A stretch of 64,000 nt of DNA, from contig JAJDTX010000101.1 in NCBI GenBank assembly GCA_022826925.1, positions 1-64,000 on the forward strand. The letters run 5' to 3'. Shown one piece after another: positions 1 through 64,000 of the stretch. The DNA is from Bryobacterales bacterium (GTDB taxonomy: Bacteria; Acidobacteriota; Terriglobia; Bryobacterales; UBA6623). How positions within the stretch are numbered: the stretch's first letter is position 1; every line of letters starts with the position of its first letter. The notes under the pieces are model-generated. The model had not been told where the DNA came from. It saw only the letters and a program-made list of their open reading frames with translations, and did no database searches. The translations under genes were made by a program, and so were the position numbers.

Positions 1-50
1 GGTGCCTCCCTGATGGCATACTAGGATCCGTCAGCGTCGCTGCGCTCCGA

Positions 51-137
51 ACTGACCCTTTTCGTCAGAACAGTGATTCTTTTCGGCCAGAACGCTGACC
101 CTTTTCCTTCGGATTACTGACCCTTTTCGCCAGAATC
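51..137. repeat. Four tandem 21-22-nt repeats, probable end of an IS21-family element
   Basis: Four near-identical units begin at 51, 72, 94 and 116, each built on ACTGACCCTTTTCG followed by a CAGAA-like tail; unit 2 is the most diverged (AGTGATTCTTTTCG) and unit 3 loses the tail. Arrays of short repeats containing TGACCC near the tips are characteristic of IS21-family insertion sequences. The array stops exactly where recognisable IS1595-like transposase sequence resumes (about 140), so the element body would lie to the left, outside the window. No istA/istB gene is visible, so the family call rests on the repeats alone. Confidence 0.5.
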
Positions 138-139
138 CG

Positions 140-520
140 CAGTTGCAGGAAGCGATGCCGCCAGCGAAACGCCGTCGTCACCGCCACACCGCAGCGCTGG
201 GCCGACCGGCGCACCGCTTCCCGCCCCACCAACGAGCGTCCCAGCGCCAACCAGCGCTGCTTGTGGTGCAATCCGGACAGCGCCGTGCCGCTGAGGGCAT
301 TGAAGGTCTTGCCGCAGCGCTTGAAACTGTAGCGGCGCAACCCGCCGCCGGCCTGGCAGTGCGGACAGCGCCGCTCGGTGTCAATCTGCAGTTCGATCGC
401 GGCCGCCGCCGCAGCCCCTTCGCTGCGCTCCTGCACGGCCTGCTGGAGTTGCGACCACTGCGCTGCGCTCAAGCGGTCCAAGCCCACCAGCCAACTCTGG
501 AAACTCTGGTTCGTGATCGG
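140..520 (-). pseudogene. IS1595-family transposase, N-terminal remnant
   Basis: Reading leftwards from 520, the frame gives the usual IS1595 N-terminus: a short helical leader (LDRLSAAQWSQLQQAV), a zinc ribbon starting CPHC, then KTFNALSGT and a helix-turn-helix ending TAFRWRHRFL. The second half of the ribbon reads RYSFKRCG, so one of the expected zinc-binding cysteines is replaced by Phe. The frame departs from the family just after RHRFL, at the tandem repeats ending near 137, and the entire DDE catalytic domain is absent. There is no convincing start codon for the conserved part; the first ATG in frame is at 577. This is a dead element, apparently interrupted by a second insertion sequence. 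Confidence 0.75.
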
Positions 521-577
521 GAACGATCCTCCTGCGCCTAAAGGAATTATACCAAATATCGAACAAAATACATACAT

Positions 578-1038
578 TTCGCTAATTGAGCCTTCCCTTT
601 TGATGGGAGTCTTTGGACCGCAAGGGTGCCTGCGGCTTCGAGAGCGGTCAAGAGAGCAAATCGGAAGCACAACTTCGGTTCAGGCCTGCCAGGTTACGTT
701 GACTCAAGCGAATGGATCATGATTCGGTGGGTCCATGCCTCAGATCTGGGAGTTGGGCACGAGGCCAAACTGGCGGCAGGCGACTGCCCAGCGCACTACG
801 GCACCTTCACATGTGCGGCGAGTGCAGCCGACTCGCTGCACGAAAGCGCGTTGATCCCGCCCATCTGCTCACTTGGTCCGGAGCGGCCCCAACTGTATCG
901 CAGCGCTGCATCCGCGAGTCACTGGTTTCGCTTGACTCGCACGAGAAGGAAGCCCTCAATCGCGACTCCGTGAACGACTCAGCATGAGGATACTCTGCAC
1001 ACGCATCCACAGAATCGACCCAAGAGCATACTTTGCCG
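578..1038. other. Non-coding stretch with no recognisable gene
   Basis: Short open frames on both strands here have no recognisable motifs or ribosome binding sites and overlap each other. I see nothing that supports a gene. It may be debris left by the mobile elements to its left. Confidence 0.5.
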
Positions 1039-1731
1039 CTATGTCCATTCGTAAACGAACGCATCAACGAGGGCGGCGCGAAAGTTCCAGATTCGCTTCA
1101 GTTCTTCGTCGTCTTCGTCCGCTGGCGGGTTGGTGTACCAAGGCTGGCGATAGAGCCACAGAAGTAGCTCGCGATAGTGCGTGGGCTTCACGACACTCGG
1201 AAGGCTCATCCGGCATAGAGCTTCAAGCCCCTTTCTTGACGCTCCGTTAACGCACAACAGCCGGTCCGGTCTCGTCAACGCAAGCAATAGCGTCGCAGTC
1301 CCGTGCTTAACGTACTTGATGGTGGTCAGCCTCTGCATCGCATGGAGAGCCCTTTCCGGGAACTCAGAATCGTCAGCCTTCAAGACCTTGTTTAGGATGG
1401 CTGTGACCGTGGCTTGGTGATCACGCACCGCCGACCAGTTGCTGCGGTCCATACGTCCCACTAGGCCCCACCAATTCGAATCCGCATTAGACTTGCCACC
1501 CTTGAGCTGCGTCAGGTCCTCGGGATCAAGCTTGGACCAATCATTGCCGCACAGCAGCAACTCACGACGGCGGCGGATCGCTCTTATGTAGCTCTTACCT
1601 CGCGGAGCAAGAATCTCCCACTCTGCCCGCTCTATCCTCAACCTCTTTTCGCATTCCCTGAGAGATTGCCGGTATCCCTCGAGAGTTAGAGGGCGATGGA
1701 AATCATCGAGAAGATGTTTTCGGCCGGACAT
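1039..1731 (-). CDS. Hypothetical protein, 230 residues
   Basis: An intact soluble frame with even, protein-like composition: a charged helical N-terminus (residues about 15-60), then a C-terminal half with ALTRPDRLLCVNGASRKGL and a Trp-rich tail (LWLYRQPWYTNPP, RIWNFRAALVDAF). The tail resembles the ends of uncharacterised proteins I associate with restriction-type loci, but this is only an impression and I assign no function. The ATG at 1731 has a GGAGGAG about 12 nt upstream. It overlaps the 3' end of the preceding small frame by 29 nt, which fits co-transcription. GC content looks lower than in the metabolic genes downstream. Confidence 0.6.
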   Translation of the reverse strand: MSGRKHLLDDFHRPLTLEGYRQSLRECEKRLRIERAEWEILAPRGKSYIRAIRRRRELLLCGNDWSKLDPEDLTQLKGGKSNADSNWWGLVGRMDRSNWSAVRDHQATVTAILNKVLKADDSEFPERALHAMQRLTTIKYVKHGTATLLLALTRPDRLLCVNGASRKGLEALCRMSLPSVVKPTHYRELLLWLYRQPWYTNPPADEDDEELKRIWNFRAALVDAFVYEWT

Positions 1732-2074
1732 TGGCCTCGAGAAGGTCTCCTCCGGGCGCCGGAGGTGGCGGACTCCAACTCCAGTTTCTACTATACTGCT
1801 GAGTCACTTCCTCGACAGGATGATCCGATGGTAGAGCAATCCCGGAGTTACCGGATACAACGGTAAGCGCATCGGGATTAGTCGAAGGACTCACTGCCAA
1901 CGTGATCTTATTCTCCGCTTTCCAGTAACCGCTGAAGTCGATGAGCGGAGGGTTGGCGCTTGGATCCACAAGTTCCTTCCCACGATTCCCTGGCTGGAGT
2001 CCTACAGCAAGTGAAATACGAGACACCGAGCGGGACGACACCGAGGTCGCGATCACTATCTCTCCTCTATTCAT
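1703..2074 (-). CDS. Small hypothetical protein upstream of the 230-residue gene
   Basis: About 123 residues starting MNRGEIVIATS, with a centre that reads like real protein (GNRGKELVDPSANPPLIDFSGYW) and a Pro-rich C-terminus (SPPPPAPGG) where it overlaps the next gene. No domain is recognised, no transmembrane segment is seen, and no clear ribosome binding site precedes the ATG at 2074 or the alternative at 2083. Coding status is uncertain; it could be the 5' remnant of a larger gene. Confidence 0.35.
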   Translation of the reverse strand: MNRGEIVIATSVSSRSVSRISLAVGLQPGNRGKELVDPSANPPLIDFSGYWKAENKITLAVSPSTNPDALTVVSGNSGIALPSDHPVEEVTQQYSRNWSWSPPPPAPGGDLLEANVRPKTSSR

Positions 2075-2425
2075 CGGCGCCATCTAGATGCGTTGCGTTG
2101 CCCGGCGTCCCAGCGATGGCGCGACCCTCAAGCCCTCCGCTACGAATGGCGTCATCGAACGCTCGCGCTTACTGGCCGCTGGTAGTCCAAGCCGTGATGA
2201 TGTCTGCGTGCGTGTGAGCATCAAGACGTTCCCTAAAGAAGCGAAGCAAGTTGTCGTGAGAGAAAATTGTTGCTCTCGCCGGAGGCCGTGTGCTCGGCGG
2301 TGGCATGGGGGCCAGTTCCTATATTGTCCAGGGCTCTCCGACAGGTGTCGCTTGACATGCGATCTGTATTGATCCGACAACTGCAAGTGCCCAGAACTTT
2401 CGGGAATCGCTAGAATTGAACCGTC
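2075..2425. other. Intergenic, no gene recognised
   Basis: This stretch separates the mobile-element-proximal hypotheticals from the secreted-protein cluster. Overlapping open frames here lack motifs and start signals. It presumably contains the promoter of the gene at 2426, but no clear -35/-10 pair was identified. Confidence 0.4.
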
Positions 2426-3244
2426 ATGGATTGTCGAAGCCGAGGTGTCGGTACCTGCCTTGCCGTCGTGGCGGCAGCGGCGGCGCTCTCCGCGGGCCTG
2501 CCCCTCGCAGCTCAAGACGATGCCGCGCCGAGGGCCTATGACGGGCATCCCGACCTAAACGGCGTGTGGCAGGCCATCGGCACGGCCCACTGGAACCTCG
2601 AGGACCACCCCTCGGGCCCCGGGCATCCCGATCTCGGCGCCATCGGGGCGGTCCCGCCCGGCCAGGGCGTGGTGGTCGGCGGCGACATCCCGTACTTGGA
2701 AACCGCCTTGCAGCAACGGCGGAAGAATTTCGAGAATCGCATGACCGAAGATCCCGAAGCGAAGTGCTTCCTGCCGGGCGTGCCGCGGGCCACGTACCTG
2801 CCCTACCCGTTGCAGATCATTCAAGGCGACCGCAAGATCATGATCCTGTACGGCTTCGCCGAGGCCAATCGCACCATCCACATGGACAAAGAGACGCCAG
2901 AGCCGCCGCCGCTGGACAGCTGGATGGGGCGTTCGCACGGGCGCTGGGAAGGCGACACGCTGGTCGTGGAAGCGGAAGGCTTCAACGGCCAGGCATGGCT
3001 TGACCGGGCGGGCAACTTCTCCAGTTCCTCATTGCGAGTGGAGGAACGCTACACGCCGCTCGGCAGCCACGCCATCATGTACGAGGCCACTCTGACCGAT
3101 CCCGAGGTCTTCTCTCGTCCTTGGACGATTCGTCTCCCGCTCTACCGGCGCTTGGAAGAGGATGCCCGTGTGCTGGAGTTCAAGTGCGTCGAGTATGCCG
3201 AGGACCTAATGTACGGCCACCTTCGCAGGGAGCCCACCCGTTGA
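2426..3244 (+). CDS. Secreted 'WEGDTLVVE' family protein (short form)
   Basis: A 272-residue protein with a signal peptide (residues about 1-30, hydrophobic run ending AAQ). The rest contains a family pattern seen three times in this window: a DLNGVWQ-type start, a cysteine followed by a G-V-P stretch (KCFLPGVPR), the motif GRWEGDTLVVE, an ERYTPLGSHAIMYEATLTDP segment, and a C-terminal FKCVEYAEDLM. It lacks the second half of the N-terminal region present in the longer paralogues. Function is unknown; export to the periplasm is likely. It is followed 22 nt later by the VOC fusion gene on the same strand, so the two are probably co-transcribed. No strong ribosome binding site precedes the ATG. 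Confidence 0.75.
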   Translation: MDCRSRGVGTCLAVVAAAAALSAGLPLAAQDDAAPRAYDGHPDLNGVWQAIGTAHWNLEDHPSGPGHPDLGAIGAVPPGQGVVVGGDIPYLETALQQRRKNFENRMTEDPEAKCFLPGVPRATYLPYPLQIIQGDRKIMILYGFAEANRTIHMDKETPEPPPLDSWMGRSHGRWEGDTLVVEAEGFNGQAWLDRAGNFSSSSLRVEERYTPLGSHAIMYEATLTDPEVFSRPWTIRLPLYRRLEEDARVLEFKCVEYAEDLMYGHLRREPTR

Positions 3245-3266
3245 CGACTGACGAGGTTCATTCACC

Positions 3267-5006
3267 ATGACCTTCCTTCGTGCTATCGCATTCGCCGCCT
3301 TGGCCGGAGCCGTCTCGGCACCGGCGACGTTCGCCGCGGAATTGCATCACATCCAAATCACCGCCGCCAGCCCTTCGGAAGCGGTGCGCTGGTATGGCAG
3401 GCACTTCGACTGCACGGCTGTGGCCAGCCAGCCAGACACCGCCGACTGCGACGGCGTGCAGCTGATCTTCGCCGTCCAGCCGACGATGGGCAGTTCGCAA
3501 GGGACAGGCATCAATCACATTGGGTTTTCCTACGCCGACGTCGTGTCCAAGATGGCCGAGCTGGAAGCGGTGGGGGTGAGAGGTTCGGGCGTGCGACTGC
3601 AGCGCTTCGACGACGGGGCGACGCTGCGCGAGCTTCCAGGCATGTTCCTGCACGGGTTCGTGTTCGACCCTTGGGGCACGCGCATCGAAGTGTTGCAAGA
3701 CCCGCAGAACGAGGGTTTCCACCAAGTGCATCTGAGCGCAACCGATCCGGCCGAGACACTGGACTGGTACCGCAAGGCGCTGGGCGGCAGGCCGGCCAAG
3801 TTCAAGGGCCGCGAGGACGCGCTGCGCTTTGGCGACGTGTGGCTGTTCGCTGCCCAGCATCCCGACGGCAAGCCTGCCCCGACGCGTTCCCGCGCCGTGG
3901 CCCACATCGCGTTCGACGTGCCCGACCTCGGGCGCGCCGGACCGGAGATGCGCCGCAGCGGAGCGGATTTCGAGTCCGAGCCGGAGACGCCTGACAACGC
4001 CCGCAGCCCGGCCAAGCGGGCGTTCCTGCGCGGCCCGGACAACGTGAGAGTCGCCGTCGTGGAGTCCGGCTATGCCGGTATCGCAAGCAAGTTCGAAGCA
4101 GCGGCGGCACAGGAGGCGGCCGAACCCTACGCTGTGCCGCGCACGCCATGGGGCGAGCCCGACATGCAGGGCGTGTGGACGGGGAATTCCGCTCACGGCA
4201 TTCCGCTAGAGCGGCCGCAGGATCTGGAGGATGTCGAGGCGCTGACACCCGAGCAGGCGGCCGCGCGCCGCGAGCGGGGCACGCTGGGCAGCATCTGGGG
4301 CTACGAGCGCGAGTGGCGCGACACCACCCTGGGGTACGACAAGATGACGCCGTCCACGCAAGTGGCGATGATCGTGGACCCGCCGAACGGCAGGCTGCCC
4401 GAACTGACTGCAGAAGGCAAGCGCATGGCCGCTGAGGCCCAAGCGGAGCGGGCGAGGAAAGCGGCCAAGACGCCGGATGGCCCCGAAGACCTGAACATGT
4501 ATCACCGCTGCATCACGCGCGGCCTGCCCGGCCTGATGATGCCGGGGATCTACAACAACGGCCTGCAGATCGTGCAAGGGCCGGGATTCGTGGCCATCCA
4601 GAAGGAGATGATTCACGAAACGCGCGCGATCCCGACGAAGCCGCGCCAGCCCGTGGGCGAAAAACTCACTTCCTGGCTGGGCGATCCGCAGGGCCGCTGG
4701 GAGGGCGACACGCTCGTGGTGGAGACCGCCCGTCTCAATGGTCGCGCCGGGTATCGCGGCGCGACCGCCGCGGCCCGCCTGACGGAAAGGTTCACGCGCA
4801 TCGGCCCGACCAAGTTGCGCTACGAGTTCACCATCGACGACCCGACTGTCTGGGTGCAGCCGTGGACGGCGACGTTCGCGTTCGACCTGGACGACGAGCA
4901 GTACGAACTGGTGGAGTACGCCTGCCACGAGGGCAACTACGGCATGTTCAACGCCCTCAGCGGGGCGCGCGCCCGCGACAAGCGGGCTGCGGAATCCGGC
5001 GAATGA
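3267..5006 (+). CDS. Exported fusion: two VOC domains plus 'WEGDTLVVE' domain
   Basis: The 579 residues fall into a signal peptide (about 1-23), a first VOC (glyoxalase/dioxygenase-superfamily) unit at about 24-145 beginning ELHHIQITAASPSEAVRWY and ending in DPWGTRIEVLQ, a second VOC unit at about 150-270 beginning FHQVHLSATDPAETLDWYRK, and a C-terminal 'WEGDTLVVE' domain from about 285 (PRTPWGEPDMQGVWTG) to the end. VOC domains bind a metal and act on small organic substrates; His and Glu ligand candidates occur at the usual strand ends. The C-terminal domain parallels the whole of the gene at 5534. The fusion suggests that the unknown domain acts with, or on the same compound as, the VOC unit. 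Its stop overlaps an ATG at 5003 (ATGA), tying it to the DUF6152 gene. Confidence 0.75.
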   Translation: MTFLRAIAFAALAGAVSAPATFAAELHHIQITAASPSEAVRWYGRHFDCTAVASQPDTADCDGVQLIFAVQPTMGSSQGTGINHIGFSYADVVSKMAELEAVGVRGSGVRLQRFDDGATLRELPGMFLHGFVFDPWGTRIEVLQDPQNEGFHQVHLSATDPAETLDWYRKALGGRPAKFKGREDALRFGDVWLFAAQHPDGKPAPTRSRAVAHIAFDVPDLGRAGPEMRRSGADFESEPETPDNARSPAKRAFLRGPDNVRVAVVESGYAGIASKFEAAAAQEAAEPYAVPRTPWGEPDMQGVWTGNSAHGIPLERPQDLEDVEALTPEQAAARRERGTLGSIWGYEREWRDTTLGYDKMTPSTQVAMIVDPPNGRLPELTAEGKRMAAEAQAERARKAAKTPDGPEDLNMYHRCITRGLPGLMMPGIYNNGLQIVQGPGFVAIQKEMIHETRAIPTKPRQPVGEKLTSWLGDPQGRWEGDTLVVETARLNGRAGYRGATAAARLTERFTRIGPTKLRYEFTIDDPTVWVQPWTATFAFDLDDEQYELVEYACHEGNYGMFNALSGARARDKRAAESGE

Positions 5007-5020
5007 CGGGGAGCCAAGGA

Positions 5021-5440
5021 ATGACACGCAAGACAGCCGTTGCTCTGGCCGGAATCGGGCTGGCCGCGTTGCTGGCAATCGGCCCACTCGCGGCGCACCA
5101 CGCCTTCTCCTCGGAGTTCGACGCCGAACAGCCCGTCCGCCTGCGGGGCAAGATCACCAAGATGGAGTGGATCAATCCCCACGCTTGGATGCACATCGAG
5201 GTCACGACCGATGAAGGCGCGACGGAGAACTGGATGATCGAGGCCGGCCCGCCCGGAGCATTGGTGCGCAGGGGCTGGCGCAAGGATTCGGTGAAGCCCG
5301 GAGTGGAGGTGCTGGTGGAGGGCTACCGCGCGATTGACGGCACCAACAAGGCGAACGGCCGCGACGTTACGCTGCCGGACGGGACGCGGTTGTTTGCGGG
5401 ATCGTCAGGCACAGGCGCACCGTACGACGACCGGCGGTAA
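5021..5440 (+). CDS. DUF6152 family secreted protein
   Basis: About 139 residues: a signal peptide (MTRKTAVALAG...GPLAAHH) and then the family signature FSSEFD, a 'PVRLRGKITKMEWINPHAW' strand, and a closing region with GRDVTLPDGTRLF. DUF6152 proteins are small exported proteins of unknown function. I chose the ATG at 5021 because GGGGAG lies about 8 nt upstream and the signal peptide begins there; an ATG at 5003 would overlap the previous stop as ATGA and adds six residues. Position between two 'WEGDTLVVE' proteins suggests a shared function. Confidence 0.8.
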   Translation: MTRKTAVALAGIGLAALLAIGPLAAHHAFSSEFDAEQPVRLRGKITKMEWINPHAWMHIEVTTDEGATENWMIEAGPPGALVRRGWRKDSVKPGVEVLVEGYRAIDGTNKANGRDVTLPDGTRLFAGSSGTGAPYDDRR

Positions 5441-5533
5441 CCCGACAATGCGATCGAAGAACCAGCAGCTGGGAGGCCTTGGCTCGCGTGACAGCTTGCG
5501 GCTGAGACTAAAGGCATCGGAAGGAGACTCAAA

Positions 5534-6508
5534 ATGACCAATCGAACATTCGCCCTGCCAGCTCTCATCGCAGCGATTTGCCTGCTTGCACCGATTGCCT
5601 CAGCAGAGGACAGCGGCTGGACGCTTCCGCGCACGCCCTGGGGGCATCCCGACTTGCAAGGGATGTGGACAAACGAAACGATCACTCCGTTCGAGCGCCC
5701 AGTCGAGCAAGAAGGCAAGACAGTCCTCAGCGAAGAAGAAGCCACGTCGATCGAGGACGGTGTCGCCAAGCGGCGAGCCGCCTCCGACGGAACCTCCCCG
5801 CCGGGCACCGTGGGCGGCTACAACCAAGTCTGGCTGGATTCGGGTGACAGGTTCCTGTCGAGCCGGCAGACTTCTCTGGTGGTTGACCCTCCCGACGGCC
5901 GCGTGCCCACGCGCCCGTCCGCGGTGGCGAGACGAGACTACAACCGCGCTCACGAGGGCGACTCGTACGTGCACATGAGCGTGTGGGACCGCTGCATCTC
6001 GCGGGGCGTGCCCGGCTCGATGTTTCCTGCTGGCTATAACAACGCGTACCGGATCCTGCAGACCCCGGACCACGTGGCGATCCTGTACGAGATGATCCAC
6101 GACGCCCGGATTATCCCGCTGGACACCGACTCCCACGTGAGCGATGAAATCCGTCTGTGGATGGGGGACTCGCGGGGCCGCTGGGAAGGCGAGACTCTCG
6201 TCGTCGAGGTCAGCAACTATACCGATAAGGGCTGGATTGCGTCCAATTCCGCGTCCCGGCGGATCAAGGGCATCCCGCAGTCGGAGCAGCTCAAGGTCGT
6301 CGAGCGATTCACGCGCGTGAGCGAGGACACGATCCAATACGAGGTCACCATCGAGGATCCAGAGATCTACACAGCCCCGTGGAAGATCGCCATGCCGCTC
6401 ACCAACGACCCCGGGTACGTGATGTACGAATACGCCTGCCACGAGGGCAACATGGCCGTAGAGCTAATCCTCGGCGGGGCGCGCGCGATGGAGAAAGCGG
6501 ACCAGTAA
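5534..6508 (+). CDS. Secreted 'WEGDTLVVE' family protein (long form)
   Basis: The 324-residue protein has a signal peptide ending near ASAED and a strong ribosome binding site (AAGGAG, 8 nt before ATG). The mature part begins WTLPRTPWGHPDLQGMW, contains a conserved DRCISRGVPG segment, a YNNAYRI stretch, GRWEGETLVVEV, a VVERFTRVSEDTIQYEVTIEDP segment and a terminal YEYACHEGN. The same blocks in the same order form the C-terminal half of the VOC fusion protein upstream. No catalytic residues can be assigned. It ends the run 2426-6508, which looks like one transcription unit. Confidence 0.75.
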   Translation: MTNRTFALPALIAAICLLAPIASAEDSGWTLPRTPWGHPDLQGMWTNETITPFERPVEQEGKTVLSEEEATSIEDGVAKRRAASDGTSPPGTVGGYNQVWLDSGDRFLSSRQTSLVVDPPDGRVPTRPSAVARRDYNRAHEGDSYVHMSVWDRCISRGVPGSMFPAGYNNAYRILQTPDHVAILYEMIHDARIIPLDTDSHVSDEIRLWMGDSRGRWEGETLVVEVSNYTDKGWIASNSASRRIKGIPQSEQLKVVERFTRVSEDTIQYEVTIEDPEIYTAPWKIAMPLTNDPGYVMYEYACHEGNMAVELILGGARAMEKADQ

Positions 6509-6638
6509 GTCCAGACCGGAAACCCGCCTGGAAGCTTTCGCCTGGACGGGCCATCGGCGCGCCTAGCCCTGGAGGCGGTAACCGAGTTCTCCGCCGAACA
6601 CGCGCTTGGTATTCTCGTAGCACTCCTCGGAGCCCGCC

Positions 6639-9587
6639 ATGACCGCTCGTTTCGCCCACATCGTCGCCATTTCTCTGGCACTCGCCACCGCCCTGTGGGC
6701 TCAATCGTCTACGCAGACGACCCTCCGCAATCCGCCAGTCGACGCCGACCATGCGCTCTTGGTGACCTTTGGCATCGGCGACAAAGCGGAGACCGGCTGG
6801 GACGGCGACCTGCAGGTGAGCAACGGGGAGTTGGTCGAATTGATCGGTTACGAGATGGGGCTCGGCGACGTGATCCACCCACCGCGGAGATGGGAGATGG
6901 CGACGCGGCCGGCGTTTCCGTTCGACCGCCGGAACCACGACGAGGACATCCTCGTGGACCTGCCGGCGGATACATATCTCACGCCGAGGTTTTACGTGTA
7001 CCTGCGCGGCTCGTCTGCCACGGAGGTGGAATTCAGCACAGAGCAGGGCGACTTCAGCGTGAGGGTCGGAGACCTGCCGACTTCTAGCCCGGTGAGCTTT
7101 TTGAGCGGGAGAGCATCAGTATCGCGGGTTCCCATCGGGATCTTGCTCGGTCGTGGCAACCGGGGCCCGGCGGACCAGCGCTTGACCGATAACGATTTTT
7201 CATCGCTCGAGGTCACTTCGGATGATTCGGTATGGGTCGCCTACAGCGGATTTGCAAACGGCGCGGACCGCGTGTTCGCTGACCGGATCCTGCCCGGCCA
7301 AGTGACCGGGTCCGCCGGCGGGCCGCACACTGTCAGCCCTGCGAACGGGGATGTCTATCGCACCGCGGTAGCGGAGGACGCCGAAGGCAAGATCTGGGTC
7401 GTGTGGTCCGAGCAGGTCGAAGGCAACTGGGATCTCTACGCCCGGGCTTTCGACGGCGAGGGTTGGGGCTCGATCGAGCGCTTGACGACCGCCGCCCAGC
7501 CAGATATCCACCACCAAGCAATGCGGGGTCCGGACGGAACGATCCATCTCGTCTGGCAGGGTGCCCGCAGCGACCGCTTTGGCATCTTCCACCGCAGCTA
7601 CGCCCCATCCAGCGGTTGGAGCGCTGCCTCGCGCGTCAGCTCCTCATCGTCTGGAAATTGCTGGGAACCATCGATCGCCACCGACAGTAACGGCACCGTC
7701 TACGTGGCCTGGGACCAGTACAGCGAGTCCACCGGATATGACGTCTACCTTGCGCGCAAGGCCGGGGACGAATGGGACGCGCCGCGCGCGGTGGCTCGGA
7801 CCGGGCGCTTCGAGGCATACGTCACGCTGGCGGCCGACCGGCAGGATCGGATCTGGATGGCCTGGCACGAGTCAGGCATCAACTGGGGCAAGGACTGGGG
7901 CTACCCGTTCGATATCCAAGCCAACGCAACCGGGCTGTACAACTCCCGCAACATCCGAATGGCGGTCTACGACCGGGGCCAGCTTCTGGCACCCGTGACA
8001 AGCCTGGAATCCTCACTGCCAGATCCGGGGCCGGGGAACAACTTCTACGAGTACCCGCAAGTGGCCGTTGACGGCTCCAACCGCGTTTGGGTCTTCTTCC
8101 GCCACCGGCGCCCCATGCAGCACAACGTCTACTGGCGCACGCCATCGCACCACGCGCTGTGGGAAGTCTACGCCTCCTACTACGACGGCGACAAATGGTC
8201 CCGGATGATGCTGCTGCCATATTCCACCGGGCGCACGGACATGCGCCTCGAAGTCGAAGCAGACTCAGGGGGCCGCCTGATCGCTGCCTATCCCACTGAC
8301 CGGCGCAGCTTCCGTGATTTCGTCAACGTGATGCTCGACGTGTTCGCCGCGCGGCTTCCATTCCTGCCGGGCGTGGCGCGGTCCCATCGCCTGACAAGCC
8401 TGAACCTGCCTCCCGTACAGGCGGCGAGGCAGCCGCCCAACCGGCCGCGCCGCGAAATGGCCGCCAGCGAACCCGTACACCCCAACGACGAGCAGGACGT
8501 GGCGCGCATTCGCAGCTACGTCTACGATGTCGGCGGCAAGCGCTACAAGATCTACCGAGGCGACATGCACCGCCACACGGAGATCTCCTGGGACGGCTAC
8601 AACGACGGCTCGACCGAGGACACTTACCGCTACGCAATCGATCCGGCCGCGCTGGATTTCCTCGCCATCACCGAGCACAACTTCGGCGTGGCCGACGAAT
8701 ACGACTGGTTCCGCAGCCAGAAGTACGTCGACATCTTCCGCGTCGGTTCGGCGTTCGTTCCGCTGTACGCGTACGAGCGATCGATCAAGTATCCCAACGG
8801 ACACCGCAACGTGGTCTTCCCTTACCGCGGCGCTCCGATTCTCGATTACCAGCACTACGAGTGGTCGTTGCCGACCAACTATGCCCGCCAAGGACCCGAG
8901 CGCTTCTTCGCATACTTGCGCAAGTACAGGGGAATCGCTATGGCGCACACGTCCGGCACGGACATGGGAACAGACTGGGCCGACTACGACCCCGAGGTCG
9001 AGCCGATCGTCGAGATCTACCAGAGCGACCGCAACAGCTACGAATGCGAGGGTTGCTGGCGCTCCGCCCCGACTGACGAGAAGAAGAAGCAGTTCGGCGG
9101 CTACCGCCCCGACGGCATGGTATCGGTGGCTTGGGCCAAAGGCTACCGGCTGGGAGTGCAGGCCAGCTCCGACCACCTAGCCGTGCACACCTCGTATTCG
9201 ATGCTTCTGGCCGAGGAGAACTCGCGCACCGGCTTGGTCGACGCCATCCGGGCCAGGCACACATACGGCGCGACCGACAACATCATCGTGGATTTCCGGC
9301 TTGCGGAGGGCGGTCGGGAGTACCTGATGGGCGAAGAGGTCGCCATAGCCGGCACGCCCACGTTCCGCGTGCATGTCGAGGGAACCGACAAGCTCGCGGA
9401 AATCGAGATCGTGAAGAACAACCAGCGCGTCTACCGGCAGACCCCGGGCACCAAGACAGCCGATTTCGAATACCAAGACAAGGGCAAGCCGGGCGAGGAA
9501 GCGGACTTCTACTACGTGCGGGTCAGGCAGTCGGACCGAGACCGCCAAGTCGCGTGGAGTTCGCCGATCTGGGTCACTGCCGAGTGA
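6639..9587 (+). CDS. DUF3604 family exported protein (copy 1)
   Basis: 982 residues with a signal peptide (about 1-22, ending LWAQ). Residues about 190-600 contain repeated W/DG motifs (GKIWVVWSEQVEGNWDLY, GTIHLVWQGARSDRFGIF, GTVYVAWDQY) typical of a beta-propeller. From about 620 the DUF3604 part begins with YKIYRGDMHRHTEISWDG, whose DxHxH resembles the metal site of PHP-type phosphoesterases, continuing with FLAITEHN, AMAHTSGTD, VGVQASSDH-like and a C-terminal beta-sandwich ending in WVTAE. A metal-dependent hydrolase role is plausible, but no substrate is known. GGAG lies about 6 nt upstream of the ATG. A paralogue sits at 55876-58650 on the other strand. Confidence 0.85.
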   Translation: MTARFAHIVAISLALATALWAQSSTQTTLRNPPVDADHALLVTFGIGDKAETGWDGDLQVSNGELVELIGYEMGLGDVIHPPRRWEMATRPAFPFDRRNHDEDILVDLPADTYLTPRFYVYLRGSSATEVEFSTEQGDFSVRVGDLPTSSPVSFLSGRASVSRVPIGILLGRGNRGPADQRLTDNDFSSLEVTSDDSVWVAYSGFANGADRVFADRILPGQVTGSAGGPHTVSPANGDVYRTAVAEDAEGKIWVVWSEQVEGNWDLYARAFDGEGWGSIERLTTAAQPDIHHQAMRGPDGTIHLVWQGARSDRFGIFHRSYAPSSGWSAASRVSSSSSGNCWEPSIATDSNGTVYVAWDQYSESTGYDVYLARKAGDEWDAPRAVARTGRFEAYVTLAADRQDRIWMAWHESGINWGKDWGYPFDIQANATGLYNSRNIRMAVYDRGQLLAPVTSLESSLPDPGPGNNFYEYPQVAVDGSNRVWVFFRHRRPMQHNVYWRTPSHHALWEVYASYYDGDKWSRMMLLPYSTGRTDMRLEVEADSGGRLIAAYPTDRRSFRDFVNVMLDVFAARLPFLPGVARSHRLTSLNLPPVQAARQPPNRPRREMAASEPVHPNDEQDVARIRSYVYDVGGKRYKIYRGDMHRHTEISWDGYNDGSTEDTYRYAIDPAALDFLAITEHNFGVADEYDWFRSQKYVDIFRVGSAFVPLYAYERSIKYPNGHRNVVFPYRGAPILDYQHYEWSLPTNYARQGPERFFAYLRKYRGIAMAHTSGTDMGTDWADYDPEVEPIVEIYQSDRNSYECEGCWRSAPTDEKKKQFGGYRPDGMVSVAWAKGYRLGVQASSDHLAVHTSYSMLLAEENSRTGLVDAIRARHTYGATDNIIVDFRLAEGGREYLMGEEVAIAGTPTFRVHVEGTDKLAEIEIVKNNQRVYRQTPGTKTADFEYQDKGKPGEEADFYYVRVRQSDRDRQVAWSSPIWVTAE

Positions 9588-9659
9588 GCGGACCAACACG
9601 GACTCGGCATTGGCGTGCGCAGGGCCTCGCGGCGGGAGCCTGATGGGTCGGCCACGCCC

Positions 9660-11297
9660 TCAGGGCGACGTGACCGGCGCGTCGTATTCGGCGGTTTCAG
9701 GGTAAGGAAGCGGCTCCGGCTCGTACCCGGGCTTGCGGCTTGGACGTCCGGGCAGGACGTTCCTCTCCTTGGCCCAGTCCGTATACATCTCGATCATCCG
9801 CCGACCGGTCTCCGGGTGGGACGCCATGACGTCCTCGGTCTCGGTCCGATCTGCGTCCATGTCGTAGAGTTCCCAAGGTCCGCGGTTCTCCGCGACGAGC
9901 TTCCACTTGCCGAGTCGGACTGCGCGATTGCCCTCGTGCTCCCAGTACAGCGCCTCCCGGTCGAGCGGCATGCCCGCGAAGGCAGGGACCATGGAGACGC
10001 CCTCGAGCGGCGCGATCCGGTTGCCGGCGAATTCAGTCGGGTACTCCGCCTGTCCGACATCCAAGGCCGTTGCCATCAGGTCGATCAGGTGCGTCGGCTC
10101 GTGGCGCAATTCGCCCTTCGCGGACACCCCCGCCGGCCAGTGCACCACGAGGGGCGACGCGATGCCCCCTTCGTGCACCCAGTGCTTGTACGTGCGGAAG
10201 GGTGTATTGGAGGCGTTAGCCCAGGCCTGCCCGTAGGACTGGCTGTAGCCTTCCTTGGTGGTCAGGATCTCGAGCGGGCCGCGGCCGAGCATGCCCCCCT
10301 CGGCGCAGCCGCCGTTGTCCGACAGGAAGAACACCAGCGTGTCATCCAGCTCGCCGAAATCCTCCAAGGCCTCGAGTAGCTTGCCGATGTTCTGATCCAT
10401 CCGATCAACCTGGGCGGCGTAGATCGCCATTCGCAGGTCCATTTCGTCCTTCTTGCCGCGAGTCAGGGTTTCCCACGCCACGGCATCCCGGACAGTCATC
10501 TTCCAGCCGTCGTCGATGATCCCCATCAACCGCATGCGTTGGAGCCTGGCCTCGCGGACCCTGTCCCAGCCGATCATGTACTTGCCGCGGTACTTCTGGA
10601 CATCTTCCGGCCATGCGTGCAGCGGCCAGTGCGGTGCCGTGTAGGAGAGGTACAGGAAGAAGGGCTGGTCGTCGTTCCGCTCCGCCTCCCGAACGAACTG
10701 TATGGAGTGCTCGGTGAATGCGTCGGTCGTGTAGTAGTCCTCGCCCGGGATCACGCGTTCCCGGTTGCGGACCAACAGCTTCCGCGGAGCCGGCCGGAAG
10801 AAGTTCGAGGCCCCCCGGATGAGTCCGTAGAAGTCGTCGAAGCCGCGGTCCACAGGCCACATCCCCTCGAACGTGCCTACGTGCCACTTGCCGGACATCA
10901 GCGTCTTGTAGCCGGCCGGCTTCAGTGCCTCGGCGATTGTCACGCAGCTTCTGTTGAGGTACCCGCGGTATCCCGGATAGCCGAGGTCGAAGCGCAGTAG
11001 CTCGTTCTCGCTCGTCATGTGACCGATCCCGGTCTGGTGCGCGTACAGCCCGGTGAGGAGCGATGCGCGCGTCGGGCAGCAGCGTGCAGCGTTGTAGAAC
11101 TGCGTGAAGCGGAGTCCGTTCTCCGCTAGGCGGTCCACGTTTGGCGTGCGGATCTCCCCGCCGTAGCAGCCGATGTCCGAGAAGCCCATGTCGTCGGCCA
11201 TGATGATCACGATGTTGGGCTTGCCGCGAGCCTCCGGCACGCCGGCCATACACGCGATGGCGCAGGAGAGGGTGGCGAGTCTTTGAACGCGTCGCAT
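9660..11297 (-). CDS. Exported sulfatase (type I, formylglycine-dependent)
   Basis: 545 residues starting at the ATG that opens a signal peptide (cleavage near ARG-KPN). The family core begins PNIVIIMADDMGFSDIG with the metal-binding Asp pair (35, 36). The formylglycine motif is CCPTR with Cys73 as the residue to be converted, followed by ASLLTG. FFLSDNGG around residue 320 supplies the second set of metal ligands. Such enzymes cleave sulfate esters of carbohydrates or other substrates in the periplasm; the substrate cannot be told. The frame stays open for another 193 codons upstream but that part has no protein-like content. No formylglycine-generating enzyme gene is in the window. Confidence 0.9.
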   Translation of the reverse strand: MRRVQRLATLSCAIACMAGVPEARGKPNIVIIMADDMGFSDIGCYGGEIRTPNVDRLAENGLRFTQFYNAARCCPTRASLLTGLYAHQTGIGHMTSENELLRFDLGYPGYRGYLNRSCVTIAEALKPAGYKTLMSGKWHVGTFEGMWPVDRGFDDFYGLIRGASNFFRPAPRKLLVRNRERVIPGEDYYTTDAFTEHSIQFVREAERNDDQPFFLYLSYTAPHWPLHAWPEDVQKYRGKYMIGWDRVREARLQRMRLMGIIDDGWKMTVRDAVAWETLTRGKKDEMDLRMAIYAAQVDRMDQNIGKLLEALEDFGELDDTLVFFLSDNGGCAEGGMLGRGPLEILTTKEGYSQSYGQAWANASNTPFRTYKHWVHEGGIASPLVVHWPAGVSAKGELRHEPTHLIDLMATALDVGQAEYPTEFAGNRIAPLEGVSMVPAFAGMPLDREALYWEHEGNRAVRLGKWKLVAENRGPWELYDMDADRTETEDVMASHPETGRRMIEMYTDWAKERNVLPGRPSRKPGYEPEPLPYPETAEYDAPVTSP

Positions 11298-11461
11298 CAA
11301 GACGTTGATGGTACTGAGGCCGGGCCCGATTGTCGAGGAGCCGCCTGCTACGGGCGGGATTCCGAGTTTCCGCTTGGCCTGCGGCGCTTCCAGGGCACCT
11401 GCGGCGGACCCGGTCGAAGCGGCTCCCGGGACGCCGGCGAGAGTCGCTACTGCTTGCACGC

Positions 11462-11600
11462 GTCCGGGTCCGACGCCACGAGGCGGCTTACGGCGAGGAT
11501 TCGTACCCGCGGGAGAGAGTGCCCAGAGGCCAGCTGGCCGGGGAGTCGTTCCACGAGAGCGGGACGTACAGGGGAGAGCAGAACACGTGTTTTGCCCGCT
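11462..11600 (+). pseudogene. Remnant of an esterase gene (paralogue of the 34.7-36.0 kb gene)
   Basis: Plus-strand codons from about 11469 read RRHEAAYGEDSYPRERVPRG, then AGESFHESGTYRG. The intact minus-strand esterase at 34703-36001 has AAYGEDSYAQDGVPQGEYSD then ELFHESPTYRG at residues 109-139. The order and spacing match, so this is a fragment of the same gene family of roughly 40 codons. Nothing recognisable follows: the frame runs into the orphan antitoxin gene. There is no start, no nucleophile motif and no C-terminal half. Confidence 0.65.
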
Positions 11601-11668
11601 ACCGATCCCGCAGTGCGGGAATGCGAGAACCGTTGACGATGCACCTGCGCCACTGTATCGTGGTTCCC

Positions 11669-11914
11669 GTGAGGACGACTGTGACCTTGGATGACGACAT
11701 CTATGGGGAGGCACTGCGCCAATCGAGGGCGACGGGCAAGAGCCTTGGTGCCGTACTTTCCGAGATGGCCCGCCATGCGCTTCGATTCGATACGCTACGG
11801 ATGTGCGACGCGGGGAAGGAATCTCGTTTCCCCTCGTTCGACGTACCACCAGGCACACCGCTGATACCTGCCTCACGGGTCCAGAAGGCTCTCGACGAGA
11901 ACGGCATCGCGTGA
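11669..11914 (+). CDS. VapB-like ribbon-helix-helix antitoxin, toxin partner missing
   Basis: 81 residues if started at the GTG at 11669 (MRTTVTLDDDIYGEALRQSR), an N-terminal strand and helices as in ribbon-helix-helix DNA-binding antitoxins, followed by a C-terminal arm (FPSFDVPPGTPLIPASRVQKALDENG) that in VapB proteins wraps the toxin. An ATG at 11639 would add ten residues. In intact pairs a PIN-domain VapC follows at once. Here the following DNA can only be read, in another frame near 11934-11965, as PDTNALVALP, similar to the first strand of a PIN domain, before it runs into the end of the convergent aldo/keto reductase gene. Confidence 0.7.
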   Translation: MRTTVTLDDDIYGEALRQSRATGKSLGAVLSEMARHALRFDTLRMCDAGKESRFPSFDVPPGTPLIPASRVQKALDENGIA

Positions 11915-11990
11915 GGGCACCGACCGTCAGTGGGCACCTGACACGAATGCGCTGGTAGCGCTGCCACTGCGAGGTCGCCGGGGGGTGGGA

Positions 11991-12989
11991 CTAGACTGCG
12001 AACCCGTGCTGCTTGCGAGGGCTGGGTCCATCGAAGTCCTGCGTGGACTTGAACCGTTCGTACCTGCCGTCCCCGGCCACATCGGCAACCTTGGACAGCA
12101 AGACGGCCTTCTGGTCATCGGCCATGGGCTTGAAGCCGCGGCCGATCTTGATGTCGGCCATCAGCTCGTCCATGGAGCGAATCCCGACCACTAGGGTGGA
12201 TACCGGCAAGCTCAGGGCGTACCGCCGACACTCCTCGTGGGTGGCCGCTGACTTGGCGGGGATATCGCCGCCGCCAAAACTCTTCATTCCGATCACGCCG
12301 ACATCCCGGGCCAAGCAGACCGGCACGGCCTCCTTCTGGAAGCTGCGGTAGTGCGCGTCCATCACGTTGATGGGCATCTGCGCCGTGGCCCAGTCATAGG
12401 GCTTGTTGAGCATCTTGACGTGGATGCTCGGGTCCTTGTGCCCGGTGAAGCCGATGTAGCGCACCTTGCCGGCTTTCTGCGCCTCGAGCGCAATCTTGAG
12501 GCCGCCGCGGTCAAGCACCCAGTCCGGATCATTGTCGTAGTTCATTTCATGGAACTGCCACAAGTCGATGTAGTCAGTCTGCAAGCGCTTGAGGCTGTCG
12601 TCTAAGCACTGTTGGGCGAACTTCTCGTCGCGACCGGAGCTCTTGGTCATCAGAAAGACCTTGTCGCGCTTGCCCTGGCGCGCCAGCGCGCGGCCCATAA
12701 TCTCCTCGGAGCCGCCATCGTGGTACTCCCACGCGTTGTCGAAGAAGGTCATGCCCTCGTCGATCGCGGCGTCCATGATCCGGATGGCCTCGTTCTTGTC
12801 TTCGACAGCACCGATATGCCAGCCGCCGAGACACATGATCGAAACCTGCTCGTCGGTCCGGCCGAGACGGCGGGTGGGCAGGCCGTTCGGGCTGTCCTGC
12901 TGCGCTAGCGCTTGCTGCGCCATGGCGACAGCGGCGGCACTGCCGAACATGCCTTGGAAAAACGAGCGGCGCGTGGCATCAAGCGACAT
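11991..12989 (-). CDS. Tat-exported aldo/keto reductase
   Basis: 332 residues with a twin-arginine signal (TRRSFFQGMFG at 6-16, hydrophobic stretch, ALAQQ). The mature part is an aldo/keto reductase (NADPH-dependent carbonyl reduction) barrel: catalytic Asp84, Tyr89 (FFDNAWEY), Lys116 (MTKSS) and His147 (QFHE) are all present. AGGAG lies 6 nt before the ATG. Related Tat-exported reductases are common in bacteria with many exported oxidoreductases; the substrate is unknown. The gene converges on the antitoxin fragment and is separated from the island by about 340 nt. Confidence 0.85.
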   Translation of the reverse strand: MSLDATRRSFFQGMFGSAAAVAMAQQALAQQDSPNGLPTRRLGRTDEQVSIMCLGGWHIGAVEDKNEAIRIMDAAIDEGMTFFDNAWEYHDGGSEEIMGRALARQGKRDKVFLMTKSSGRDEKFAQQCLDDSLKRLQTDYIDLWQFHEMNYDNDPDWVLDRGGLKIALEAQKAGKVRYIGFTGHKDPSIHVKMLNKPYDWATAQMPINVMDAHYRSFQKEAVPVCLARDVGVIGMKSFGGGDIPAKSAATHEECRRYALSLPVSTLVVGIRSMDELMADIKIGRGFKPMADDQKAVLLSKVADVAGDGRYERFKSTQDFDGPSPRKQHGFAV

Positions 12990-13330
12990 TGCAAACTCCT
13001 AGCCGGGCTGGCGATGCCCTATGATAGCCGATCGCGCAGCGCTCAAGGACTGGGACTGTGAAGCTCGGTCTACGCTGGCGTCAGATTCTCAGGTTCCTTT
13101 GAATGGGGAGGGTCACGAATCCACACATTCGCACGTTCCAGCCGATCGACGACATGGCGGGCCGCAGCACTGCACCTTATGGACGAAGGAGTAACGCACA
13201 CACGGAAGACAAGCTCGCTGTCGTACTATTCGATTCCTAACATCGGCTATCTTTCGTTCGGTTCGGCGAATCCTACCGATCTGAGTGCTGGAGATCGCGG
13301 ATCAGAATGATCTCGTTCCGGCGATCCGCT
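12990..13330. other. Intergenic boundary before the defence island
   Basis: This stretch lies between the start of the aldo/keto reductase gene and the end of the DUF499 gene. No gene, tRNA or attachment-like repeat is recognisable. It marks the left edge of the island. Confidence 0.4.
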
Positions 13331-16300
13331 TCACCGCCCAACTCGCTTTTTCCGCAGCTGCAACCCCGGACAGATCTCACCAATTGACTCGTTGATCTTG
13401 TCAACGGTCCCCGGCGGCACATTCCTCGCCTCATCTCCGAGCTGAATCTCCAGTCGAAATTCCAATCCCACACCAACCGCCGCTTGTACGATCTCGTCCA
13501 GCGCGTCAGCAAAGTCCTGCAACTCGTTGGGTTCCAGACGAGCTGATCCCAAGTAGACTTCTGGCCCGGGAGGAGGCGGAGGGGTTTTGCTCGGCGTTCT
13601 CAGCTTCACCTCTTTTGCGGCGGCCAAATCACATGGCCATGTGCCGCTGCCGGGAACGACTTCCAACCAGCGTGCCGTGATCGCAGCGTCGATGGATTGC
13701 CGCAGTACAGTCCAAGGAAGAGGATTCCCTTCCTGGCCAGCTAGCGCAGTGGCAAGGGCCGTTACGTTCGTTTCGCCCGCCACCCAAGCGTCTGCGACAG
13801 CATCCGGCATGAGGCGCTGAACCGGGAGCGGTTCCATCGGTGCCTGGAGTGTCGCCGTTTCAGTCAGCAAGCCAGCCGGCAACGCCTCGCCCTGAAAACT
13901 GGAGGGTCCGTTCAGCAGCCACAGGCTGCCCCCTTCAACTGCCAATTGGATGGCTTCTTTGACTCGTTCGGACGGGCAGGCAGGGATGTCCACGGGCTCA
14001 TCGTAGCCATCTCGCGGGACCATTACCGTCCGACCACCCTTGAAATAATCGACCACGTCAGACACCGTAATCGAGGCCCCGGTCCAGAGTCCTGGCAGTG
14101 CTTCGGGGCTCAGGACGCTAGGAGCGATATCCGACAGTGTGGCTCTGCTTGGCAGGAAAACCTCCAAGGCTGGCTCGGCTAGTGCCGGTTCGTCGATCGG
14201 TGTCCGCCACCAAGTCTTGATCGACCGGTCGGGCCTCATGAGAGACGCGACGAATAGGCCATCGTGCACGCCCCGGTCAATTGTGGCGAGAATTTCCTGC
14301 GCTCGCAGCATCTTCGGCAGCTTCGGATTCTCAGCAAACGCGTTGACCAAGTCCTTTACGCGCCGCGATGGCTCGTCCTCGCGCCAAACATCGTACGGTC
14401 CGCCGGGCAAGAGCGCTTCAGCGTTGATCGCACTGTCTTGGATGCGTGAACGCTTGTCCGCCTTGATTGTCACAAACAAGGGCCCCGTGCCGGCCGTGAC
14501 CCGGAACGCATGTATCTTGTTTTCCGGACTCACGCTCACGACGACCGACCATGCCTGTTGGATGGCCTCAGCGATCCGTCGTCGAGCCTCCGCCGTCCAA
14601 GTTGCAAGCCGTTGATCGCGAACAGCATCCGACTCCTGATCTTTGAGCTGGGTCTGCACATCCAGCCAGCCCAAGTACTCCCGGACGCGTGACTGCACTA
14701 CATCAAGGCCATCGGCCGAAGGTGCCACGAGCACAAGCGCATTGCGCCGGATTCGTGGACGGTCGGGCCCGGTCGTTTCATTGATGAAGCGGCACGCCAT
14801 ACTACTCGCCTCGCGAGTGGTAGAGACGGCTTTTGGTGTCAGAATCGCGAAGTGGAATTCGCCATCATCCGCGATGTCACTGGACTGCTCCGGCAACATG
14901 TGTACGCGCACCCCGTACGACTTTGCTCCTTCGGTCAGACTCTTCGTCGCGCGGACATCCTGAAGCAGCTTCTGTTCGACTTCTTCCGCGCTTACTCGGT
15001 TGGTGCAGGCGTCGTAGTGCATCTGCTTCAGGTTGGGACGGTTTCCGAGCCGCCATGCCTTCGGCAGGGGTGGTGGGCCACCATCTATCGGCGTGCCGCT
15101 CTCGAATTCGTTTTCATCCAAGAACCATGACACTTCCGTCCAGCGGCGTAGTGCCTGCTCCAACTCGATGCGGTCTGGTCGCGCTGCGCCGAGCAGCCCG
15201 ACCAGATCCTGCGTGTGGGCCTTTTGGCCGATCGGCTGCGAGCCGAGGAACACGGTGCAGACCGCCTGTTCCAGCTCACGTCCCTGCAACGCTGACTGGT
15301 CACTCTGGATGTCCTGCGCCTTGGCGAGCTCGCCCTCCAATATCGCCGACCAGTCGTGGCCCCGCCCTTCGGTTAGCTCGCGCGTGGCGATACCAGTCAA
15401 CTCGCGGGCCGCCTCGGAGATTCCTGCGTGGTCGGGTGCCGCCAAGAACACGTTTGGTCCGACGAGTGGAGCGAGGTCCCATTGCTCTGCGTCGCGCAGG
15501 GCTATGGCGAACGTGCGCAAAATTCCGCGGGTGCGCTGGAACTTGTCCAGTTGTGTCCACCGCGTATAGAAAAAGTCGGTCAGATCGGGATGGAAGGGAT
15601 ACCCGCTTCTGAATCGGGCTTCTGCGTTCTTGCGGTCTTTCCGAACATCGTCGTCGAGCGCCGCTAGGTTGTTGACGATGGTCGTGACATGCGGGAGGAA
15701 ACGGCTGGTGTCGGCGATTGATTCCGAGGTGAAGAAGCGACGGCGCAGCACTTCCGCCACGTCTTCGCGCTGGACCGGCTGCACGCCTTCTTCTTTCTGG
15801 CGGTTGAAGATGGCGGCGATCTGTCCGCTCAGCTTCTTGCCGACCTCGTCGCTCGTGGTTGGGTCGGAGGCGAGCAGGGACGCTATGAGTGCGCACCGGT
15901 CAACCTTGGTCACGGCCTGGCAGAGATGCTGAAAAAAGTCGACAAGGCGACCGCGCCACACTTCGTCCGCCGCAACCTTGCCGCGGGCGAACATCAGCAC
16001 TTCGTCGATCAGTACGAGCGTCGCCAATCCCTCGGATTGGGGCCTTGCCAGCAGATGGACTAGTAACGGCTCGGCCGGCGGCGTCTGGCGTTCCTCGTCG
16101 AGGCCTTCGGCGTGAAGCGCACGGATGCCAGCCGCACCGGCAATCTGAAAGGCAAGCACACTCCATGGATGCTTCAGCCAGCGCAGTTCGCCCTGCGGTC
16201 CGCGCACCTCCATTCCCTTCTCGACATCCAGCTTGTCGAAGGCGAGCGCTGCCACACGAGCTGGAGCCAGCGGAGCGCCGATGTGGGACTTGAACTGCTC

Positions 16301-16645
16301 GACCGCTGGTAGGTTCGGCAGCGCATCAGGATCGTGTGCGAGATGACGGAGCGTCACCAGCGTATGAGTCTTGCCGCCACCGTATGTCAACTCCAGCTGC
16401 CGCACTGCCTTCGTGTTCTGACCAGCAAGCCGCAGCACAACATCTCTTGCTAGCTCGCGGAGCGAGAACGTCGGGAAGGTCAATGCGAAGAACTGGGCCG
16501 GATCCTCGTAGATTGGCCGTGTGCCGCGCTGCATCATCACGTCGTGCAGATCGGCTGCGAATTCGGCCAGCGAAAGCTCGCCGGTGCGCAGATCGTCGCG
16601 CAGGGACACCACTTGGTGCCACGGGGTCCAAGGGAGTTGTTGCAT
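13331..16645 (-). CDS. DUF499 family ATPase
   Basis: 1,104 residues. The N-terminal half is a P-loop NTPase: Walker A at about 86-94 (LTYGGGKTHTL) and Walker B with Asp214-Glu215 (LVLIDEVLMF). DUF499 proteins are large ATPases found next to DUF1156 methylases and helicases in loci thought to act in defence or DNA modification; their biochemical role is not established. The C-terminal half (about 600-1104) has no clear motif and ends in a basic tail (LQLRKKRVGR). GGAGAG lies about 8 nt before the ATG. It is the last gene of the island and sits 0.6 kb behind the truncated ATPase, a gap unusually large for this locus, where most genes overlap. Confidence 0.85.
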   Translation of the reverse strand: MQQLPWTPWHQVVSLRDDLRTGELSLAEFAADLHDVMMQRGTRPIYEDPAQFFALTFPTFSLRELARDVVLRLAGQNTKAVRQLELTYGGGKTHTLVTLRHLAHDPDALPNLPAVEQFKSHIGAPLAPARVAALAFDKLDVEKGMEVRGPQGELRWLKHPWSVLAFQIAGAAGIRALHAEGLDEERQTPPAEPLLVHLLARPQSEGLATLVLIDEVLMFARGKVAADEVWRGRLVDFFQHLCQAVTKVDRCALIASLLASDPTTSDEVGKKLSGQIAAIFNRQKEEGVQPVQREDVAEVLRRRFFTSESIADTSRFLPHVTTIVNNLAALDDDVRKDRKNAEARFRSGYPFHPDLTDFFYTRWTQLDKFQRTRGILRTFAIALRDAEQWDLAPLVGPNVFLAAPDHAGISEAARELTGIATRELTEGRGHDWSAILEGELAKAQDIQSDQSALQGRELEQAVCTVFLGSQPIGQKAHTQDLVGLLGAARPDRIELEQALRRWTEVSWFLDENEFESGTPIDGGPPPLPKAWRLGNRPNLKQMHYDACTNRVSAEEVEQKLLQDVRATKSLTEGAKSYGVRVHMLPEQSSDIADDGEFHFAILTPKAVSTTREASSMACRFINETTGPDRPRIRRNALVLVAPSADGLDVVQSRVREYLGWLDVQTQLKDQESDAVRDQRLATWTAEARRRIAEAIQQAWSVVVSVSPENKIHAFRVTAGTGPLFVTIKADKRSRIQDSAINAEALLPGGPYDVWREDEPSRRVKDLVNAFAENPKLPKMLRAQEILATIDRGVHDGLFVASLMRPDRSIKTWWRTPIDEPALAEPALEVFLPSRATLSDIAPSVLSPEALPGLWTGASITVSDVVDYFKGGRTVMVPRDGYDEPVDIPACPSERVKEAIQLAVEGGSLWLLNGPSSFQGEALPAGLLTETATLQAPMEPLPVQRLMPDAVADAWVAGETNVTALATALAGQEGNPLPWTVLRQSIDAAITARWLEVVPGSGTWPCDLAAAKEVKLRTPSKTPPPPPGPEVYLGSARLEPNELQDFADALDEIVQAAVGVGLEFRLEIQLGDEARNVPPGTVDKINESIGEICPGLQLRKKRVGR

Positions 16646-16894
16646 TATTCTCTCTCCAATCCAAGGCAGCGAATTATCTTTGGCTTCACCCAGAATCGCT
16701 TGCTTGAAGACTCAAGGGGCAACGCTTGCAATCCGGGATCAGGCCCACAACACCTGTCGACGCAACGGCGTTGGTCGTACTTTGTGTGTTGTCGCTGTGG
16801 ACATGACAAGCCTCCTGCCTTTGAATCTGTACCGCCATTGGCTAGTCTGTGCAAGTACTGTCCCCTAACGGCAACCGAATGCCATGCGTTCACC

Positions 16895-17281
16895 CTAGTC
16901 AGCGTAGCCACGTGAAGCGCGATGTGTGTCCCGTCGTCTCAGATCAAAGGGTCGCCAGCAGCAAGATTGCTGGGAGAGGCGGCCTTTGGGTCGTCGGACG
17001 AGTTCTCTTAGCGAGCACAGCGAGAGCCAGCATCGTTTCGTATCTCGCCAGACACTACGACGCGCTAGCGCCCCAAAAAATCTCGAAGTCGCAGAGCCTA
17101 CGGGCGGGCAGAATGGCATCATGTGAGCGTCAGTGGTTGAAGCCGAACGTGTGAAGTTCCCGAAAGCGTTGCGGAGCAGCGTCTTGCCACTCGCGTTCGT
17201 GCGCACGAGTACGGAGAACGGACCGAAACTGAATTTCTCACCGAATCTCGGGAGAGCGAAGTGGTGCGATGACACGCTCAT
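16895..17281 (-). pseudogene. Truncated AAA ATPase gene (Walker A region only)
   Basis: The ATG at 17281 overlaps the stop of the receiver-like gene as ATGA, like the two upstream junctions. The first 45 codons read as the start of an SMC/RecF-like 'predicted ATPase': FALPRFGEKFSFGPFSVLV, then RTNASGKTLLRNAF. That is a P-loop in which the first Gly of GxxxxGKT has become Arg. From about 17146 the frame becomes unlike any ATPase and stops at 16895, without Walker B or signature motifs. I infer that the gene was cut by deletion or insertion; the remaining DNA to 16646 holds no recognisable part of it. Confidence 0.65.
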
Positions 17282-18519
17282 TGTTCGTCCTCCCCAAGGT
17301 TTCGCGTTGCCGCGATGCGAACAGCATCTTCCGGAATGCGGGGCAGCCCCTGCCTTTGCAGATAAAGGCCAAACCGCTGCTGAACCCTGGTCACGTATGG
17401 GTGCAGCAATCGGCCAACGCGCTTTTCCTTCAGGCAACAGAACTTTTCGATTCGGAGTTTCCTAAAGTCGAACCGAACACTCCTGCCTTCATGCACGGAG
17501 AATACGATGTGCTCCCATACCCTTTCGGTAAAGTGCCCTGCATCATACTTTTGATCGAGTTCGGTGTCTGGAATCCTCTTCCCTTCGATGCAATACAGTT
17601 CAATGTCACCATTCTCCTGTCCGTTCCTAGGGACGCAGTCGCAATCGGGCCGGAGGTTCAGCAGAAACTTCTGTTTGGGCAACTGAAACATATCGCCACA
17701 TCCAATCTCGTCTTCGATCAGAACTTGCTGCGGCCGGAAACTGATTTCGCCAATCAGAGCCCGTACCTCCTCCTTTGGAACCTCGGAATTGGCGACACCA
17801 AGAATTTCCTCGTTGAACTCGGCCGTCTGCATGCGCCCGCGGAGGTTGTCGTTAACGAGATGCGTAAGCGAAGAACTCGGGTCTACTCCGTCATCCTTGT
17901 ACGCTTTCCAGAACACTCGTGGCCAATCCGGGCTTCTGGCGTACATCGCTCCGAACAACTCCTTCCTTGCGGCGTGAAAGGCGCTCTCCCACACCTTCAG
18001 GGCGTACACCGACGCGTTTTGCCGCAACCACTGCTCGATCTCGCTGAATTCGACCGAGCCGTCAGTCAATAGGCTGGCTTTGTTACGAACGAAAACGAAA
18101 TTCTTCTCGCGCGATTCATCCGAGAAGATTCTGTCCGGCAGCTCGTCCACAACGTCGTCCTCACTCTCGTTGGTGAAGATGAGGACTGGCACAAAGTGGT
18201 CCCTAGCCGCTTCTAGGAACTGGATGTTCTTCTTAATGCCTTCTTGTTCGATTTGAGAGGCATCGAGGGAGGCATCGGTCGACCACATCTTCCAATCCAA
18301 TAGGACGAAGCTTGCTGACCGCAGCAGGCTTGGCCATGTCTTGCTGGCAGGCATCTCCCGCGTGGTGTAACACGCTAGGTCCCATTCGCCTTCGATTTGT
18401 CCGACGATCTCGTTGATCGGATCTACATGGGCGTCCTCGTCATACTGGTCCTCGGTGGCAGCATCGACCTTGTCATCGATGACTACTCCGATACCCGACA
18501 TCAGGTCTTTGAGTTTCAT
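17278..18519 (-). CDS. Receiver-like response regulator partner of the dual-GHKL kinase
   Basis: 413 residues. The N-terminal 160 residues have the pattern of a phosphoacceptor receiver domain with long insertions: an acidic pair Asp15-Asp16 (VVIDDKV), a candidate phospho-Asp75 after a hydrophobic strand (SFVLLDWKM), Thr116 (VPVLIFTNE) and Lys147 (VRNKASLL). The remaining 250 residues have no recognised output domain and contain several Cys and Trp residues (CDCVPRN, EKFCCLKEKR); no helix-turn-helix is obvious. Its start overlaps the kinase stop as ATGA, and its own stop overlaps the ATPase remnant as ATGA. This is a predicted cytoplasmic two-component partner with an unknown effector half. 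Confidence 0.65.
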   Translation of the reverse strand: MKLKDLMSGIGVVIDDKVDAATEDQYDEDAHVDPINEIVGQIEGEWDLACYTTREMPASKTWPSLLRSASFVLLDWKMWSTDASLDASQIEQEGIKKNIQFLEAARDHFVPVLIFTNESEDDVVDELPDRIFSDESREKNFVFVRNKASLLTDGSVEFSEIEQWLRQNASVYALKVWESAFHAARKELFGAMYARSPDWPRVFWKAYKDDGVDPSSSLTHLVNDNLRGRMQTAEFNEEILGVANSEVPKEEVRALIGEISFRPQQVLIEDEIGCGDMFQLPKQKFLLNLRPDCDCVPRNGQENGDIELYCIEGKRIPDTELDQKYDAGHFTERVWEHIVFSVHEGRSVRFDFRKLRIEKFCCLKEKRVGRLLHPYVTRVQQRFGLYLQRQGLPRIPEDAVRIAATRNLGEDEQ

Positions 18520-20744
18520 GAACTGTCTTCCTGCTTGAAGCTGACGACGATGTTGGCGCCACTCAGAACTCTCTGCTGTTTGTCACCGACATCAATGCGG
18601 TAGCCGTGCCGCTCCAAAAGCCGTCGTGCGATATATAGACCTAGGCCTCGTCCACTCTCTCCCTTACCCGAATAAAACGGCTCGAAGATGTATGGGAGAT
18701 CGTCAGGATCGATGCCGGGACCGCTGTCGGAAAAGATCATGGTCCCCTGATTCCCGTCAGTCGTCAGGCAAATTCTGCGCTCCGCTGGACCGACGGCTTC
18801 CAGCCAGTAACAGGCGTTGTCGAACAAGTTGACCAGAACCTGCATGACCGCGCCATCGGTCGTGTTGGCCATCAACGACGATTCGCCCACTTTCTCATGC
18901 CAGAATTTGATGTTTCGTTGTTCAAGCAAAGTCTTGTAGATCTTATGGACTCGCTTGATCACTGGTTCGATTCGGAGAACCTTTCGGCGTCGCCGCGACG
19001 ATTTGAACAGGACTTGGACCTCTTTCATGCTGTCTGTGATCTGCCGAAGTACGCGGAGCAACATGTCCGCTTGGTCCCGCATTTCACAGCCTTCCGGGCC
19101 GGCCGACTGAGTGAGGTCCTTGGCAATTACCCGGGCGCGATTTACCAGAAGCATGATGTCATGGGACGCCATTTCGACAGAGAGCCCGACGCCCGCAAGA
19201 TCCTCGGTTGTCTCGGCACGCTGGGACAGATATTTCCGTTCTTGCCCGTAGGAAGTGGAGACAGCGGCTACTCGCCCCGCTAGCGCTTTGTGTCCCGACT
19301 TTTCCAAACCATCCTGCAATTCTGCCAAGCCCCGAGTCACCTCGTCGTCGCGCACAGCGCGAGCAGCGTCGCGCTGCTTCTGTTTCTGCTGATACCGAGC
19401 GAACGGGTACTGCTTAACGTATGAGAGAAAGAGTTGCATAAGGAATACGAGATCCCGGGCCGCGCCCCCGGATTCGATTAATCCTTCGCGGTTTGTCTTG
19501 TCCCTTAGGTTCGGATTGCCCTTCTGAGTAATGTCGATCCAGCCGATGAGTTGGTCGTTACTGAAGAAATTGCCCGCCCGACCCGTGCCACGGGTCACGT
19601 CAATGTTCAACCAGTCATCGTCTGGATCCCCATAGGGATACACGCGCATGTCGTCACGGTAGAGGTAGACCCGGTGTTCCTTGAGTCGATCCTTTTCGGT
19701 TTGAGCCAGCATGTAGCGCCCGTCGATACCTCGGGAGAAGTCGAAGACATAGAAATTGAACTTGAAATCACCGCATGCGTATTCGCTCCCAGTCGGAGCA
19801 AACATCGATATCTGTCCAGGCATGGTGCCGGAAGCCCTGCCGTGGCGTTGACGCCACACCCAAAGACCCATAATCTTCGGGTCCGTCAGCGTGACTTCGC
19901 CGGGTGTGTCGTTAATCTGGAAGGCGAATCGACTCCCCGAAGAGCGAAAGCTGCCAGAGATGTTTAGGACGGCCTTGTCCTCAATCAACGCCTTGAGCGA
20001 TTCGGCGTCTTCGGTCACGACGGATCGCGGTTTCCCATTGCACAGAATCGCGACGTCAAAACGGTCGGATGTCTTACGTCCGGTGAGCCGTGACACGGGA
20101 TCCGTCAGATTGGAGACGTCCCGGCACAGTTCCGTGACGATGCTGTTGTCCCAGGCCCCTTTCAGATTCCGAACCTCAATCACTGTTCCTTGGCCATCTT
20201 TGTCGGACAGTAGATTCGGAGTAGATTCCAAACAATTGATCTCTATCTCATCTAGAAATATCTCCTTCAAATGATCGTTTTCCGATACGAAATCGTCATC
20301 AAACCTCGAGAAATCATATGTCAGCCTCATTTCGGAATCTGCCCCGCTTTGGCGTGTGGTGACCGTGATCACTTTCCCCAGTTTCAGAACGGCAAAACGA
20401 CCAATCCCTTTTTCACCCTGAATCACTCGATTTTTGTTAGGGGATCTCTCTTTTCCCTTCCGTTTGTCGAGATATTTATGGGGCGCGGCAGGGTTCATCC
20501 ACCGAGTTCGTACAGTCTCGGGTGACATACCCACGCCGTCATCTTGCACCACGATACGGGAATCGTCATCGTGCGCCATGTCGTCACGAAAATTCTCGAA
20601 TCTCACCTCGACGCGACTCGCGTCAGCGTCGTAGGCGTTCTTGATCAACTCCACCAATGCGATCCGTTCGTTCTTGATCAACTGGTCGCCCAACATCGTC
20701 AACAGCCGGGCATAGGGGCGGATTTGCAGAACCTCCGACTTCAT
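18516..20744 (-). CDS. Soluble sensor histidine kinase with two GHKL ATPase domains
   Basis: 742 residues. The N-terminus (about 20-130) is an Hsp90/MORC-type GHKL ATPase: ELIKNAYDAD (Glu32, Asn35), DDGVGM (68-73) and GEKGIGR (110-116). A middle region (about 200-500) follows. A dimerisation/phosphoacceptor helix has VEMASHDIMLL with His528 as candidate, and the C-terminus (about 610-742) is a second GHKL domain of histidine-kinase type: N-box NLFDNACYW, DSGPGI, FEPFYSGK and GRGLGLYIARRL. No transmembrane helix or signal peptide is present, so any stimulus is intracellular. The ATG at 20744 overlaps the methyltransferase stop as ATGA; I rejected longer starts inside that gene. Confidence 0.8.
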   Translation of the reverse strand: MKSEVLQIRPYARLLTMLGDQLIKNERIALVELIKNAYDADASRVEVRFENFRDDMAHDDDSRIVVQDDGVGMSPETVRTRWMNPAAPHKYLDKRKGKERSPNKNRVIQGEKGIGRFAVLKLGKVITVTTRQSGADSEMRLTYDFSRFDDDFVSENDHLKEIFLDEIEINCLESTPNLLSDKDGQGTVIEVRNLKGAWDNSIVTELCRDVSNLTDPVSRLTGRKTSDRFDVAILCNGKPRSVVTEDAESLKALIEDKAVLNISGSFRSSGSRFAFQINDTPGEVTLTDPKIMGLWVWRQRHGRASGTMPGQISMFAPTGSEYACGDFKFNFYVFDFSRGIDGRYMLAQTEKDRLKEHRVYLYRDDMRVYPYGDPDDDWLNIDVTRGTGRAGNFFSNDQLIGWIDITQKGNPNLRDKTNREGLIESGGAARDLVFLMQLFLSYVKQYPFARYQQKQKQRDAARAVRDDEVTRGLAELQDGLEKSGHKALAGRVAAVSTSYGQERKYLSQRAETTEDLAGVGLSVEMASHDIMLLVNRARVIAKDLTQSAGPEGCEMRDQADMLLRVLRQITDSMKEVQVLFKSSRRRRKVLRIEPVIKRVHKIYKTLLEQRNIKFWHEKVGESSLMANTTDGAVMQVLVNLFDNACYWLEAVGPAERRICLTTDGNQGTMIFSDSGPGIDPDDLPYIFEPFYSGKGESGRGLGLYIARRLLERHGYRIDVGDKQQRVLSGANIVVSFKQEDSS

Positions 20745-22033
20745 GACCGTCTCCCAACGACGACGAACTCCTCGCCGTACACCTCGCGCGCCGTTAAATC
20801 TCGCGTGAACCGGCCACGCGCATCGCGATACGGCGTCATGGTCTTCAATGAGACCTTGCGGCGTGTAGAGGCGATGTCGCAAAAACCCGCGCGATCCATA
20901 CATCTCGCCAGATGCGCGGCATTGTCGATCCGAATGCCCTTGTATTCGGTGTTGCCGATCACGAAAACCGCCATGCCGCCTGTGTTCAACATTCTCCAGC
21001 ACTTAGCCACAGCCTTATCTACGTCGAGAAAATACCGTGCCACCGAATGCGCCTTGTGCCGACACTCGCTCAGCAGGCCCTGATACATTTCCGCAGTAGT
21101 CGTTCCGAGGCTCTCAATGGCTTCTAGTGAAGGCGGTCCGACGCCATACTGGTTGCCCAGCATTCCCCTGCGGAGTTCGCGATAGTCAGTAGCGCTGCGC
21201 AACCACAGCGTCGATAGTTGATGAATGTCCGCGTAGTTATACGAAGTGACGTACGGCGGACTGGTGACGATGAGATCCACCAAGCAGGACGGTTTCTCCG
21301 ATGCGAGAAAGTCCTGAGTGCGAATCCGGACCGTCTGGCCGCGAGCAGGGAAAAGGTTGGCGCCACACGCTTTCTGCATCTGGTTGAACTGATCCTCGAA
21401 GGCCTCCATTACGCCACGCGGGGACTTGTGCGGGTCGAGCTGCGCCTTAATTGACTTGGTCAGCCATCTGGAGGTCGGTTTCAGGATGTTTGAGAATCCG
21501 CATAGAAAGAACGCCCGATATGGACTCTTGGCCGGCGTGAATTGACGGATCGAGCGGTCGAGCCGGATCAGGTCGTCTATGTTGCGCTCCTCGAACCAGT
21601 AACGTATGCGATCGCTGATTCGCGCGCGGTCTTCCATTGACGGCTTGGTGCTGCGAAACCCCTCTTGGATAGCCTCGAAGTACCGAACGAGAGCGGGGCC
21701 CCTGTAGTGCCGGGTCTTGACTTTCGCGATCAATGTGGCGACGGGATTAATGTCGCACCCCCAAAAGCTCTTGCCCCTTCGTTTCGCTTCCACCGCCGTA
21801 GTGCCGCAACCGCAGAATACGTCTGCCACGACCTTCACATCGACACCGTTCCGTTTGGCGTGTTCCAATGCCTTCGTCGTAATGAAGCTAGGGAACTTTG
21901 CTGGGTAGCTGTGAATCCTGTGAATCGGATCCTCTCTACTATCTCTGCGATCTCCGAAATCCCAGTATGACGCCGAAACTGGAGAGCAGTTTGAGGCACT
22001 TGTCGTCGATGACGCTTTCAGGACAGAACTCAT
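20741..22033 (-). CDS. SPPY-type DNA methyltransferase (N4-cytosine/N6-adenine)
   Basis: About 430 residues from the ATG at 22033 (a GTG at 22069 adds 12). Motif I is VFCGCGTTAVEAKRRG, binding S-adenosylmethionine; the catalytic motif IV is TSPPYVTSYN, as in exocyclic amino methyltransferases, more often m4C or m6A. Motif I precedes motif IV, the beta-like order. The N-terminus has HRIHSYPAKFPSF, seen in other methylases of this kind. No separate target-recognition domain is obvious. It is translationally coupled by ATGA to the dual-GHKL kinase and lies 157 nt after the DUF1156 methylase, so the island has two distinct methylases. Confidence 0.8.
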   Translation of the reverse strand: MSSVLKASSTTSASNCSPVSASYWDFGDRRDSREDPIHRIHSYPAKFPSFITTKALEHAKRNGVDVKVVADVFCGCGTTAVEAKRRGKSFWGCDINPVATLIAKVKTRHYRGPALVRYFEAIQEGFRSTKPSMEDRARISDRIRYWFEERNIDDLIRLDRSIRQFTPAKSPYRAFFLCGFSNILKPTSRWLTKSIKAQLDPHKSPRGVMEAFEDQFNQMQKACGANLFPARGQTVRIRTQDFLASEKPSCLVDLIVTSPPYVTSYNYADIHQLSTLWLRSATDYRELRRGMLGNQYGVGPPSLEAIESLGTTTAEMYQGLLSECRHKAHSVARYFLDVDKAVAKCWRMLNTGGMAVFVIGNTEYKGIRIDNAAHLARCMDRAGFCDIASTRRKVSLKTMTPYRDARGRFTRDLTAREVYGEEFVVVGRRS

Positions 22034-22190
22034 GGCTTCAACCGCACAGCCTGGTTGTCTGGCACGCACGACTCCGTTTCGGTCCGTTTGCGATCATGCA
22101 ATCGAGCCGCAGCATGCACGCCCGCGGGTAGTGAGTACTTACACGACGGTGCGAGCATGGTGTCCCTCGCTCGGTCACGAATTGCGGCTC

Positions 22191-25100
22191 CTACAGCGTC
22201 AACTGCCGCACGGGCCCAGTGTCGCTCCTAGTCAAGATATGATTCGACAGCGATTCTAACAGCGCACGCTCTTCGGAACCTGCGTCGGCCAGTTCGATCA
22301 AAGCTTGCAACACCCGTCCAAAGAGTGCATGGCGCTTGAGACCGTGATCGAGAAGGTAGGAGTTAACTTTCCCCTCGTCTCCGGCACGCCAGAGGTGCAT
22401 CAACCGATGCGCCTGATCAATCAATGGCGGCTGGCTACCATCGGACGGTCGATGCCCGAGCGACTTCGCCATTCTCCTGTTCCAACGTTTCAGCTTCACT
22501 TTGCTGCCGGTGCTACCGGAACCTCCTGCCGCACCCGCATCGCTGTCTGAGGACGGCGCGTCGTCGTCCAACTCGTCGGTCGAAGTGTGGCTGCCACGTG
22601 ACAGAATGTCGTGGCGGTCTGTCAAGTCCCGATCTGAGAGGTTACAAGAAATCGCATAGAGAATGCAGGCACCGATCGGGGCCTCGCCGAGACCGAAGTC
22701 GTTCCGGTGCAGCAGGTAGTATGTGGTGATGTCGTCAAGCCCACTGGTCGCCTCCGCGTCGCCATCGTGTGTCAGCACCCGGCCCACAACGAAGTCGACG
22801 ACGAACCGACGTACCTCCATGAGAAACTCCGATACCGTCATTTGCGAACCGATGGCATCGGCCTTCTTAACGACCGGGTATTTGGAAAACGCCTCAAGTG
22901 CCGGTCCTGTCGCTGCCCATACGAAGTCAGGGCCACGTATGCCAGCATCCCAGAAGTCGCGGAGCTGCTGCGAGATGTTCTCACGCATTTCTGCTAGCAC
23001 TGCGGCGTCCCAACCAACTCGCGTCGGCAGACGCTTGCGGCAGACGATCCAGATGGACGAGGCGAGCGCCGCAGAGGAGAGCGATCGCTGTCGGGTTTCC
23101 ATTTCCGTTCTGATGGGCCACGAGCCGACTACGACGAAGCCAGTCCGGATCAACGCTGAGACCAAAGTCTCCCACGCAGCGGGCGACTTATTCGCAAAGA
23201 CAACGATCAGTCGGCCTTCGTCCCGCAGAACCGTGTGAAACCGTGAGAACGCGCGTGCCATGCCGTCCTCGTAGTTCCGCTTTGATTCCTCACGGTTGCC
23301 GTTGAAACGGGCTGCGTCATCGATCAGTTCGCCGTCGTTAGCCGCAGCATTCCACTTCGGGCCGAGAGCCGTCTGAAACGCCGCATCGATTTCCGGGGTG
23401 AGCCCCCAAAGCACACGCCTTAGCCACACATGGAAGAAGTCCATCAAGTCGGAGTAGGGAATGGCATCGTAGTAGGGCGGATCTGTGCAGATCAGGTCGA
23501 AGCTGCCGCGAACCGCAGTAGTATCCCGCAGAGTCGTAGCGGACTGGTTTAGCACAACAGGTGCAGGTGCGTCGCGGGCGGCGACAAGCAGATGCTCACA
23601 GACGCGAGCGAGCCATTCAACCGACGCGACGAATCCACCTGTGGTGTTTGAAAGGGGGTTCACCTCGCAGAAGTCCCAGACCATGGGAAGTGCGAATCGG
23701 GCAAAGGTTTGCCTCAGCTTCTCGCCGCTGTTGTGCCAAGAACAGATCACGCTACTGTAGTCAGCAAACTTGCTTAGTGCGCACGAAACGTAGATCGAAT
23801 TCGCCTCGCGCCACGGCTCCGGACAGTCAGTCATGTCCTCGGTGAGATGGCGAATCTCTTGGACGATCGTGCCAAGTGCGAGGAGTTGGCGGTTTGTGAA
23901 CAGCTTGCGCCAAGAATCGAATCCGTAGCGCGGAATCCGCATTCCGAGGCTCTCCTCGCTCGGTGTAGGCTCCTCTGGTAATCCGAATGGAATCTCCTCA
24001 AAGAGTCGGTCGAGGTCTGCGTGCTCCACACGCGCTACTTGACGCTCGTTCTCCGTCGGCAGCCGGTACTCCTTCCCGTCTGGCCCATCGACCACAACCG
24101 CGGTCATGACCTCGCCCAGCCTCCCGGCTCGACCGTCGAGCCGAAGGTCTTCCATCGTCATGATGGTCGGGCACAGCGGACACGACAGGCCCGACCGGCT
24201 CATTGTTCCGCCGCCAATCTGCTTGTCGTGTTCACGCCGCTGTGCAGCGTTGCCTTTTCCCTGAGGCGCGTCCGGCTCGATGCCAAACACAATGCCGCTA
24301 CGCTCCGCGTTAGGCGTGATCTTCAGCAAGACGCGCTTGCGGTCCTTCTTCGCAAGCCACCGCGTCTTGAGCAGCGGGACTGTAGCGCGGCAGCCCTTAC
24401 AGCGGACCGTACGAGCCCACAAGTATGCAACGGTCGGTTTCGGAACCCAGCGTGGATTACCGGGATCTTCGAGCCAAGCAGCATCGAACTCCGAATTCAA
24501 CGATCGGACACTAGTGTTGCCGTCTTCGTCTGGGCTCAGCAGCGTCATCGGCCGTGGCTCAAACAGCCCGGCTCCCGGCTTCAGTGCTTGGAACGCCGCG
24601 TACGTCGGATAGCAGTCAGCGAGCCGTCGCCGTGCCTTTCTGAGGACTTCACGTCCCCATGCACGCACGTGCCAACCGAGATCCGCCTCCATCGTGGGCC
24701 CATCATGGAACAGTTCAGGCGTCGAGTCGCCGGAGGTACCGAAGCCAAGTTTCTTAAGTTCGAGCCTCAGTCCACGGCCTTTGAAACCCTTTGCCTTCAA
24801 GAGGCCAGCCATGAAGTCACGGTCCTGCAGTACAAAGGTCGGCAACGCCTTGGTCTGGCCCGCGAGGCTCCGGGGATAGTCGAGCGTGCATTTGAGGATG
24901 AACCACGCCACTGGGTTGATGTCGACCGCCGTGGCATCACAGCCTAGCCGCATGGCCTCCAATGGAATAGCGCCACCGCCTGCGAATGGGTCGAGCACCT
25001 TCGGAGCACGACCGCCGTACACCTCACGGATCTGCTCACGGAACCAGTCAAGATCCATCTCCTGCTCCCGCTTCCAGTGCAGAATCCCGCCTCGCGTCTC

Positions 25101-25382
25101 GCGCTTCCGCTTCGTGACCTGCTGCCCGCCGATGCGTTTGTCCTCCACGGTCTCTACGATCCTGCCCGCCATTCGCTCGTAAATCGCCTGCCGCTCTCGA
25201 TTGTTGGCGGGGTCAGGCGTAAGGGCTGCGATCAGCACCGCACGGCACGCTGCCAATGGTCGCCGCGCCGGCCAGATGTGTAGCGTCGAGATGTGTCCGT
25301 GGCGCACGCTCTTTTCGTGAACGGAGTCAATCGACGCCTGCTCCAACGGGAATGCAATTTCGATGGCGCGCTTGTCGTTCAC
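22191..25382 (-). CDS. DUF1156 DNA methylase
   Basis: 1,063 residues. The DUF1156 start (AFPLEQASIDSVHEKSVRHG at residues 10-29, then HIWPARRPL) is clear. Motif I is DPFAGGG (131-137) and the catalytic motif is CTDPPYYD (632-639). Between them is an insertion with two Cys pairs, CKGC (328-331) and CPLC (401-404), probably a zinc ribbon. Such large adenine-specific methylases accompany DUF499 proteins. I chose the GTG at 25382 because it overlaps the preceding TGA as GTGA and has GAGGGAG 7 nt upstream; the frame is open 10 codons further. The C-terminus is low complexity (SSDSDAGAAGGSGSTGSK), then basic. Confidence 0.9.
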   Translation of the reverse strand: MNDKRAIEIAFPLEQASIDSVHEKSVRHGHISTLHIWPARRPLAACRAVLIAALTPDPANNRERQAIYERMAGRIVETVEDKRIGGQQVTKRKRETRGGILHWKREQEMDLDWFREQIREVYGGRAPKVLDPFAGGGAIPLEAMRLGCDATAVDINPVAWFILKCTLDYPRSLAGQTKALPTFVLQDRDFMAGLLKAKGFKGRGLRLELKKLGFGTSGDSTPELFHDGPTMEADLGWHVRAWGREVLRKARRRLADCYPTYAAFQALKPGAGLFEPRPMTLLSPDEDGNTSVRSLNSEFDAAWLEDPGNPRWVPKPTVAYLWARTVRCKGCRATVPLLKTRWLAKKDRKRVLLKITPNAERSGIVFGIEPDAPQGKGNAAQRREHDKQIGGGTMSRSGLSCPLCPTIMTMEDLRLDGRAGRLGEVMTAVVVDGPDGKEYRLPTENERQVARVEHADLDRLFEEIPFGLPEEPTPSEESLGMRIPRYGFDSWRKLFTNRQLLALGTIVQEIRHLTEDMTDCPEPWREANSIYVSCALSKFADYSSVICSWHNSGEKLRQTFARFALPMVWDFCEVNPLSNTTGGFVASVEWLARVCEHLLVAARDAPAPVVLNQSATTLRDTTAVRGSFDLICTDPPYYDAIPYSDLMDFFHVWLRRVLWGLTPEIDAAFQTALGPKWNAAANDGELIDDAARFNGNREESKRNYEDGMARAFSRFHTVLRDEGRLIVVFANKSPAAWETLVSALIRTGFVVVGSWPIRTEMETRQRSLSSAALASSIWIVCRKRLPTRVGWDAAVLAEMRENISQQLRDFWDAGIRGPDFVWAATGPALEAFSKYPVVKKADAIGSQMTVSEFLMEVRRFVVDFVVGRVLTHDGDAEATSGLDDITTYYLLHRNDFGLGEAPIGACILYAISCNLSDRDLTDRHDILSRGSHTSTDELDDDAPSSDSDAGAAGGSGSTGSKVKLKRWNRRMAKSLGHRPSDGSQPPLIDQAHRLMHLWRAGDEGKVNSYLLDHGLKRHALFGRVLQALIELADAGSEERALLESLSNHILTRSDTGPVRQLTL

Positions 25383-26248
25383 GAGCGTGCTCCCTCTGCA
25401 TGCTTGTGCCACAGATAGCTAGCAAATGACGCACAGGCACTCAGCATGAAGATGGCCTCATCCTGGCCCACCCTCGAGGAGACCTCGTCAAGTAAGGCAT
25501 GACGTATGCCCTGCTCATCGGACGTGTACCCGTAGAGCTTCTGAAATCCCGATTTGAGCGCCGGATGCAGTGGCGTACGGCGTTCAATCGAATTCAGCGC
25601 AGGTCCGAGGGTCCGAGCTCCATCGGGATCAAGTTGTCGGGCCACCGATTCGACCGCGTGGATGCTTTCCCGGATACTGTCTGCCCATTTGCCCTCGTTG
25701 ATGCGCGCCGACGCATTGCGCAAGTGCGTGGCACTGCCGCCCAACCCAGCCTGTCGAAGTGATTGCAGAGCCTCAATCACAGCGGCACCCTCTTCAGGGG
25801 TGACGGCCGGGACTATGCTCGGTGGCGGCCCGAAGTCTATGGTGTATGCCAAACGGCTGGCCTCGAAGGTGGAATTCATCTGTTCAACAAACTGGCGCGG
25901 ACATTCGGGATGGCTCAGTACAAACTCGATCATGTCAAAGACCCTGTTGAACAACGGTATTGATTCGATGCGATCTCGCAAGTCACCACAGAAGTAATTG
26001 AATTCTGGGTTCCACTCGTCGCGCGGCAAACAGTCGAAATCAGTGTGTAAAGACAAGAAGATCTGTCCCCAAGGACTACCTATCACTGGATTACGTCTGG
26101 GCAGCTTCAATCTTGATGACTTGAGGCTGGCATAGAACAGATTCCAGATGCGTATCCGCGCTTCCGAGGGAAGCTCCTCCAACTTGAGTCGCGCTGGAAT
26201 CTCCTCGTAACCGTACCGTTGCGAAAAACTGCGCTGGCTGTACTCCAT
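25379..26248 (-). CDS. AbiJ_NTD4 domain protein
   Basis: 289 residues beginning MEYSQRSFSQRYGYEE; the stretch FSQRYGYEEIPARLKLEELP, with IRIWNLFYASL following, is the AbiJ N-terminal domain type 4 signature. The C-terminal half has the usual partner sequence DSIRESIHAVESVAR, LHPALKSGFQKLYGYTSDEQGIRHALL. In AbiJ-type abortive-infection proteins this N-terminal module is joined to varied toxic or sensor C-termini. The ATG at 26248 has AAGGAG 7 nt upstream; an ATG at 26311 is less likely. Its stop overlaps the DUF1156 start. An effector gene placed between helicase and methylase genes suggests that it belongs to the operon rather than being a separate system. Confidence 0.8.
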   Translation of the reverse strand: MEYSQRSFSQRYGYEEIPARLKLEELPSEARIRIWNLFYASLKSSRLKLPRRNPVIGSPWGQIFLSLHTDFDCLPRDEWNPEFNYFCGDLRDRIESIPLFNRVFDMIEFVLSHPECPRQFVEQMNSTFEASRLAYTIDFGPPPSIVPAVTPEEGAAVIEALQSLRQAGLGGSATHLRNASARINEGKWADSIRESIHAVESVARQLDPDGARTLGPALNSIERRTPLHPALKSGFQKLYGYTSDEQGIRHALLDEVSSRVGQDEAIFMLSACASFASYLWHKHAEGARS

Positions 26249-26294
26249 GTTCAAACTCCTTCCAAAATGCCAAGAGCGTTGGGATGAATCCCCC

Positions 26295-26543
26295 TCAGGC
26301 AGATCTCCCATTCCCCTCGCTCTCGGCGACCCGATGGAACGCTAATCGGGGATGCAGCCCGCTCCATCGGCGTATTGCCCGGCCCAGCGTCGTCCTGAAT
26401 CCCGGAAGAATCTGAGCAGTATTCCGAACTGGCTGTTGGTCACCCGACAACGCGCACAGCACGTCAGTTCTGAGCCATGACCGCATTGGACACGGCCCGA
26501 ATACGTCGCCCCATTCCGTCGTTTGTGGCCCAATTCGAAACAT
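26295..26543 (-). CDS. Small protein coupled to the helicase (TAATG)
   Basis: 82 residues. Its ATG (26543-26541) shares one base with the helicase stop codon TAA, giving TAATG, a typical translational-coupling junction, and the next gene's AAGGAG follows its stop closely. The sequence reads like a folded basic domain: FGPCPMRSWLRTDVLCALSG, ILPGFRTTLGRAIRRW and LAFHRV. I do not recognise a named family. Because its position and composition both fit, I take it as real; a non-coding spacer is the alternative. Confidence 0.55.
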   Translation of the reverse strand: MFRIGPQTTEWGDVFGPCPMRSWLRTDVLCALSGDQQPVRNTAQILPGFRTTLGRAIRRWSGLHPRLAFHRVAESEGNGRSA

Positions 26544-29500
26544 TACGCCTCCCCGACCTGACTCCCCTCAGATGCTGCATGCACGGAAGACGCTGAAACG
26601 GCGTAAGACGAGAACTCCTGCCCCTTTGCGAGGAGCTTGGCAAATGGGTCACGAACTCGAACCAGCCGAGGCTTGGGGGTAGCGCAGTCATAGACTGCAT
26701 ACAACCAGTAACTGTCCCGCAAATTGCACGCCTTCGTCCACTCGTTCTCGGACAGCTTGACGACACCGGTATCGGCTCGGCCCTTGACTTCAATATTCCG
26801 GCGGCTTCCAGTCGGGAACACTGACAGCAGGTCGAAGCCCGGCCAGTCACCGAGACCTGCTTGGCGTGCTCGCTCGGGTCGGGAAACATCGTAGACGGAT
26901 GCTCCCAACGCTTCTTCGTGTGCCCGAGCGAGACGCATGGCGATCTCTTGAACCAGCGCTGTCTGATGCTCCCTATCTTCGGGATCATGGGTCGGGAGTA
27001 CGAGTGCGTGGGCTACCATCTCGGAGTGCCCTGCGACGACGAGCGCGGGCTCCGATCGGAGCAGTTCCAGACGTTGCTCCTTGTCCGTAGCCAAACGCCG
27101 CTGCTCGTTCTTGACCCTGGCCAATTCCGCCGCTGCGTTGGCGTCACCGTCACGCGCCCGATTCCTCACGCGCTTCCGCCTAGCGATCAGTTCCGCCGCC
27201 CGGTGGTCGCAGCCGCGGGCGAGCCACGCGAGCCGCTCGGGAAGCGATTGCTCGATTCGCACTCGATGCTCGTCCACGAGGCGCACTAGCGCTTCTCGGA
27301 CGATCCATTCGCGGGCTGCTTCGGTGAGCCCTTCTGCCCTCCAAGCAAGCGGCACGCTACCAGGCATCACGTCACGCGTACCAAGCAGGAGCAGCAGGTG
27401 TTCCAGCGGGCAGGGCTCGATGGAACCGTCGTCGCTCTGGCGGATTCCAATTAGCCGACTCTCTACGACCTCAGGCTCGGCATGGTGCCCGGGCCTCTCA
27501 CCCGCCTCCTGCGTAGTCGATACCGGCAGCGATCTTTTGCGAACCACCGACACCCGTGCGAGATGAAAGAGATACGGCGCATCAGAACGCGGGTCAAGAA
27601 ACACAGCGCCGTGTCGGGCCTCGTTCTTGCACCGTGAAAGCAGAACGCCACAGAATCGGTCGAACACGGGTTCGCCGGGGTGCAGCCAGATCACGTCCGA
27701 CCGATTCGATGGCCGATAAAACGTCAAACCACCATCTATGTTGGCCGGGTAGTCTTCCAACACGCTGAGTACAGGATTTAGACCATGCGACTGCTCCTGC
27801 ACGAGTTGAAATACGGCGTCAGGATCGCCTTCCACGCGAAGGCCAAGGAGCGGCGCGGCGGCGGTCAGGAATCGGCGGACATACCCGGGCATTAACCGCC
27901 GGTACGGCTCCTCTCTGATGGCGTCCCGTAGCGCGGGGAGGCGGCTCTTGACCTCGCCCCCACCGTACCGAGCGCGATCCCGTTCTTCGAGAGCACATGC
28001 TTGCTCCACGGTCAGCTGACCCTCGATCCCTCTAATGGCGTCTGAGACACCCTCAGCCGTCACCGCTTGCACCATATAGTCTTTGAGCGAGGCATCCTGA
28101 AATAGACGGCCCACAACATCGAAGACCTTGTCAGAGTTGAGCCGCTTGCGGATCAGTTCGAGCTTGTCGAGCAGGGTCTTCAAGACTCGGCCCTCGCGGG
28201 TCTCGCCTGCGACCAGATTGACGATGACCACCGGGTCATGCTGCTGCCCGTAGCGATGGATTCGCCCCATCCGCTGCTCAAGACGTGCCGGGTTCCACGG
28301 CACGTCGTAGTTCACCATCAACCAGCAGAATTGCAAGTTGATACCTTCGCCTGCGGCGTCTGTCGCGATCAGGTAGTTGGCACCTCCCTTGTTGAGCGGT
28401 TGCCGAAACAGCTCAACCTGCGCCTCCCTCTCGCGGTAGTCGAGACCCCCGTGGATCAGGGCAACCTGTCCGGTAAAGCCGAGTCCCTCGAGCCGGCGCA
28501 CCAAGAATTCGGCTGTGTCGCGATGTTCGGAAAAGACTATGAGCTTCTCGGCGGCAAAGTCCGGATGATGCAATACTCCCCATAGTTTTTCGAATTTGGA
28601 ATCCTCGACTTCATCAACCAGTCGACGAGCCATCGAGAGCAGCGCTTCCACTTCCGCCCACTCATTTCGAAGCTGAATCAAGTCTGCTGTGACGATGCCG
28701 GCCAGCGCTTGTTGTTCGAAGGCCTCGTGTCCCTCGGTCGCGCCCATCTCGTCGGAATCCTCGTCTGCGGTGTACTCCTCAAAGTAGTCGGGCATCTCAC
28801 TAAACCGCATTTGGCCACGTTCCAACTCGTCCGTGCGCCCATCGCGCACCATCTGGATCGCTTGGTCGAGCCGAACAAGGCGGCGCTCGAAGGACCGCAT
28901 CAGCGCATACGTCGAGCTTGCCTGCCGCCTTTGGAAAACTGTCATCGCTAGGCACGCCGCCCCGCGGTTCAGCGTCTGCGCCCGGTTATAAGTCTCGGAA
29001 ATGTAGCGCGTTGTCGCTTCGTATAGCGCCAGCTCGGCCTCGCTCAGTCGATAACTGATCGTGTCGCATCGTCGCTGTGGGTAAAGTGCCTTGCCATCGA
29101 ATGTGACCATCTCCTCCTTGGTTCTGCGAATGAAATGTCGTGTCCGCTGCGAGTCAGGGAAGTCGTTGAAAGCATCGAGTGTCGTTAACACATCCGGTAC
29201 CAGCAACCGCCATAGGCTGTAGTAGGGGAAATCCTTACCCATGTGCGGCGTCGCAGTCAGGAATAGCACGTGGGTCGCCGACCAACCCAGATCCCATTTA
29301 GGCTGGTCAGCTGGCAGGCCAGCGAGCGCCTCAGCGAGGCGGTACCGATTTGTCTTCCGGACGGAATAGTCCGTTTGCTGGTGGGCGGCGAGTTTGTGCG
29401 CTTCGTCGAAGACAACTAGGTCGTAGGGTGCCGCTCCCGATATCACTGCCTCGCGCATTCGCGAGAACATGCGTTCGCCAACCAGAGTGTCGAGACTGAC

Positions 29501-30157
29501 GATTACGCGATCACTCCCCGATTCCGTGAATGGGTTGGCATTGCGTGCGTCCGCTCCCCGCACAATCCGGAATGGGAGCGCGAACAGCGTGCGCATCTCC
29601 CGCTCCCAGTTTCCGACCAGACCCGCTGGCGGCACCACAAGCACTCGCTTGATGAGTCGGCGAGCGAGAACCTCTCGAAGGTAGAGGCCGGTCATGATCG
29701 TCTTGCCGGCCCCGGCATCATCGGCAAGCAGGAACCGTAGCGGGGACAGGCTCAGCATCCGCTCGTAGACCGCGATCCGCTGGTGAGGCAGCGGGTCGAT
29801 CAGCGACACCTCCGTCGCGAACGCCGGATTGGCTAAGTGGCCGTACGAAAGCCGCATTGCCTCGGCTACGGCTGTGACAACGACCGGACTGGCTGTGAAG
29901 TCGATCGGTGGCGGAGCAACCCCATCGAGAAGCCCTTCGGGTGCCGACTCGCTTGGGGTAACTCGGGATTCGAGGCTGATGACCTGCTGCCATGCCAGAC
30001 GAGTGGGCTTCGTCTGGCCGTTCTCCCAGCGGTTTACAGTAGCGAATGAGACGCTGATCCGCTCCGCTAATTGCGCCTGCGTTAGGCCCAACCGCTCCCG
30101 GATCAACTTGATTCGGAGCGGGTAGTCCGACGGGATCTGAAGATCTGGCTGCACCAC
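26543..30157 (-). CDS. XRE-HTH / SNF2-type helicase / DUF3883 fusion
   Basis: 1,204 residues. Residues about 13-65 are an XRE helix-turn-helix (LRIKLIRERLGLTQAQLAER, SFATVNRWENGQTKP). Superfamily 2 helicase motifs follow: Walker A ADDAGAGKT (145-153), DEAHKL (250-255), and a C-terminal helicase domain with LIATDAAGEGINLQ and RLEQRMGRIHRYGQ. The last 130 residues contain DUF3883-like sequence (WPGFDLLSVFPTG, then NIEVKG), a D...ExK pattern reminiscent of PD-(D/E)XK nucleases. SNF2-like helicases translocate along DNA in restriction and DISARM-like systems. The start is the GTG at 30157 (another GTG follows directly). The HTH suggests direct target-site binding or autoregulation of this operon, whose promoter lies just upstream. 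Confidence 0.85.
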   Translation of the reverse strand: MVQPDLQIPSDYPLRIKLIRERLGLTQAQLAERISVSFATVNRWENGQTKPTRLAWQQVISLESRVTPSESAPEGLLDGVAPPPIDFTASPVVVTAVAEAMRLSYGHLANPAFATEVSLIDPLPHQRIAVYERMLSLSPLRFLLADDAGAGKTIMTGLYLREVLARRLIKRVLVVPPAGLVGNWEREMRTLFALPFRIVRGADARNANPFTESGSDRVIVSLDTLVGERMFSRMREAVISGAAPYDLVVFDEAHKLAAHQQTDYSVRKTNRYRLAEALAGLPADQPKWDLGWSATHVLFLTATPHMGKDFPYYSLWRLLVPDVLTTLDAFNDFPDSQRTRHFIRRTKEEMVTFDGKALYPQRRCDTISYRLSEAELALYEATTRYISETYNRAQTLNRGAACLAMTVFQRRQASSTYALMRSFERRLVRLDQAIQMVRDGRTDELERGQMRFSEMPDYFEEYTADEDSDEMGATEGHEAFEQQALAGIVTADLIQLRNEWAEVEALLSMARRLVDEVEDSKFEKLWGVLHHPDFAAEKLIVFSEHRDTAEFLVRRLEGLGFTGQVALIHGGLDYREREAQVELFRQPLNKGGANYLIATDAAGEGINLQFCWLMVNYDVPWNPARLEQRMGRIHRYGQQHDPVVIVNLVAGETREGRVLKTLLDKLELIRKRLNSDKVFDVVGRLFQDASLKDYMVQAVTAEGVSDAIRGIEGQLTVEQACALEERDRARYGGGEVKSRLPALRDAIREEPYRRLMPGYVRRFLTAAAPLLGLRVEGDPDAVFQLVQEQSHGLNPVLSVLEDYPANIDGGLTFYRPSNRSDVIWLHPGEPVFDRFCGVLLSRCKNEARHGAVFLDPRSDAPYLFHLARVSVVRKRSLPVSTTQEAGERPGHHAEPEVVESRLIGIRQSDDGSIEPCPLEHLLLLLGTRDVMPGSVPLAWRAEGLTEAAREWIVREALVRLVDEHRVRIEQSLPERLAWLARGCDHRAAELIARRKRVRNRARDGDANAAAELARVKNEQRRLATDKEQRLELLRSEPALVVAGHSEMVAHALVLPTHDPEDREHQTALVQEIAMRLARAHEEALGASVYDVSRPERARQAGLGDWPGFDLLSVFPTGSRRNIEVKGRADTGVVKLSENEWTKACNLRDSYWLYAVYDCATPKPRLVRVRDPFAKLLAKGQEFSSYAVSASSVHAASEGSQVGEA

Positions 30158-30211
30158 TGTAGGTTCTGCTGCGGGGGCACTGCGAAGTCCGCCCTAAAAG
30201 CGATCCGGCTA

Positions 30212-30242
30212 AGTATAACACATGCTATATCGGATCTGTCAA
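30212..30242 (-). promoter_or_regulatory. Sigma70-like promoter of the defence operon
   Basis: On the minus strand TTGACA (30242-30237) is followed after 18-19 nt by TTATAC/TATACT (30218-30212), about 55 nt upstream of the helicase start. The AT-rich spacer stands out from its surroundings. The XRE domain of the first gene product is an obvious candidate to bind here, but I see no convincing operator palindrome. Confidence 0.45.
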
Positions 30243-31062
30243 GTGGGAAGCCCTTGCTCACGAGTTTCGTCAGAGTTGCTGCGTCATGAGTCCAATCGGC
30301 GGTTAGGGGAAGCCATTCCTATCAGGTTCATGAGAGCACCGCTTCGAGTTCGTGGCTGATCTTGCTCGATCAATTCTCCGCCGACCTGACGGAGGAGTAC
30401 ATGCGGACAGTTTCGCGGGCATGAAAGAACTGGTCGACGCAACCATGTCGTACCTGACCGGCCGCAACAAGTGTCCACAGCCATGAGGGTGGAGACTGAG
30501 TGGCAAGGAGATTTTGGCTAGGGTCGATCACGCCCTACAGGCCCTCGCCGGGGGCCAGAAGCAATTCGTTCTGCGGCGATTTGAACTTGAGTTGGACCCT
30601 GTCTGCATGGCCGGGCATCCTTACCACGACAACAAACTACGAGATCAAGTGGCGTGGTCACATTGCGCTATGAAGAGCCTAACGTGCGGCATCGTCGGCC
30701 ATGCATAGGATGACGTCGTGCATCTTCGTGATCGCACGAGGAAGCTTGAGGCTAGCCAAGGATAAGGCGAAGTCTTGTTGTTGATCGGGAGCTTTGCGGT
30801 CGTGCTCTCGATACGCAGCCGCGTGCTCGAAGCGGGGATGGCCGGAAGGGAAGCCAATCTCCTCGAGCTCGCGGAATTCGCCGACCAAGAGTGGTCGAGA
30901 CTGTCACGAACCCTAAAGACGATGTCGAATGAAGGCTCGTGGAATTGATGCAGGGAGAGCACAGAGCATCGGTTGTACCCCTGCCGTACCATCAGATGAG
31001 GTTCGACGCTTTGTGGACCTCATAACAAGACCGAGTTGCGTGATGGAGAGCAGAAACCAGCT
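30243..31062. other. Divergent intergenic region, 0.8 kb, no gene recognised
   Basis: The region lies between the divergent helicase and Abi_C genes. Several open frames of 60-115 codons overlap on both strands, including one at 30679-30888 (minus) and one at 30514-30708 (plus), but none has a motif, a ribosome binding site or a distinctive composition. It is large for a shared promoter region and may hold gene remnants or an unrecognised small RNA. Confidence 0.35.
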
Positions 31063-32436
31063 ATGCCGGATATAGAGGGCAGCGATCATTTAGGCGTTTG
31101 GCTTCGAGCACAGCCGCCCGAATTTGCGTGCGTCCTTGCTGCACGAGCCGCGCTTCGTGTGGTGCCAGTGTTGGAGAATGTGTTGCACGAGGAGGCAGAA
31201 GAGCGCCGAAGTTCCATAGTCCTGCCGAGCTTTCTCGCGCTGGCGGCAGCTAATTTTGCAAGCGTGCGGCCAGAACGCAGGGCGGAGGTTCGGGATACCG
31301 CCCGGCGCGCGGGACGCCATGCGCGTACCGCCATTGGGAATTCGGACGACAAGGCCCGCGTGAGCATTGATGAGGCGAGAGAATTCTTACCCCCGATGAA
31401 GGAAGTCTACGAGCGCATTCAAGAGCTAAAGGATGACCTCTACTTTCTCCGAACCACCGCACGGGCCATTGATGCGATTGTGCAGTCTGTTCAGGCGCTC
31501 GTTGATGCTACTGACGCCAACCGGGGAATTGCTAATCCCGATTCAGTATACGAGTCAACCGTTGCGTCTGTCGTCGCAGCACAAGATGCGGTGAAAGGCA
31601 TCCGCGAAGATACTGCGGAGCTCTGGCGCGCATTGAGACTGGACACTGAGTTTCTGGAGGCGAGCGTAAGTGACGGTGGCCAACCGAACGCGATTGTTTC
31701 TGACATTGCAGAACAAGCACTGTGGTCTAGGGGCATTTCAGGCTGGGCGGGCAGACTTTGGGCGGACTTCAAGGACGAGTTGCCCAACGAAGAAGGGTGG
31801 TCGGTTTGGATCAACTGGTATGAGGCGCGTCTCATGGGACAAGCCACAGATGTTGATCAGGAATTTGCTTGTCTGAACATCTCAGCGGATGACTGGATCC
31901 AAGGTCCGACCCATTCGAATGCAATCATTGCCAACCGAATTGCGGCACGCGCCGATCCCCTACATGCGGCCGTCTCACACGGATTCGAAGAACTGGATGC
32001 GGTCAGACAGGACTCAGCTGTCGACCTAACGCTACACAACAACCGGATACGGGATGCCCTTTCGAAGGACCCCTATCTCGCGATTGGCGCAACCAAGGAC
32101 ATGCTGGAGGCTGTGATGAAGACCATCCTTCAACGCCAAGGGCGCGATCAGCTAGACCGCTATAGTTTCTCGAAACTGATTGGTCTGTGTTTCGAAGAGC
32201 TGAGGCTCGCAGGGAAATCACCGCCGACATCGGAAGTCGAGAAGCATTCGCGAAGAATCGCTAGCTGCGCGAAGAAGATGATTGAGACGACCAATCAGTT
32301 TCGAAACAAAGCAGGAACAGGGCATGGCCGTGCTATGGGAGATGAACTGGCAGTGACGCCGGCGGACGCTAGCCTAATTGCATCGACAGGCCTGATTCTG
32401 GCGGCCTGGTTACTGCGTCATGACATGGAACGTTGA
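31063..32436 (+). CDS. Abi_C-type abortive infection protein (HEPN-like)
   Basis: About 457 residues from the ATG at 31063; a TTG at 31036 adds nine. The N-terminal 150 residues are helical. The middle contains GWSVWINWYEARLMG, often seen in toxins of this type. The C-terminus (about 320-457) matches the abortive-infection C-terminal family: DPYLAIGATKDMLEAVMKTIL and NQFRNKAGTGHGRA, closing with ASLIASTGLILAAWLLR. The RNKAGTGH segment fits the HEPN RNase pattern R-x6-H. HEPN toxins cleave RNA to stop growth of infected cells. It is transcribed divergently from the helicase operon, so a functional link to it is inferred from position only. Confidence 0.75.
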   Translation: MPDIEGSDHLGVWLRAQPPEFACVLAARAALRVVPVLENVLHEEAEERRSSIVLPSFLALAAANFASVRPERRAEVRDTARRAGRHARTAIGNSDDKARVSIDEAREFLPPMKEVYERIQELKDDLYFLRTTARAIDAIVQSVQALVDATDANRGIANPDSVYESTVASVVAAQDAVKGIREDTAELWRALRLDTEFLEASVSDGGQPNAIVSDIAEQALWSRGISGWAGRLWADFKDELPNEEGWSVWINWYEARLMGQATDVDQEFACLNISADDWIQGPTHSNAIIANRIAARADPLHAAVSHGFEELDAVRQDSAVDLTLHNNRIRDALSKDPYLAIGATKDMLEAVMKTILQRQGRDQLDRYSFSKLIGLCFEELRLAGKSPPTSEVEKHSRRIASCAKKMIETTNQFRNKAGTGHGRAMGDELAVTPADASLIASTGLILAAWLLRHDMER

Positions 32437-33039
32437 GTCCTGCAGGAGGCCCATTCCAGACTCCCATCGCCAACGAACGCCAAGTCAGCCATTCTGCGGC
32501 GGACAGCACGAATCCATGGACAGCGCTATCTCCACTGGTGCCGGTGCGCGCGGCTCTAAGAGCAATTGCAGCGTCCGATGAGAACTTGAGTTGCCAAGCC
32601 TGGCGGAGCAGTTGAACCTGCGGACATCGGTCCGCCACTTCCCGCCGGACTCAAGCACTTGGAACAGAATGGCGCACCTAACGTCCGGGCAACGCATGCA
32701 GAACTGGTTGAACGTCCGATCGGTGAATCCGACACAAACTCCACGCACGCACGCCGGACCCGAGGCGATAGATCTCGGCCACCGTTGGACGGGCTCCAGC
32801 ACCCGGGCCGTTTGCGATTTCAGCCTGTTCCGCTGTGCCACGACAGCACCTATAGGCTGGTACTAGGAGTGTGTTGGACGACAACCTCTAATGCCTACAG
32901 ATATCGCACACGCGCAGCAGCTCTCGTAGCTCTGCCAAAGGCGATGGCTGAGCAATGCATCAGTGGTAAGTGCTCTAATCTAGTTCATGCTTCGTAGCCC
33001 AAGTCGCGTCGGATCTTGCTGTCAGAGGAGGGACGTCAA
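32437..33039. other. Right border of the defence island, no gene recognised
   Basis: Six hundred bases without a supported gene between the Abi_C gene and the thiamine-diphosphate enzyme. Overlapping frames on both strands lack motifs. No terminal repeat, tRNA or integrase was seen, so the mechanism that placed the island here is not evident. AGGAGG near 33026-33031 is the ribosome binding site of the next gene. Confidence 0.4.
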
Positions 33040-34680
33040 GTGAGGGTATCGCGCGCTATCGCCAAGATGCTGGGGCAGGAAGGCGTCGATCGGCTCATCG
33101 CCTACCCGGTCAACCCCGTCGTGGAGGCCTGTGCGGAAGAGGACATCCGCACCGTGATCGTGCGCCAAGAGCGCACCGGCCTGCACATGGCGGACGCCGC
33201 GGGCCGGCTGAGCTCGGCCGGAAAGGTGGGCGTATTCGCGATGCAGCACGGTCCGGGCGTCGAGAACTCCTTCGGCGGGGTGGCCCAAGCCTACAGCGAA
33301 TCCGTCCCGATGGTCGTGATCCCGGCAGGCTACCCGCGGGCACGGACGAATGTCCAGCCCAACTTCAGTTCGCTGGTGAACTTCCAGAACGTCACCAAGT
33401 CGGTCGAGCAGGTCACGCTCGCGCAAGAGGTTCCGAACGCCATCCGGCGCGCGTTCACCCAAGCCAAGAACGGACGGCCCGGTCCGTGCATGGTCGAAGT
33501 GCCGTGGGACCTGTTCAACGAGGAATTCCCCGGAGAACTCAACTACCGCCCGTCGATCCGAACGCTCAGCGCTCCAGACCCGGCGGCCGTGCGCGAGGCG
33601 GCGAAGATCCTCGTCGAAGCCGAGCTGCCCGTCATCTATGCGGGTCAGGGAGTACATTACGGCAAAGCGTGGCCCGAGCTGCGCGCACTCGCCGAACTGC
33701 TCGAGGCCCCCGTTACGACCAGCATCGAGGGCAAGAGCGCCTTCCCCGAGACGCATCCGCTTTCGCTCCAATCCGGGGGCAGGGCCTATTCCGCCGAACT
33801 CGACGCCTTCTTGTCCAAGGCGGATGTCATTTTCGGCATCGGAGCAAGCTTCACCCAGACAGGCTTCGGCGTCCCATGGCCGAAGTACCTGGGCCAAGCA
33901 AGCGTGATCCAAGCCACCATCGACACAGCCGACCTGCACAAGGACGTGCCCATCGACCTCGGCTTGGTCGGCGACTCGCGGCTCACGCTGACAGCGCTGT
34001 TGAAGGAGGTCCGCGAACGGCTTGCCAAGCCGCGGGGCCGTGCCGCTGCGCTGAGTGCCGAGATCGCCGCCCAGCATGCCGCGTGGCGGTCCCGCTGGAG
34101 CGCCAAGCTCGACTGCCCCGACGCCCCGATCAACCCCTACAGGGTGATCCGGGATCTAGGGGCGACTGTCGACATCAACAACACGATCATCACCCACGAC
34201 GCGGGCAGCCCGCGGGACCAGCTGACTCCGTTCTGGCAGAGCGTCGAGCCGCTGAGCTATATCGGCTGGGGCAAGACGACGCAATTGGGCTACGGTCTGG
34301 GTCTGGCGATGGGTGCGAAGCTGGAGCACCCCGACAAGCTCTGCATCAACTGGTGGGGCGACGCGGCCATTGGATTCACCGGAATGGACTTCGAGACGGC
34401 AGTCCGGGAGCGCATCCCGATCCTTTCTGTGCTGTCCAACAACTTCTCGATGGCCATCGAGATTCCCGTCATGCGAGTCGCGACCGAGAAGTTTCGCGGC
34501 ACTGACATTTCAGGAAACTACGCGGAGTTCGCCAACGCGCTCGGCGGCTACGGCGAGCGCGTCACAGATCCCAACGAGATCGTGCCCGCTATCAAGCGCG
34601 GCATCGCCAAGACCGAGCAGGGCGTGCCCACCCTGCTGGAGTTCATCACTTCGAAGGAGCTTGAGATCTCCAAGTTCTGA
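33040..34680 (+). CDS. Thiamine-diphosphate-dependent enzyme (acetolactate synthase-like)
   Basis: About 546 residues from the GTG at 33040, preceded by AGGAGG. The three-domain layout is that of the acetolactate synthase / benzoylformate decarboxylase superfamily: an N-terminal pyrimidine-binding domain with Glu44 in VRQERTGLHMADAAGR, a central domain, and a C-terminal diphosphate-binding domain with a GDA(A)IGFTGMDFETAV...NN motif (about residues 440-470). It lacks a clear FAD-site signature, and it is a stand-alone large subunit with no small regulatory subunit nearby. It could be a 2-oxoacid decarboxylase, or a carboligase of the acetolactate synthase type. It converges with the esterase gene, leaving 21 nt between them. 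Confidence 0.8.
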   Translation: MRVSRAIAKMLGQEGVDRLIAYPVNPVVEACAEEDIRTVIVRQERTGLHMADAAGRLSSAGKVGVFAMQHGPGVENSFGGVAQAYSESVPMVVIPAGYPRARTNVQPNFSSLVNFQNVTKSVEQVTLAQEVPNAIRRAFTQAKNGRPGPCMVEVPWDLFNEEFPGELNYRPSIRTLSAPDPAAVREAAKILVEAELPVIYAGQGVHYGKAWPELRALAELLEAPVTTSIEGKSAFPETHPLSLQSGGRAYSAELDAFLSKADVIFGIGASFTQTGFGVPWPKYLGQASVIQATIDTADLHKDVPIDLGLVGDSRLTLTALLKEVRERLAKPRGRAAALSAEIAAQHAAWRSRWSAKLDCPDAPINPYRVIRDLGATVDINNTIITHDAGSPRDQLTPFWQSVEPLSYIGWGKTTQLGYGLGLAMGAKLEHPDKLCINWWGDAAIGFTGMDFETAVRERIPILSVLSNNFSMAIEIPVMRVATEKFRGTDISGNYAEFANALGGYGERVTDPNEIVPAIKRGIAKTEQGVPTLLEFITSKELEISKF

Positions 34681-34702
34681 GCGAATGGCGGCCCAGCGCG
34701 CA

Positions 34703-36001
34703 TCACCGGTTGCAGATCTTGACGCGGAAGTACGGCTTGTCCTTCTCGTCCGCATCCATGACAAAGGCCTGATGGGTCATCAGCGGATCATAGTCGCGCC
34801 ATAGCCAGGTCATCGCGGCGGGCAGTTCCGCATCGCCGTAGGTGGTGCTGTGCTGGGCGTTGCCGAAGCTGAACTTGAAGTCGTACTCCTGCATTTTCAG
34901 CGAGTTCGCCAGCTGGATGTTCTGCAGCGGCCAGCTGCCGTGGGCATTCTCCAAGTCGTAGGTGCCGTCCTCGAGCCAGATGCGGATGTTCTTGCGATCA
35001 CGCTTGCGAATCAGGAACGGCCAGATCTCGCCCCCGGCCAGGGGCTCGCACGGATCGCGGTCCCCGAAGCGTCCGAGCGGGTACTCGCCGAACGGATTTT
35101 CCTGCCCCCAGCGCCACTGGATGCTGGCATAGCTGCCGATTCGCGATAACACCCGGCTGAAGGCGTGCGGCCTGAACCAAGCCGAGTTCAGCGAGCAGAT
35201 GCCGCCGGAAGACTGCCCGCCGATGGCGCGGCTGTAGCCGTCGTCCCGCAGGCGATAGGTCTTGTTCACCTCGGGAAAGATCTCGTCGACCACCATCTTG
35301 TTGTAGTCGTCGTTGAACGTGTCGTAGAGCAGGCTGCGCATGTGTCCGATCTCGCGCGGCGCGTAGGAGGACGAATTGTCGTGGCTGCCGATGTATCCCG
35401 GCGCGATCAAGACCAAGACCATGGGCGGGATCTTCTTCTTGTGAACAAGGTTTTCTACCACGACGGCGATCCGCGAGCGCTGGTCGCGCTGCAAGAAGCG
35501 GTGGCCGTCCTGCCACACCATGACGGCCGACGGCTTGGCCGGATCCACGCCGGGCGAGGCGTAGAGCCAGTAGGAGACCTTCCAGCCGCGATAGGTCGGG
35601 CTCTCGTGGAACAGCTCGTCGGAGTACTCTCCCTGAGGCACCCCGTCCTGCGCGTACGAGTCCTCGCCGTAGGCGGCGGTGTCGAACCGCCGGCCGCCCA
35701 GCACGGATGTGTCGACGCGGTAGTAGTGGGCGTGCGAGGTGCCGGTGCGGACACGACGGCTGTGCACCCACAGGTTGTCCGGCAGCCGGTCCATGGGCGG
35801 TGCCGGCTCGTCGTCCACGTAGAGATGCGGACGGCTGTCGGACCGGACCGCCCAGACGAACTCTCCGCCATAGGCGGACACAGCCGCTCCGCTGGCTAGG
35901 TCCTCGGCTTCGAAGTGGGAGGTCACGGCCGTGGCGACGGCGTTTGGGTCCGAGTCGGAGTTGACTAGTTGAAACAGTTCGTGGCGTTGTGCGTCGGTCA
36001 T
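34703..36001 (-). CDS. Esterase D / enterochelin-esterase-like alpha/beta hydrolase
   Basis: 432 residues starting MTDAQRHELFQLV. Residues about 130-350 form the hydrolase core; the nucleophile elbow is GGQSSGG with Ser264 as the likely nucleophile, and VVENLVHKKKIPPMVLVLIAP is the conserved strand before it. An N-terminal region of about 125 residues contains AAYGEDSY and FHESPTYRG, the same blocks seen in the gene fragment at 11.5 kb. No signal peptide is apparent with this start; the frame extends 26 codons upstream without one. Esterases of this type act on acyl, carbohydrate or siderophore esters; the substrate is unknown. No good ribosome binding site precedes the ATG. Confidence 0.75.
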   Translation of the reverse strand: MTDAQRHELFQLVNSDSDPNAVATAVTSHFEAEDLASGAAVSAYGGEFVWAVRSDSRPHLYVDDEPAPPMDRLPDNLWVHSRRVRTGTSHAHYYRVDTSVLGGRRFDTAAYGEDSYAQDGVPQGEYSDELFHESPTYRGWKVSYWLYASPGVDPAKPSAVMVWQDGHRFLQRDQRSRIAVVVENLVHKKKIPPMVLVLIAPGYIGSHDNSSSYAPREIGHMRSLLYDTFNDDYNKMVVDEIFPEVNKTYRLRDDGYSRAIGGQSSGGICSLNSAWFRPHAFSRVLSRIGSYASIQWRWGQENPFGEYPLGRFGDRDPCEPLAGGEIWPFLIRKRDRKNIRIWLEDGTYDLENAHGSWPLQNIQLANSLKMQEYDFKFSFGNAQHSTTYGDAELPAAMTWLWRDYDPLMTHQAFVMDADEKDKPYFRVKICNR

Positions 36002-36195
36002 GCGGGAAGCGCGGGTCTGGCCCGATCTCAAGCAGGATACCAGCTTGGCCGGCCCAGCCTCGCTGTCGAGCAACCGCACCCGTGAGCGCTCGGATCCGCT
36101 CTCCAGTGCCCGAAAACCCTGCCGGCTACACTCCGCGGCGGATGCTGCCGCACTGCCGTAGGGTGTCGTCGCGTCTGGCTATACTTGCTCTAACG

Positions 36196-37041
36196 ATGCA
36201 ACTACGAATCGCGTGCCTCCTCATGGCAACTGTCTTTGCGTCGGCGGCCGCCGCGCAAACCAGCGAGGACTGGATACAGCTCTTCAACGGCAAGAACCTA
36301 GACGGCTGGACGCCCAAGATCCGCGGACACGAGCTCGGAGAGAACTTCGGCAACACTTTCCGCGTCGCCAACGGGGCGATGCAGACCGGCTACGAGGCCT
36401 ACGGGCCGTTCAACGAGCGTTTCGGGCACATCTTCTACAAGGACCCCTTTTCCTACTACCGCCTGGCAGTGGAGTACCGCTTCGTAGGAGAGCAGTCCGA
36501 GGGAGGCCCAGGGTGGGCCGTGCGCAACAGCGGCCTGATGCTGCACTCGCCCGCCCCCGAGACCATGGGCAAGGACCAGACTTTCCCCATCTCGATCGAA
36601 GTCCAGCTGTTAGGGGGGCTGGCGGAGGGCGAACGCACCACCGCGAATCTCTGCACGCCCGGCACCAATGTCGTGCGCGACGGCAAACTGCTGACGCGCC
36701 ACTGCACGAACTCGACATCCAAGACCTACCGCGGCGAGCAGTGGGTGCGGACAGAGATCTTGGTCTTGGGAAGTTCCTCGTTCCGGCACTACGTCGAAGG
36801 AGACCTCGTCCTGGAGTACGAAATGCCCCAATACGGCGGGGGCAACGTGGAGGGGCACGACCCCGAGATCAAGCGGGACGGCGAGTTGCTCGCAGGGGGC
36901 CACATCTCGCTGCAAAGCGAGAGCCATCCGGTCGAATTCAGGAAGGTCGAGCTGCTCAACCTAGCTGGCTGCATGGATGCGAAGGCCAAGAACTATAAGG
37001 ACTACTTCGTCAAGTCCGAACCGGCGACCTGCCAGTACTAG
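36196..37041 (+). CDS. Secreted DUF1080 (3-keto-disaccharide hydrolase-like) protein
   Basis: 281 residues with a signal peptide (residues about 1-20, ending SAAAAQ). The mature part begins DWIQLFNGKNLDGWTPKI, the DUF1080 hallmark, continues with YYRLAVEYRF, SIEVQLLGG and ends with HISLQSESHPVEFRKVELLNL. DUF1080 domains have a concanavalin-like jelly-roll fold and include 3-keto-disaccharide hydrolases acting on oxidised sugars in the periplasm. A Cys-containing tail (GCMDAKAKNYKDYFVKS) follows. It is divergent from the esterase. The Gfo/Idh/MocA oxidoreductase at 54.4 kb could supply keto-sugars, but they are not adjacent. Confidence 0.85.
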   Translation: MQLRIACLLMATVFASAAAAQTSEDWIQLFNGKNLDGWTPKIRGHELGENFGNTFRVANGAMQTGYEAYGPFNERFGHIFYKDPFSYYRLAVEYRFVGEQSEGGPGWAVRNSGLMLHSPAPETMGKDQTFPISIEVQLLGGLAEGERTTANLCTPGTNVVRDGKLLTRHCTNSTSKTYRGEQWVRTEILVLGSSSFRHYVEGDLVLEYEMPQYGGGNVEGHDPEIKRDGELLAGGHISLQSESHPVEFRKVELLNLAGCMDAKAKNYKDYFVKSEPATCQY

Positions 37042-37166
37042 CAAGTCCCGCCCGTTTGCCTGACTCGATTCCGAGAAAAGGGACATCCGGGGCTGCCGCA
37101 ACGATGAGGGCGCCTTTCCGGCGAGCGCATCATCGAACCTCCCTCTCCCGGCGGGGACTCAAGGCG

Positions 37167-38726
37167 TCAGCGTCTCGGCACGCTGCGGCCTTGCCTGCGA
37201 AAATCTTCCATCATCGCCGTGAGCCGCTCGACCTCCAGCGGATGCTCGTCCCACAGGTCGGTCGTCTCGCGCAGATCCGTTTCCAAGTCAAACAGGTATC
37301 CGGCACCCTCCATCGGCTGGACGACCCGCTCGCCGTGGCTGAACACGATCTTCCATCGTCCGTCGCGAAGCCCGAACGCGCCGCCCCCTGAATGATGCAC
37401 GATTGCCGGCCGGGGCGCCGCGCCGCTGTCCGATCCTTCGAGCGCTGCCAGCATGTCGAAGCTGTCTTCTCCCGCGTCGTCGGGCAACCTCTCCCCCACA
37501 GCTGCGGCGAAGGTCGCAAACAGGTCGACCAATGATCGCGGCTCGTCTCTGACAGCGCCCGCCTGGATCCTGCGAGGCCAGCGGGCGATGAACGGGACGC
37601 GGTGGCCGCCTTCGTAGATCCGTCCCTTGAATCCGCGCAGCGGGCCTGCGGACCGGTGCCCGTTGGAGACGGTCGCCGTGCTCTCGCGGGCTCCCGGCTC
37701 GAGGGAACCCCGCAAGGGCCCGTTGTCGCTGGTCACGATCAGCAGGGTGCTTTCCGCGACTCCAAGTCGCTCCAGAGTGTCCATGATCTGGCCGACCGCC
37801 CAGTCGACCAGCCACACCATGTCGCCGCGGACTCCTGCCTCGCTCCTGCCGGCAGCGAACTCCGGAACCAGATGTGGCGAGTGTGGTGCCGACAACGCCA
37901 GATAGACGAAGAACGGTGTTTCGGAACCGCTCTCATGGGTCCGTGCAATGAAGTCGGCGGCCTCTTGCGTGAACCGCACGTCGACGGTCTCGTTCACCCA
38001 GTTCTCGGCCGCCATTCCCGATCGCCAGCTCCCTGTTGGATGCCGGTAGCTGGCGTTCTCCATCCCGAGAAACACTCCGTTCCGGATGAAGCAGAACGGT
38101 TCTTGGTCGGTCGAGCAGCCGGCCGTGTAGAACGCCTCGTCGAATCCCAGGTCGGTCGGCCCGCCCGAGGCGGGCGTAGAGAAATCGATGCTCGCGCCCA
38201 CTTCCGGATCTGGGTCCGGCCCGGCGTACCAAGGCAGGGGCCGCTCGAAGTCGACGTGCTTGCCCTCCTTGACGGCGAAGTCGAGCCCCAGGTGCCACTT
38301 GCCGAACATGCCCGTGCGGTAGCCCTTGCGCTTCAGCAGTGATGCAAGCGTCAAGCGCTCGGGTTCGATCAGAGGAGGTTCGTAGTTGAACAGCACTGTG
38401 CGTTGCAGCCGGGTGCGCCAGCAGTAGCGTCCCGTCAGCAATCCGTACCGGGACGGCGTGCAGACCGCATCCGGCGAGTGCATGTCGGTGAAGCGGGCCC
38501 CCTCGGCGGCCAGCCGATCCATGTTGGGCGTCGGGATGCGCGACTCGGGGTTGTAGGACCCCACGTCTCCGTAACCCATGTCGTCGGCGAGAACCAGCAC
38601 GATGTTGGGTAGCGCGCCGTCCGCCTGGCCGTTCCCGCCGCAGCCCGCAGAGGCGAGCGTCGCGCCCAGGGCGGCGAGGGCCAGTCGCGGGCCGAGCCAT
38701 CGAGCCCTCGGGCATCTCCCAGCCAT
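37167..38726 (-). CDS. Lipoprotein sulfatase (arylsulfatase A type)
   Basis: 519 residues with a lipoprotein signal (ALGATLASAGC, Cys29 as the acylated residue). The core starts PNIVLVLADDMGYGDVG with the metal-ligand Asp pair; the formylglycine site is CTPSRYGLLTG with Cys89 converted. TSDNGPLRGS near residue 330 gives the second set of metal ligands. It is expected to be anchored to a membrane facing the periplasm and to cleave sulfate esters of a glycan or aryl substrate. It follows the next sulfatase on the same strand with 46 nt between them, probably as an operon. The frame remains open upstream into that gene, but the signal peptide fixes the start. Confidence 0.85.
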   Translation of the reverse strand: MAGRCPRARWLGPRLALAALGATLASAGCGGNGQADGALPNIVLVLADDMGYGDVGSYNPESRIPTPNMDRLAAEGARFTDMHSPDAVCTPSRYGLLTGRYCWRTRLQRTVLFNYEPPLIEPERLTLASLLKRKGYRTGMFGKWHLGLDFAVKEGKHVDFERPLPWYAGPDPDPEVGASIDFSTPASGGPTDLGFDEAFYTAGCSTDQEPFCFIRNGVFLGMENASYRHPTGSWRSGMAAENWVNETVDVRFTQEAADFIARTHESGSETPFFVYLALSAPHSPHLVPEFAAGRSEAGVRGDMVWLVDWAVGQIMDTLERLGVAESTLLIVTSDNGPLRGSLEPGARESTATVSNGHRSAGPLRGFKGRIYEGGHRVPFIARWPRRIQAGAVRDEPRSLVDLFATFAAAVGERLPDDAGEDSFDMLAALEGSDSGAAPRPAIVHHSGGGAFGLRDGRWKIVFSHGERVVQPMEGAGYLFDLETDLRETTDLWDEHPLEVERLTAMMEDFRRQGRSVPRR

Positions 38727-38772
38727 AGTCTCTGGCGTCAGCCAGCCCTTGGGCGATGGCAGGGAGGGGCGA

Positions 38773-40197
38773 CTACCGCGGCGCATCGGTCTCGGTTTGG
38801 CCGGCAGCGTCTTGGGCGTTCTTGAACCGGTCGCCGCCCGTTCCGAATGGAACGATGCTGTAGGATTCGTCGGTCTTGCGGATCCCCATGTACGAGTCCA
38901 GACGCGCTTGGAGCCGTTCCCGCGCGTCCGCGTGGCTTGACTTGCCGACCAAGGAATCCATGCTGTAGCGCGTTTCGTTGGCGGACACCGGGATGTCATA
39001 AAGGCGCCCATCCTCGTGAAGCCGAAAGCGTTTGTCTCGAACGAAATACACATCCCCCTCGAACGCCATCGAGAAATACTCGCGATCCTGGCCAGGCTTG
39101 CCCAAGAGGGAATGGGACAGGTCCATGCCGTCGACGGGATGCGCCATGGGGATTCGCGCCAGCGCGCTCAACGTGGGCATCACGTCCAGCAGTGAGAAGA
39201 ACGCATCGCGGGTTCCGGCGGGTATCGTTCCCGGCCAGCGCGCGATCAACGGGACCCGGGTTCCGGCCTCGTTCATGGTCCGCTTGCCGCCCATGAGCTT
39301 GAACGGGCCGATACGGCCCTCCAAGTTGCCAGCAGTGCCGTTGTCTCCCGTGAATACGACCAGCGTGTCTTCGTCTAGGCCGAGTTCCTCGATCTTGTCC
39401 AGAAACTTGCCGACGATTGCGTCCATGTACGTAGTCATGTGTCCCGCTCGCCGCTCGTTCGGCCCGAGGTCGTCGGGGTACTTGGTCTCGGCAAGAGCCT
39501 TCAGCCCCGGCGGCGCGACGAGGGGGCCGTGAATCAGATTCATTGGATAGTAGGCCAGGAACGGGCGGTCTTGATTGCGCTCGATGAAGTCAATGAGGAA
39601 GTCGCTGTAATAATCTGGCCCGAACGTCTCGTCGCCATGAACCCGATACGATCCGTTTTCCCAGTTGTGGGGGCCGTAGTATCGGCTGCGTCGCTCGCCG
39701 TCCCAGTACTGCACCCATAAGCAGTGCTCGTCAAAGCCGTGCGACGCCGGCTGGTCGGGATGGGCCTGAAAGTCCCCCAGATGCCATTTCCCCGCGATCG
39801 CAGTGACGTATCCCGCGGCCCGAAACACGCTCGCGAAGGTCGGCAGGTGCGTGGGGAGTCGGTTCTTCCTCTCGGTGTCGAGAGGACTGTCGAGGCGCTC
39901 CAGGACACCAGTCCTGTTGGGATGCAGGCCGGTCAGGATCATCGCCCGGGTGGGGCTGCAGACGGGAGTGGCAAACGCGTTCTCGAAACGCGCGCCCTCC
40001 CTTGCCATCTGGTCTAGGCGCGGGGTGGAGTGAACCGTGTTCCCATAGCAGCCGAGCGTTTCCGCTCCCAGGTCGTCCGCCATGATGAGGACGATATTGG
40101 GCTTCCTTCCGGACGTGCGGTCGGCACCGGTCTCGCCGGGACCGCAAGCGAGCGCTCCGCAAGCCAAGGCCGCAACCATGGCGTGGATCTGGCGCAT
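38773..40197 (-). CDS. Lipoprotein sulfatase (arylsulfatase type)
   Basis: 474 residues with a short lipoprotein signal (ALACGALACG, Cys18 likely acylated). The core begins PNIVLIMADDLGAETLGC; the formylglycine motif is CSPTRAMILTG with Cys80. FTGDNGTAGN near residue 270 and GKRTMNEAGTRVPLIARWPG are typical of the family. The paired sulfatase downstream differs widely in sequence, so it is not a recent duplicate; the two may act in sequence on one sulfated polymer. The start at 40197 was chosen for the signal peptide; the frame stays open upstream into the prephenate dehydratase gene without protein character. Confidence 0.85.
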   Translation of the reverse strand: MRQIHAMVAALACGALACGPGETGADRTSGRKPNIVLIMADDLGAETLGCYGNTVHSTPRLDQMAREGARFENAFATPVCSPTRAMILTGLHPNRTGVLERLDSPLDTERKNRLPTHLPTFASVFRAAGYVTAIAGKWHLGDFQAHPDQPASHGFDEHCLWVQYWDGERRSRYYGPHNWENGSYRVHGDETFGPDYYSDFLIDFIERNQDRPFLAYYPMNLIHGPLVAPPGLKALAETKYPDDLGPNERRAGHMTTYMDAIVGKFLDKIEELGLDEDTLVVFTGDNGTAGNLEGRIGPFKLMGGKRTMNEAGTRVPLIARWPGTIPAGTRDAFFSLLDVMPTLSALARIPMAHPVDGMDLSHSLLGKPGQDREYFSMAFEGDVYFVRDKRFRLHEDGRLYDIPVSANETRYSMDSLVGKSSHADARERLQARLDSYMGIRKTDESYSIVPFGTGGDRFKNAQDAAGQTETDAPR

Positions 40198-40328
40198 GTG
40201 CTGGATTCTCGTTCGACGCGATGCTTGGCCGCCGTACGCCGGTCGAGTCGGTACTACGGTACACCAGCCCGCCCGGGCAGCCAGTTCCGATCCGAGGCCC
40301 GGCCTCCGGCCCGCCGAGATAAGAGGAA

Positions 40329-41177
40329 TTAGTTTCCGCCGGGCACGCTGGCGGGCTCGTAAGAGCCCAGCACGGCCAAGAACTCCGTGACCTCGGCTAG
40401 GTGCGCCATGGCGTTGGCGCAATTCTCTTCCTGTGGCGAGGCCAGGATGTCGACGTAGAAGCAGTATTCGAACGGGCGGCCCTTCAGCGGGCGCGACTCG
40501 ATCTTGGTCAGGTTGATGTCCCGCAGCGCGAAGGCGCTCATGCACTTGAACAGAGCCCCGGAGACGTTCTTGGTGATGAACACCAGAGAAGTCTTGCACG
40601 CGCCGGCGGGCACGGCCGGCGAGGGCTCGCGGCCGAGCAGGAAGAACCGCGTGTAATTTTCCGGATCATCCTCGATCGAGGTCTCGATGATGTTCGCGCC
40701 GTAGTACTCCGCAGCGGCGGCCGAAGCCACCGCACCTAGGCTCGGGTCGTCTCCGTCCATGACCGTCTTCACGCTCCCCCCGGTGTCGTAGTGTGTCTCG
40801 GCGCTGATGCCGGGGTTGCGGCGGAAGAAGTCCAAGCACTGTGCCAGAGCCACCGGATGGGAGATCGCCCGCTTGATCTGGGAGCGAGAGGCCTCAGGCC
40901 GCCCAATCAGGTTGTGGACAATCCGCACATGGGTCTCGGCCAAGATTTCGGGACGGTAGTTCAGCAGGTGGTCATAGTTCTCGTGCACGGAACCGTGCAG
41001 GGTGTTCTCGACCGGGATGACGGCGTAGTCGACGGCGGCGTCGCGCAAGAGTTCGAAGGCCTCGAAGAACTTCTCGCACGGCTCGAACAACAGTTCCCTG
41101 CCCGCCAGGATCTGCTTGCTAGCCTGCTCGCTGAACGCCCCGCGCGCCCCTTGGAACGCCACTCGTGTTCGACTCAT
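40329..41177 (-). CDS. pheA: Prephenate dehydratase with ACT domain
   Basis: 282 residues. It converts prephenate to phenylpyruvate in phenylalanine biosynthesis. The catalytic part (about 1-180) begins VAFQGARGAFSEQA and contains AVIPVENTLHGSV and the NYTRFF motif with the essential Thr-Arg-Phe. A C-terminal ACT regulatory domain (about 195-280) carries KIESRP, the phenylalanine-binding signature, so feedback inhibition by phenylalanine is expected. There is no N-terminal chorismate mutase domain. The neighbours are not aromatic-pathway genes. Confidence 0.9.
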   Translation of the reverse strand: MSRTRVAFQGARGAFSEQASKQILAGRELLFEPCEKFFEAFELLRDAAVDYAVIPVENTLHGSVHENYDHLLNYRPEILAETHVRIVHNLIGRPEASRSQIKRAISHPVALAQCLDFFRRNPGISAETHYDTGGSVKTVMDGDDPSLGAVASAAAAEYYGANIIETSIEDDPENYTRFFLLGREPSPAVPAGACKTSLVFITKNVSGALFKCMSAFALRDINLTKIESRPLKGRPFEYCFYVDILASPQEENCANAMAHLAEVTEFLAVLGSYEPASVPGGN

Positions 41178-41287
41178 GCGCTTCTCGGGATCGCGGGCAG
41201 GGAGCGCCGCGCGGTGCCGCGTCGCACACGATTATAAGGGGCAGCCCAGACAGGCGCGGAAGGCGTCCTTGCGGGTGCGGAGAGGCC

Positions 41288-44200
41288 TCACGCAACGATT
41301 GCTTCCCTGTCCTGCGCTCCCATCCCTTGCGGCATTTCCGCGATCCTGCTCCCGGCCATGCGCACCGAGACGAGCTTCGAAACGCCGGCCTCGCCCATCG
41401 TGACGCCATAGAGCGCCTCGGCCGCCTCCATCATGGTCTTGGAGTGAGTGATCACGATGAACTGGGTCTCGGGAGCCATTTCTTGAATCAGGCCCCGCAG
41501 CCGTATGGTGTTGGCCTCGTCCAGCTGCGAGTCCACCTCGTCCAAGACGCAGAACGGGCTCGGCTGGAAGCGGAACGTCGCCAACAACAGCGCCATGACG
41601 GTAAGCGACTTCTCGCCGCCCGAGAGCAGGGCTATGTTCTGCAAGCGCTTGCCGGGCGGCTGCGCGACGATCTCGATCCCGGAGCCATCGGCATCGGCCG
41701 GGTCGGACAGCCTCAACTCCCCAATGCCGCCGCCGAACAGTGTTGCGAACACGCGCCGGAAATTGTGATTGATCGCCTCGAAGGCAGCCTCGAAGCGCTC
41801 GCGGCTGGCAGTGTCGATTTCCCGGATTGCCTCGCGCGTGTTGCGGATCGAATCCAGCAGGTCCTGCTGCTGTGTCTCGAGGAATAGCTTGCGCTCGGAC
41901 ACCTCCTCGTATTCCCGCCGGGCGAGGACGTTGACCGGGCCAAGGCGATCGATCTTGTCGCGGATCGATCGGTGACTCTCCTCGGCCCGCCGGAGTTCCT
42001 CTTCCGAAAGGGTCTCCGGCGCTCTGTCGGCAATCTCGGCGATCGGCTGGTCCAGCTCGGCATTGCACTGGCTCTCCAAGTGCTCGATGTCCGACTGCAG
42101 CCGCGCCAAGGCGACCTCTTTGCCCGAACACAGCTCGCGCGCAGCCTCGACATCGGCGCGCTGGTCGCGGATCGCTTCCATCAGAGCGCCCGTGCGGGCC
42201 CGCGACTGCTTGAGGTTGTCGGACGTTTCGCTGATCTGCGCTTGCAACGCCTCGCGGCGCTTGCCCGCGCCGACGACCTGCTCTTCCAGTGTCCGGTTGC
42301 TCTTGGCCAATTCCCGGCTCTCGTCGGTCCAGCGCTGGATCTGTTCCTGCAAGTCCTTGGCTCGCTGGCGCTGCTCGGCCAATGCCGCCTCCGCCCGTCG
42401 CACCGAGTTGATGCCGGACCGGAGCCGCTCGTCCATCGCGGCTGCCTCGGTCCGCAGCGTCGTCCGCTCCTCTTGCAGGCTCGCCAGTACTGCCTGACTG
42501 GCCTGGGCGTGTTCGGCGAGATCGGCTGAACGGGCCCTGGCGTCGGCGTACTCGCCCTCGAGCCTGGTGCGGTCGTCCGTTGCCTGCTGGCGGTCGCTCT
42601 CGGCGCTTGAGCGCTCGGCCTCGAGGCGTTCGATGTCTGCGGCTGCTTGCTGCGCCTGTTGCTGCAAATCCGCGACGACACTCTCGGACCGACTGACCTC
42701 GTGCTGGACTGCGAGCGCTTCCTTTTCCGTGTCCTGCAGGCTGGCCATCACGGTCTCGAGCTCGCCGCGGTCGCGCCTTACCGCATCCTCGGCAGCTTCG
42801 ATGTCCTGCTCTGCCTGCGCCAATGCCTGTTCGGCGCGCTGCAGCGCGGGCGCCAGTTCCCGCAGTTGCTGCTTGAGGACGAGCGGGCCGCTGGAAGACT
42901 TGCGGCCGGCCTGAACGACCGGGCCGCGGTACCACGTTCCGTCTGACAGCACGAAGTACAGATCGGGGTGCAGGCCAGCCAGGCGTTCTGCTGTCCCCTG
43001 ATCCTCTACCAGGAACGCATCTCTCAGCTTGGGCAAGAGGGCGGGTACCGCCGCGCCGCCGCGCGCGACCAACCGCACGTGATCCGTCAGCCGGACCGCC
43101 GATTCCAGCCCCGTCGGTGCCTGGGGCTCTCCATGCGCCGCGCGCTGGACCAGCAGGAAGGCTGCCCGACCGCCGAACTCATCGCGGACCAACTGCGCAC
43201 CACGCGCGGCTTCGGTCCAGCTGCCCACCACTACGTGCTCGAGTTCTTCGGCGAGGAATTGCTCCGCCACCCGCTCATAGCCTGCCTCTACCTCTAAGAA
43301 GTCAGCCAGCACGCCCAGCGGGGCGAAGCCCTCGGCGGGCTCGCGTTCGAGGGCGTCGAAGATGTCCTTGACGGCTTCTGCGCCGTAGGCGCGATGCTGC
43401 AGCATCTCGTGGACAGAATCGCGCCTGGCAGCCAGGGCAGAGCGCTCTGCGCGCTGGCCCTCGGCAGCCTTGCGCAGCGAACCTAGGCTCGCTGTGCCCT
43501 GCTCCACCGCCTCGCGTAACGCATCGCGTCGAGCGCGCAGCTCCCCGACCGCGTCTGCCATCTTCGCGGCTTGGGCCAACAGCGCCTCACGGCGCGTGGT
43601 GGCCGAAGCGATGCCGCTCTCGGCATCTGCGTTGCTGGCTCGAGCGCGCTCGAGGCGCGTGTCGCAGCCGGCCAGAGTCTCGTCGAGCTTGCCCAGGCGT
43701 CCCTTCGTGTCCGAGAGCGCGTTGAGCGAGTCCAACATCCTCACCCGGCAGGCTTCCTGCTCAGCATGCGTGTCGGCCAAGCTGCTCTGCTGGGCGCTGC
43801 ACTCGACCTCCTTGCCTTCAAGCTTGTGCCGCAGCGCGCTCGCGGCGCCCTCCAGCTCGGAGACTTCGTGCCGCTCCCGGTGCGCGCCGGCTTCCAGCGC
43901 GTCGACGCGGCCCGAGGCCGTCTCCAAGTCCTCCGCTGCCCGCTGCTGGCGGGCGGCGTTGTCGCTGATGGTACGGGTCTGCTGTTGGATGCGCTCGCGC
44001 ATCCGCTCCTCGTCGATGCGCAGGTCCGACAGCTCGGCCCTCTCGACCTCCAACTGGGCCTCCCATTCCTGCTCGCGCTCGCGCTTGCCGGAGAACTCGG
44101 ACTCCAGTTCCCGAGTCTCGTCCGAGACCGATGCCAAGCGCTGCTTGGCCAGGGCGGTCTCGGATTCCAGCGTCGCGCGGCTGGCCTCCAAGCGGCGGAA

Positions 44201-44956
44201 CCGGCCGGCGAACACAAGGCTGAGGGCCTCGCGCAGCTGTTCGCGGTACGTCTCGTAGCGCTCTGCCCGTTCCGCCTGGCGCTTGAGAGAATTGGCCTGG
44301 CGCGCGACTTCCTGAAGGATGTCGTGGACCCGCTCGAGATTCAGTTCGGTGTTGGCGAGCTTTAGCTCGGCGAGCTTACGGCGGGACTTGAAGCGCGTCA
44401 CGCCGGCAGCTTCCTCGACGAAAGCCCTGCGGTCCAGCGAGCGGGCCGTCAAGAGCTGTCCGATGCGGCCCTGCTCGATGATGGCGTAATGGTTCGGGCC
44501 GAGACCGGTGCCGAGGAACAGGTCCTGCACGTCGCGCAGGCGGACGCTCTTGCCGTTGAGGATGTACTGGCTCGTGCCGTTGCTGAACAGCTTGCGGGTG
44601 ACCGCGACCTCGCCCGGCGTGGGGCTCGCCGGAACCTTGGGCGCGCCAGAGCGGCCATTGCTGGAGAACAGCCGCTTTATCGTGTCGTCTGGGTCATGCA
44701 GCGTCAGGGTGACCTTGGCCATGCCTGCGGGCTTGCGGTGGCGCGTTCCGGCGAAGATGACGTCGTGCATGCGCCCGCCTCGCAGGGACTTGGCCGACTG
44801 CTCGCCGAGCACCCAGTTCACGGCATCGCAGATATTGGACTTGCCACAGCCGTTGGGGCCGACCACGGCGGCCAGGCCGTTTCCGGCGAACTTCAAGTGT
44901 TCCCGGGTGCAGAACGACTTGAAGCCGACCAGATCGATCTGCTTGAGCCTCAGCAT
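41288..44956 (-). CDS. smc: Chromosome segregation protein SMC
   Basis: 1,222 residues. Walker A is GPNGCGKSN (33-41), starting QIDLVGFKSF; the hinge lies near 510-660 (FAPLGVLADFLEVEAGYERVAEQFL), flanked by two long coiled coils, and the C-terminal head carries LLSGGEKSLTVMALL and Walker B PFCVLDEVDSQLD. SMC is the ATPase of condensin, which organises and segregates the chromosome, normally with ScpA and ScpB, which are not in the window. Lengths, motifs and order are standard. Its stop lies about 110 nt before the prephenate dehydratase start. Confidence 0.95.
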   Translation of the reverse strand: MLRLKQIDLVGFKSFCTREHLKFAGNGLAAVVGPNGCGKSNICDAVNWVLGEQSAKSLRGGRMHDVIFAGTRHRKPAGMAKVTLTLHDPDDTIKRLFSSNGRSGAPKVPASPTPGEVAVTRKLFSNGTSQYILNGKSVRLRDVQDLFLGTGLGPNHYAIIEQGRIGQLLTARSLDRRAFVEEAAGVTRFKSRRKLAELKLANTELNLERVHDILQEVARQANSLKRQAERAERYETYREQLREALSLVFAGRFRRLEASRATLESETALAKQRLASVSDETRELESEFSGKREREQEWEAQLEVERAELSDLRIDEERMRERIQQQTRTISDNAARQQRAAEDLETASGRVDALEAGAHRERHEVSELEGAASALRHKLEGKEVECSAQQSSLADTHAEQEACRVRMLDSLNALSDTKGRLGKLDETLAGCDTRLERARASNADAESGIASATTRREALLAQAAKMADAVGELRARRDALREAVEQGTASLGSLRKAAEGQRAERSALAARRDSVHEMLQHRAYGAEAVKDIFDALEREPAEGFAPLGVLADFLEVEAGYERVAEQFLAEELEHVVVGSWTEAARGAQLVRDEFGGRAAFLLVQRAAHGEPQAPTGLESAVRLTDHVRLVARGGAAVPALLPKLRDAFLVEDQGTAERLAGLHPDLYFVLSDGTWYRGPVVQAGRKSSSGPLVLKQQLRELAPALQRAEQALAQAEQDIEAAEDAVRRDRGELETVMASLQDTEKEALAVQHEVSRSESVVADLQQQAQQAAADIERLEAERSSAESDRQQATDDRTRLEGEYADARARSADLAEHAQASQAVLASLQEERTTLRTEAAAMDERLRSGINSVRRAEAALAEQRQRAKDLQEQIQRWTDESRELAKSNRTLEEQVVGAGKRREALQAQISETSDNLKQSRARTGALMEAIRDQRADVEAARELCSGKEVALARLQSDIEHLESQCNAELDQPIAEIADRAPETLSEEELRRAEESHRSIRDKIDRLGPVNVLARREYEEVSERKLFLETQQQDLLDSIRNTREAIREIDTASRERFEAAFEAINHNFRRVFATLFGGGIGELRLSDPADADGSGIEIVAQPPGKRLQNIALLSGGEKSLTVMALLLATFRFQPSPFCVLDEVDSQLDEANTIRLRGLIQEMAPETQFIVITHSKTMMEAAEALYGVTMGEAGVSKLVSVRMAGSRIAEMPQGMGAQDREAIVA

Positions 44957-45287
44957 GTGCCGTTTGCCTCCAAAGATCCGCGCCCGCAGCGCCCGGCCCG
45001 GTGGCCACGAAGACGGCGGCCTGCGAATGGCGGAGCGAGCGTGACAGCGATCACTGCACGCTTAGCCTAGCGGAACGATGGGCAACTTCGCAACTACAGA
45101 CAGTATATTCGTCGATCGGGCATACAATCTATTCTGCTTCTGTGGAACTAGGCGGGGCTCGCAACCGGAACGGCCTCCCGCTCGCGGCACCGCTGAGCGG
45201 AAGCGCGTTCAGCAAACTTGATTCGGGCAAAGTGCATGTCCTACCCTTTCCTGTGTCGCGTATCGCGGCACAGGAGGAACCACCAGA
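44957..45287. other. Divergent intergenic region between smc and a small secreted protein
   Basis: The region holds the divergent starts of smc (minus) and the small secreted protein (plus). No other gene is seen. A TACAAT at 45123-45128 could be a -10 element but has no convincing -35 partner. CAGGAGGAAC just before 45288 is a good ribosome binding site. Confidence 0.4.
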
Positions 45288-45704
45288 ATGAGTTTGACGG
45301 CGCTAGCCATGCTAGCGCTGGCCGTGCCAGTCGGACTGCTGGGGCAGGACGGCAAGGCACCCGTTACAGACGTGGCGGCGCTGGAGCGCCATCTAAGCGA
45401 AGCTCTGGCATACTCCGCCGACGGTGATTCACAGAAGGCCAAGCAGAGCATTCGGGCGGCGTCGCACTGCGACATCGCCGGAGATGCAGTCGAAACGAAA
45501 CCGCTTGGTGTCAAGACTCCTCAGGTAATGCGATTCAGCCTGAACGTGGCTCTTCACTTTCTCAAACAAGGCCAGTGGTGGCGGGCGGCTTCTATGTCCC
45601 GGCATCTGGCGGGGTGCTATTCGCTCTCCCTGTTTGAAGAGGCCCGGGCAGCAATGCTCGCAAGCGAGAACACTGGCCCAGCAGCTAGGTTGCCTTCGAG
45701 GTGA
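45288..45704 (+). CDS. Small secreted hypothetical protein
   Basis: 138 residues with a signal peptide (residues about 1-20) and a strong ribosome binding site (AGGAGG, about 10 nt before ATG). The mature protein is mostly helical, with VAALERHLSEALAYSADGDSQKAKQSI and ALHFLKQGQWWRAASMSRHLAGCY, somewhat like tetratricopeptide-type helical repeats. The C-terminus has a few Cys residues. No family is recognised. Confidence 0.55.
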   Translation: MSLTALAMLALAVPVGLLGQDGKAPVTDVAALERHLSEALAYSADGDSQKAKQSIRAASHCDIAGDAVETKPLGVKTPQVMRFSLNVALHFLKQGQWWRAASMSRHLAGCYSLSLFEEARAAMLASENTGPAARLPSR

Positions 45705-45762
45705 TCCCTGCCGAATGGGTGACAGACTGGGGCGCTGTCGCGCAGTGCTGGGCGGATCGCTA

Positions 45763-45871
45763 GGCGGCTCAAGCCGCCCAGGAGCAAGATATCATCAGCA
45801 ACCTGCGCGATGTACTGGCGTGACTTGATTCGACCCATCGTCGCGGCGCCAGCGCGACGATTGAGTCAAGT
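45763..45871. repeat. Hairpin plus long imperfect inverted repeat
   Basis: A perfect 7-bp hairpin (GGCGGCT-CA-AGCCGCC) lies at 45763-45778. A longer inverted repeat follows at 45823-45871: outer arms ACTTGATTC and GAGTCAAGT, and inner arms ATCGTCGCG and CGCGACGAT which pair perfectly over 9 bp, with an unpaired GACCC in the left arm and a short loop. The arrangement suggests a folded RNA or a remnant of a mobile-element tip. There is no T-tract, so a simple terminator is not supported. Confidence 0.5.
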
Positions 45872-45989
45872 TCGATCGCGGTGCTCATTCCGCACCGCCG
45901 GACGCGCAGCCCCGACAGGCTTCGCCCCGCGGCCCTGACCCCCTTGCCGGGCCGACTCCGGCCGCGATCCCGCCTGCTATTCTACAGCC

Positions 45990-46721
45990 ATGGCCGCTCC
46001 AGCCTCGCTTCTAGAGCCCGTCACACGCCCCTCCGCCGAGCTGTCGGAGGAGTACCCCTATTCCGACGGCAAGATCCTGATGGAGACCGACCCGCATGCG
46101 ACTTCGATCGTCGACATGCGCAACCAATTGACGGGGCATTTCGAGGCCCGGTTGGACGCCTACGTGGCCGGCAGCATGGCCGTGTACTATCGCGACGGCG
46201 ACCCCAAGGCGGTGGTGGCCCCGGACGTGTTCGTGGTGCTGGGCGTGGAGAAGAAGGAGCGCAGGTCGTATCTGATCTGGGAGGAAGGCGGGGTAGTGCC
46301 GGCCTTCGTGGTAGAGGTGGCCTCGGACTCGACCGACCGCCGGGACGCAACCAGCAAGCGCGCCACCTACGAGCAAATGGGAGTGCGCGAATACTGGCGG
46401 TTCGACCCGCTGGGGGTGCTGGTCCGAGAAGGCTTGCAGGGTTGGCGGCTGGGGGGCGGCCGCTACGAGCGGGTGCGGGCTACGAGAGCCGATGGCTGGC
46501 ACCGGAGCGAGGCGCTGGGGCTGGAGTTGCGGGCGGAGGGGCGGCTGCTGCGCTTCTGGGACCCGCAGAAGGGGCAGGCCTTGGTGACCCATTCAGAGGC
46601 CCTGGGGGCGTTGCGGGCAGCGAAGCGCGAACGCGACGCGGCGGCGCGAGAGCTTGACGCGGCAAATCAGCGGATCCGCGAACTTGAGGCCCGACTGCGG
46701 TTGTCCGACAGGCCGGGATAG
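45990..46721 (+). CDS. Uma2 family (DUF820) putative endonuclease
   Basis: 243 residues. The core (about 20-160) matches the Uma2 family of restriction-endonuclease-like (PD-(D/E)XK) proteins: DGKILMETDPHATSIVDM, the central APDVFVVLG, then PAFVVEVASDSTDRRDATSK with the E...K pair, and YEQMGVREYWRFDP. A coiled-coil tail (about 205-240, AAKRERDAAARELDAANQRI) follows. The function of Uma2 proteins is unproven. It stands alone among housekeeping genes. Confidence 0.85.
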   Translation: MAAPASLLEPVTRPSAELSEEYPYSDGKILMETDPHATSIVDMRNQLTGHFEARLDAYVAGSMAVYYRDGDPKAVVAPDVFVVLGVEKKERRSYLIWEEGGVVPAFVVEVASDSTDRRDATSKRATYEQMGVREYWRFDPLGVLVREGLQGWRLGGGRYERVRATRADGWHRSEALGLELRAEGRLLRFWDPQKGQALVTHSEALGALRAAKRERDAAARELDAANQRIRELEARLRLSDRPG

Positions 46722-47100
46722 CCTTCTACTGTCCGGAGCAGACTCCGGCCAACCGGCAAGACAGCACGGACTAGGATCTGCTGTTCGAAGCTACGCATAG
46801 CGTTCGGATTCCGAGGGCGGCGGTTTCAACTGACGCTTCGCAGCAGGAATCTTGCCTGTGGGATGGCAGAGCTGCACACGAGATTGCCTTTCGCTACGCA
46901 CGACCGGCGCACGAGTAGCACCCGGATGTCAGCTCGCCCCACGCTTGCGCACTCTGGTCGGTCGGCAAAGCCTTGCTAGAAACTGGAAGATTGCCTTGCA
47001 TCGGCCACTTGATGGCATCCGGCTCGCGGCACCGCAGCCGATGTGCTGCCAGATGCCAACCCACCCGCATTCGCGCGGCTTGCTTCGGAGCGATTCGCGG
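46722..47100. other. Intergenic, no gene recognised
   Basis: The stretch lies between the ends of the convergent Uma2-type and DUF4015 genes. No motif-bearing frame was seen, and no clear terminator hairpin. Confidence 0.4.
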
Positions 47101-48288
47101 CTAGCGCAGCGCGGCCGTCGAGTACTGGTTCTTCGGACTCCACAGCAGGAATCCGCGGTAGTCCGCGCCCATGGCGTCGGAGACGGCTCGAATCTGGGCC
47201 CTGACCATGTCGGCGTCGTATTCCGCTCCGATGTTGAAGTCCTGCAGCCAAGGGATAAGCTCGGCTCTTAGGGGTGCAGTCACCGCATGTGCCCGGAGCC
47301 GCTCGTTTGCCAGCCTCATCGAATAGTTGACGACCTCGTAGGGGTGCTCGGCGGGGTTTTCGAAGCCGTAGAAACCTTCCGCATAGTGCGAGGGATAGAC
47401 CATGGGGCACAAGGCATCGAAGTATGGCAGCGCGTCTTCGATCACCTGGCCGATGCCAAGGTCATCGTGAGAGACGGTAACGAGCCCGAACAGGTCCGCC
47501 GACAGGCGCGCGTCGGGGAGCTGTTCGCGGAGATGCTCGAAGAAACGGACGATCACGTCGCGCTTGGGTTCGTCTTCTGCAGTGACAGGCAGGTGCATGT
47601 CATCCAGGCTGCCGCCCGAAGGAAAGCGGATGTAGTCGAAGTTCACCTCGTCTACGCCGCGCGAAAGCACGTCCTTGGCGATCGCGATGTTATAGTCCCA
47701 AGCTTCGCGCGACCCCGGATCGACCCACAGCAGGCCGCGCTCGTCTTGCCAGAACGTCTCGGCAGACAACTGCGGCCCTTTCTCGTCCAGCAGAACCTTG
47801 CTGTGCACGGCCAAATCTGGTCGGGCGCGGGCTAGCATCGGGTCATTGAACGTCACCATGCGGGCGACCACGTGCAGTCCGCCCGCATGGAGTTTGCGAA
47901 CCAAGGCGCTCAAGTCCGAAATGATCCGTTCCCGCGACCGGTATTCGACGACCTGCGGCACGCTGGAATCGAAGCCCACGCGCCCCATGGCATCCTTGAC
48001 ATCGATCACAACGGTGTTGATCAGCCCGTCCTGGGCGAGCTGGATCGCGTTGTCAACCCGGCTCGGCATGCTCGCCGACCAGAAGGAGAGGTAGATTCCC
48101 TTGAAAACCTCGGGAGCATTCGCCCGGCGTTGCGGACTTGGCGGGGCAAGGGCCTGACGCACGGCCTCGACACCCGAGCCAGGGACAGTCGACTGCAGCT
48201 GTTGTGCACCTGCCGGGCGAAGCACCGCTGCCGCCAAGGCCAAGACCAGAGCCGCAACGCGGAGATAGGGGAAGCGAATTCGCATCAA
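47101..48288 (-). CDS. DUF4015 putative glycoside hydrolase, exported
   Basis: 395 residues with a signal peptide (residues about 1-28, ending AGAQQ). The rest matches the DUF4015 / predicted glycosyl-hydrolase family: GIYLSFWSASMPSRVDNAIQ, TVVIDVKDAMGRVGFDS, GLHVVARMVTFNDPMLA, WVDPGSREAWDYNIAIAKDV and VDEVNFDYIRFPSGG, where the Asp-Tyr-Ile-Arg-Phe-Pro strand is the hallmark. The fold is expected to be a TIM-type barrel in the periplasm; no activity has been established for the family as far as I know. No obvious partner gene. Confidence 0.85.
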   Translation of the reverse strand: MMRIRFPYLRVAALVLALAAAVLRPAGAQQLQSTVPGSGVEAVRQALAPPSPQRRANAPEVFKGIYLSFWSASMPSRVDNAIQLAQDGLINTVVIDVKDAMGRVGFDSSVPQVVEYRSRERIISDLSALVRKLHAGGLHVVARMVTFNDPMLARARPDLAVHSKVLLDEKGPQLSAETFWQDERGLLWVDPGSREAWDYNIAIAKDVLSRGVDEVNFDYIRFPSGGSLDDMHLPVTAEDEPKRDVIVRFFEHLREQLPDARLSADLFGLVTVSHDDLGIGQVIEDALPYFDALCPMVYPSHYAEGFYGFENPAEHPYEVVNYSMRLANERLRAHAVTAPLRAELIPWLQDFNIGAEYDADMVRAQIRAVSDAMGADYRGFLLWSPKNQYSTAALR

Positions 48289-48772
48289 TAAGAAGAGCTC
48301 TTTGTCAGTTCATTGATATCTTAGCGTGAGTTCTTTGTTAATGAGTACACAGGCCCCGGCGACCAGCCATGCCTTGCAGCGGGCACGGTCAACTTGACGC
48401 TCGCTGGCACTGCGCCCCTGCGATCTGAATCGCTGATCCAGGCAAATCCGCTGCCGGCCATTCGCGAGTGCAGGTTGGGGCGGAACTATCCCTACCATCA
48501 GCCACAGAATAAGCCCTGCGGAACTGCAGGGTACCAACTCGACGATGACGGGAATCGCATGAGGACTGCCTCCCACCGAGCTGATCGTGCGAAACCCCTT
48601 CGATGTGCGCCTCGAGACCACCACCGTTCCAAGCATCTTTCCGCTGGTCCCGGCCAACCGCTCGCAAGAAGGCTCGTGGTTCGGACCGATTCAAGAATCG
48701 AGACTTGACTCAGCCGTCGTCCCCTCGACGAGCCGAGACAAACGAGTCCTACGTAACGGGATGCGCCGCCGC
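48289..48772. other. Intergenic, nearly 0.5 kb, no gene recognised
   Basis: A short plus-strand frame (48587-48793) starts MRNPFDVRLETTTVPSIFP and reads rather like protein, but it has no ribosome binding site and no recognisable family. I do not call it. The region holds the DUF4015 upstream sequence, which is AT-rich near 48300-48350 (a likely promoter area on the minus strand). Confidence 0.4.
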
Positions 48773-50179
48773 TCAGCCTGGCCGTTCGATACCTAGCTCC
48801 TGCCAGATCCAACCCGTGTCGTAGGGCGAATGTCCCTCTGTCGCGGCACGGCGGTGCTCCATATTCTCCAGCTGCTTGACCCAGTCGATGGCCTCTTGGC
48901 GGCCGTTCTTGGTCGCCGCTGCCTTCCGCAATGTCTTGCCGCCCAGCATTGGGAGCGGCTCGTCGAGCGTTTGCCTGTAATGGTCGTCGAGGTGCAAATG
49001 GATAGCCTTCACCTCTTCCTCGGTCGGAATCCGGACCTCCTCCTGTCGCTGCTCAGCGCGGTACTCCTGCAGCGCTTGACTCGGCTCTTGGCTCGATGTC
49101 AGCGCCGACCCAACGAGATCTCCCAGATGAGAGGACAACAACTTGTGTCCCCGCTCGGCCCGCTCCATCGAGTTCACCCTCAACTTCAACAGGCCAGCCC
49201 CGATTTCGGCGAATCCGAGAGCCGTCGTGGACGTTGCGCCCCCTGATGCCGCAACCGAATCTCTTCCGCGAGCTCTCGCCCGACGTTGCGTCGGCGACCC
49301 GGGAGCGCACCACCTCCAGTGCCCTGCACCCTCGCTGTCCCGTTCGAATCCCTCGATTCCGTCCAACAGGGCCGAGACCTTCGCCTCGTCTCCGACGATT
49401 GGGAAACGCACTTCGCAGAGGAGCATCACCTCGTCGTCGGTGTTTCGCAACTCCGGCAACGGGGCCATGACCTGTGCCAGTAAGTCCGTCACCCAGAAAT
49501 GCGTGAGTATCCGGGCGTGCGGCAGATGGTGGATGAGTTCCTCTCGCTCTCGAAGTGTCGCCGCTGACCTCCCACGCCGCCTTCTGTGCTTGCTGGACTT
49601 GCGGCGTGCCCGGATCGCCTTCTTGAGCAATTCGTCGAACGCCCACAGCACTTGCTTCGCGGCGTCGTAGCGAAAAAGAAGAACGGCACCGGTAAAGACG
49701 CTCTCCCCATCCAACGGCACGACGCGCGCGCCAATCCGGTCCCACAGTGACGCTGCCTGCGAAGCTCGATGCTCCCGTACGGTCACCTCCTCGCGCGGCA
49801 CGAGCAGATCGCGCACAGTTATGCTCTGCCCGGAGTCGACGCCGACGACTTCATACAGTGAGGCAGTGGAGTCCCGTAGCGCTTCAAGATACTTTCTTGC
49901 CGGTTCCGACGCCCTCGAGCCGTGCCGCTTGAGATACTCGTCGATTATGTTCAGTTCGCCGTGCTCGCCGAACCGGGCAGTGAAAAAGTCCTCAGCGATG
50001 AACGCGGTCAGCGTAGCGGCAGCCTCACCGAGCGTCTCCAACAGTTCATCGCCCTCAAGGTTGAAGATGTCGAACACCGCTTCGAGGTGCTCCATGTGAA
50101 CCTCCATCAACTGCGGCGTCCACTCGTCTGTGGCTGCCCAGTCTAGGAGATCATTCGTGACTGCGTCGATATCGGTCAT
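48773..50179 (-). CDS. Hypothetical protein with DUF2384-like C-terminus
   Basis: 468 residues, soluble, acidic N-terminus (MTDIDAVTNDLLDWAATDEW). A basic insertion lies mid-protein (RARRKSSKHRRRRGRS, about residues 190-205). The last 80 residues read HYRQTLDEPLPMLGGKTLRKAAATKNGR..., which resembles the toxin-binding DUF2384-type antitoxin domain or SEC-C-adjacent C-termini of large hypothetical proteins. No catalytic motif is seen and no partner gene lies beside it. Function is unknown. No clear ribosome binding site precedes the ATG. Confidence 0.6.
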   Translation of the reverse strand: MTDIDAVTNDLLDWAATDEWTPQLMEVHMEHLEAVFDIFNLEGDELLETLGEAAATLTAFIAEDFFTARFGEHGELNIIDEYLKRHGSRASEPARKYLEALRDSTASLYEVVGVDSGQSITVRDLLVPREEVTVREHRASQAASLWDRIGARVVPLDGESVFTGAVLLFRYDAAKQVLWAFDELLKKAIRARRKSSKHRRRRGRSAATLREREELIHHLPHARILTHFWVTDLLAQVMAPLPELRNTDDEVMLLCEVRFPIVGDEAKVSALLDGIEGFERDSEGAGHWRWCAPGSPTQRRARARGRDSVAASGGATSTTALGFAEIGAGLLKLRVNSMERAERGHKLLSSHLGDLVGSALTSSQEPSQALQEYRAEQRQEEVRIPTEEEVKAIHLHLDDHYRQTLDEPLPMLGGKTLRKAAATKNGRQEAIDWVKQLENMEHRRAATEGHSPYDTGWIWQELGIERPG

Positions 50180-50481
50180 TCACATCGGCGGGATATCCGT
50201 TGGCCACCTAGTGCCGTCGTTCGGCCCGGTCCCATCTTTGCATCACTGTACCGCCATCTGATTGCCCACTGGCTCAAGACGCTAGGCAAGAGTGGGATCG
50301 AGGTGTTTCGGCAGGCTCTTGCGGGAGGTCGCTACGCCAGACCGCACCTGGGTATGGCGATCGCGGGACCCCGAGGCGAGCCGCTGAGCGACGGCTGCAC
50401 GCTCCATCGGGGGATCGGTTCAGCCCTCCTAGTTCGCAGACCCCGAAACGCCACTACTAGAATGGTCCGAAAGGGAGTCAC
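50180..50481. other. Intergenic, no gene recognised
   Basis: Divergent promoter region for the 468-residue hypothetical (minus) and the TolB-like lipoprotein (plus). GGGAG lies 5 nt before the ATG at 50482. No other feature is seen. Confidence 0.4.
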
Positions 50482-51546
50482 ATGCGCATTCACTGGTCAG
50501 CGTGCTTGGCACTCGCGCTCTGCGCGGCCTGTGCCGGGCCCCAGCAAACCCCGGCCGAGGACGCTTCGGCCGAATCGGGTCCGCTGCTGTCGAACATCCG
50601 CCAGCTCACTTTCGGCGGCCAGAACGCCGAGGCGTATTGGTCGCCGGACGGAAGCAAGCTGGTCTTTCAGGCCACGCGTGGCGAGGCCTCGTGCGATCAG
50701 ATCTACGTCATGAATGCGGACGGCTCCGACCAGCGCATGGTGTCCACGGGCAAGGGGGTGACCACTTGCGGCTACTTCCTGCCCGATGGCGAGAGCATCG
50801 TGTACGCATCGACCCACCTGGCCGGCGACAGCTGTCCGCCGCGCCCGGACCGCAGCAAGGGCTATGTGTGGCCCGTGCACGCCGGCTATGACATCTTTCG
50901 CGTCGACCTGGACGGCTCCGAGCCGGTGCGGCTCACCGACGCAGACGGCTACGACGCCGAGGCAACAGTCAACTGGAAACGGGAGAAGATCGTCTACACC
51001 TCGATGGATTCCGGAGACTTGGATCTGTGGTCCATGGATCTGGACGGTTCGAACAAGGCCCGCTTGACGACCGCGTTCGGATACGACGGCGGGGCGTTCT
51101 ATTCGGCCGATGGCGAGATGCTGGTACTGCGGGCGAACCATCCGGCAGAGGGATCGGCGTCCGACACGTACGCAGAGCTGCTCGCACAGAACCTGACGGC
51201 ACCGATGAAGATGGAGATCTTCGTCGGCAACGCCGACGGCAGCGGCATGCGGCAACTCACGGAGTTCGGCTGCGCCAGCTTCGCCCCGCAATTCACCCCA
51301 GACGGCAAGCACATCATCTTTTCTTCGAACAGGAACAACTGCGACAGCCGCGAATTCGACCTGTTCTTGATGCGCACCGACGGCTCGGACCTGCGCCAAG
51401 TGACCGAGTTCGGCGGCTTCACGTCCTTCGCGGAGTTCTCGCCGGACGGCTCGCAGCTAGTGTTCGCGTCCGACAGGGACGCCAAGTCGCGCTACGAGTT
51501 CAACATCTTCGTAGCGGACTGGAGCGGGCCGGGCGCCAAGCCCTGA
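50482..51546 (+). CDS. TolB-like beta-propeller lipoprotein
   Basis: 354 residues with a lipoprotein-type signal (LALCAACAG, Cys near 16-19). The mature part is made of WD40-like PD40 repeats: WSPDGSKLVFQATR, QIYVMNADGSDQRM, DIFRVDLDGSEPVRLT, DLWSMDLDGSNKARLT, FTPDGKHIIFSSNRN and FSPDGSQLVFASDRD, six or so blades. TolB itself works with Tol-Pal at the outer membrane; this one stands alone, so a scaffold or binding role for another partner is more likely. Convergent with the UPF0182 gene, whose stop begins one base after this stop. Confidence 0.8.
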   Translation: MRIHWSACLALALCAACAGPQQTPAEDASAESGPLLSNIRQLTFGGQNAEAYWSPDGSKLVFQATRGEASCDQIYVMNADGSDQRMVSTGKGVTTCGYFLPDGESIVYASTHLAGDSCPPRPDRSKGYVWPVHAGYDIFRVDLDGSEPVRLTDADGYDAEATVNWKREKIVYTSMDSGDLDLWSMDLDGSNKARLTTAFGYDGGAFYSADGEMLVLRANHPAEGSASDTYAELLAQNLTAPMKMEIFVGNADGSGMRQLTEFGCASFAPQFTPDGKHIIFSSNRNNCDSREFDLFLMRTDGSDLRQVTEFGGFTSFAEFSPDGSQLVFASDRDAKSRYEFNIFVADWSGPGAKP

Positions 51547-54252
51547 TCAGCGCTCGACATCGCGCTCGAGCGCCTCGATGTCCTCGGCTAGCCGGATGGC
51601 CTGCCTGCGCAACTCCGCCAGGCGGCGGGCGACCGTAAGGATCGGCGGCTCCGCAACGTCGGCGACGGGCTGTCCCGCCTCGGCCGCGGCCGAGGCAAGC
51701 AGAGCCGCAGCGTCTTCGGCCTCTAAGTCGCCTAGCGCGGCCAGCGCATCCTCGAAGGTGTCCTCGTACACCAGCCTCTCGCCCATCGCGAGCACAACCT
51801 TGCGCAGCTGCGGCATGCGAGCCGCCTCGGCTTGGATGTAAATCGACTCAACGTAGAGGAAGTTCTCCCCAACGGGCATGGCGATCATCTCGCCGCGCAG
51901 CACGCGCGAGCCTTGCTGGTTCCAGAGCGTCAGGTCGCGGGCGATCTGCTGCTCTTGGTTGATCTGCGCTTCGATCTGGTTCGGCCCGTAGACAAGCTGC
52001 TGCTTGGAAAGCTGATAGAAGATCAGTTCCCCCAGCCGGTCCCCGTCGCAGCGGGCCGCCATCCAGCCGTTGAGATTGTCCTTGTTGCGCGGCGTGAACG
52101 GCAGCATCAGCAGGAATTCCGGGTCGGTCTCGCCCGGCAGCGTCGCCACGATGTAGGTCGGTTTCATGCGCTCGGCGGCGCCGGTGTCGCCGGCGAGGCT
52201 CCTGCCCACGTCCCAAATGTCCTCCCGGTTGTAGAACACGGTCGGGTCACGCATATGGAAGGTCCTGTAAAGCTCGGCCTGGATATCGAAGATCAACTCC
52301 GGATAGCGAGCATGCTCGCGGATCGCGGCGGGCATCGCTTCCATCGGCTGGAACAGGTTAGGGAACACCCTGGCGTAGGACTGGATGATCGGATCGGTCG
52401 TGTCGAACATGTAGATCGTGGTGGTCCCGTGATAGGCATCCACGGTTGCCTTGACGGCGTTGCGGATGTAGTTGACCTGCGAGCCGAAGCTGCCCACCCG
52501 GATCGCCTGAGAGTACGGGTGAGCGGCCGAGGTGGTGTAGCCGTCCAAGATCCACACCAAGCGGCCGTCGTCGGTGATCGTCAGGTACGGGTCGGGATCC
52601 CATTCGATGAAATCGGCGAGATGCTCGAGCCGCTCGCTGACGTTGCGATAGATCATCATGCGGCTCGACGGATTCGTCAGCCCGGTGAAGAGGATGTTGT
52701 AGTCTCCCTGCAGGATCGCGGTCAGGAGGCGAGTGGCAATGGAGTGGATCGGAATCCCGCCGGTGCCCTCGTAGTGGGACATCACGTTCTGGTCTTCCTT
52801 GGGGTAATCGAACTCTTCCTGTTCGGTGCTCACAAACACCGGGTGGTTGGTCAGCTCGCCGTAGTAGATTTCAGGACGCGCGATCGTGATGTCCGGGATC
52901 TCGACCTCCGGAGGCGCATCCTTGATGAGCAGCACCGGCAGGCCGTCCGGCGTCGTGCGGTTCACTTCTGAGGTGACCACGCCGTAGCCGTGCGTGTAGA
53001 CCCAGTGACGGTTGATCCAGTTGTCAGCAGCGGCATCCAGGGAGCTGACATCGATCTCGCGGGGAGAGAGGAGCAACTGCTTCACCTTGTTGTTGATCTG
53101 GTAGCGATCAATGTCCATGTCGGCAAAGCGGTAGTACAACCGCAGGGCCTGGATCTGGGTGATGGTGTCGGTATAGGCCTTTTCGTCCCAAAGGCGGATG
53201 TTGTCGACCAGCGTCGCGTTCGCCTCGACGTCGAGTGAAGGGACCTCGCTGAGCGAGAGGAACTCTTCCCGGCCAGCGTTGAGGGCGTAGGCCTGGCGCG
53301 TGGCTTGGATGTGGCGCTCGATGTACTCCTGCTCCAGCTTCAGTTCGTTGGGGCTGACATACAGCGCTTGGACTGCCAAGGGTACGGCGGCGTGCAACGC
53401 GATGGCGCCGCCGGCGATGTAAGCCATCGCCTTGAAGCGCGACGTGGCGATCAACGGGATCGACAGCAGCAGCGCGATCACGACTACCCAGCGCAGGGGC
53501 AGCCTCCAGACCTCGTCCAAGTAGTCCATGCCGACCATGAAGTCGTGGTTCGACAGCAGCAGCCCGTACTGGCCTAGGTAAAACCACGCTGCCGCTCCAG
53601 CCAGCGCGATGCAAGCGATGACCTTGGCGAAGCTGGTCTTGGTCGCGCCTTCCAACAGCAGGGGCTGCGGGCCGAGGTCGAATTCCTCCAAGTCACCGCC
53701 GCTGGCGCGGAAGCTGGTGAATTTCTGGAACACCTGCCATCCGCGGCCCGTGGCCCAGAAAACGGCCGTGCCGGTGAGGGCGAGGGCGAACAGGTACTGC
53801 ACAAGCAGTTGCAGGAGCGGCAGGTCGAACAGGTAGAAGGACAACTGCTTGCCAAAGATCGGATCGGCCCAGGACTCGACGTTCGGGCCCAGTCCGCGCG
53901 AGCCGGCGAACTTCATCACCGTCTCGGGATCGACGCGTGAACCGATGAACACCGTCGCCACAACGAGCAGGACGAGCGGCACGGCCTTGCGATACAGCGA
54001 GTAGCGGGAAGTGTCAGCGCCGGCGAAGGCAGCCCCGCGGCGGTGTGCCCACAGCAACGCCAACCAAGCGATCAGAGCCGCAGCCACCGTCGGAAGGATC
54101 TTGTAGCCCAGCTTCGTCAGCCAAGTCGAGAGCTGGCCGACTTCAGTCCACCACAGGTATTCGATCGCAAAGTCCGCCAACCCCCGGGCCGTGCCAAGGA
54201 TGAGAACGAAGGCGAGAGCAGCGAGCAGCAGCCGCAACTGTCGAGGTTGCAT
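51547..54252 (-). CDS. UPF0182 family membrane protein
   Basis: 901 residues. The N-terminal 300 residues carry about seven transmembrane segments (LRLLLAALAFVLILGT, ILPTVAAALIAWLALLW, AVPLVLLVVATVFIGS and others); the remainder is a large soluble domain containing YTHGYGVV, HPVFVSTEQEEFDYP and KPTYIVATLPG, the usual landmarks of UPF0182 (COG1615). A short coiled-coil tail ends the protein. These proteins are widespread but functionally uncharacterised. The start is the ATG at 54252. Length and order are normal. Confidence 0.9.
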   Translation of the reverse strand: MQPRQLRLLLAALAFVLILGTARGLADFAIEYLWWTEVGQLSTWLTKLGYKILPTVAAALIAWLALLWAHRRGAAFAGADTSRYSLYRKAVPLVLLVVATVFIGSRVDPETVMKFAGSRGLGPNVESWADPIFGKQLSFYLFDLPLLQLLVQYLFALALTGTAVFWATGRGWQVFQKFTSFRASGGDLEEFDLGPQPLLLEGATKTSFAKVIACIALAGAAAWFYLGQYGLLLSNHDFMVGMDYLDEVWRLPLRWVVVIALLLSIPLIATSRFKAMAYIAGGAIALHAAVPLAVQALYVSPNELKLEQEYIERHIQATRQAYALNAGREEFLSLSEVPSLDVEANATLVDNIRLWDEKAYTDTITQIQALRLYYRFADMDIDRYQINNKVKQLLLSPREIDVSSLDAAADNWINRHWVYTHGYGVVTSEVNRTTPDGLPVLLIKDAPPEVEIPDITIARPEIYYGELTNHPVFVSTEQEEFDYPKEDQNVMSHYEGTGGIPIHSIATRLLTAILQGDYNILFTGLTNPSSRMMIYRNVSERLEHLADFIEWDPDPYLTITDDGRLVWILDGYTTSAAHPYSQAIRVGSFGSQVNYIRNAVKATVDAYHGTTTIYMFDTTDPIIQSYARVFPNLFQPMEAMPAAIREHARYPELIFDIQAELYRTFHMRDPTVFYNREDIWDVGRSLAGDTGAAERMKPTYIVATLPGETDPEFLLMLPFTPRNKDNLNGWMAARCDGDRLGELIFYQLSKQQLVYGPNQIEAQINQEQQIARDLTLWNQQGSRVLRGEMIAMPVGENFLYVESIYIQAEAARMPQLRKVVLAMGERLVYEDTFEDALAALGDLEAEDAAALLASAAAEAGQPVADVAEPPILTVARRLAELRRQAIRLAEDIEALERDVER

Positions 54253-54358
54253 AGTCCTTCTAGCATAGCCGCCAGCCTTTGCCGCGTTCCTGTCGGCAGC
54301 GCGCGCCGACTGCTAGAATGCGGCTCGATTCGGACCGGCTCTGGAGGGCGGCACCACG

Positions 54359-55732
54359 ATGGCAACAACTCGACGGAAATTCGTGACCAAGACGGCGCTG
54401 GGAGCTGGGCTTGCGGCTGCGTCCGCCCAATCCGGCGGGGCGCAATCGGCCCCGAGCGACACGATTAACATCGCTGTCATCGGCATCCGCGGCCGTGGCC
54501 GCAGTCACTACCGGGAGTTCGCCGCGATGCCGGGCGTGCGGGTCACGCACCTGTGCGATATCGACGAGCGCCTGTTTGCCGACGCACTCGCGGAAGTCGA
54601 GGGGGCGGCTGGCTACCGGCCGGAGACGGAGACCGATTTCCGGCACTTGCTGGAGCGCGACGACGTTGACGCGATCTCGGTGGCAACGCCGGACCACTGG
54701 CACGCCCTGATGACCGTGTGGGGGTGCCAGGCGGGCAAGGACGTCTACTGCGAGAAGCCGTGCTCCTACACGCTGGCGGAAGGCCGCAAGATGGTCCAGG
54801 CGGCCCGCAAGTACGGGCGCATGGTCCAAGTGGGGCTCCAGCGGCGCAGCTCGCAGCGCGTGCGATCGGTGACGAGCTACGTGCGGAGCGGCGGGTTCGG
54901 CAAGGCCTACCGCGGCAAGGCGGTCATCTACCGGGGCAGGATCAACATCGGCAAGGTACAGGAGTCATCGATTCCAGAAGGCGTCAATTGGGACCTCTAC
55001 CTCGGACCGGCGCCGTACCGCGCGTTCGACCTGAACCGTTTCCACTACGGCTGGCACTTCTTCTGGGACACGTCAACGTCCGAAGTCGGCAACAACGGAG
55101 TACACCACCTCGACGTCCTGCGCTGGGGCTTGGACAAGCAGGTCCACCCAGTCAGAATCCACTGCGCCGGCGGCCAGTTCGTGGAGGACTCGGACTCCGA
55201 GGTGCCGAACGTGCAGGTGGGCACGTTCGAGTACGCCGACGGGACGCTGCTCGAGATCGAGGCCACCACGCTCTACAGCCCGTCCTTCGGAGGCGTGCGC
55301 GTGGGAGGCTTCTTCTTCACCGATCAGGGGTATATCGGCTCCCACGACAACTGGAAGGCTACTCGGGGCCAATTCCTGCCGCGCGACCGCCCGGACTCGG
55401 CAAGCGGGGTGTCCTACCGGACCAACAATCTCAGCTTTCCGGATATTTCCTACCCGCCGGGACCGGAGATCCCGGATCTGGACCTGCCCGAGGTGAGCCA
55501 CTTCCAGAACTTCATCGAGTGCGTGCGCTCGCGCAAGCGCGAAGACCTGAATTGCGAGGTAGAGCAGGGCCACCTGTCAACTTCCCTGTGCCACTTGGCC
55601 AACATTGCCTACCGCGTCGGCCACAAGCTGGAATTCGACCCGCAAAGCGAGACTTTCGCCGACGACGAGGCGGCGAACGCGCTGCTCACTCGGAAGTACC
55701 GCGAGCCGTACGTGATGCCGGATCAGGTGTAA
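54359..55732 (+). CDS. Tat-exported Gfo/Idh/MocA oxidoreductase
   Basis: 457 residues. A twin-arginine signal (TTRRKFVTKTALGAGLAAASA) precedes a Rossmann NAD(P)-binding domain (INIAVIGIRGRGRSHYREF), then the conserved DAISVATPDHWHA and the active-site CEKPCSYTLAEG with its Lys. The C-terminal dimerisation domain starts near residue 150. Such exported enzymes often oxidise or epimerise sugars with a tightly bound cofactor; glycosidic activity is known for some. With the DUF1080 and sulfatase genes it fits periplasmic glycan breakdown, but it is not adjacent to them. GGAGG lies about 10 nt before the ATG. Confidence 0.85.
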   Translation: MATTRRKFVTKTALGAGLAAASAQSGGAQSAPSDTINIAVIGIRGRGRSHYREFAAMPGVRVTHLCDIDERLFADALAEVEGAAGYRPETETDFRHLLERDDVDAISVATPDHWHALMTVWGCQAGKDVYCEKPCSYTLAEGRKMVQAARKYGRMVQVGLQRRSSQRVRSVTSYVRSGGFGKAYRGKAVIYRGRINIGKVQESSIPEGVNWDLYLGPAPYRAFDLNRFHYGWHFFWDTSTSEVGNNGVHHLDVLRWGLDKQVHPVRIHCAGGQFVEDSDSEVPNVQVGTFEYADGTLLEIEATTLYSPSFGGVRVGGFFFTDQGYIGSHDNWKATRGQFLPRDRPDSASGVSYRTNNLSFPDISYPPGPEIPDLDLPEVSHFQNFIECVRSRKREDLNCEVEQGHLSTSLCHLANIAYRVGHKLEFDPQSETFADDEAANALLTRKYREPYVMPDQV

Positions 55733-55875
55733 GTCGAAGGCAATTCCAAGCGGCTTCTACCGCGCGCCGTTCAGTTGCGGAGCTCCGACCGAGCCAAGCC
55801 GAAGATAGTCCCCGAGCGCGGCAGCTGCAGGTGGCACTCGATGCCGGGACCGCAGCGATATCGCCGCGGTTTCGC

Positions 55876-58650
55876 CTATTCCACCCAGATGGGCGAACTC
55901 CACGCCACCTGCCCGTCGTTCTGCACCACGCGGATGTAGTAGTAGTTCGATCCGGCCTCGAAGTTCCGGTCCGCGTACTCGAACGAGTACTCCTCGTGGT
56001 TGGGGTGGCTGGTGTAGACGATCTCCTGGTTCTTGACGATCACGAACTGCTTGATCCGATCCGTTCCCAAGGCCCGGATCAGCAAGCGCGGCGCCTGCTG
56101 GGAATTGACGATATCGCCCATGATGTGGTGCTGCCCGCTTGCGTCCACGGCTTGGAAGTCCAGCACGATGTTGTCCGTAGCGCCGTAGGCGTGGCGCGCC
56201 TTCAGCGCCGCGAACATTGACTCGCGGGTGAACTCCTCCGCGACGATCATGGCGTACGAAATGTGGGTCGACCAATGGTCCGAGGAGGCTTGCACGCCGA
56301 TCTTGTAGCCCTTGCGCAGGGCATCCCACCAGTACCCGATCGGATTGAAGCCGGAGCGCTGCTCGCGGAGCTTTTGCGCAGATGCGGCCAGGGGCGCGCC
56401 CATGTACTCGTAGCTGGCCCGGTACCCTTGGAAGATCTCCAACAGCGGCTCGACCTCGGGATCGTTGTTGAACCAATCCGTGCCCTGTGCCGTGCCGGAA
56501 CTGTGCGGCATGGAGATGCCGTCGTTTTCGTGCAGGTAGGCATACAGCTTCTCGGCGCGCTCTTCGCCGCGCCGTTCGGCGTCCGGGATCGGCAGCGTCC
56601 GCGTGCCGCGCTTGCCGAAGATGATGTTGCGGTGTCCGTTGGGGAAGTTGAGCGACCGCTCGTAGCCGAACATGGGCACGAACGTCCCCGGCACGTGGAA
56701 CAGGTCCGTCAGCTTTTCGTCCTGCCACCAAGTGAACTCCTGGTCGTAGCCCAGCTGGTGGTCGGTCGGCACGATGTAGTCAAAGCCGACCGCGTCCAGG
56801 GCGTATCGATACACCTCGATCAGCGAGCCGTCGTACTTGAAGTCCTGCGAGATGTCGGTATGGCGATGCATGTCGCCGCGGTAGATCTTGAACTGCTTTT
56901 CCCCCGCATCGACAACATATCCGCGAATCGTCTCGATGTTCCGCTCTTCGAAGGGATGGACCGGCACTGCCTCGGCAAATGGCTCGGAGTAGTGCCCGAA
57001 GTTCCCCGCGGAATAGTCGGGCTGGTCGGCGGCCTCGCCTAGGCTGGCCGCGTAGATCTCCGCGTTCTGCGGCACGGCATTCGCGAAATTGCGGTTGTCC
57101 GTCATCCAAGTCGCGACCAACTCCCCGCCCACGAGCGCCATGGCGGGACGCTTCTCGATCGATCCCTGGCTATGCGCCAAAGGCACCGGATGCGACCATT
57201 CGGTGCCATCGAAGCGCGTCAGAAACGTCTCCCACATCATGCGCGCCCCGATGCTGTGCGCCCGCTGGCGCGTCCAGTGCCGGAACAGCATCGTCAACGT
57301 CCCGCTGCCATCGAACGCAAGTTGCGGGTTCTCGAAGTTCGGGTACAGGCGGTAGACATAGAACGGCTCCAGCTCCGCCTTGGGCTCCACCCACGATCCG
57401 CCCGAGCGCTTCACGATCTGGATCGAGCGCTCTTGGTGCAACGGCACAGCCAGCGGCGGGGTGACCAGGTACCCTTGGTCCTTGCCCCAGTTCGTGCCCG
57501 ATTCGTTCCACGCGAGCCATGGCGTGCCATCCGGAGCGACCGCCACGTTGGCATGCGCCTGGAAGCGCGCGCTGCTGGTGACCTGTTCGATATCGCCAAG
57601 CTTCCCGCCGGCATACGAGCGGTAGAACACGTCGTAGTTGCCTTCGTGGTAGCCGTCCCACACGACATGCGCCTGGCCATCGGGTCCGCCGGCCACCTGC
57701 GGCTCCCAGTCATTGGCGGGCGAATCGCTGACTTGCAGCGCCTCTCCCCAAGACCCGTCCCACACGCGCATCCAGATATCCGTCTGCGCACCGCCAGCCG
57801 CGCCTTGCGCGCTCTGCCACGCCACGACGACCTTGCCGTCAGCGGTCGCAGCCGCCCGGTGAAAAGTATTCGAGCCCGCTGTGCTGATCTTCTGCGGCTC
57901 CCGCCAGTCCGCGCCGTCCAGAAGCCTGCCCCAAAGGTCCCAGCGGTCGTCGTCCCGCTGGCTCCAGAACACCCATAGCCGCCCGTTGCCATCGGCGGCC
58001 GCTGAGGCGCGCCAGACATCGGCCGGCGCGGGAGTGACTTCTTGGGCGCTCTCCCACGATCCGTCGCGGCGAAGTCGCACCAGCACCCTGTCGGCCCGAT
58101 CCTTGTAGGCCACCCACGCCGCCGCCGCGACGCCGTCGGAGACGCGCGCGATCGCGGCCTCGTCATCCTCGTACTCAGACCCTGACAGCTTCTCGACCGA
58201 AGGCGTCAGGCCGGCCGTCGCGCGGCCGTCGAGAAACGCTTTCGCCCCTGCTGCCAGATCCCCGATGCGGAACGCGAAGTTGCCTTGCTTGGTGCGCACT
58301 CGCAGGCTGGTCGCGTCATCCCCGTCGACGACCGCGAACAGGCCCACCGGCGAATACTGCGTTGGAGGCAACTCCGCCGGGCTCATCTCGTTGTAGTTCA
58401 CGCGCGGGAACCCGCGGATCTGCTCTTGGCGGGTCGTGGCTCTCCACGCGCTTTCGCCAGTAAGCTCGTCGTCGGTCATGAAGTGGCGCTCTTCCAAGAG
58501 GAGCAGCTCTCCTCCGGACACGCGAATCGAGCCGTCCCATGCCTCCACGGACTCGGCCTTTTCGCCCAAGCTGATGTAAATCGTCTTCGGAGCCGACTGC
58601 GCAGCCAACTGCACTGCACACAGGACGAACAAAACCAAGGAACTTCGCAT
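55876..58650 (-). CDS. DUF3604 family exported protein (copy 2)
   Basis: 924 residues with a signal peptide (MRSSLVLFVLCAVQLAAQS). It has the same architecture as the 6.6 kb copy: N-terminal strand-rich region, propeller-like repeats (NGRLWVFWSQRDDDRWDLW, GQAHVVWDGYHEGNYDVF), then the DUF3604 part beginning FKIYRGDMHRHTDISQD with the DxHxH motif, FDYIVPTDHQ, SMPHSSGTAQGTDWF, and a C-terminal domain ending WSSPIWVE. The longer frame upstream overlaps the opposite-strand aminotransferase and is not protein-like, so 58650 is the start. The two copies are clearly diverged rather than recent duplicates. Confidence 0.85.
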   Translation of the reverse strand: MRSSLVLFVLCAVQLAAQSAPKTIYISLGEKAESVEAWDGSIRVSGGELLLLEERHFMTDDELTGESAWRATTRQEQIRGFPRVNYNEMSPAELPPTQYSPVGLFAVVDGDDATSLRVRTKQGNFAFRIGDLAAGAKAFLDGRATAGLTPSVEKLSGSEYEDDEAAIARVSDGVAAAAWVAYKDRADRVLVRLRRDGSWESAQEVTPAPADVWRASAAADGNGRLWVFWSQRDDDRWDLWGRLLDGADWREPQKISTAGSNTFHRAAATADGKVVVAWQSAQGAAGGAQTDIWMRVWDGSWGEALQVSDSPANDWEPQVAGGPDGQAHVVWDGYHEGNYDVFYRSYAGGKLGDIEQVTSSARFQAHANVAVAPDGTPWLAWNESGTNWGKDQGYLVTPPLAVPLHQERSIQIVKRSGGSWVEPKAELEPFYVYRLYPNFENPQLAFDGSGTLTMLFRHWTRQRAHSIGARMMWETFLTRFDGTEWSHPVPLAHSQGSIEKRPAMALVGGELVATWMTDNRNFANAVPQNAEIYAASLGEAADQPDYSAGNFGHYSEPFAEAVPVHPFEERNIETIRGYVVDAGEKQFKIYRGDMHRHTDISQDFKYDGSLIEVYRYALDAVGFDYIVPTDHQLGYDQEFTWWQDEKLTDLFHVPGTFVPMFGYERSLNFPNGHRNIIFGKRGTRTLPIPDAERRGEERAEKLYAYLHENDGISMPHSSGTAQGTDWFNNDPEVEPLLEIFQGYRASYEYMGAPLAASAQKLREQRSGFNPIGYWWDALRKGYKIGVQASSDHWSTHISYAMIVAEEFTRESMFAALKARHAYGATDNIVLDFQAVDASGQHHIMGDIVNSQQAPRLLIRALGTDRIKQFVIVKNQEIVYTSHPNHEEYSFEYADRNFEAGSNYYYIRVVQNDGQVAWSSPIWVE

Positions 58651-58893
58651 GATGCGGCGATTATATCCGAGCAACCCAAGCTCCGGGACGGTTTCGGGTG
58701 CGGCAGAATGGCCGCAACGGCGCAAAGTCTGGGCAAGTCCGTGATGTGATCGGCGTCTCCGGCAGTTCTGCCGTCGTGGCGCGGCAACGTCGGCAGTCTT
58801 GGGTCTGCCACAATCACTTTGAGCTAGCGTGCCGCCTGGGGCCTCGAACAGACCCCGGCTCACCAGCTGGCGAGCCCCCTGCCCCACCCTCCG

Positions 58894-59790
58894 ATGCAAC
58901 TGCCCGACCCACGCAACGCCGACATCCTGGTTCACGTCAACGGCCAACTCTTGCCCCGCCGCGACGCCAAGGTTTCCGTATTCGACAGCTCGGTTCAAGG
59001 CGGCGACGCCGTGTGGGAGGGGCTGCGGGTGTACCGCGGCCGGATCGCGGACTTCGGACCCCACCTTGACCGCCTGTTCGCCTCCGCCCACGCCATGTGC
59101 TTCGCCGGCGTCCCGTCTAGGTCGGCTGTTCGCAGCGCCGTGTTCGAGACGCTGCAGGCCAATGGGATGTCCGACGAGGCCCATGTCCGGCTGACGCTGA
59201 CTCGCGGCGAGAAGGTCACGTCCGGCATGAGCCCGCATTGGAACCAGTCCGGCTGCACGCTGATCGTGCTGGCCGAGTGGAAGTCACTGGTGTACGACCA
59301 AGCCGGCATCCGGTTGATCACCGCCTCCGTACGACGCAACAGCCCCCAGTGCGTCGATTCGAAGATCCACCACAACAACCTGGTCAACAACATCTTGGCG
59401 AAGATCGAGGCAAACCTGGCCGGAGTTGACGACGCGCTCATGCTGGACCTGCACGGCTTCGTGTCAGAAACCAACGCCACGAACGTCTTCGTGGTCAAGA
59501 ACGGCACATTGCTCACGCCCCACGCTGACAGCTGCCTGCCCGGCATCACCCGCGCCGCGGTGCTCGAATCGGCCCGAGATGAAGGCCTGGGCCCGGTCGA
59601 GAAGAACCTCTCCCTCACGGAGGTCTACACCGCCGACGAAGTGTTCACGACCGGCACCATGGGGGGGCTGGCACCAGTCCTAGAGGTCGATGGGCGCGTG
59701 ATCGGCAGCGGCTCGAGGGGACCCCTCACACTGCGTTTGCAGCAAGCTCACGCCGATCGAGCGTTCGCCAAGGGCGAGCCCATCCCCTGA
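58894..59790 (+). CDS. Class IV (branched-chain-type) aminotransferase
   Basis: 298 residues of the BCAT/D-amino-acid transaminase fold. The start is MQLPDPRNADILVHVNGQLL; GDAVWEGLRVYRGRI is the conserved N-terminal site, Lys157 (VDSKIHHNNLVNN) should form the PLP Schiff base, Glu192 (SETNATNVF) binds the pyridine nitrogen, and TTGTMGGLAPV is the phosphate-binding loop. It could be a branched-chain aminotransferase, a D-amino-acid transaminase or an aminodeoxychorismate lyase; the loop features fit the first best. The start is preceded by CCACCCTCCG with no clear ribosome binding site. Confidence 0.8.
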   Translation: MQLPDPRNADILVHVNGQLLPRRDAKVSVFDSSVQGGDAVWEGLRVYRGRIADFGPHLDRLFASAHAMCFAGVPSRSAVRSAVFETLQANGMSDEAHVRLTLTRGEKVTSGMSPHWNQSGCTLIVLAEWKSLVYDQAGIRLITASVRRNSPQCVDSKIHHNNLVNNILAKIEANLAGVDDALMLDLHGFVSETNATNVFVVKNGTLLTPHADSCLPGITRAAVLESARDEGLGPVEKNLSLTEVYTADEVFTTGTMGGLAPVLEVDGRVIGSGSRGPLTLRLQQAHADRAFAKGEPIP

Positions 59791-59989
59791 GCAGCCAGTC
59801 TCTCGGGCGCTGCCGCCGAGCCAATTCATATGTGAAATGTTCTCTATATGATCTCTTATATCACAGTAAATTTAATTGAAATTCCTATTAGTGCTATATG
59901 CTAAAGGCTAGTTCCTAATCGGTGAGTCGACGACAGGGTTTGACCCCTGCGGCAGCACATGGACTGATCGACTAGGCCGCTTACGACGC
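59791..59989. promoter_or_regulatory. AT-rich upstream region of the AddB-like gene
   Basis: A strikingly AT-rich patch (about 59820-59925) in an otherwise GC-rich window. TTGAAA (59876-59881) with TATGCT 15 nt later is a weak promoter candidate. TGTGAAAT (59831-59838) and ATATCACA (59858-59865) form the arms of an imperfect inverted repeat. A CAGGG...CCCTG hairpin follows near 59933-59949. Confidence 0.35.
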
Positions 59990-62770
59990 ATGGGCGACAA
60001 GTCGCAGAAACGCGCGCTGCGGTTCCTGCTGGTACCGGACGCCAGCGCCGGCCGACGGTTGCGACGCATACTGGCCACCACCCGGGCGCGATCTGGGATC
60101 GCCGTGGGCACATGGCGCGATCTGCTGAATCGGGCGCGGGAAGCGTACTTCATCCCTGTCCCGGCAGACGATGAGACACAGTTCGAGCAAGCCTTGGCAA
60201 GAGTTGACGGGGCGTTTTGGCAAGAGAGCCTCGCCTCCGCCCCGACCGAGACCGTCCGCGCGCTGCGCCGGGAATTCGTTGACGCCGTCTCGGCCTCGGA
60301 CCCCGAGACGGCGCTGGCCAACCTAGAACTCGCCGGATTGGGTGATCGTCCGCGACGAATGATGGGCGATTTCAAGCGGCTCTACCACCAGCTAGAAGCG
60401 GGCCTGCCCGCCGATCTGGAGGTCGTCAGGCGCTTGCTGCGGGTCGATTCCGAAGAGGTCCGCCAGCCGCTCTGCGTACATCGCGTCAAGGAATTGCCGC
60501 GCACCACTCGCTGGCAGGACGCCCTGATCGAGAAGCTCAACGGTGATGCCGCGATAGCTGCCGCCTCGCCAGAGCGGGAGCTGTCCCGGGCACTCCAGGC
60601 GTGCCTTGAGGAGCGTCCCAGCGCCGATCCGGATTCGGCTCTTGGCATCCTACAACGCCGACTGTTTGAACCCGGCGCCGCCAGAGCCCCCGTGGACGAG
60701 ACCGCGCAATGGCTGCGAGTGCGCGACTTCTACCAAGAAGCCGAGACCGTGGCGGGAATGACGCAGCAACTGCTGGCCGCCGACCCATCGCTCCAGCCCC
60801 GGTCGATCGGCCTGCTCGTGCCGGACAGCTTCGAGTACAGCGTGGCGCTCGAGGACGCCTTCCGGCTGGGAGGACTGGCCCTGTCAGGATTGGCCAGCGA
60901 GCTCTGGCAGCGCGACCTTGGCAGCGAGGCTGTGTTCCACTTCCTGTTCTGCCGCCAAAAGCCCGCTCCCGCAATGGCGCTGGCGGTCTGCCTCTCCTCT
61001 CGGCTCATGCCGTGGCCGGCTGAAGACGGCGCACAGATGGCCCAAGCTGTCATGGACGGCGACTACAGCCCGCGCCTGCCAAGCCGGCGGGGCGAGAGGG
61101 CCGAGCGAATGCGGGACCTGCTGCTGGGTGGAGACGTCGAGCCATCCACGCTCTCGCAAGCCCTGGCAGACTTTGCCTCCCTGCTCAACGGCGGGGATCG
61201 TTTCGGCTCGCACGCGCACCGGGCGCGGGAAGCGGTAGAACGCGTACGCGCACGACTGGCCGGAGCGCAGACGATCGAGTGGGCGGCGCTGCGCCGGTCG
61301 GTCAATCCCGAACTGATCTCCGGAGGGGCTAGCCCAGACCCCAATCTCGAAGGGGTCACAGTCTGGCGGGAGGGCCAAGAGCCTTGGAGGCCCGTGCAGC
61401 ACTTATTCGTGTTGGGCTTCACCCACGGCCACTATCCCGGTCGCCTAGGCACGTCAGCCGTGTTCTCCGAGACGGATCGACTCGCGATCAGAAACAGGCT
61501 CGACCTTCGACTCGAACTGAGGGCCGAGATCCAAGTCCGCCAGCGCAAGCTCTTCCGCCGACAACTGGGCGCAGTGTCCGGCACGGCCACGTTCTTGGTG
61601 CCACACCGCAATCCCGACGGCACGCCGGCAGCTCCATCAGACAGCTTGCCCTTTATCGAGCGCTTGCTCACAGCTCCGGTGACAGCGCCCGGCTTGATTG
61701 CCACGCTGGACTCGGCGGCTGAGCGCGGGCGGATTCGGCATGTAGCCCTAGCCAAGAGTTGCCCGCCGAGTCCAGCGAGAGAGCTTTACAGCGCATCGCT
61801 CCGGCTTGGCCGGGACCTGATCGCCCTGCGCACCGACAAAGCCGGAAACCCCCGCCCGGAATCCCCCAGTAGCCTCGAGACCCTGCTCACCTCACCGCTG
61901 GCGTGGCTGCTTCGGAGGGTCGAAGCAGAGCCGCGGCAGTGGGCTCCCGAGGCTGCCGATCCAGCCGTCCTCGGCAACCTAGCCCACGCAGTCTTCGAAG
62001 ACTTGTTCCCACCCGGACGCGAACTGCTCGCCGATCAGGAGATCGAGGGAGGCGTCGAGGCCGCGCTTGAGGGCCGCATCCAGCAGCACGCCCCGTTCTT
62101 CCGCAGCCCGCACTGGCGCGTCGAGCGGCGCGAACTGGCCGCAGGGACAGCTCGAGCGGCGAAGGCGTGGCGGAGGGTACTGGACGATCTCGGGGCAAGC
62201 GTCCTCGCCAGCGAGCAGTGGCTTCGCGGCAAGGCACTGGGCATCTCGGTTGTCGGCAAAGCCGATCTCATCCTAGGCATTGGCGATGACTACGCGTTGA
62301 TCGTGGACTACAAGTGGTCCAAGTCCTACGACCGACGCATCCGGATGGAGCGGGGCTATGAGAGCCAGGCAAGCCTATACCGCGAGATGGCACTGAACGG
62401 GGACATCCAAGCCCGCCGCACGGCAGGGCCGTGCCCGACGGGCGGCGCTCCCCTCGCCAAGCGTCCGGTATCCGCCCGCAGCGTCGGAATTGTCTACTTC
62501 ACCATGCGTGACGAAGTCTGCCTCTCCGATTCCGAGGCCCCGGGCTCGAATCGGGTCATTGGCTGGCATGCCGTCGAAGGCGACGTGGCCCGGGAGGCCA
62601 TCAGCAAGATCCGCCACCGCCTGGAGCAGGCGCGCAAGGGCGAGATTGAGATGAACCACCAAGGCGACCGCGAAGCATTCAAGAAGGACTGGGGGGTCAC
62701 CGCCTTCGCATTGGATCTCAGTCCGCTCGTCGAATTGTTCGCCGCACAGGCGGCTCCTCGGGATTCATGA
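59990..62770 (+). CDS. AddB-like nuclease/helicase subunit (PD-(D/E)XK)
   Basis: 926 residues. The N-terminal part is a degenerate UvrD-type fold (LRFLLVPDASAGRRLRRIL) without a Walker A. The C-terminal 250 residues are a RecB-family nuclease: LAHAVFEDLFPP, then GKADLILGI (Asp759) and IVDYKWSK (Asp773, Lys775), the D-x-K core of PD-(D/E)XK. It resembles AddB, which with AddA resects double-strand breaks. AddB normally carries a four-Cys iron-sulfur site around this domain; the C-terminal Cys triad is absent here. Its stop overlaps the next gene's start (ATGA), as expected for an addBA pair. Confidence 0.75.
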   Translation: MGDKSQKRALRFLLVPDASAGRRLRRILATTRARSGIAVGTWRDLLNRAREAYFIPVPADDETQFEQALARVDGAFWQESLASAPTETVRALRREFVDAVSASDPETALANLELAGLGDRPRRMMGDFKRLYHQLEAGLPADLEVVRRLLRVDSEEVRQPLCVHRVKELPRTTRWQDALIEKLNGDAAIAAASPERELSRALQACLEERPSADPDSALGILQRRLFEPGAARAPVDETAQWLRVRDFYQEAETVAGMTQQLLAADPSLQPRSIGLLVPDSFEYSVALEDAFRLGGLALSGLASELWQRDLGSEAVFHFLFCRQKPAPAMALAVCLSSRLMPWPAEDGAQMAQAVMDGDYSPRLPSRRGERAERMRDLLLGGDVEPSTLSQALADFASLLNGGDRFGSHAHRAREAVERVRARLAGAQTIEWAALRRSVNPELISGGASPDPNLEGVTVWREGQEPWRPVQHLFVLGFTHGHYPGRLGTSAVFSETDRLAIRNRLDLRLELRAEIQVRQRKLFRRQLGAVSGTATFLVPHRNPDGTPAAPSDSLPFIERLLTAPVTAPGLIATLDSAAERGRIRHVALAKSCPPSPARELYSASLRLGRDLIALRTDKAGNPRPESPSSLETLLTSPLAWLLRRVEAEPRQWAPEAADPAVLGNLAHAVFEDLFPPGRELLADQEIEGGVEAALEGRIQQHAPFFRSPHWRVERRELAAGTARAAKAWRRVLDDLGASVLASEQWLRGKALGISVVGKADLILGIGDDYALIVDYKWSKSYDRRIRMERGYESQASLYREMALNGDIQARRTAGPCPTGGAPLAKRPVSARSVGIVYFTMRDEVCLSDSEAPGSNRVIGWHAVEGDVAREAISKIRHRLEQARKGEIEMNHQGDREAFKKDWGVTAFALDLSPLVELFAAQAAPRDS

Positions 62771-64000
62771 AACCGCTGCAACCGCTGAGCATCGTTCCCG
62801 CCGGGGCCGGCTCCGGCAAGACCTTCGCGATCCAGCAGCGGCTAGGGGAGTGGGTCGCGGCAGGCAAGGTCGCTCCCGAGAGGATCATGGCTGTCACGTA
62901 TACCGAGGCAGCGGCCACCGAGCTGCGCGAAAGGATCAGCGCGAAGCTGCTGGAACTGGGCCGCGTCGATGACGCCTTGCGCCTATCGGAGGCCTACATC
63001 ACCACGATCCATGGCTTTGGCTTGCGAGTGCTCGCGGAATTCGCGTTCGATGCCGGCGCCTCGCCACAGCCACGCCTTCTGAACGACTACGAGCAGAGCA
63101 CGCTGATACGCCGGGCGCTAGCACGCACCGACAGGGCCGACACGATCGCCGGGCGGCTGGAAGCATTCGGTTATTCCTACGACTTCTCCAACAATCGCGC
63201 CGCGGTCGACATCTTTCGGGACGACATCTTGGCTGCGATTGGGCTCCTGCGCTCGATTGGCGCTGGATCAGACGGCGAGACTGGTCCGCTGATCGATGGA
63301 ACGGCGGCGCGCATCGTCAAGCGCTACGGCAAGACTGCGGACGAAGCAGCGACTCGCAAGACTGTGCGGGGCGCTGTCCGTGCGCTGCTGAGAGAGTTTC
63401 CCGACTCCATGGACCGGGCATATGGCGGGAGCAAGGCGGCCCGCGAAGGCTTCATCCGTGACTACCGCAACCTCACCCGGGCTGCGCGTACCGACGCACT
63501 GGGACATGACTGGAGGCTGTGGCAAGCGCTCAGGACGCTGCGCACGTCAAACCAGCGCCTCCAGTTGCCGGAGCGGTACGACGACCTAGCCTACCGAGTG
63601 ATGAAGGCGGCTGCACGCTTACGGACGCATCCGGGACCGCTCGAGCACTCTGTCGAGCATGTCACCGAGTTGCTGAGCGCAGCCGAAGGAGCACTGCGGC
63701 ACTATGACGACGCCAAGCGGGATGCCGGCTTGGTCGACTACGACGACATGATCTCGATGGCGGGCCGCCTGCTGCGCGAACGCCCGGCTGTGCTGGACAC
63801 ACTGGCCGGGCGCATCGACTGCATGGTCGTGGACGAGTTTCAGGACACCAACCCACTCCAGTTCGAGCTGCTGTGGAGGCTGCGCGATGCCGGCGTTCCC
63901 ACGCTGATCGTCGGCGATCTCAAGCAAGCCATCATGAGCTTCCAAGGCGCCGATCCGCGCCTGTTTGAAGCGTTGATCGACAACAACCCGGAGCAAGCCA
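62767..64000 (+). CDS. AddA-like UvrD/RecB helicase, 5' part, runs off the window
   Basis: The first 411 residues. The start overlaps the AddB-like stop (ATGA). Motif I is VPAGAGSGKT (residues 10-19), motif Ia AVTYTEAAATELRERI, then TTIHGFGLRVLAE, and motif II VVDEFQDTNPLQF (codons around 63826-63860) followed by IVGDLKQAIMSFQGADPR. These are the standard superfamily 1 helicase motifs of RecB/AddA. The C-terminal half, including any nuclease domain, lies beyond position 64000. Together with the preceding gene it should form a break-resection helicase-nuclease. Confidence 0.85.
   Translation, partial: MKPLQPLSIVPAGAGSGKTFAIQQRLGEWVAAGKVAPERIMAVTYTEAAATELRERISAKLLELGRVDDALRLSEAYITTIHGFGLRVLAEFAFDAGASPQPRLLNDYEQSTLIRRALARTDRADTIAGRLEAFGYSYDFSNNRAAVDIFRDDILAAIGLLRSIGAGSDGETGPLIDGTAARIVKRYGKTADEAATRKTVRGAVRALLREFPDSMDRAYGGSKAAREGFIRDYRNLTRAARTDALGHDWRLWQALRTLRTSNQRLQLPERYDDLAYRVMKAAARLRTHPGPLEHSVEHVTELLSAAEGALRHYDDAKRDAGLVDYDDMISMAGRLLRERPAVLDTLAGRIDCMVVDEFQDTNPLQFELLWRLRDAGVPTLIVGDLKQAIMSFQGADPRLFEALIDNNPEQA

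What the first reader, a model, noticed from the sequence alone, without database searches (positions are those of the whole stretch)
17278..22033. Methyltransferase + soluble dual-GHKL kinase + receiver-like protein + AAA ATPase: candidate undescribed sensing module
Seen: each gene overlaps the next by ATGA. The kinase has an Hsp90/MORC-like GHKL domain and a second kinase-type GHKL domain, a candidate phosphoacceptor His528, and no membrane segment. The receiver keeps Asp15/16, Asp75, Thr116 and Lys147. A DNA methyltransferase leads the unit. Known: some two-component systems act in phage defence, and MORC-type ATPases act on nucleic acids. Inference: a cytoplasmic two-component relay that senses infection or unmodified DNA, signalling to the unknown half of the receiver protein and to the ATPase.
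Basis: partly seen in the sequence, partly recalled or inferred. Interest (0 to 1): 0.75.

Follow-up and report, generated by a model that had tools for sequence, protein, structure and literature searches.

The report
Methylase–kinase–receiver defence cassette
Three tightly linked bacterial genes appear to form a mobile immune switch in which an Hsp90-like kinase, probably watching DNA, signals through a phosphate relay to a toxin-shaped output domain; remote relatives keep the kinase and carry other output parts.

Summary
Window 17278-22033 (minus strand) holds an intact DNA methyltransferase, a soluble kinase with two GHKL modules, and a receiver protein, joined by ATGA overlaps. In 62 close relatives the methyltransferase accompanies the kinase in 60 and the receiver in 59. 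The trio is a separable mobile cassette (viral contigs, a plasmid, many phyla). Here it sits inside an Hma defence locus; two same-genus genomes have that Hma locus without it. The 'AAA ATPase' is either HmaC or a decayed fourth gene. The kinase/receiver idea is in print (HEF_HK/Response_reg_2, 2021), so 'undescribed' is too strong; this is a divergent sister below both Pfam cut-offs. New here: the receiver's unknown half is predicted to be a barrel resembling MazF/PemK, by structure comparison only, without sequence support. Remote kinases keep the His (38 of 43) with different outputs (metallo-beta-lactamase, HNH, unknown). A methyltransferase lies near most viral ones (24 of 27) but in only 1 of 12 chromosomal ones. 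Best reading: a phosphorelay immune system with interchangeable effectors, coupled to methylation in this branch.

The parts
20741..22033 (-). DNA methyltransferase of the trio (430 aa; motif I FCGCGT, motif IV SPPY)
   Evidence: PF01555 E 9.5e-12; PADLOC MTase_II E 2e-36; motif columns conserved in relatives
18516..20744 (-). Soluble dual-GHKL kinase (742 aa): N-half GHKL + S5-like clamp ATPase, C-half DHp (His528, codon 19161-19163) + CA domain
   Evidence: PF13589 and PF02518; AF2 model pLDDT 82; Foldseek SMCHD1/MORC2/TRAP1/MutL and HK853/ZraS; H528 62/62
17278..18519 (-). Receiver protein (413 aa)
   Evidence: PF19192 15.9 bits, below the 27-bit cut-off; invariant D15, D75 (codon 18295-18297), K147; AF2 model pLDDT 91
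18016..18519 (-). Receiver (REC) domain, residues about 1-168
   Evidence: AF2 secondary structure; Foldseek matches to receivers such as 3hdv
17356..17697 (-). Output domain, residues about 275-388: small beta barrel resembling MazF/PemK; conserved GDxF, NxRxxCD and GR motifs
   Evidence: AF2 model; Foldseek best PDB hit MazF, E 4.1e-3, prob 1.00; PemK entries in BFVD; no sequence-profile support
16895..17281 (-). Decayed fourth gene: start overlaps receiver stop (ATGA); only a stretch near the Walker A motif of an AAA_21-like ATPase recognisable (17162-17239)
   Evidence: tblastn with L012 13437-14747, 54% over 26 aa, E 2e-5; that homologue is AAA_21 E 8.7e-29
26543..30157 (-). HmaA helicase (host locus of the cassette), with an N-terminal XRE-type HTH
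   Evidence: PADLOC HmaA E 9.6e-155; HTH_3 at residues 16-52
25379..26311 (-). PDC-S32 / AbiJ_NTD4 protein within Hma
22191..25412 (-). HmaB (DUF1156 methyltransferase), upstream border of the cassette
   Evidence: PADLOC HmaB E 1.8e-120
13331..16645 (-). HmaC (DUF499 ATPase), downstream border of the cassette
   Evidence: PADLOC HmaC E 8.1e-75

Best explanation
The three genes are a self-contained, horizontally moving anti-phage (or anti-foreign-DNA) cassette. The methyltransferase marks self DNA. The kinase's N-half is an ATP-driven GHKL+S5 clamp of the Hsp90/MutL/MORC kind that most likely closes on DNA or a DNA-protein complex lacking the mark (inferred). Closure drives the C-half to autophosphorylate His528, and the phosphate passes to Asp75 of the receiver (inferred from invariant residues and fold). 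Phosphorylation frees or dimerises the receiver's C-terminal MazF/PemK-shaped barrel, which acts as effector, most simply by cleaving RNA or otherwise stopping growth (inferred from fold only). In remote cassettes a similar kinase-receiver core stands beside other outputs, such as a separate metallo-beta-lactamase or HNH protein. Shown by computation: gene order, residue conservation, predicted folds, different outputs in remote relatives, position inside Hma. Inferred: ligand, phosphotransfer, effector chemistry, defence phenotype.
For: Methyltransferase in 60 and receiver in 59 of 62 close relatives; gaps of 20 nt or less in 59/59 and 56/58 measured. Pairwise distances of the three proteins correlate (r 0.77, 0.90, 0.72; 0 of 999 permutations each, 53 cassettes). 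H528 62/62; D15, D75, K147 59/59; GHKL motifs nearly invariant. Neither H528 nor any receiver or methyltransferase residue lies in the kinase peptides that fetched these loci. Kinase fold: clamp ATPases plus HK853-type core. No neighbour constant among three genes upstream and four downstream; a second, divergent methyltransferase in 13 loci. Mobile settings: IMG/VR contigs, a conjugative plasmid, a place between hmaB and hmaC that is empty in two same-genus genomes. Remote kinases: H at the 528 position in 38 of 43, methyltransferase-model match within 1.6 kb in 24 of 27 viral records, different outputs.
Against: No phage-defence or phosphotransfer experiment on this family was seen in the papers looked at. 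MazF resemblance has Foldseek E of 4.1e-3 at best (no PDB hit reaches 1e-3; unrelated chains such as ThiM score alike), and profile comparison with 26 MazF proteins is at the shuffled level, so the barrel may be non-catalytic. Both Pfam models of the 2021 family miss the window pair at cut-off. In 11 of 12 remote chromosomal loci no methyltransferase like those held was found. All PF00072 matches beside remote kinases are below the family cut-off, and the receiver profile does not match clusters c3, c9, c10 or the singletons. L120, L121, L122 and L125 lack the His. The cassette is rare near the window: 1 of 61 genomes.
Confidence: 0.55

Rival explanations
1. It is a Type II-like restriction-modification system in which the kinase/receiver pair is itself the sequence-specific DNA-cleaving restriction part (as GHKL-containing BbrUII/HgiDII enzymes are annotated), and phosphorylation merely licenses cleavage.
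For: Methyltransferase present in 60 of 62, a second methyltransferase in 13 loci as an asymmetric site would need (recalled reasoning), XRE-type regulators upstream in several loci; kinase N-half matches BbrUII/HgiDII NF050001 with 71 bits; an HNH protein in some remote cassettes.
Against: NF050001 matches residues 15-233 only, far below its 550-bit cut-off; no nuclease domain found in the kinase or receiver, the PADLOC REase_II matches covering only the GHKL part; the receiver barrel matches MazF, not a restriction fold, in the 50 listed hits.
Confidence: 0.2
2. It is a regulatory two-component system that controls expression or activity of neighbouring restriction or Hma genes, as the 2021 authors speculated, without a toxic output of its own.
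For: Invariant kinase and receiver residues; position inside Hma; speculation in PMC8011034.
Against: The receiver has no recognised DNA-binding domain; HmaB/HmaC hits lie beside the trio in only 2 of 62 relatives (31 of the 62 hold more than 6 kb on both sides), and no neighbour is constant.
Confidence: 0.17
3. The receiver and kinase homology is scaffolding only (pseudo-receiver); the clamp ATPase remodels DNA or protein and no phosphorelay occurs.
For: Some remote receiver-like partners lack a clear lysine at the expected place on reading (L094, L075); the receiver is far from canonical PF00072.
Against: 59/59 Asp75, 59/59 Lys147, 62/62 His528, intact N and G boxes in the CA domain; H retained in 38 of 43 remote kinases.
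Confidence: 0.06

Closest known systems
HEF_HK (PF19191) / Response_reg_2 (PF19192) two-component-like elements, Bellieny-Rabelo et al. 2021, PMC8011034
   Same: Soluble HATPase_c_3 + DHp + HATPase_c kinase next to a divergent receiver protein, near DNA methyltransferases; His and Asp conserved; R-M association; called paraMORC-related (parts 1-5 of 7 of the text read).
   Different: Window pair scores below both Pfam cut-offs; methyltransferase is N4/N6 type (SPPY) where the paper stresses C5; the receiver output domain, Hma setting and differing outputs were not seen in the text read.
paraMORC / MORC GHKL ATPases of R-M operons, Iyer et al. 2008, PMC2292703
   Same: GHKL + S5 ATPase module in methyltransferase-containing operons (passages read); structural match to MORC2 and SMCHD1.
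   Different: A complete histidine-kinase core and a partner receiver follow the clamp; no fused RE-fold nuclease was found.
Hma (DUF499-centred BREX-related) defence systems, PMC8565338, PMC12839542
   Same: The cassette lies between hmaB and hmaC; HmaA, HmaB and HmaC hits are strong.
   Different: Trio is separable: not in the two closest same-genus Hma loci, and HmaB/HmaC hits lie beside it in only 2 of 62 relatives. Passages read only.
Detocs (defence two-component systems)
   Same: Works like: two-component signalling that drives an enzyme effector (largely recalled; one passage of a meeting report seen, PMC9966839).
   Different: Detocs effector is an ATP nucleosidase; here a methyltransferase is part of the cassette and the output resembles MazF. 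No homology test beyond the PADLOC scan.
GHKL-type Shedu, VcSduA, PMC12137116
   Same: GHKL clamp ATPase proposed to control an effector domain in phage defence (passages read).
   Different: VcSduA is one protein with a C-terminal PD-(D/E)xK nuclease and no receiver.
MazF/PemK toxins
   Same: Output barrel gives Foldseek matches to MazF/PemK.
   Different: No sequence-profile similarity; fused to a receiver.

Membership tests
HEF_HK/Response_reg_2 system | Kinase passes PF19191 cut-off (24.1 bits) | tested here: not met
   No PF19191 match up to E 10 for the window kinase; 1 of 58 family members at E<=1, best 0.0012
HEF_HK/Response_reg_2 system | Receiver passes PF19192 cut-off (27 bits) | tested here: not met
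   15.9 bits, E 0.014; 8 of 57 members match at E<=1, best 1.7e-5
HEF_HK/Response_reg_2 system | HATPase_c_3 + DHp + HATPase_c architecture with adjacent receiver and methyltransferase | tested here: met
   Both ATPase models match 58 of 58 kinases scanned; partners in 59-60 of 62
Histidine kinase | DHp His followed by acidic residue, N and G boxes, HK fold | tested here: met
   H528, D529 and N639 62/62, D673/G675/G677/G700/G702 61/62 with one gap; HK853 TMt 0.65, ZraS 0.55
Response regulator (REC) | Acidic pair, phosphoacceptor Asp, Thr/Ser, Lys, and REC fold | tested here: met
   D15 59/59, position 16 D48/N10/E1, D75 59/59, T/S116 59/59, K147 59/59; Foldseek 3hdv and 2rdm, prob 1.00 and 0.99
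Response regulator (REC) | Passes PF00072 | tested here: not met
   No PF00072 match for the window protein up to E 10; 1 of 57 members scanned, E 0.067
Two-component system | Phosphotransfer between the pair | not testable with these tools
   Needs biochemistry
paraMORC/MORC | GHKL + S5 ATPase module | tested here: met
   By fold: Foldseek 6mw7, 9cdj, 5ofa, MutL 1nhh TMt 0.63
paraMORC/MORC | Placement in a named paraMORC1-5 family by sequence | not tested
   No paraMORC alignment at hand
MazF/PemK | Fold | tested here: inconclusive
   Best PDB hit and 15 of the 50 listed are MazF-type, prob 1.00, TMt 0.56-0.70, but E 4.1e-3 or worse
MazF/PemK | Sequence-profile similarity | tested here: not met
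   HHalign prob 0.2%; 41 of 100 column shuffles score as high
Type II R-M | Recognisable restriction endonuclease in the unit | tested here: not met
   No nuclease domain in the trio; PADLOC REase_II hits cover only the GHKL part; no constant neighbour
Hma | HmaA, HmaB, HmaC genes | tested here: met
   Present around the trio; the trio itself is not a required part
Detocs | DtcA/B/C components with nucleosidase effector | tested here: inconclusive
   No Detocs-named match in the PADLOC results, but I did not establish whether that library holds Detocs models

The most novel reading that the evidence does not exclude
A modular class of immune systems built on a clamp-kinase (Hsp90/MORC-like sensor fused to a histidine kinase) and a receiver, with exchangeable outputs: a MazF-shaped barrel (window type), metallo-beta-lactamase, HNH, or unknown proteins. 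In this branch and in most viral remote cassettes it is coupled to a DNA methyltransferase of varying type, so that self/non-self DNA sensing is relayed by phosphate instead of by direct cleavage; in chromosomal remote forms the methyltransferase may be dispensed with and another signal sensed.
Probability: 0.45. Interest if true: 0.85.

Novelty: new variant of a known kind. Interest (0 to 1): 0.63.

Why it matters
If true, bacteria use the textbook two-component phosphorelay to join DNA-methylation status, or another infection signal, to interchangeable killing modules. It would give the 2021 orphan kinase/receiver family an output and a probable role, help explain why Hsp90/MORC-type ATPases recur in restriction operons, and offer a tractable three-gene cassette to test how a DNA clamp switches on an effector.

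Tried and rejected
MazF homology by sequence: HHalign of 57 barrel sequences against 26 PemK proteins gave nothing above column-shuffled nulls; kept as a fold lead only. The second aligner (pdb_via) was not available. PADLOC found nothing for the receiver and Pfam nothing at cut-off. A strict motif regex for methyltransferases in remote loci missed many (9 of 44) and was replaced by Pfam-model searches, which cover 27 of the 44 remote loci (viral records; L099, L120, L121, L122 and L125 not searched). The 12 chromosomal remote loci were only searched with ten methyltransferases already held: 1 of 12 (L068) has a match, so a methyltransferase of another kind is not excluded. A histidine kinase with unrelated partners was rejected for the close family. 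The AAA ATPase as a core member was rejected: a homologue occurs only in L012 and L019 among the loci compared. PF00072 matches in the records of L097 and L103 lie away from the kinase and were not counted. Alignments used for structure prediction left out partial, duplicate or (for size) other rows: A4 holds 57 of 60 receivers (L011, L015, L027 out), A5 58 of 63 kinases (L011, L048, L054, L061, L089 out).
Full report
WHAT IS THERE. On the minus strand of window 17278-22033 lie a methyltransferase gene (20741-22033), a kinase gene (18516-20744) and a receiver gene (17278-18519). Both junctions are ATGA overlaps. The kinase carries HATPase_c_3 (residues 28-157) and HATPase_c (633-737). The receiver matches Pfam Response_reg_2 weakly (15.9 bits against a cut-off of 27). 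The methyltransferase is of the N4/N6 type (PF01555 E 9.5e-12).

SETTING. The trio sits inside an Hma defence locus: HmaA 26543-30157, a PDC-S32/AbiJ-like gene, HmaB 22191-25412, then the trio, then HmaC 13331-16645. In two same-genus genomes the most similar Hma loci have HmaB and HmaC separated by only about 430 bp (L181) and 510 bp (L182), with no trio; so the trio is a separable block, inserted here or lost there. Of 61 genomes searched around the window's organism (its own included), 18 have an HmaC-like match (E<=1e-20) and only the window's own has the kinase (E<=1e-60). Two named relatives, titled Vicinamibacterales and Vicinamibacteria (L012, L019), carry HmaB, methyltransferase, kinase, receiver, an AAA ATPase, HmaC in that order; the L012 ATPase is AAA_21 and the L019 one is 65% identical to it. 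In the window that fourth gene is decayed: its start still overlaps the receiver's stop, but only a stretch near the Walker A motif is clearly recognisable.

IS THE UNIT REAL? Kinase-based searches gave 62 close relatives (blastp at least 400 bits: 56 genome loci, 6 viral loci; one contig, L011/L030, is in both sets) from many phyla by record title. A methyltransferase relative is present in 60 of 62 and a receiver relative in 59 of 62. The exceptions are L050, L059, L061 and L089: L050 ends at the kinase, the L061 kinase frame is short, L089 starts within the kinase, and L059 has a receiver but no methyltransferase match. The gaps are 20 nt or less in 59 of 59 methyltransferase-kinase pairs and 56 of 58 kinase-receiver pairs, the commonest methyltransferase-kinase spacing being the 4-nt overlap (without L011). 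Over 53 cassettes (window included) the pairwise distances of the three proteins correlate (r 0.77 methyltransferase/kinase, 0.90 kinase/receiver, 0.72 methyltransferase/receiver; 0 of 999 permutations reach any of these); shared host phylogeny contributes to such correlations. HmaB/HmaC hits lie beside the trio only in L012 and L019; 31 of the 62 loci hold more than 6 kb on both sides of the kinase, so for the others absence is less telling. Among up to three genes upstream and four downstream, no neighbour is constant; the largest cluster, a divergent second methyltransferase, is in 13 loci (12 contigs), the next in 4. Of that largest cluster L011 and L079 were scanned and match N6_N4_Mtase. 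Small XRE-type HTH genes precede the methyltransferase in several loci. One cassette is on a conjugative plasmid, its receiver annotated hypothetical; of 91 plasmid records matching the kinase (E<=1e-10) only this one has a receiver match (E<=1e-3). L009 lies between large tail-like ORFs of a viral contig (my reading).

KEY RESIDUES. H528 62/62 and D529 62/62; Bergerat motifs of the first module E32, N36, D68, G70, G72 all 62/62; CA-domain N639 62/62 and D673/G675/G677/G700/G702 61/62 with one gap. Receiver D15, D75, W76 and K147 are 59/59; T116 is Thr 44 / Ser 15; position 16 is D 48, N 10, E 1. The kinase peptides used to fetch the loci include some GHKL-motif residues but neither H528 nor any receiver or methyltransferase residue. 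Profile alignment places the kinase's HD box on the H-box of LvrB and ZraS.

STRUCTURE. The kinase model (pLDDT 82) matches SMCHD1, MORC2, TRAP1 and MutL (E 3e-12 to 1e-10, long alignments) and HK853 and ZraS (TMt 0.65 and 0.55). The receiver model (pLDDT 91) is a receiver domain, a helical stretch, and a C-terminal barrel with element order b1-b2-H-b3-b4-b5-H-b6-H. I recall this as the MazF order; no call superposed them. Foldseek against PDB lists S. aureus MazF first (E 4.1e-3, prob 1.00), and 15 of the 50 listed hits are MazF-type (TMt 0.56-0.70). Receiver domains appear at similar levels (3hdv E 0.014, TMt 0.63), and so do unrelated chains such as ThiM (E 5e-3, but TMt 0.24). In BFVD a PemK/MazF protein ranks fourth (E 2.9e-3, TMt 0.68), with further PemK-like entries below. 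Against this, a profile of 57 barrel sequences versus 26 PemK proteins scores no better than column shuffles (41 of 100). So the MazF-like shape is a lead, and RNase activity is not shown. Near-invariant residues in the barrel (G275, D276, N288, R290, C293, D294) suggest an active or binding site.

WIDER FAMILY. Remote kinases (22-29% identity where the match is long; several match mainly over the N-terminal module) were examined in 44 loci with a kinase frame of at least 500 aa (12 genome, 32 viral); several viral ones are near-copies of each other. Added to the close alignment, 38 of the 43 with at least 640 aa carry His at the 528 position, in all 38 followed by Glu. The exceptions are L091 (an HE lies seven residues before), L120, L121, L122 and L125. 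The next gene falls into classes: 9 loci with a receiver of the window's kind (the barrel profile matches six of them at E<=0.013 and L074 at 0.055; L068 and L070 match only the full-length profile or its receiver part); a 230-aa protein followed by a metallo-beta-lactamase cluster (8 loci, plus L076 with the lactamase alone; Pfam tested on L094 and L075); a 209-223 aa protein followed by an HNH cluster (L095, L102, L117; Pfam tested on L102); a 340-400 aa protein followed by a second unknown protein (13 loci); and 10 others. Support for receivers there is partial. PF00072 matches the gene next to the kinase in L094, L096, L100, L109, L112 and L117 (E 4.9e-6 to 0.0016) and weakly in L009 (0.02), 7 of 32 records, all below the family cut-off. 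The window-type receiver profile matches the 13-locus cluster (E 1.7e-4, prob 50%, 0 of 20 shuffles) and cluster c4 (E 3.5e-8); c5 is marginal (0 of 20, E 0.026); c3, c9, c10 and the singletons do not stand out; of the negative controls the HNH cluster also exceeded its 20 shuffles, at a low score.

METHYLTRANSFERASES IN THE WIDER FAMILY. Methyltransferase models (PF01555, PF02384, PF00145) match within 1.6 kb of the block in 24 of 27 viral records. Two of the 24 (L114, L124) rest on matches below the family cut-off, and three (L109, L112, L118) lie about 1 kb downstream on the other strand. Of the three misses, L105 and L110 have an upstream gene with an NPPY-type motif. In the 12 chromosomal remote loci only L068 has a methyltransferase like those held, and the motif scan adds only a downstream candidate in L070. 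So kinase, His and a following receiver-like gene are the more constant part; the methyltransferase is constant in the close family and frequent in viral forms, but apparently missing from most chromosomal remote forms. This weakens 'senses unmodified DNA' as a property of the whole class.

KNOWN OR NEW. Bellieny-Rabelo et al. 2021 (PMC8011034; [quoted passage not shown] The window pair is a divergent sister: below both Pfam cut-offs, linked through remote members such as L097, whose receiver has PF19192 E 1.7e-5 (25.5 bits, just under the cut-off) and whose kinase has PF19191 E 0.0038. Iyer et al. 2008 (PMC2292703, passages) placed GHKL+S5 paraMORCs in R-M operons. Hma and embedding of defence genes within it are known (PMC8565338, PMC12839542, PMC12988326, PMC12255303; passages). 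I saw no paper on a receiver with a MazF-like output or on differing outputs in this family in the listings (open-licence library only). Searches matched 8,579 and 1,056 papers loosely, of which I saw only the top 12 and 10; so absence from print is not established.

VERDICT. A real, conserved, mobile cassette; the two-component reading is strengthened, the claim of an undescribed system is reduced to a new branch, and the output domain and its variation among relatives are the new parts. Function and chemistry are untested.

Noticed in passing
window 16895-17281: Decayed AAA_21-type ATPase gene whose start overlaps the receiver stop; open homologues in L012 13437-14747 and L019 13458-14741.
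   Followed up: yes
window 26543-30157 (residues 16-52): HmaA carries an N-terminal XRE HTH that resembles (50-60% over about 40-47 aa) small genes directly upstream of stand-alone cassettes (L010, L036, L039, L042, L043, L061).
   Followed up: partly
L011 3361-4545 and 12 other loci (L030 is the same contig): A second, divergent N4/N6 methyltransferase beside the cassette (11 of 14 members upstream and on the opposite strand), as expected if the recognition site is asymmetric.
   Followed up: partly
L094 9305-10995, L096, L100, L072, L073, L075, L078, L080: Remote kinase followed by a 230-aa receiver-like protein and a metallo-beta-lactamase cluster; the L094 one resembles LmuA/RTasMBL models. 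The five chromosomal ones show no methyltransferase like those held.
   Followed up: partly
L102 7832-9095, L095, L117: Remote kinase followed by a small receiver-like protein and an HNH cluster; the L102 member matches Septu PtuB models.
   Followed up: partly
L098 6910-8824 and 12 similar loci: Remote kinase followed by a 340-400 aa protein (receiver-like N-terminus) and a ~250-aa protein (one cluster in ten loci, another in three); those scanned (L098, L105) match no Pfam family.
   Followed up: partly
L120 12202-13401, L121, L122: Kinase relatives without the phospho-His and with a methyltransferase directly downstream; possibly a pure clamp ATPase branch.
   Followed up: no
window 31036-32436: Abi_C (abortive infection C-terminus) gene on the plus strand just beyond the Hma locus.
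   Followed up: no
window 25379-26311: PDC-S32 / AbiJ_NTD4 gene between HmaA and HmaB, kept in L012 and L019.
   Followed up: no
window 9660-11876, 37167-39053, 38773-40599: Three sulfatase-family genes on either side of the defence region.
   Followed up: no
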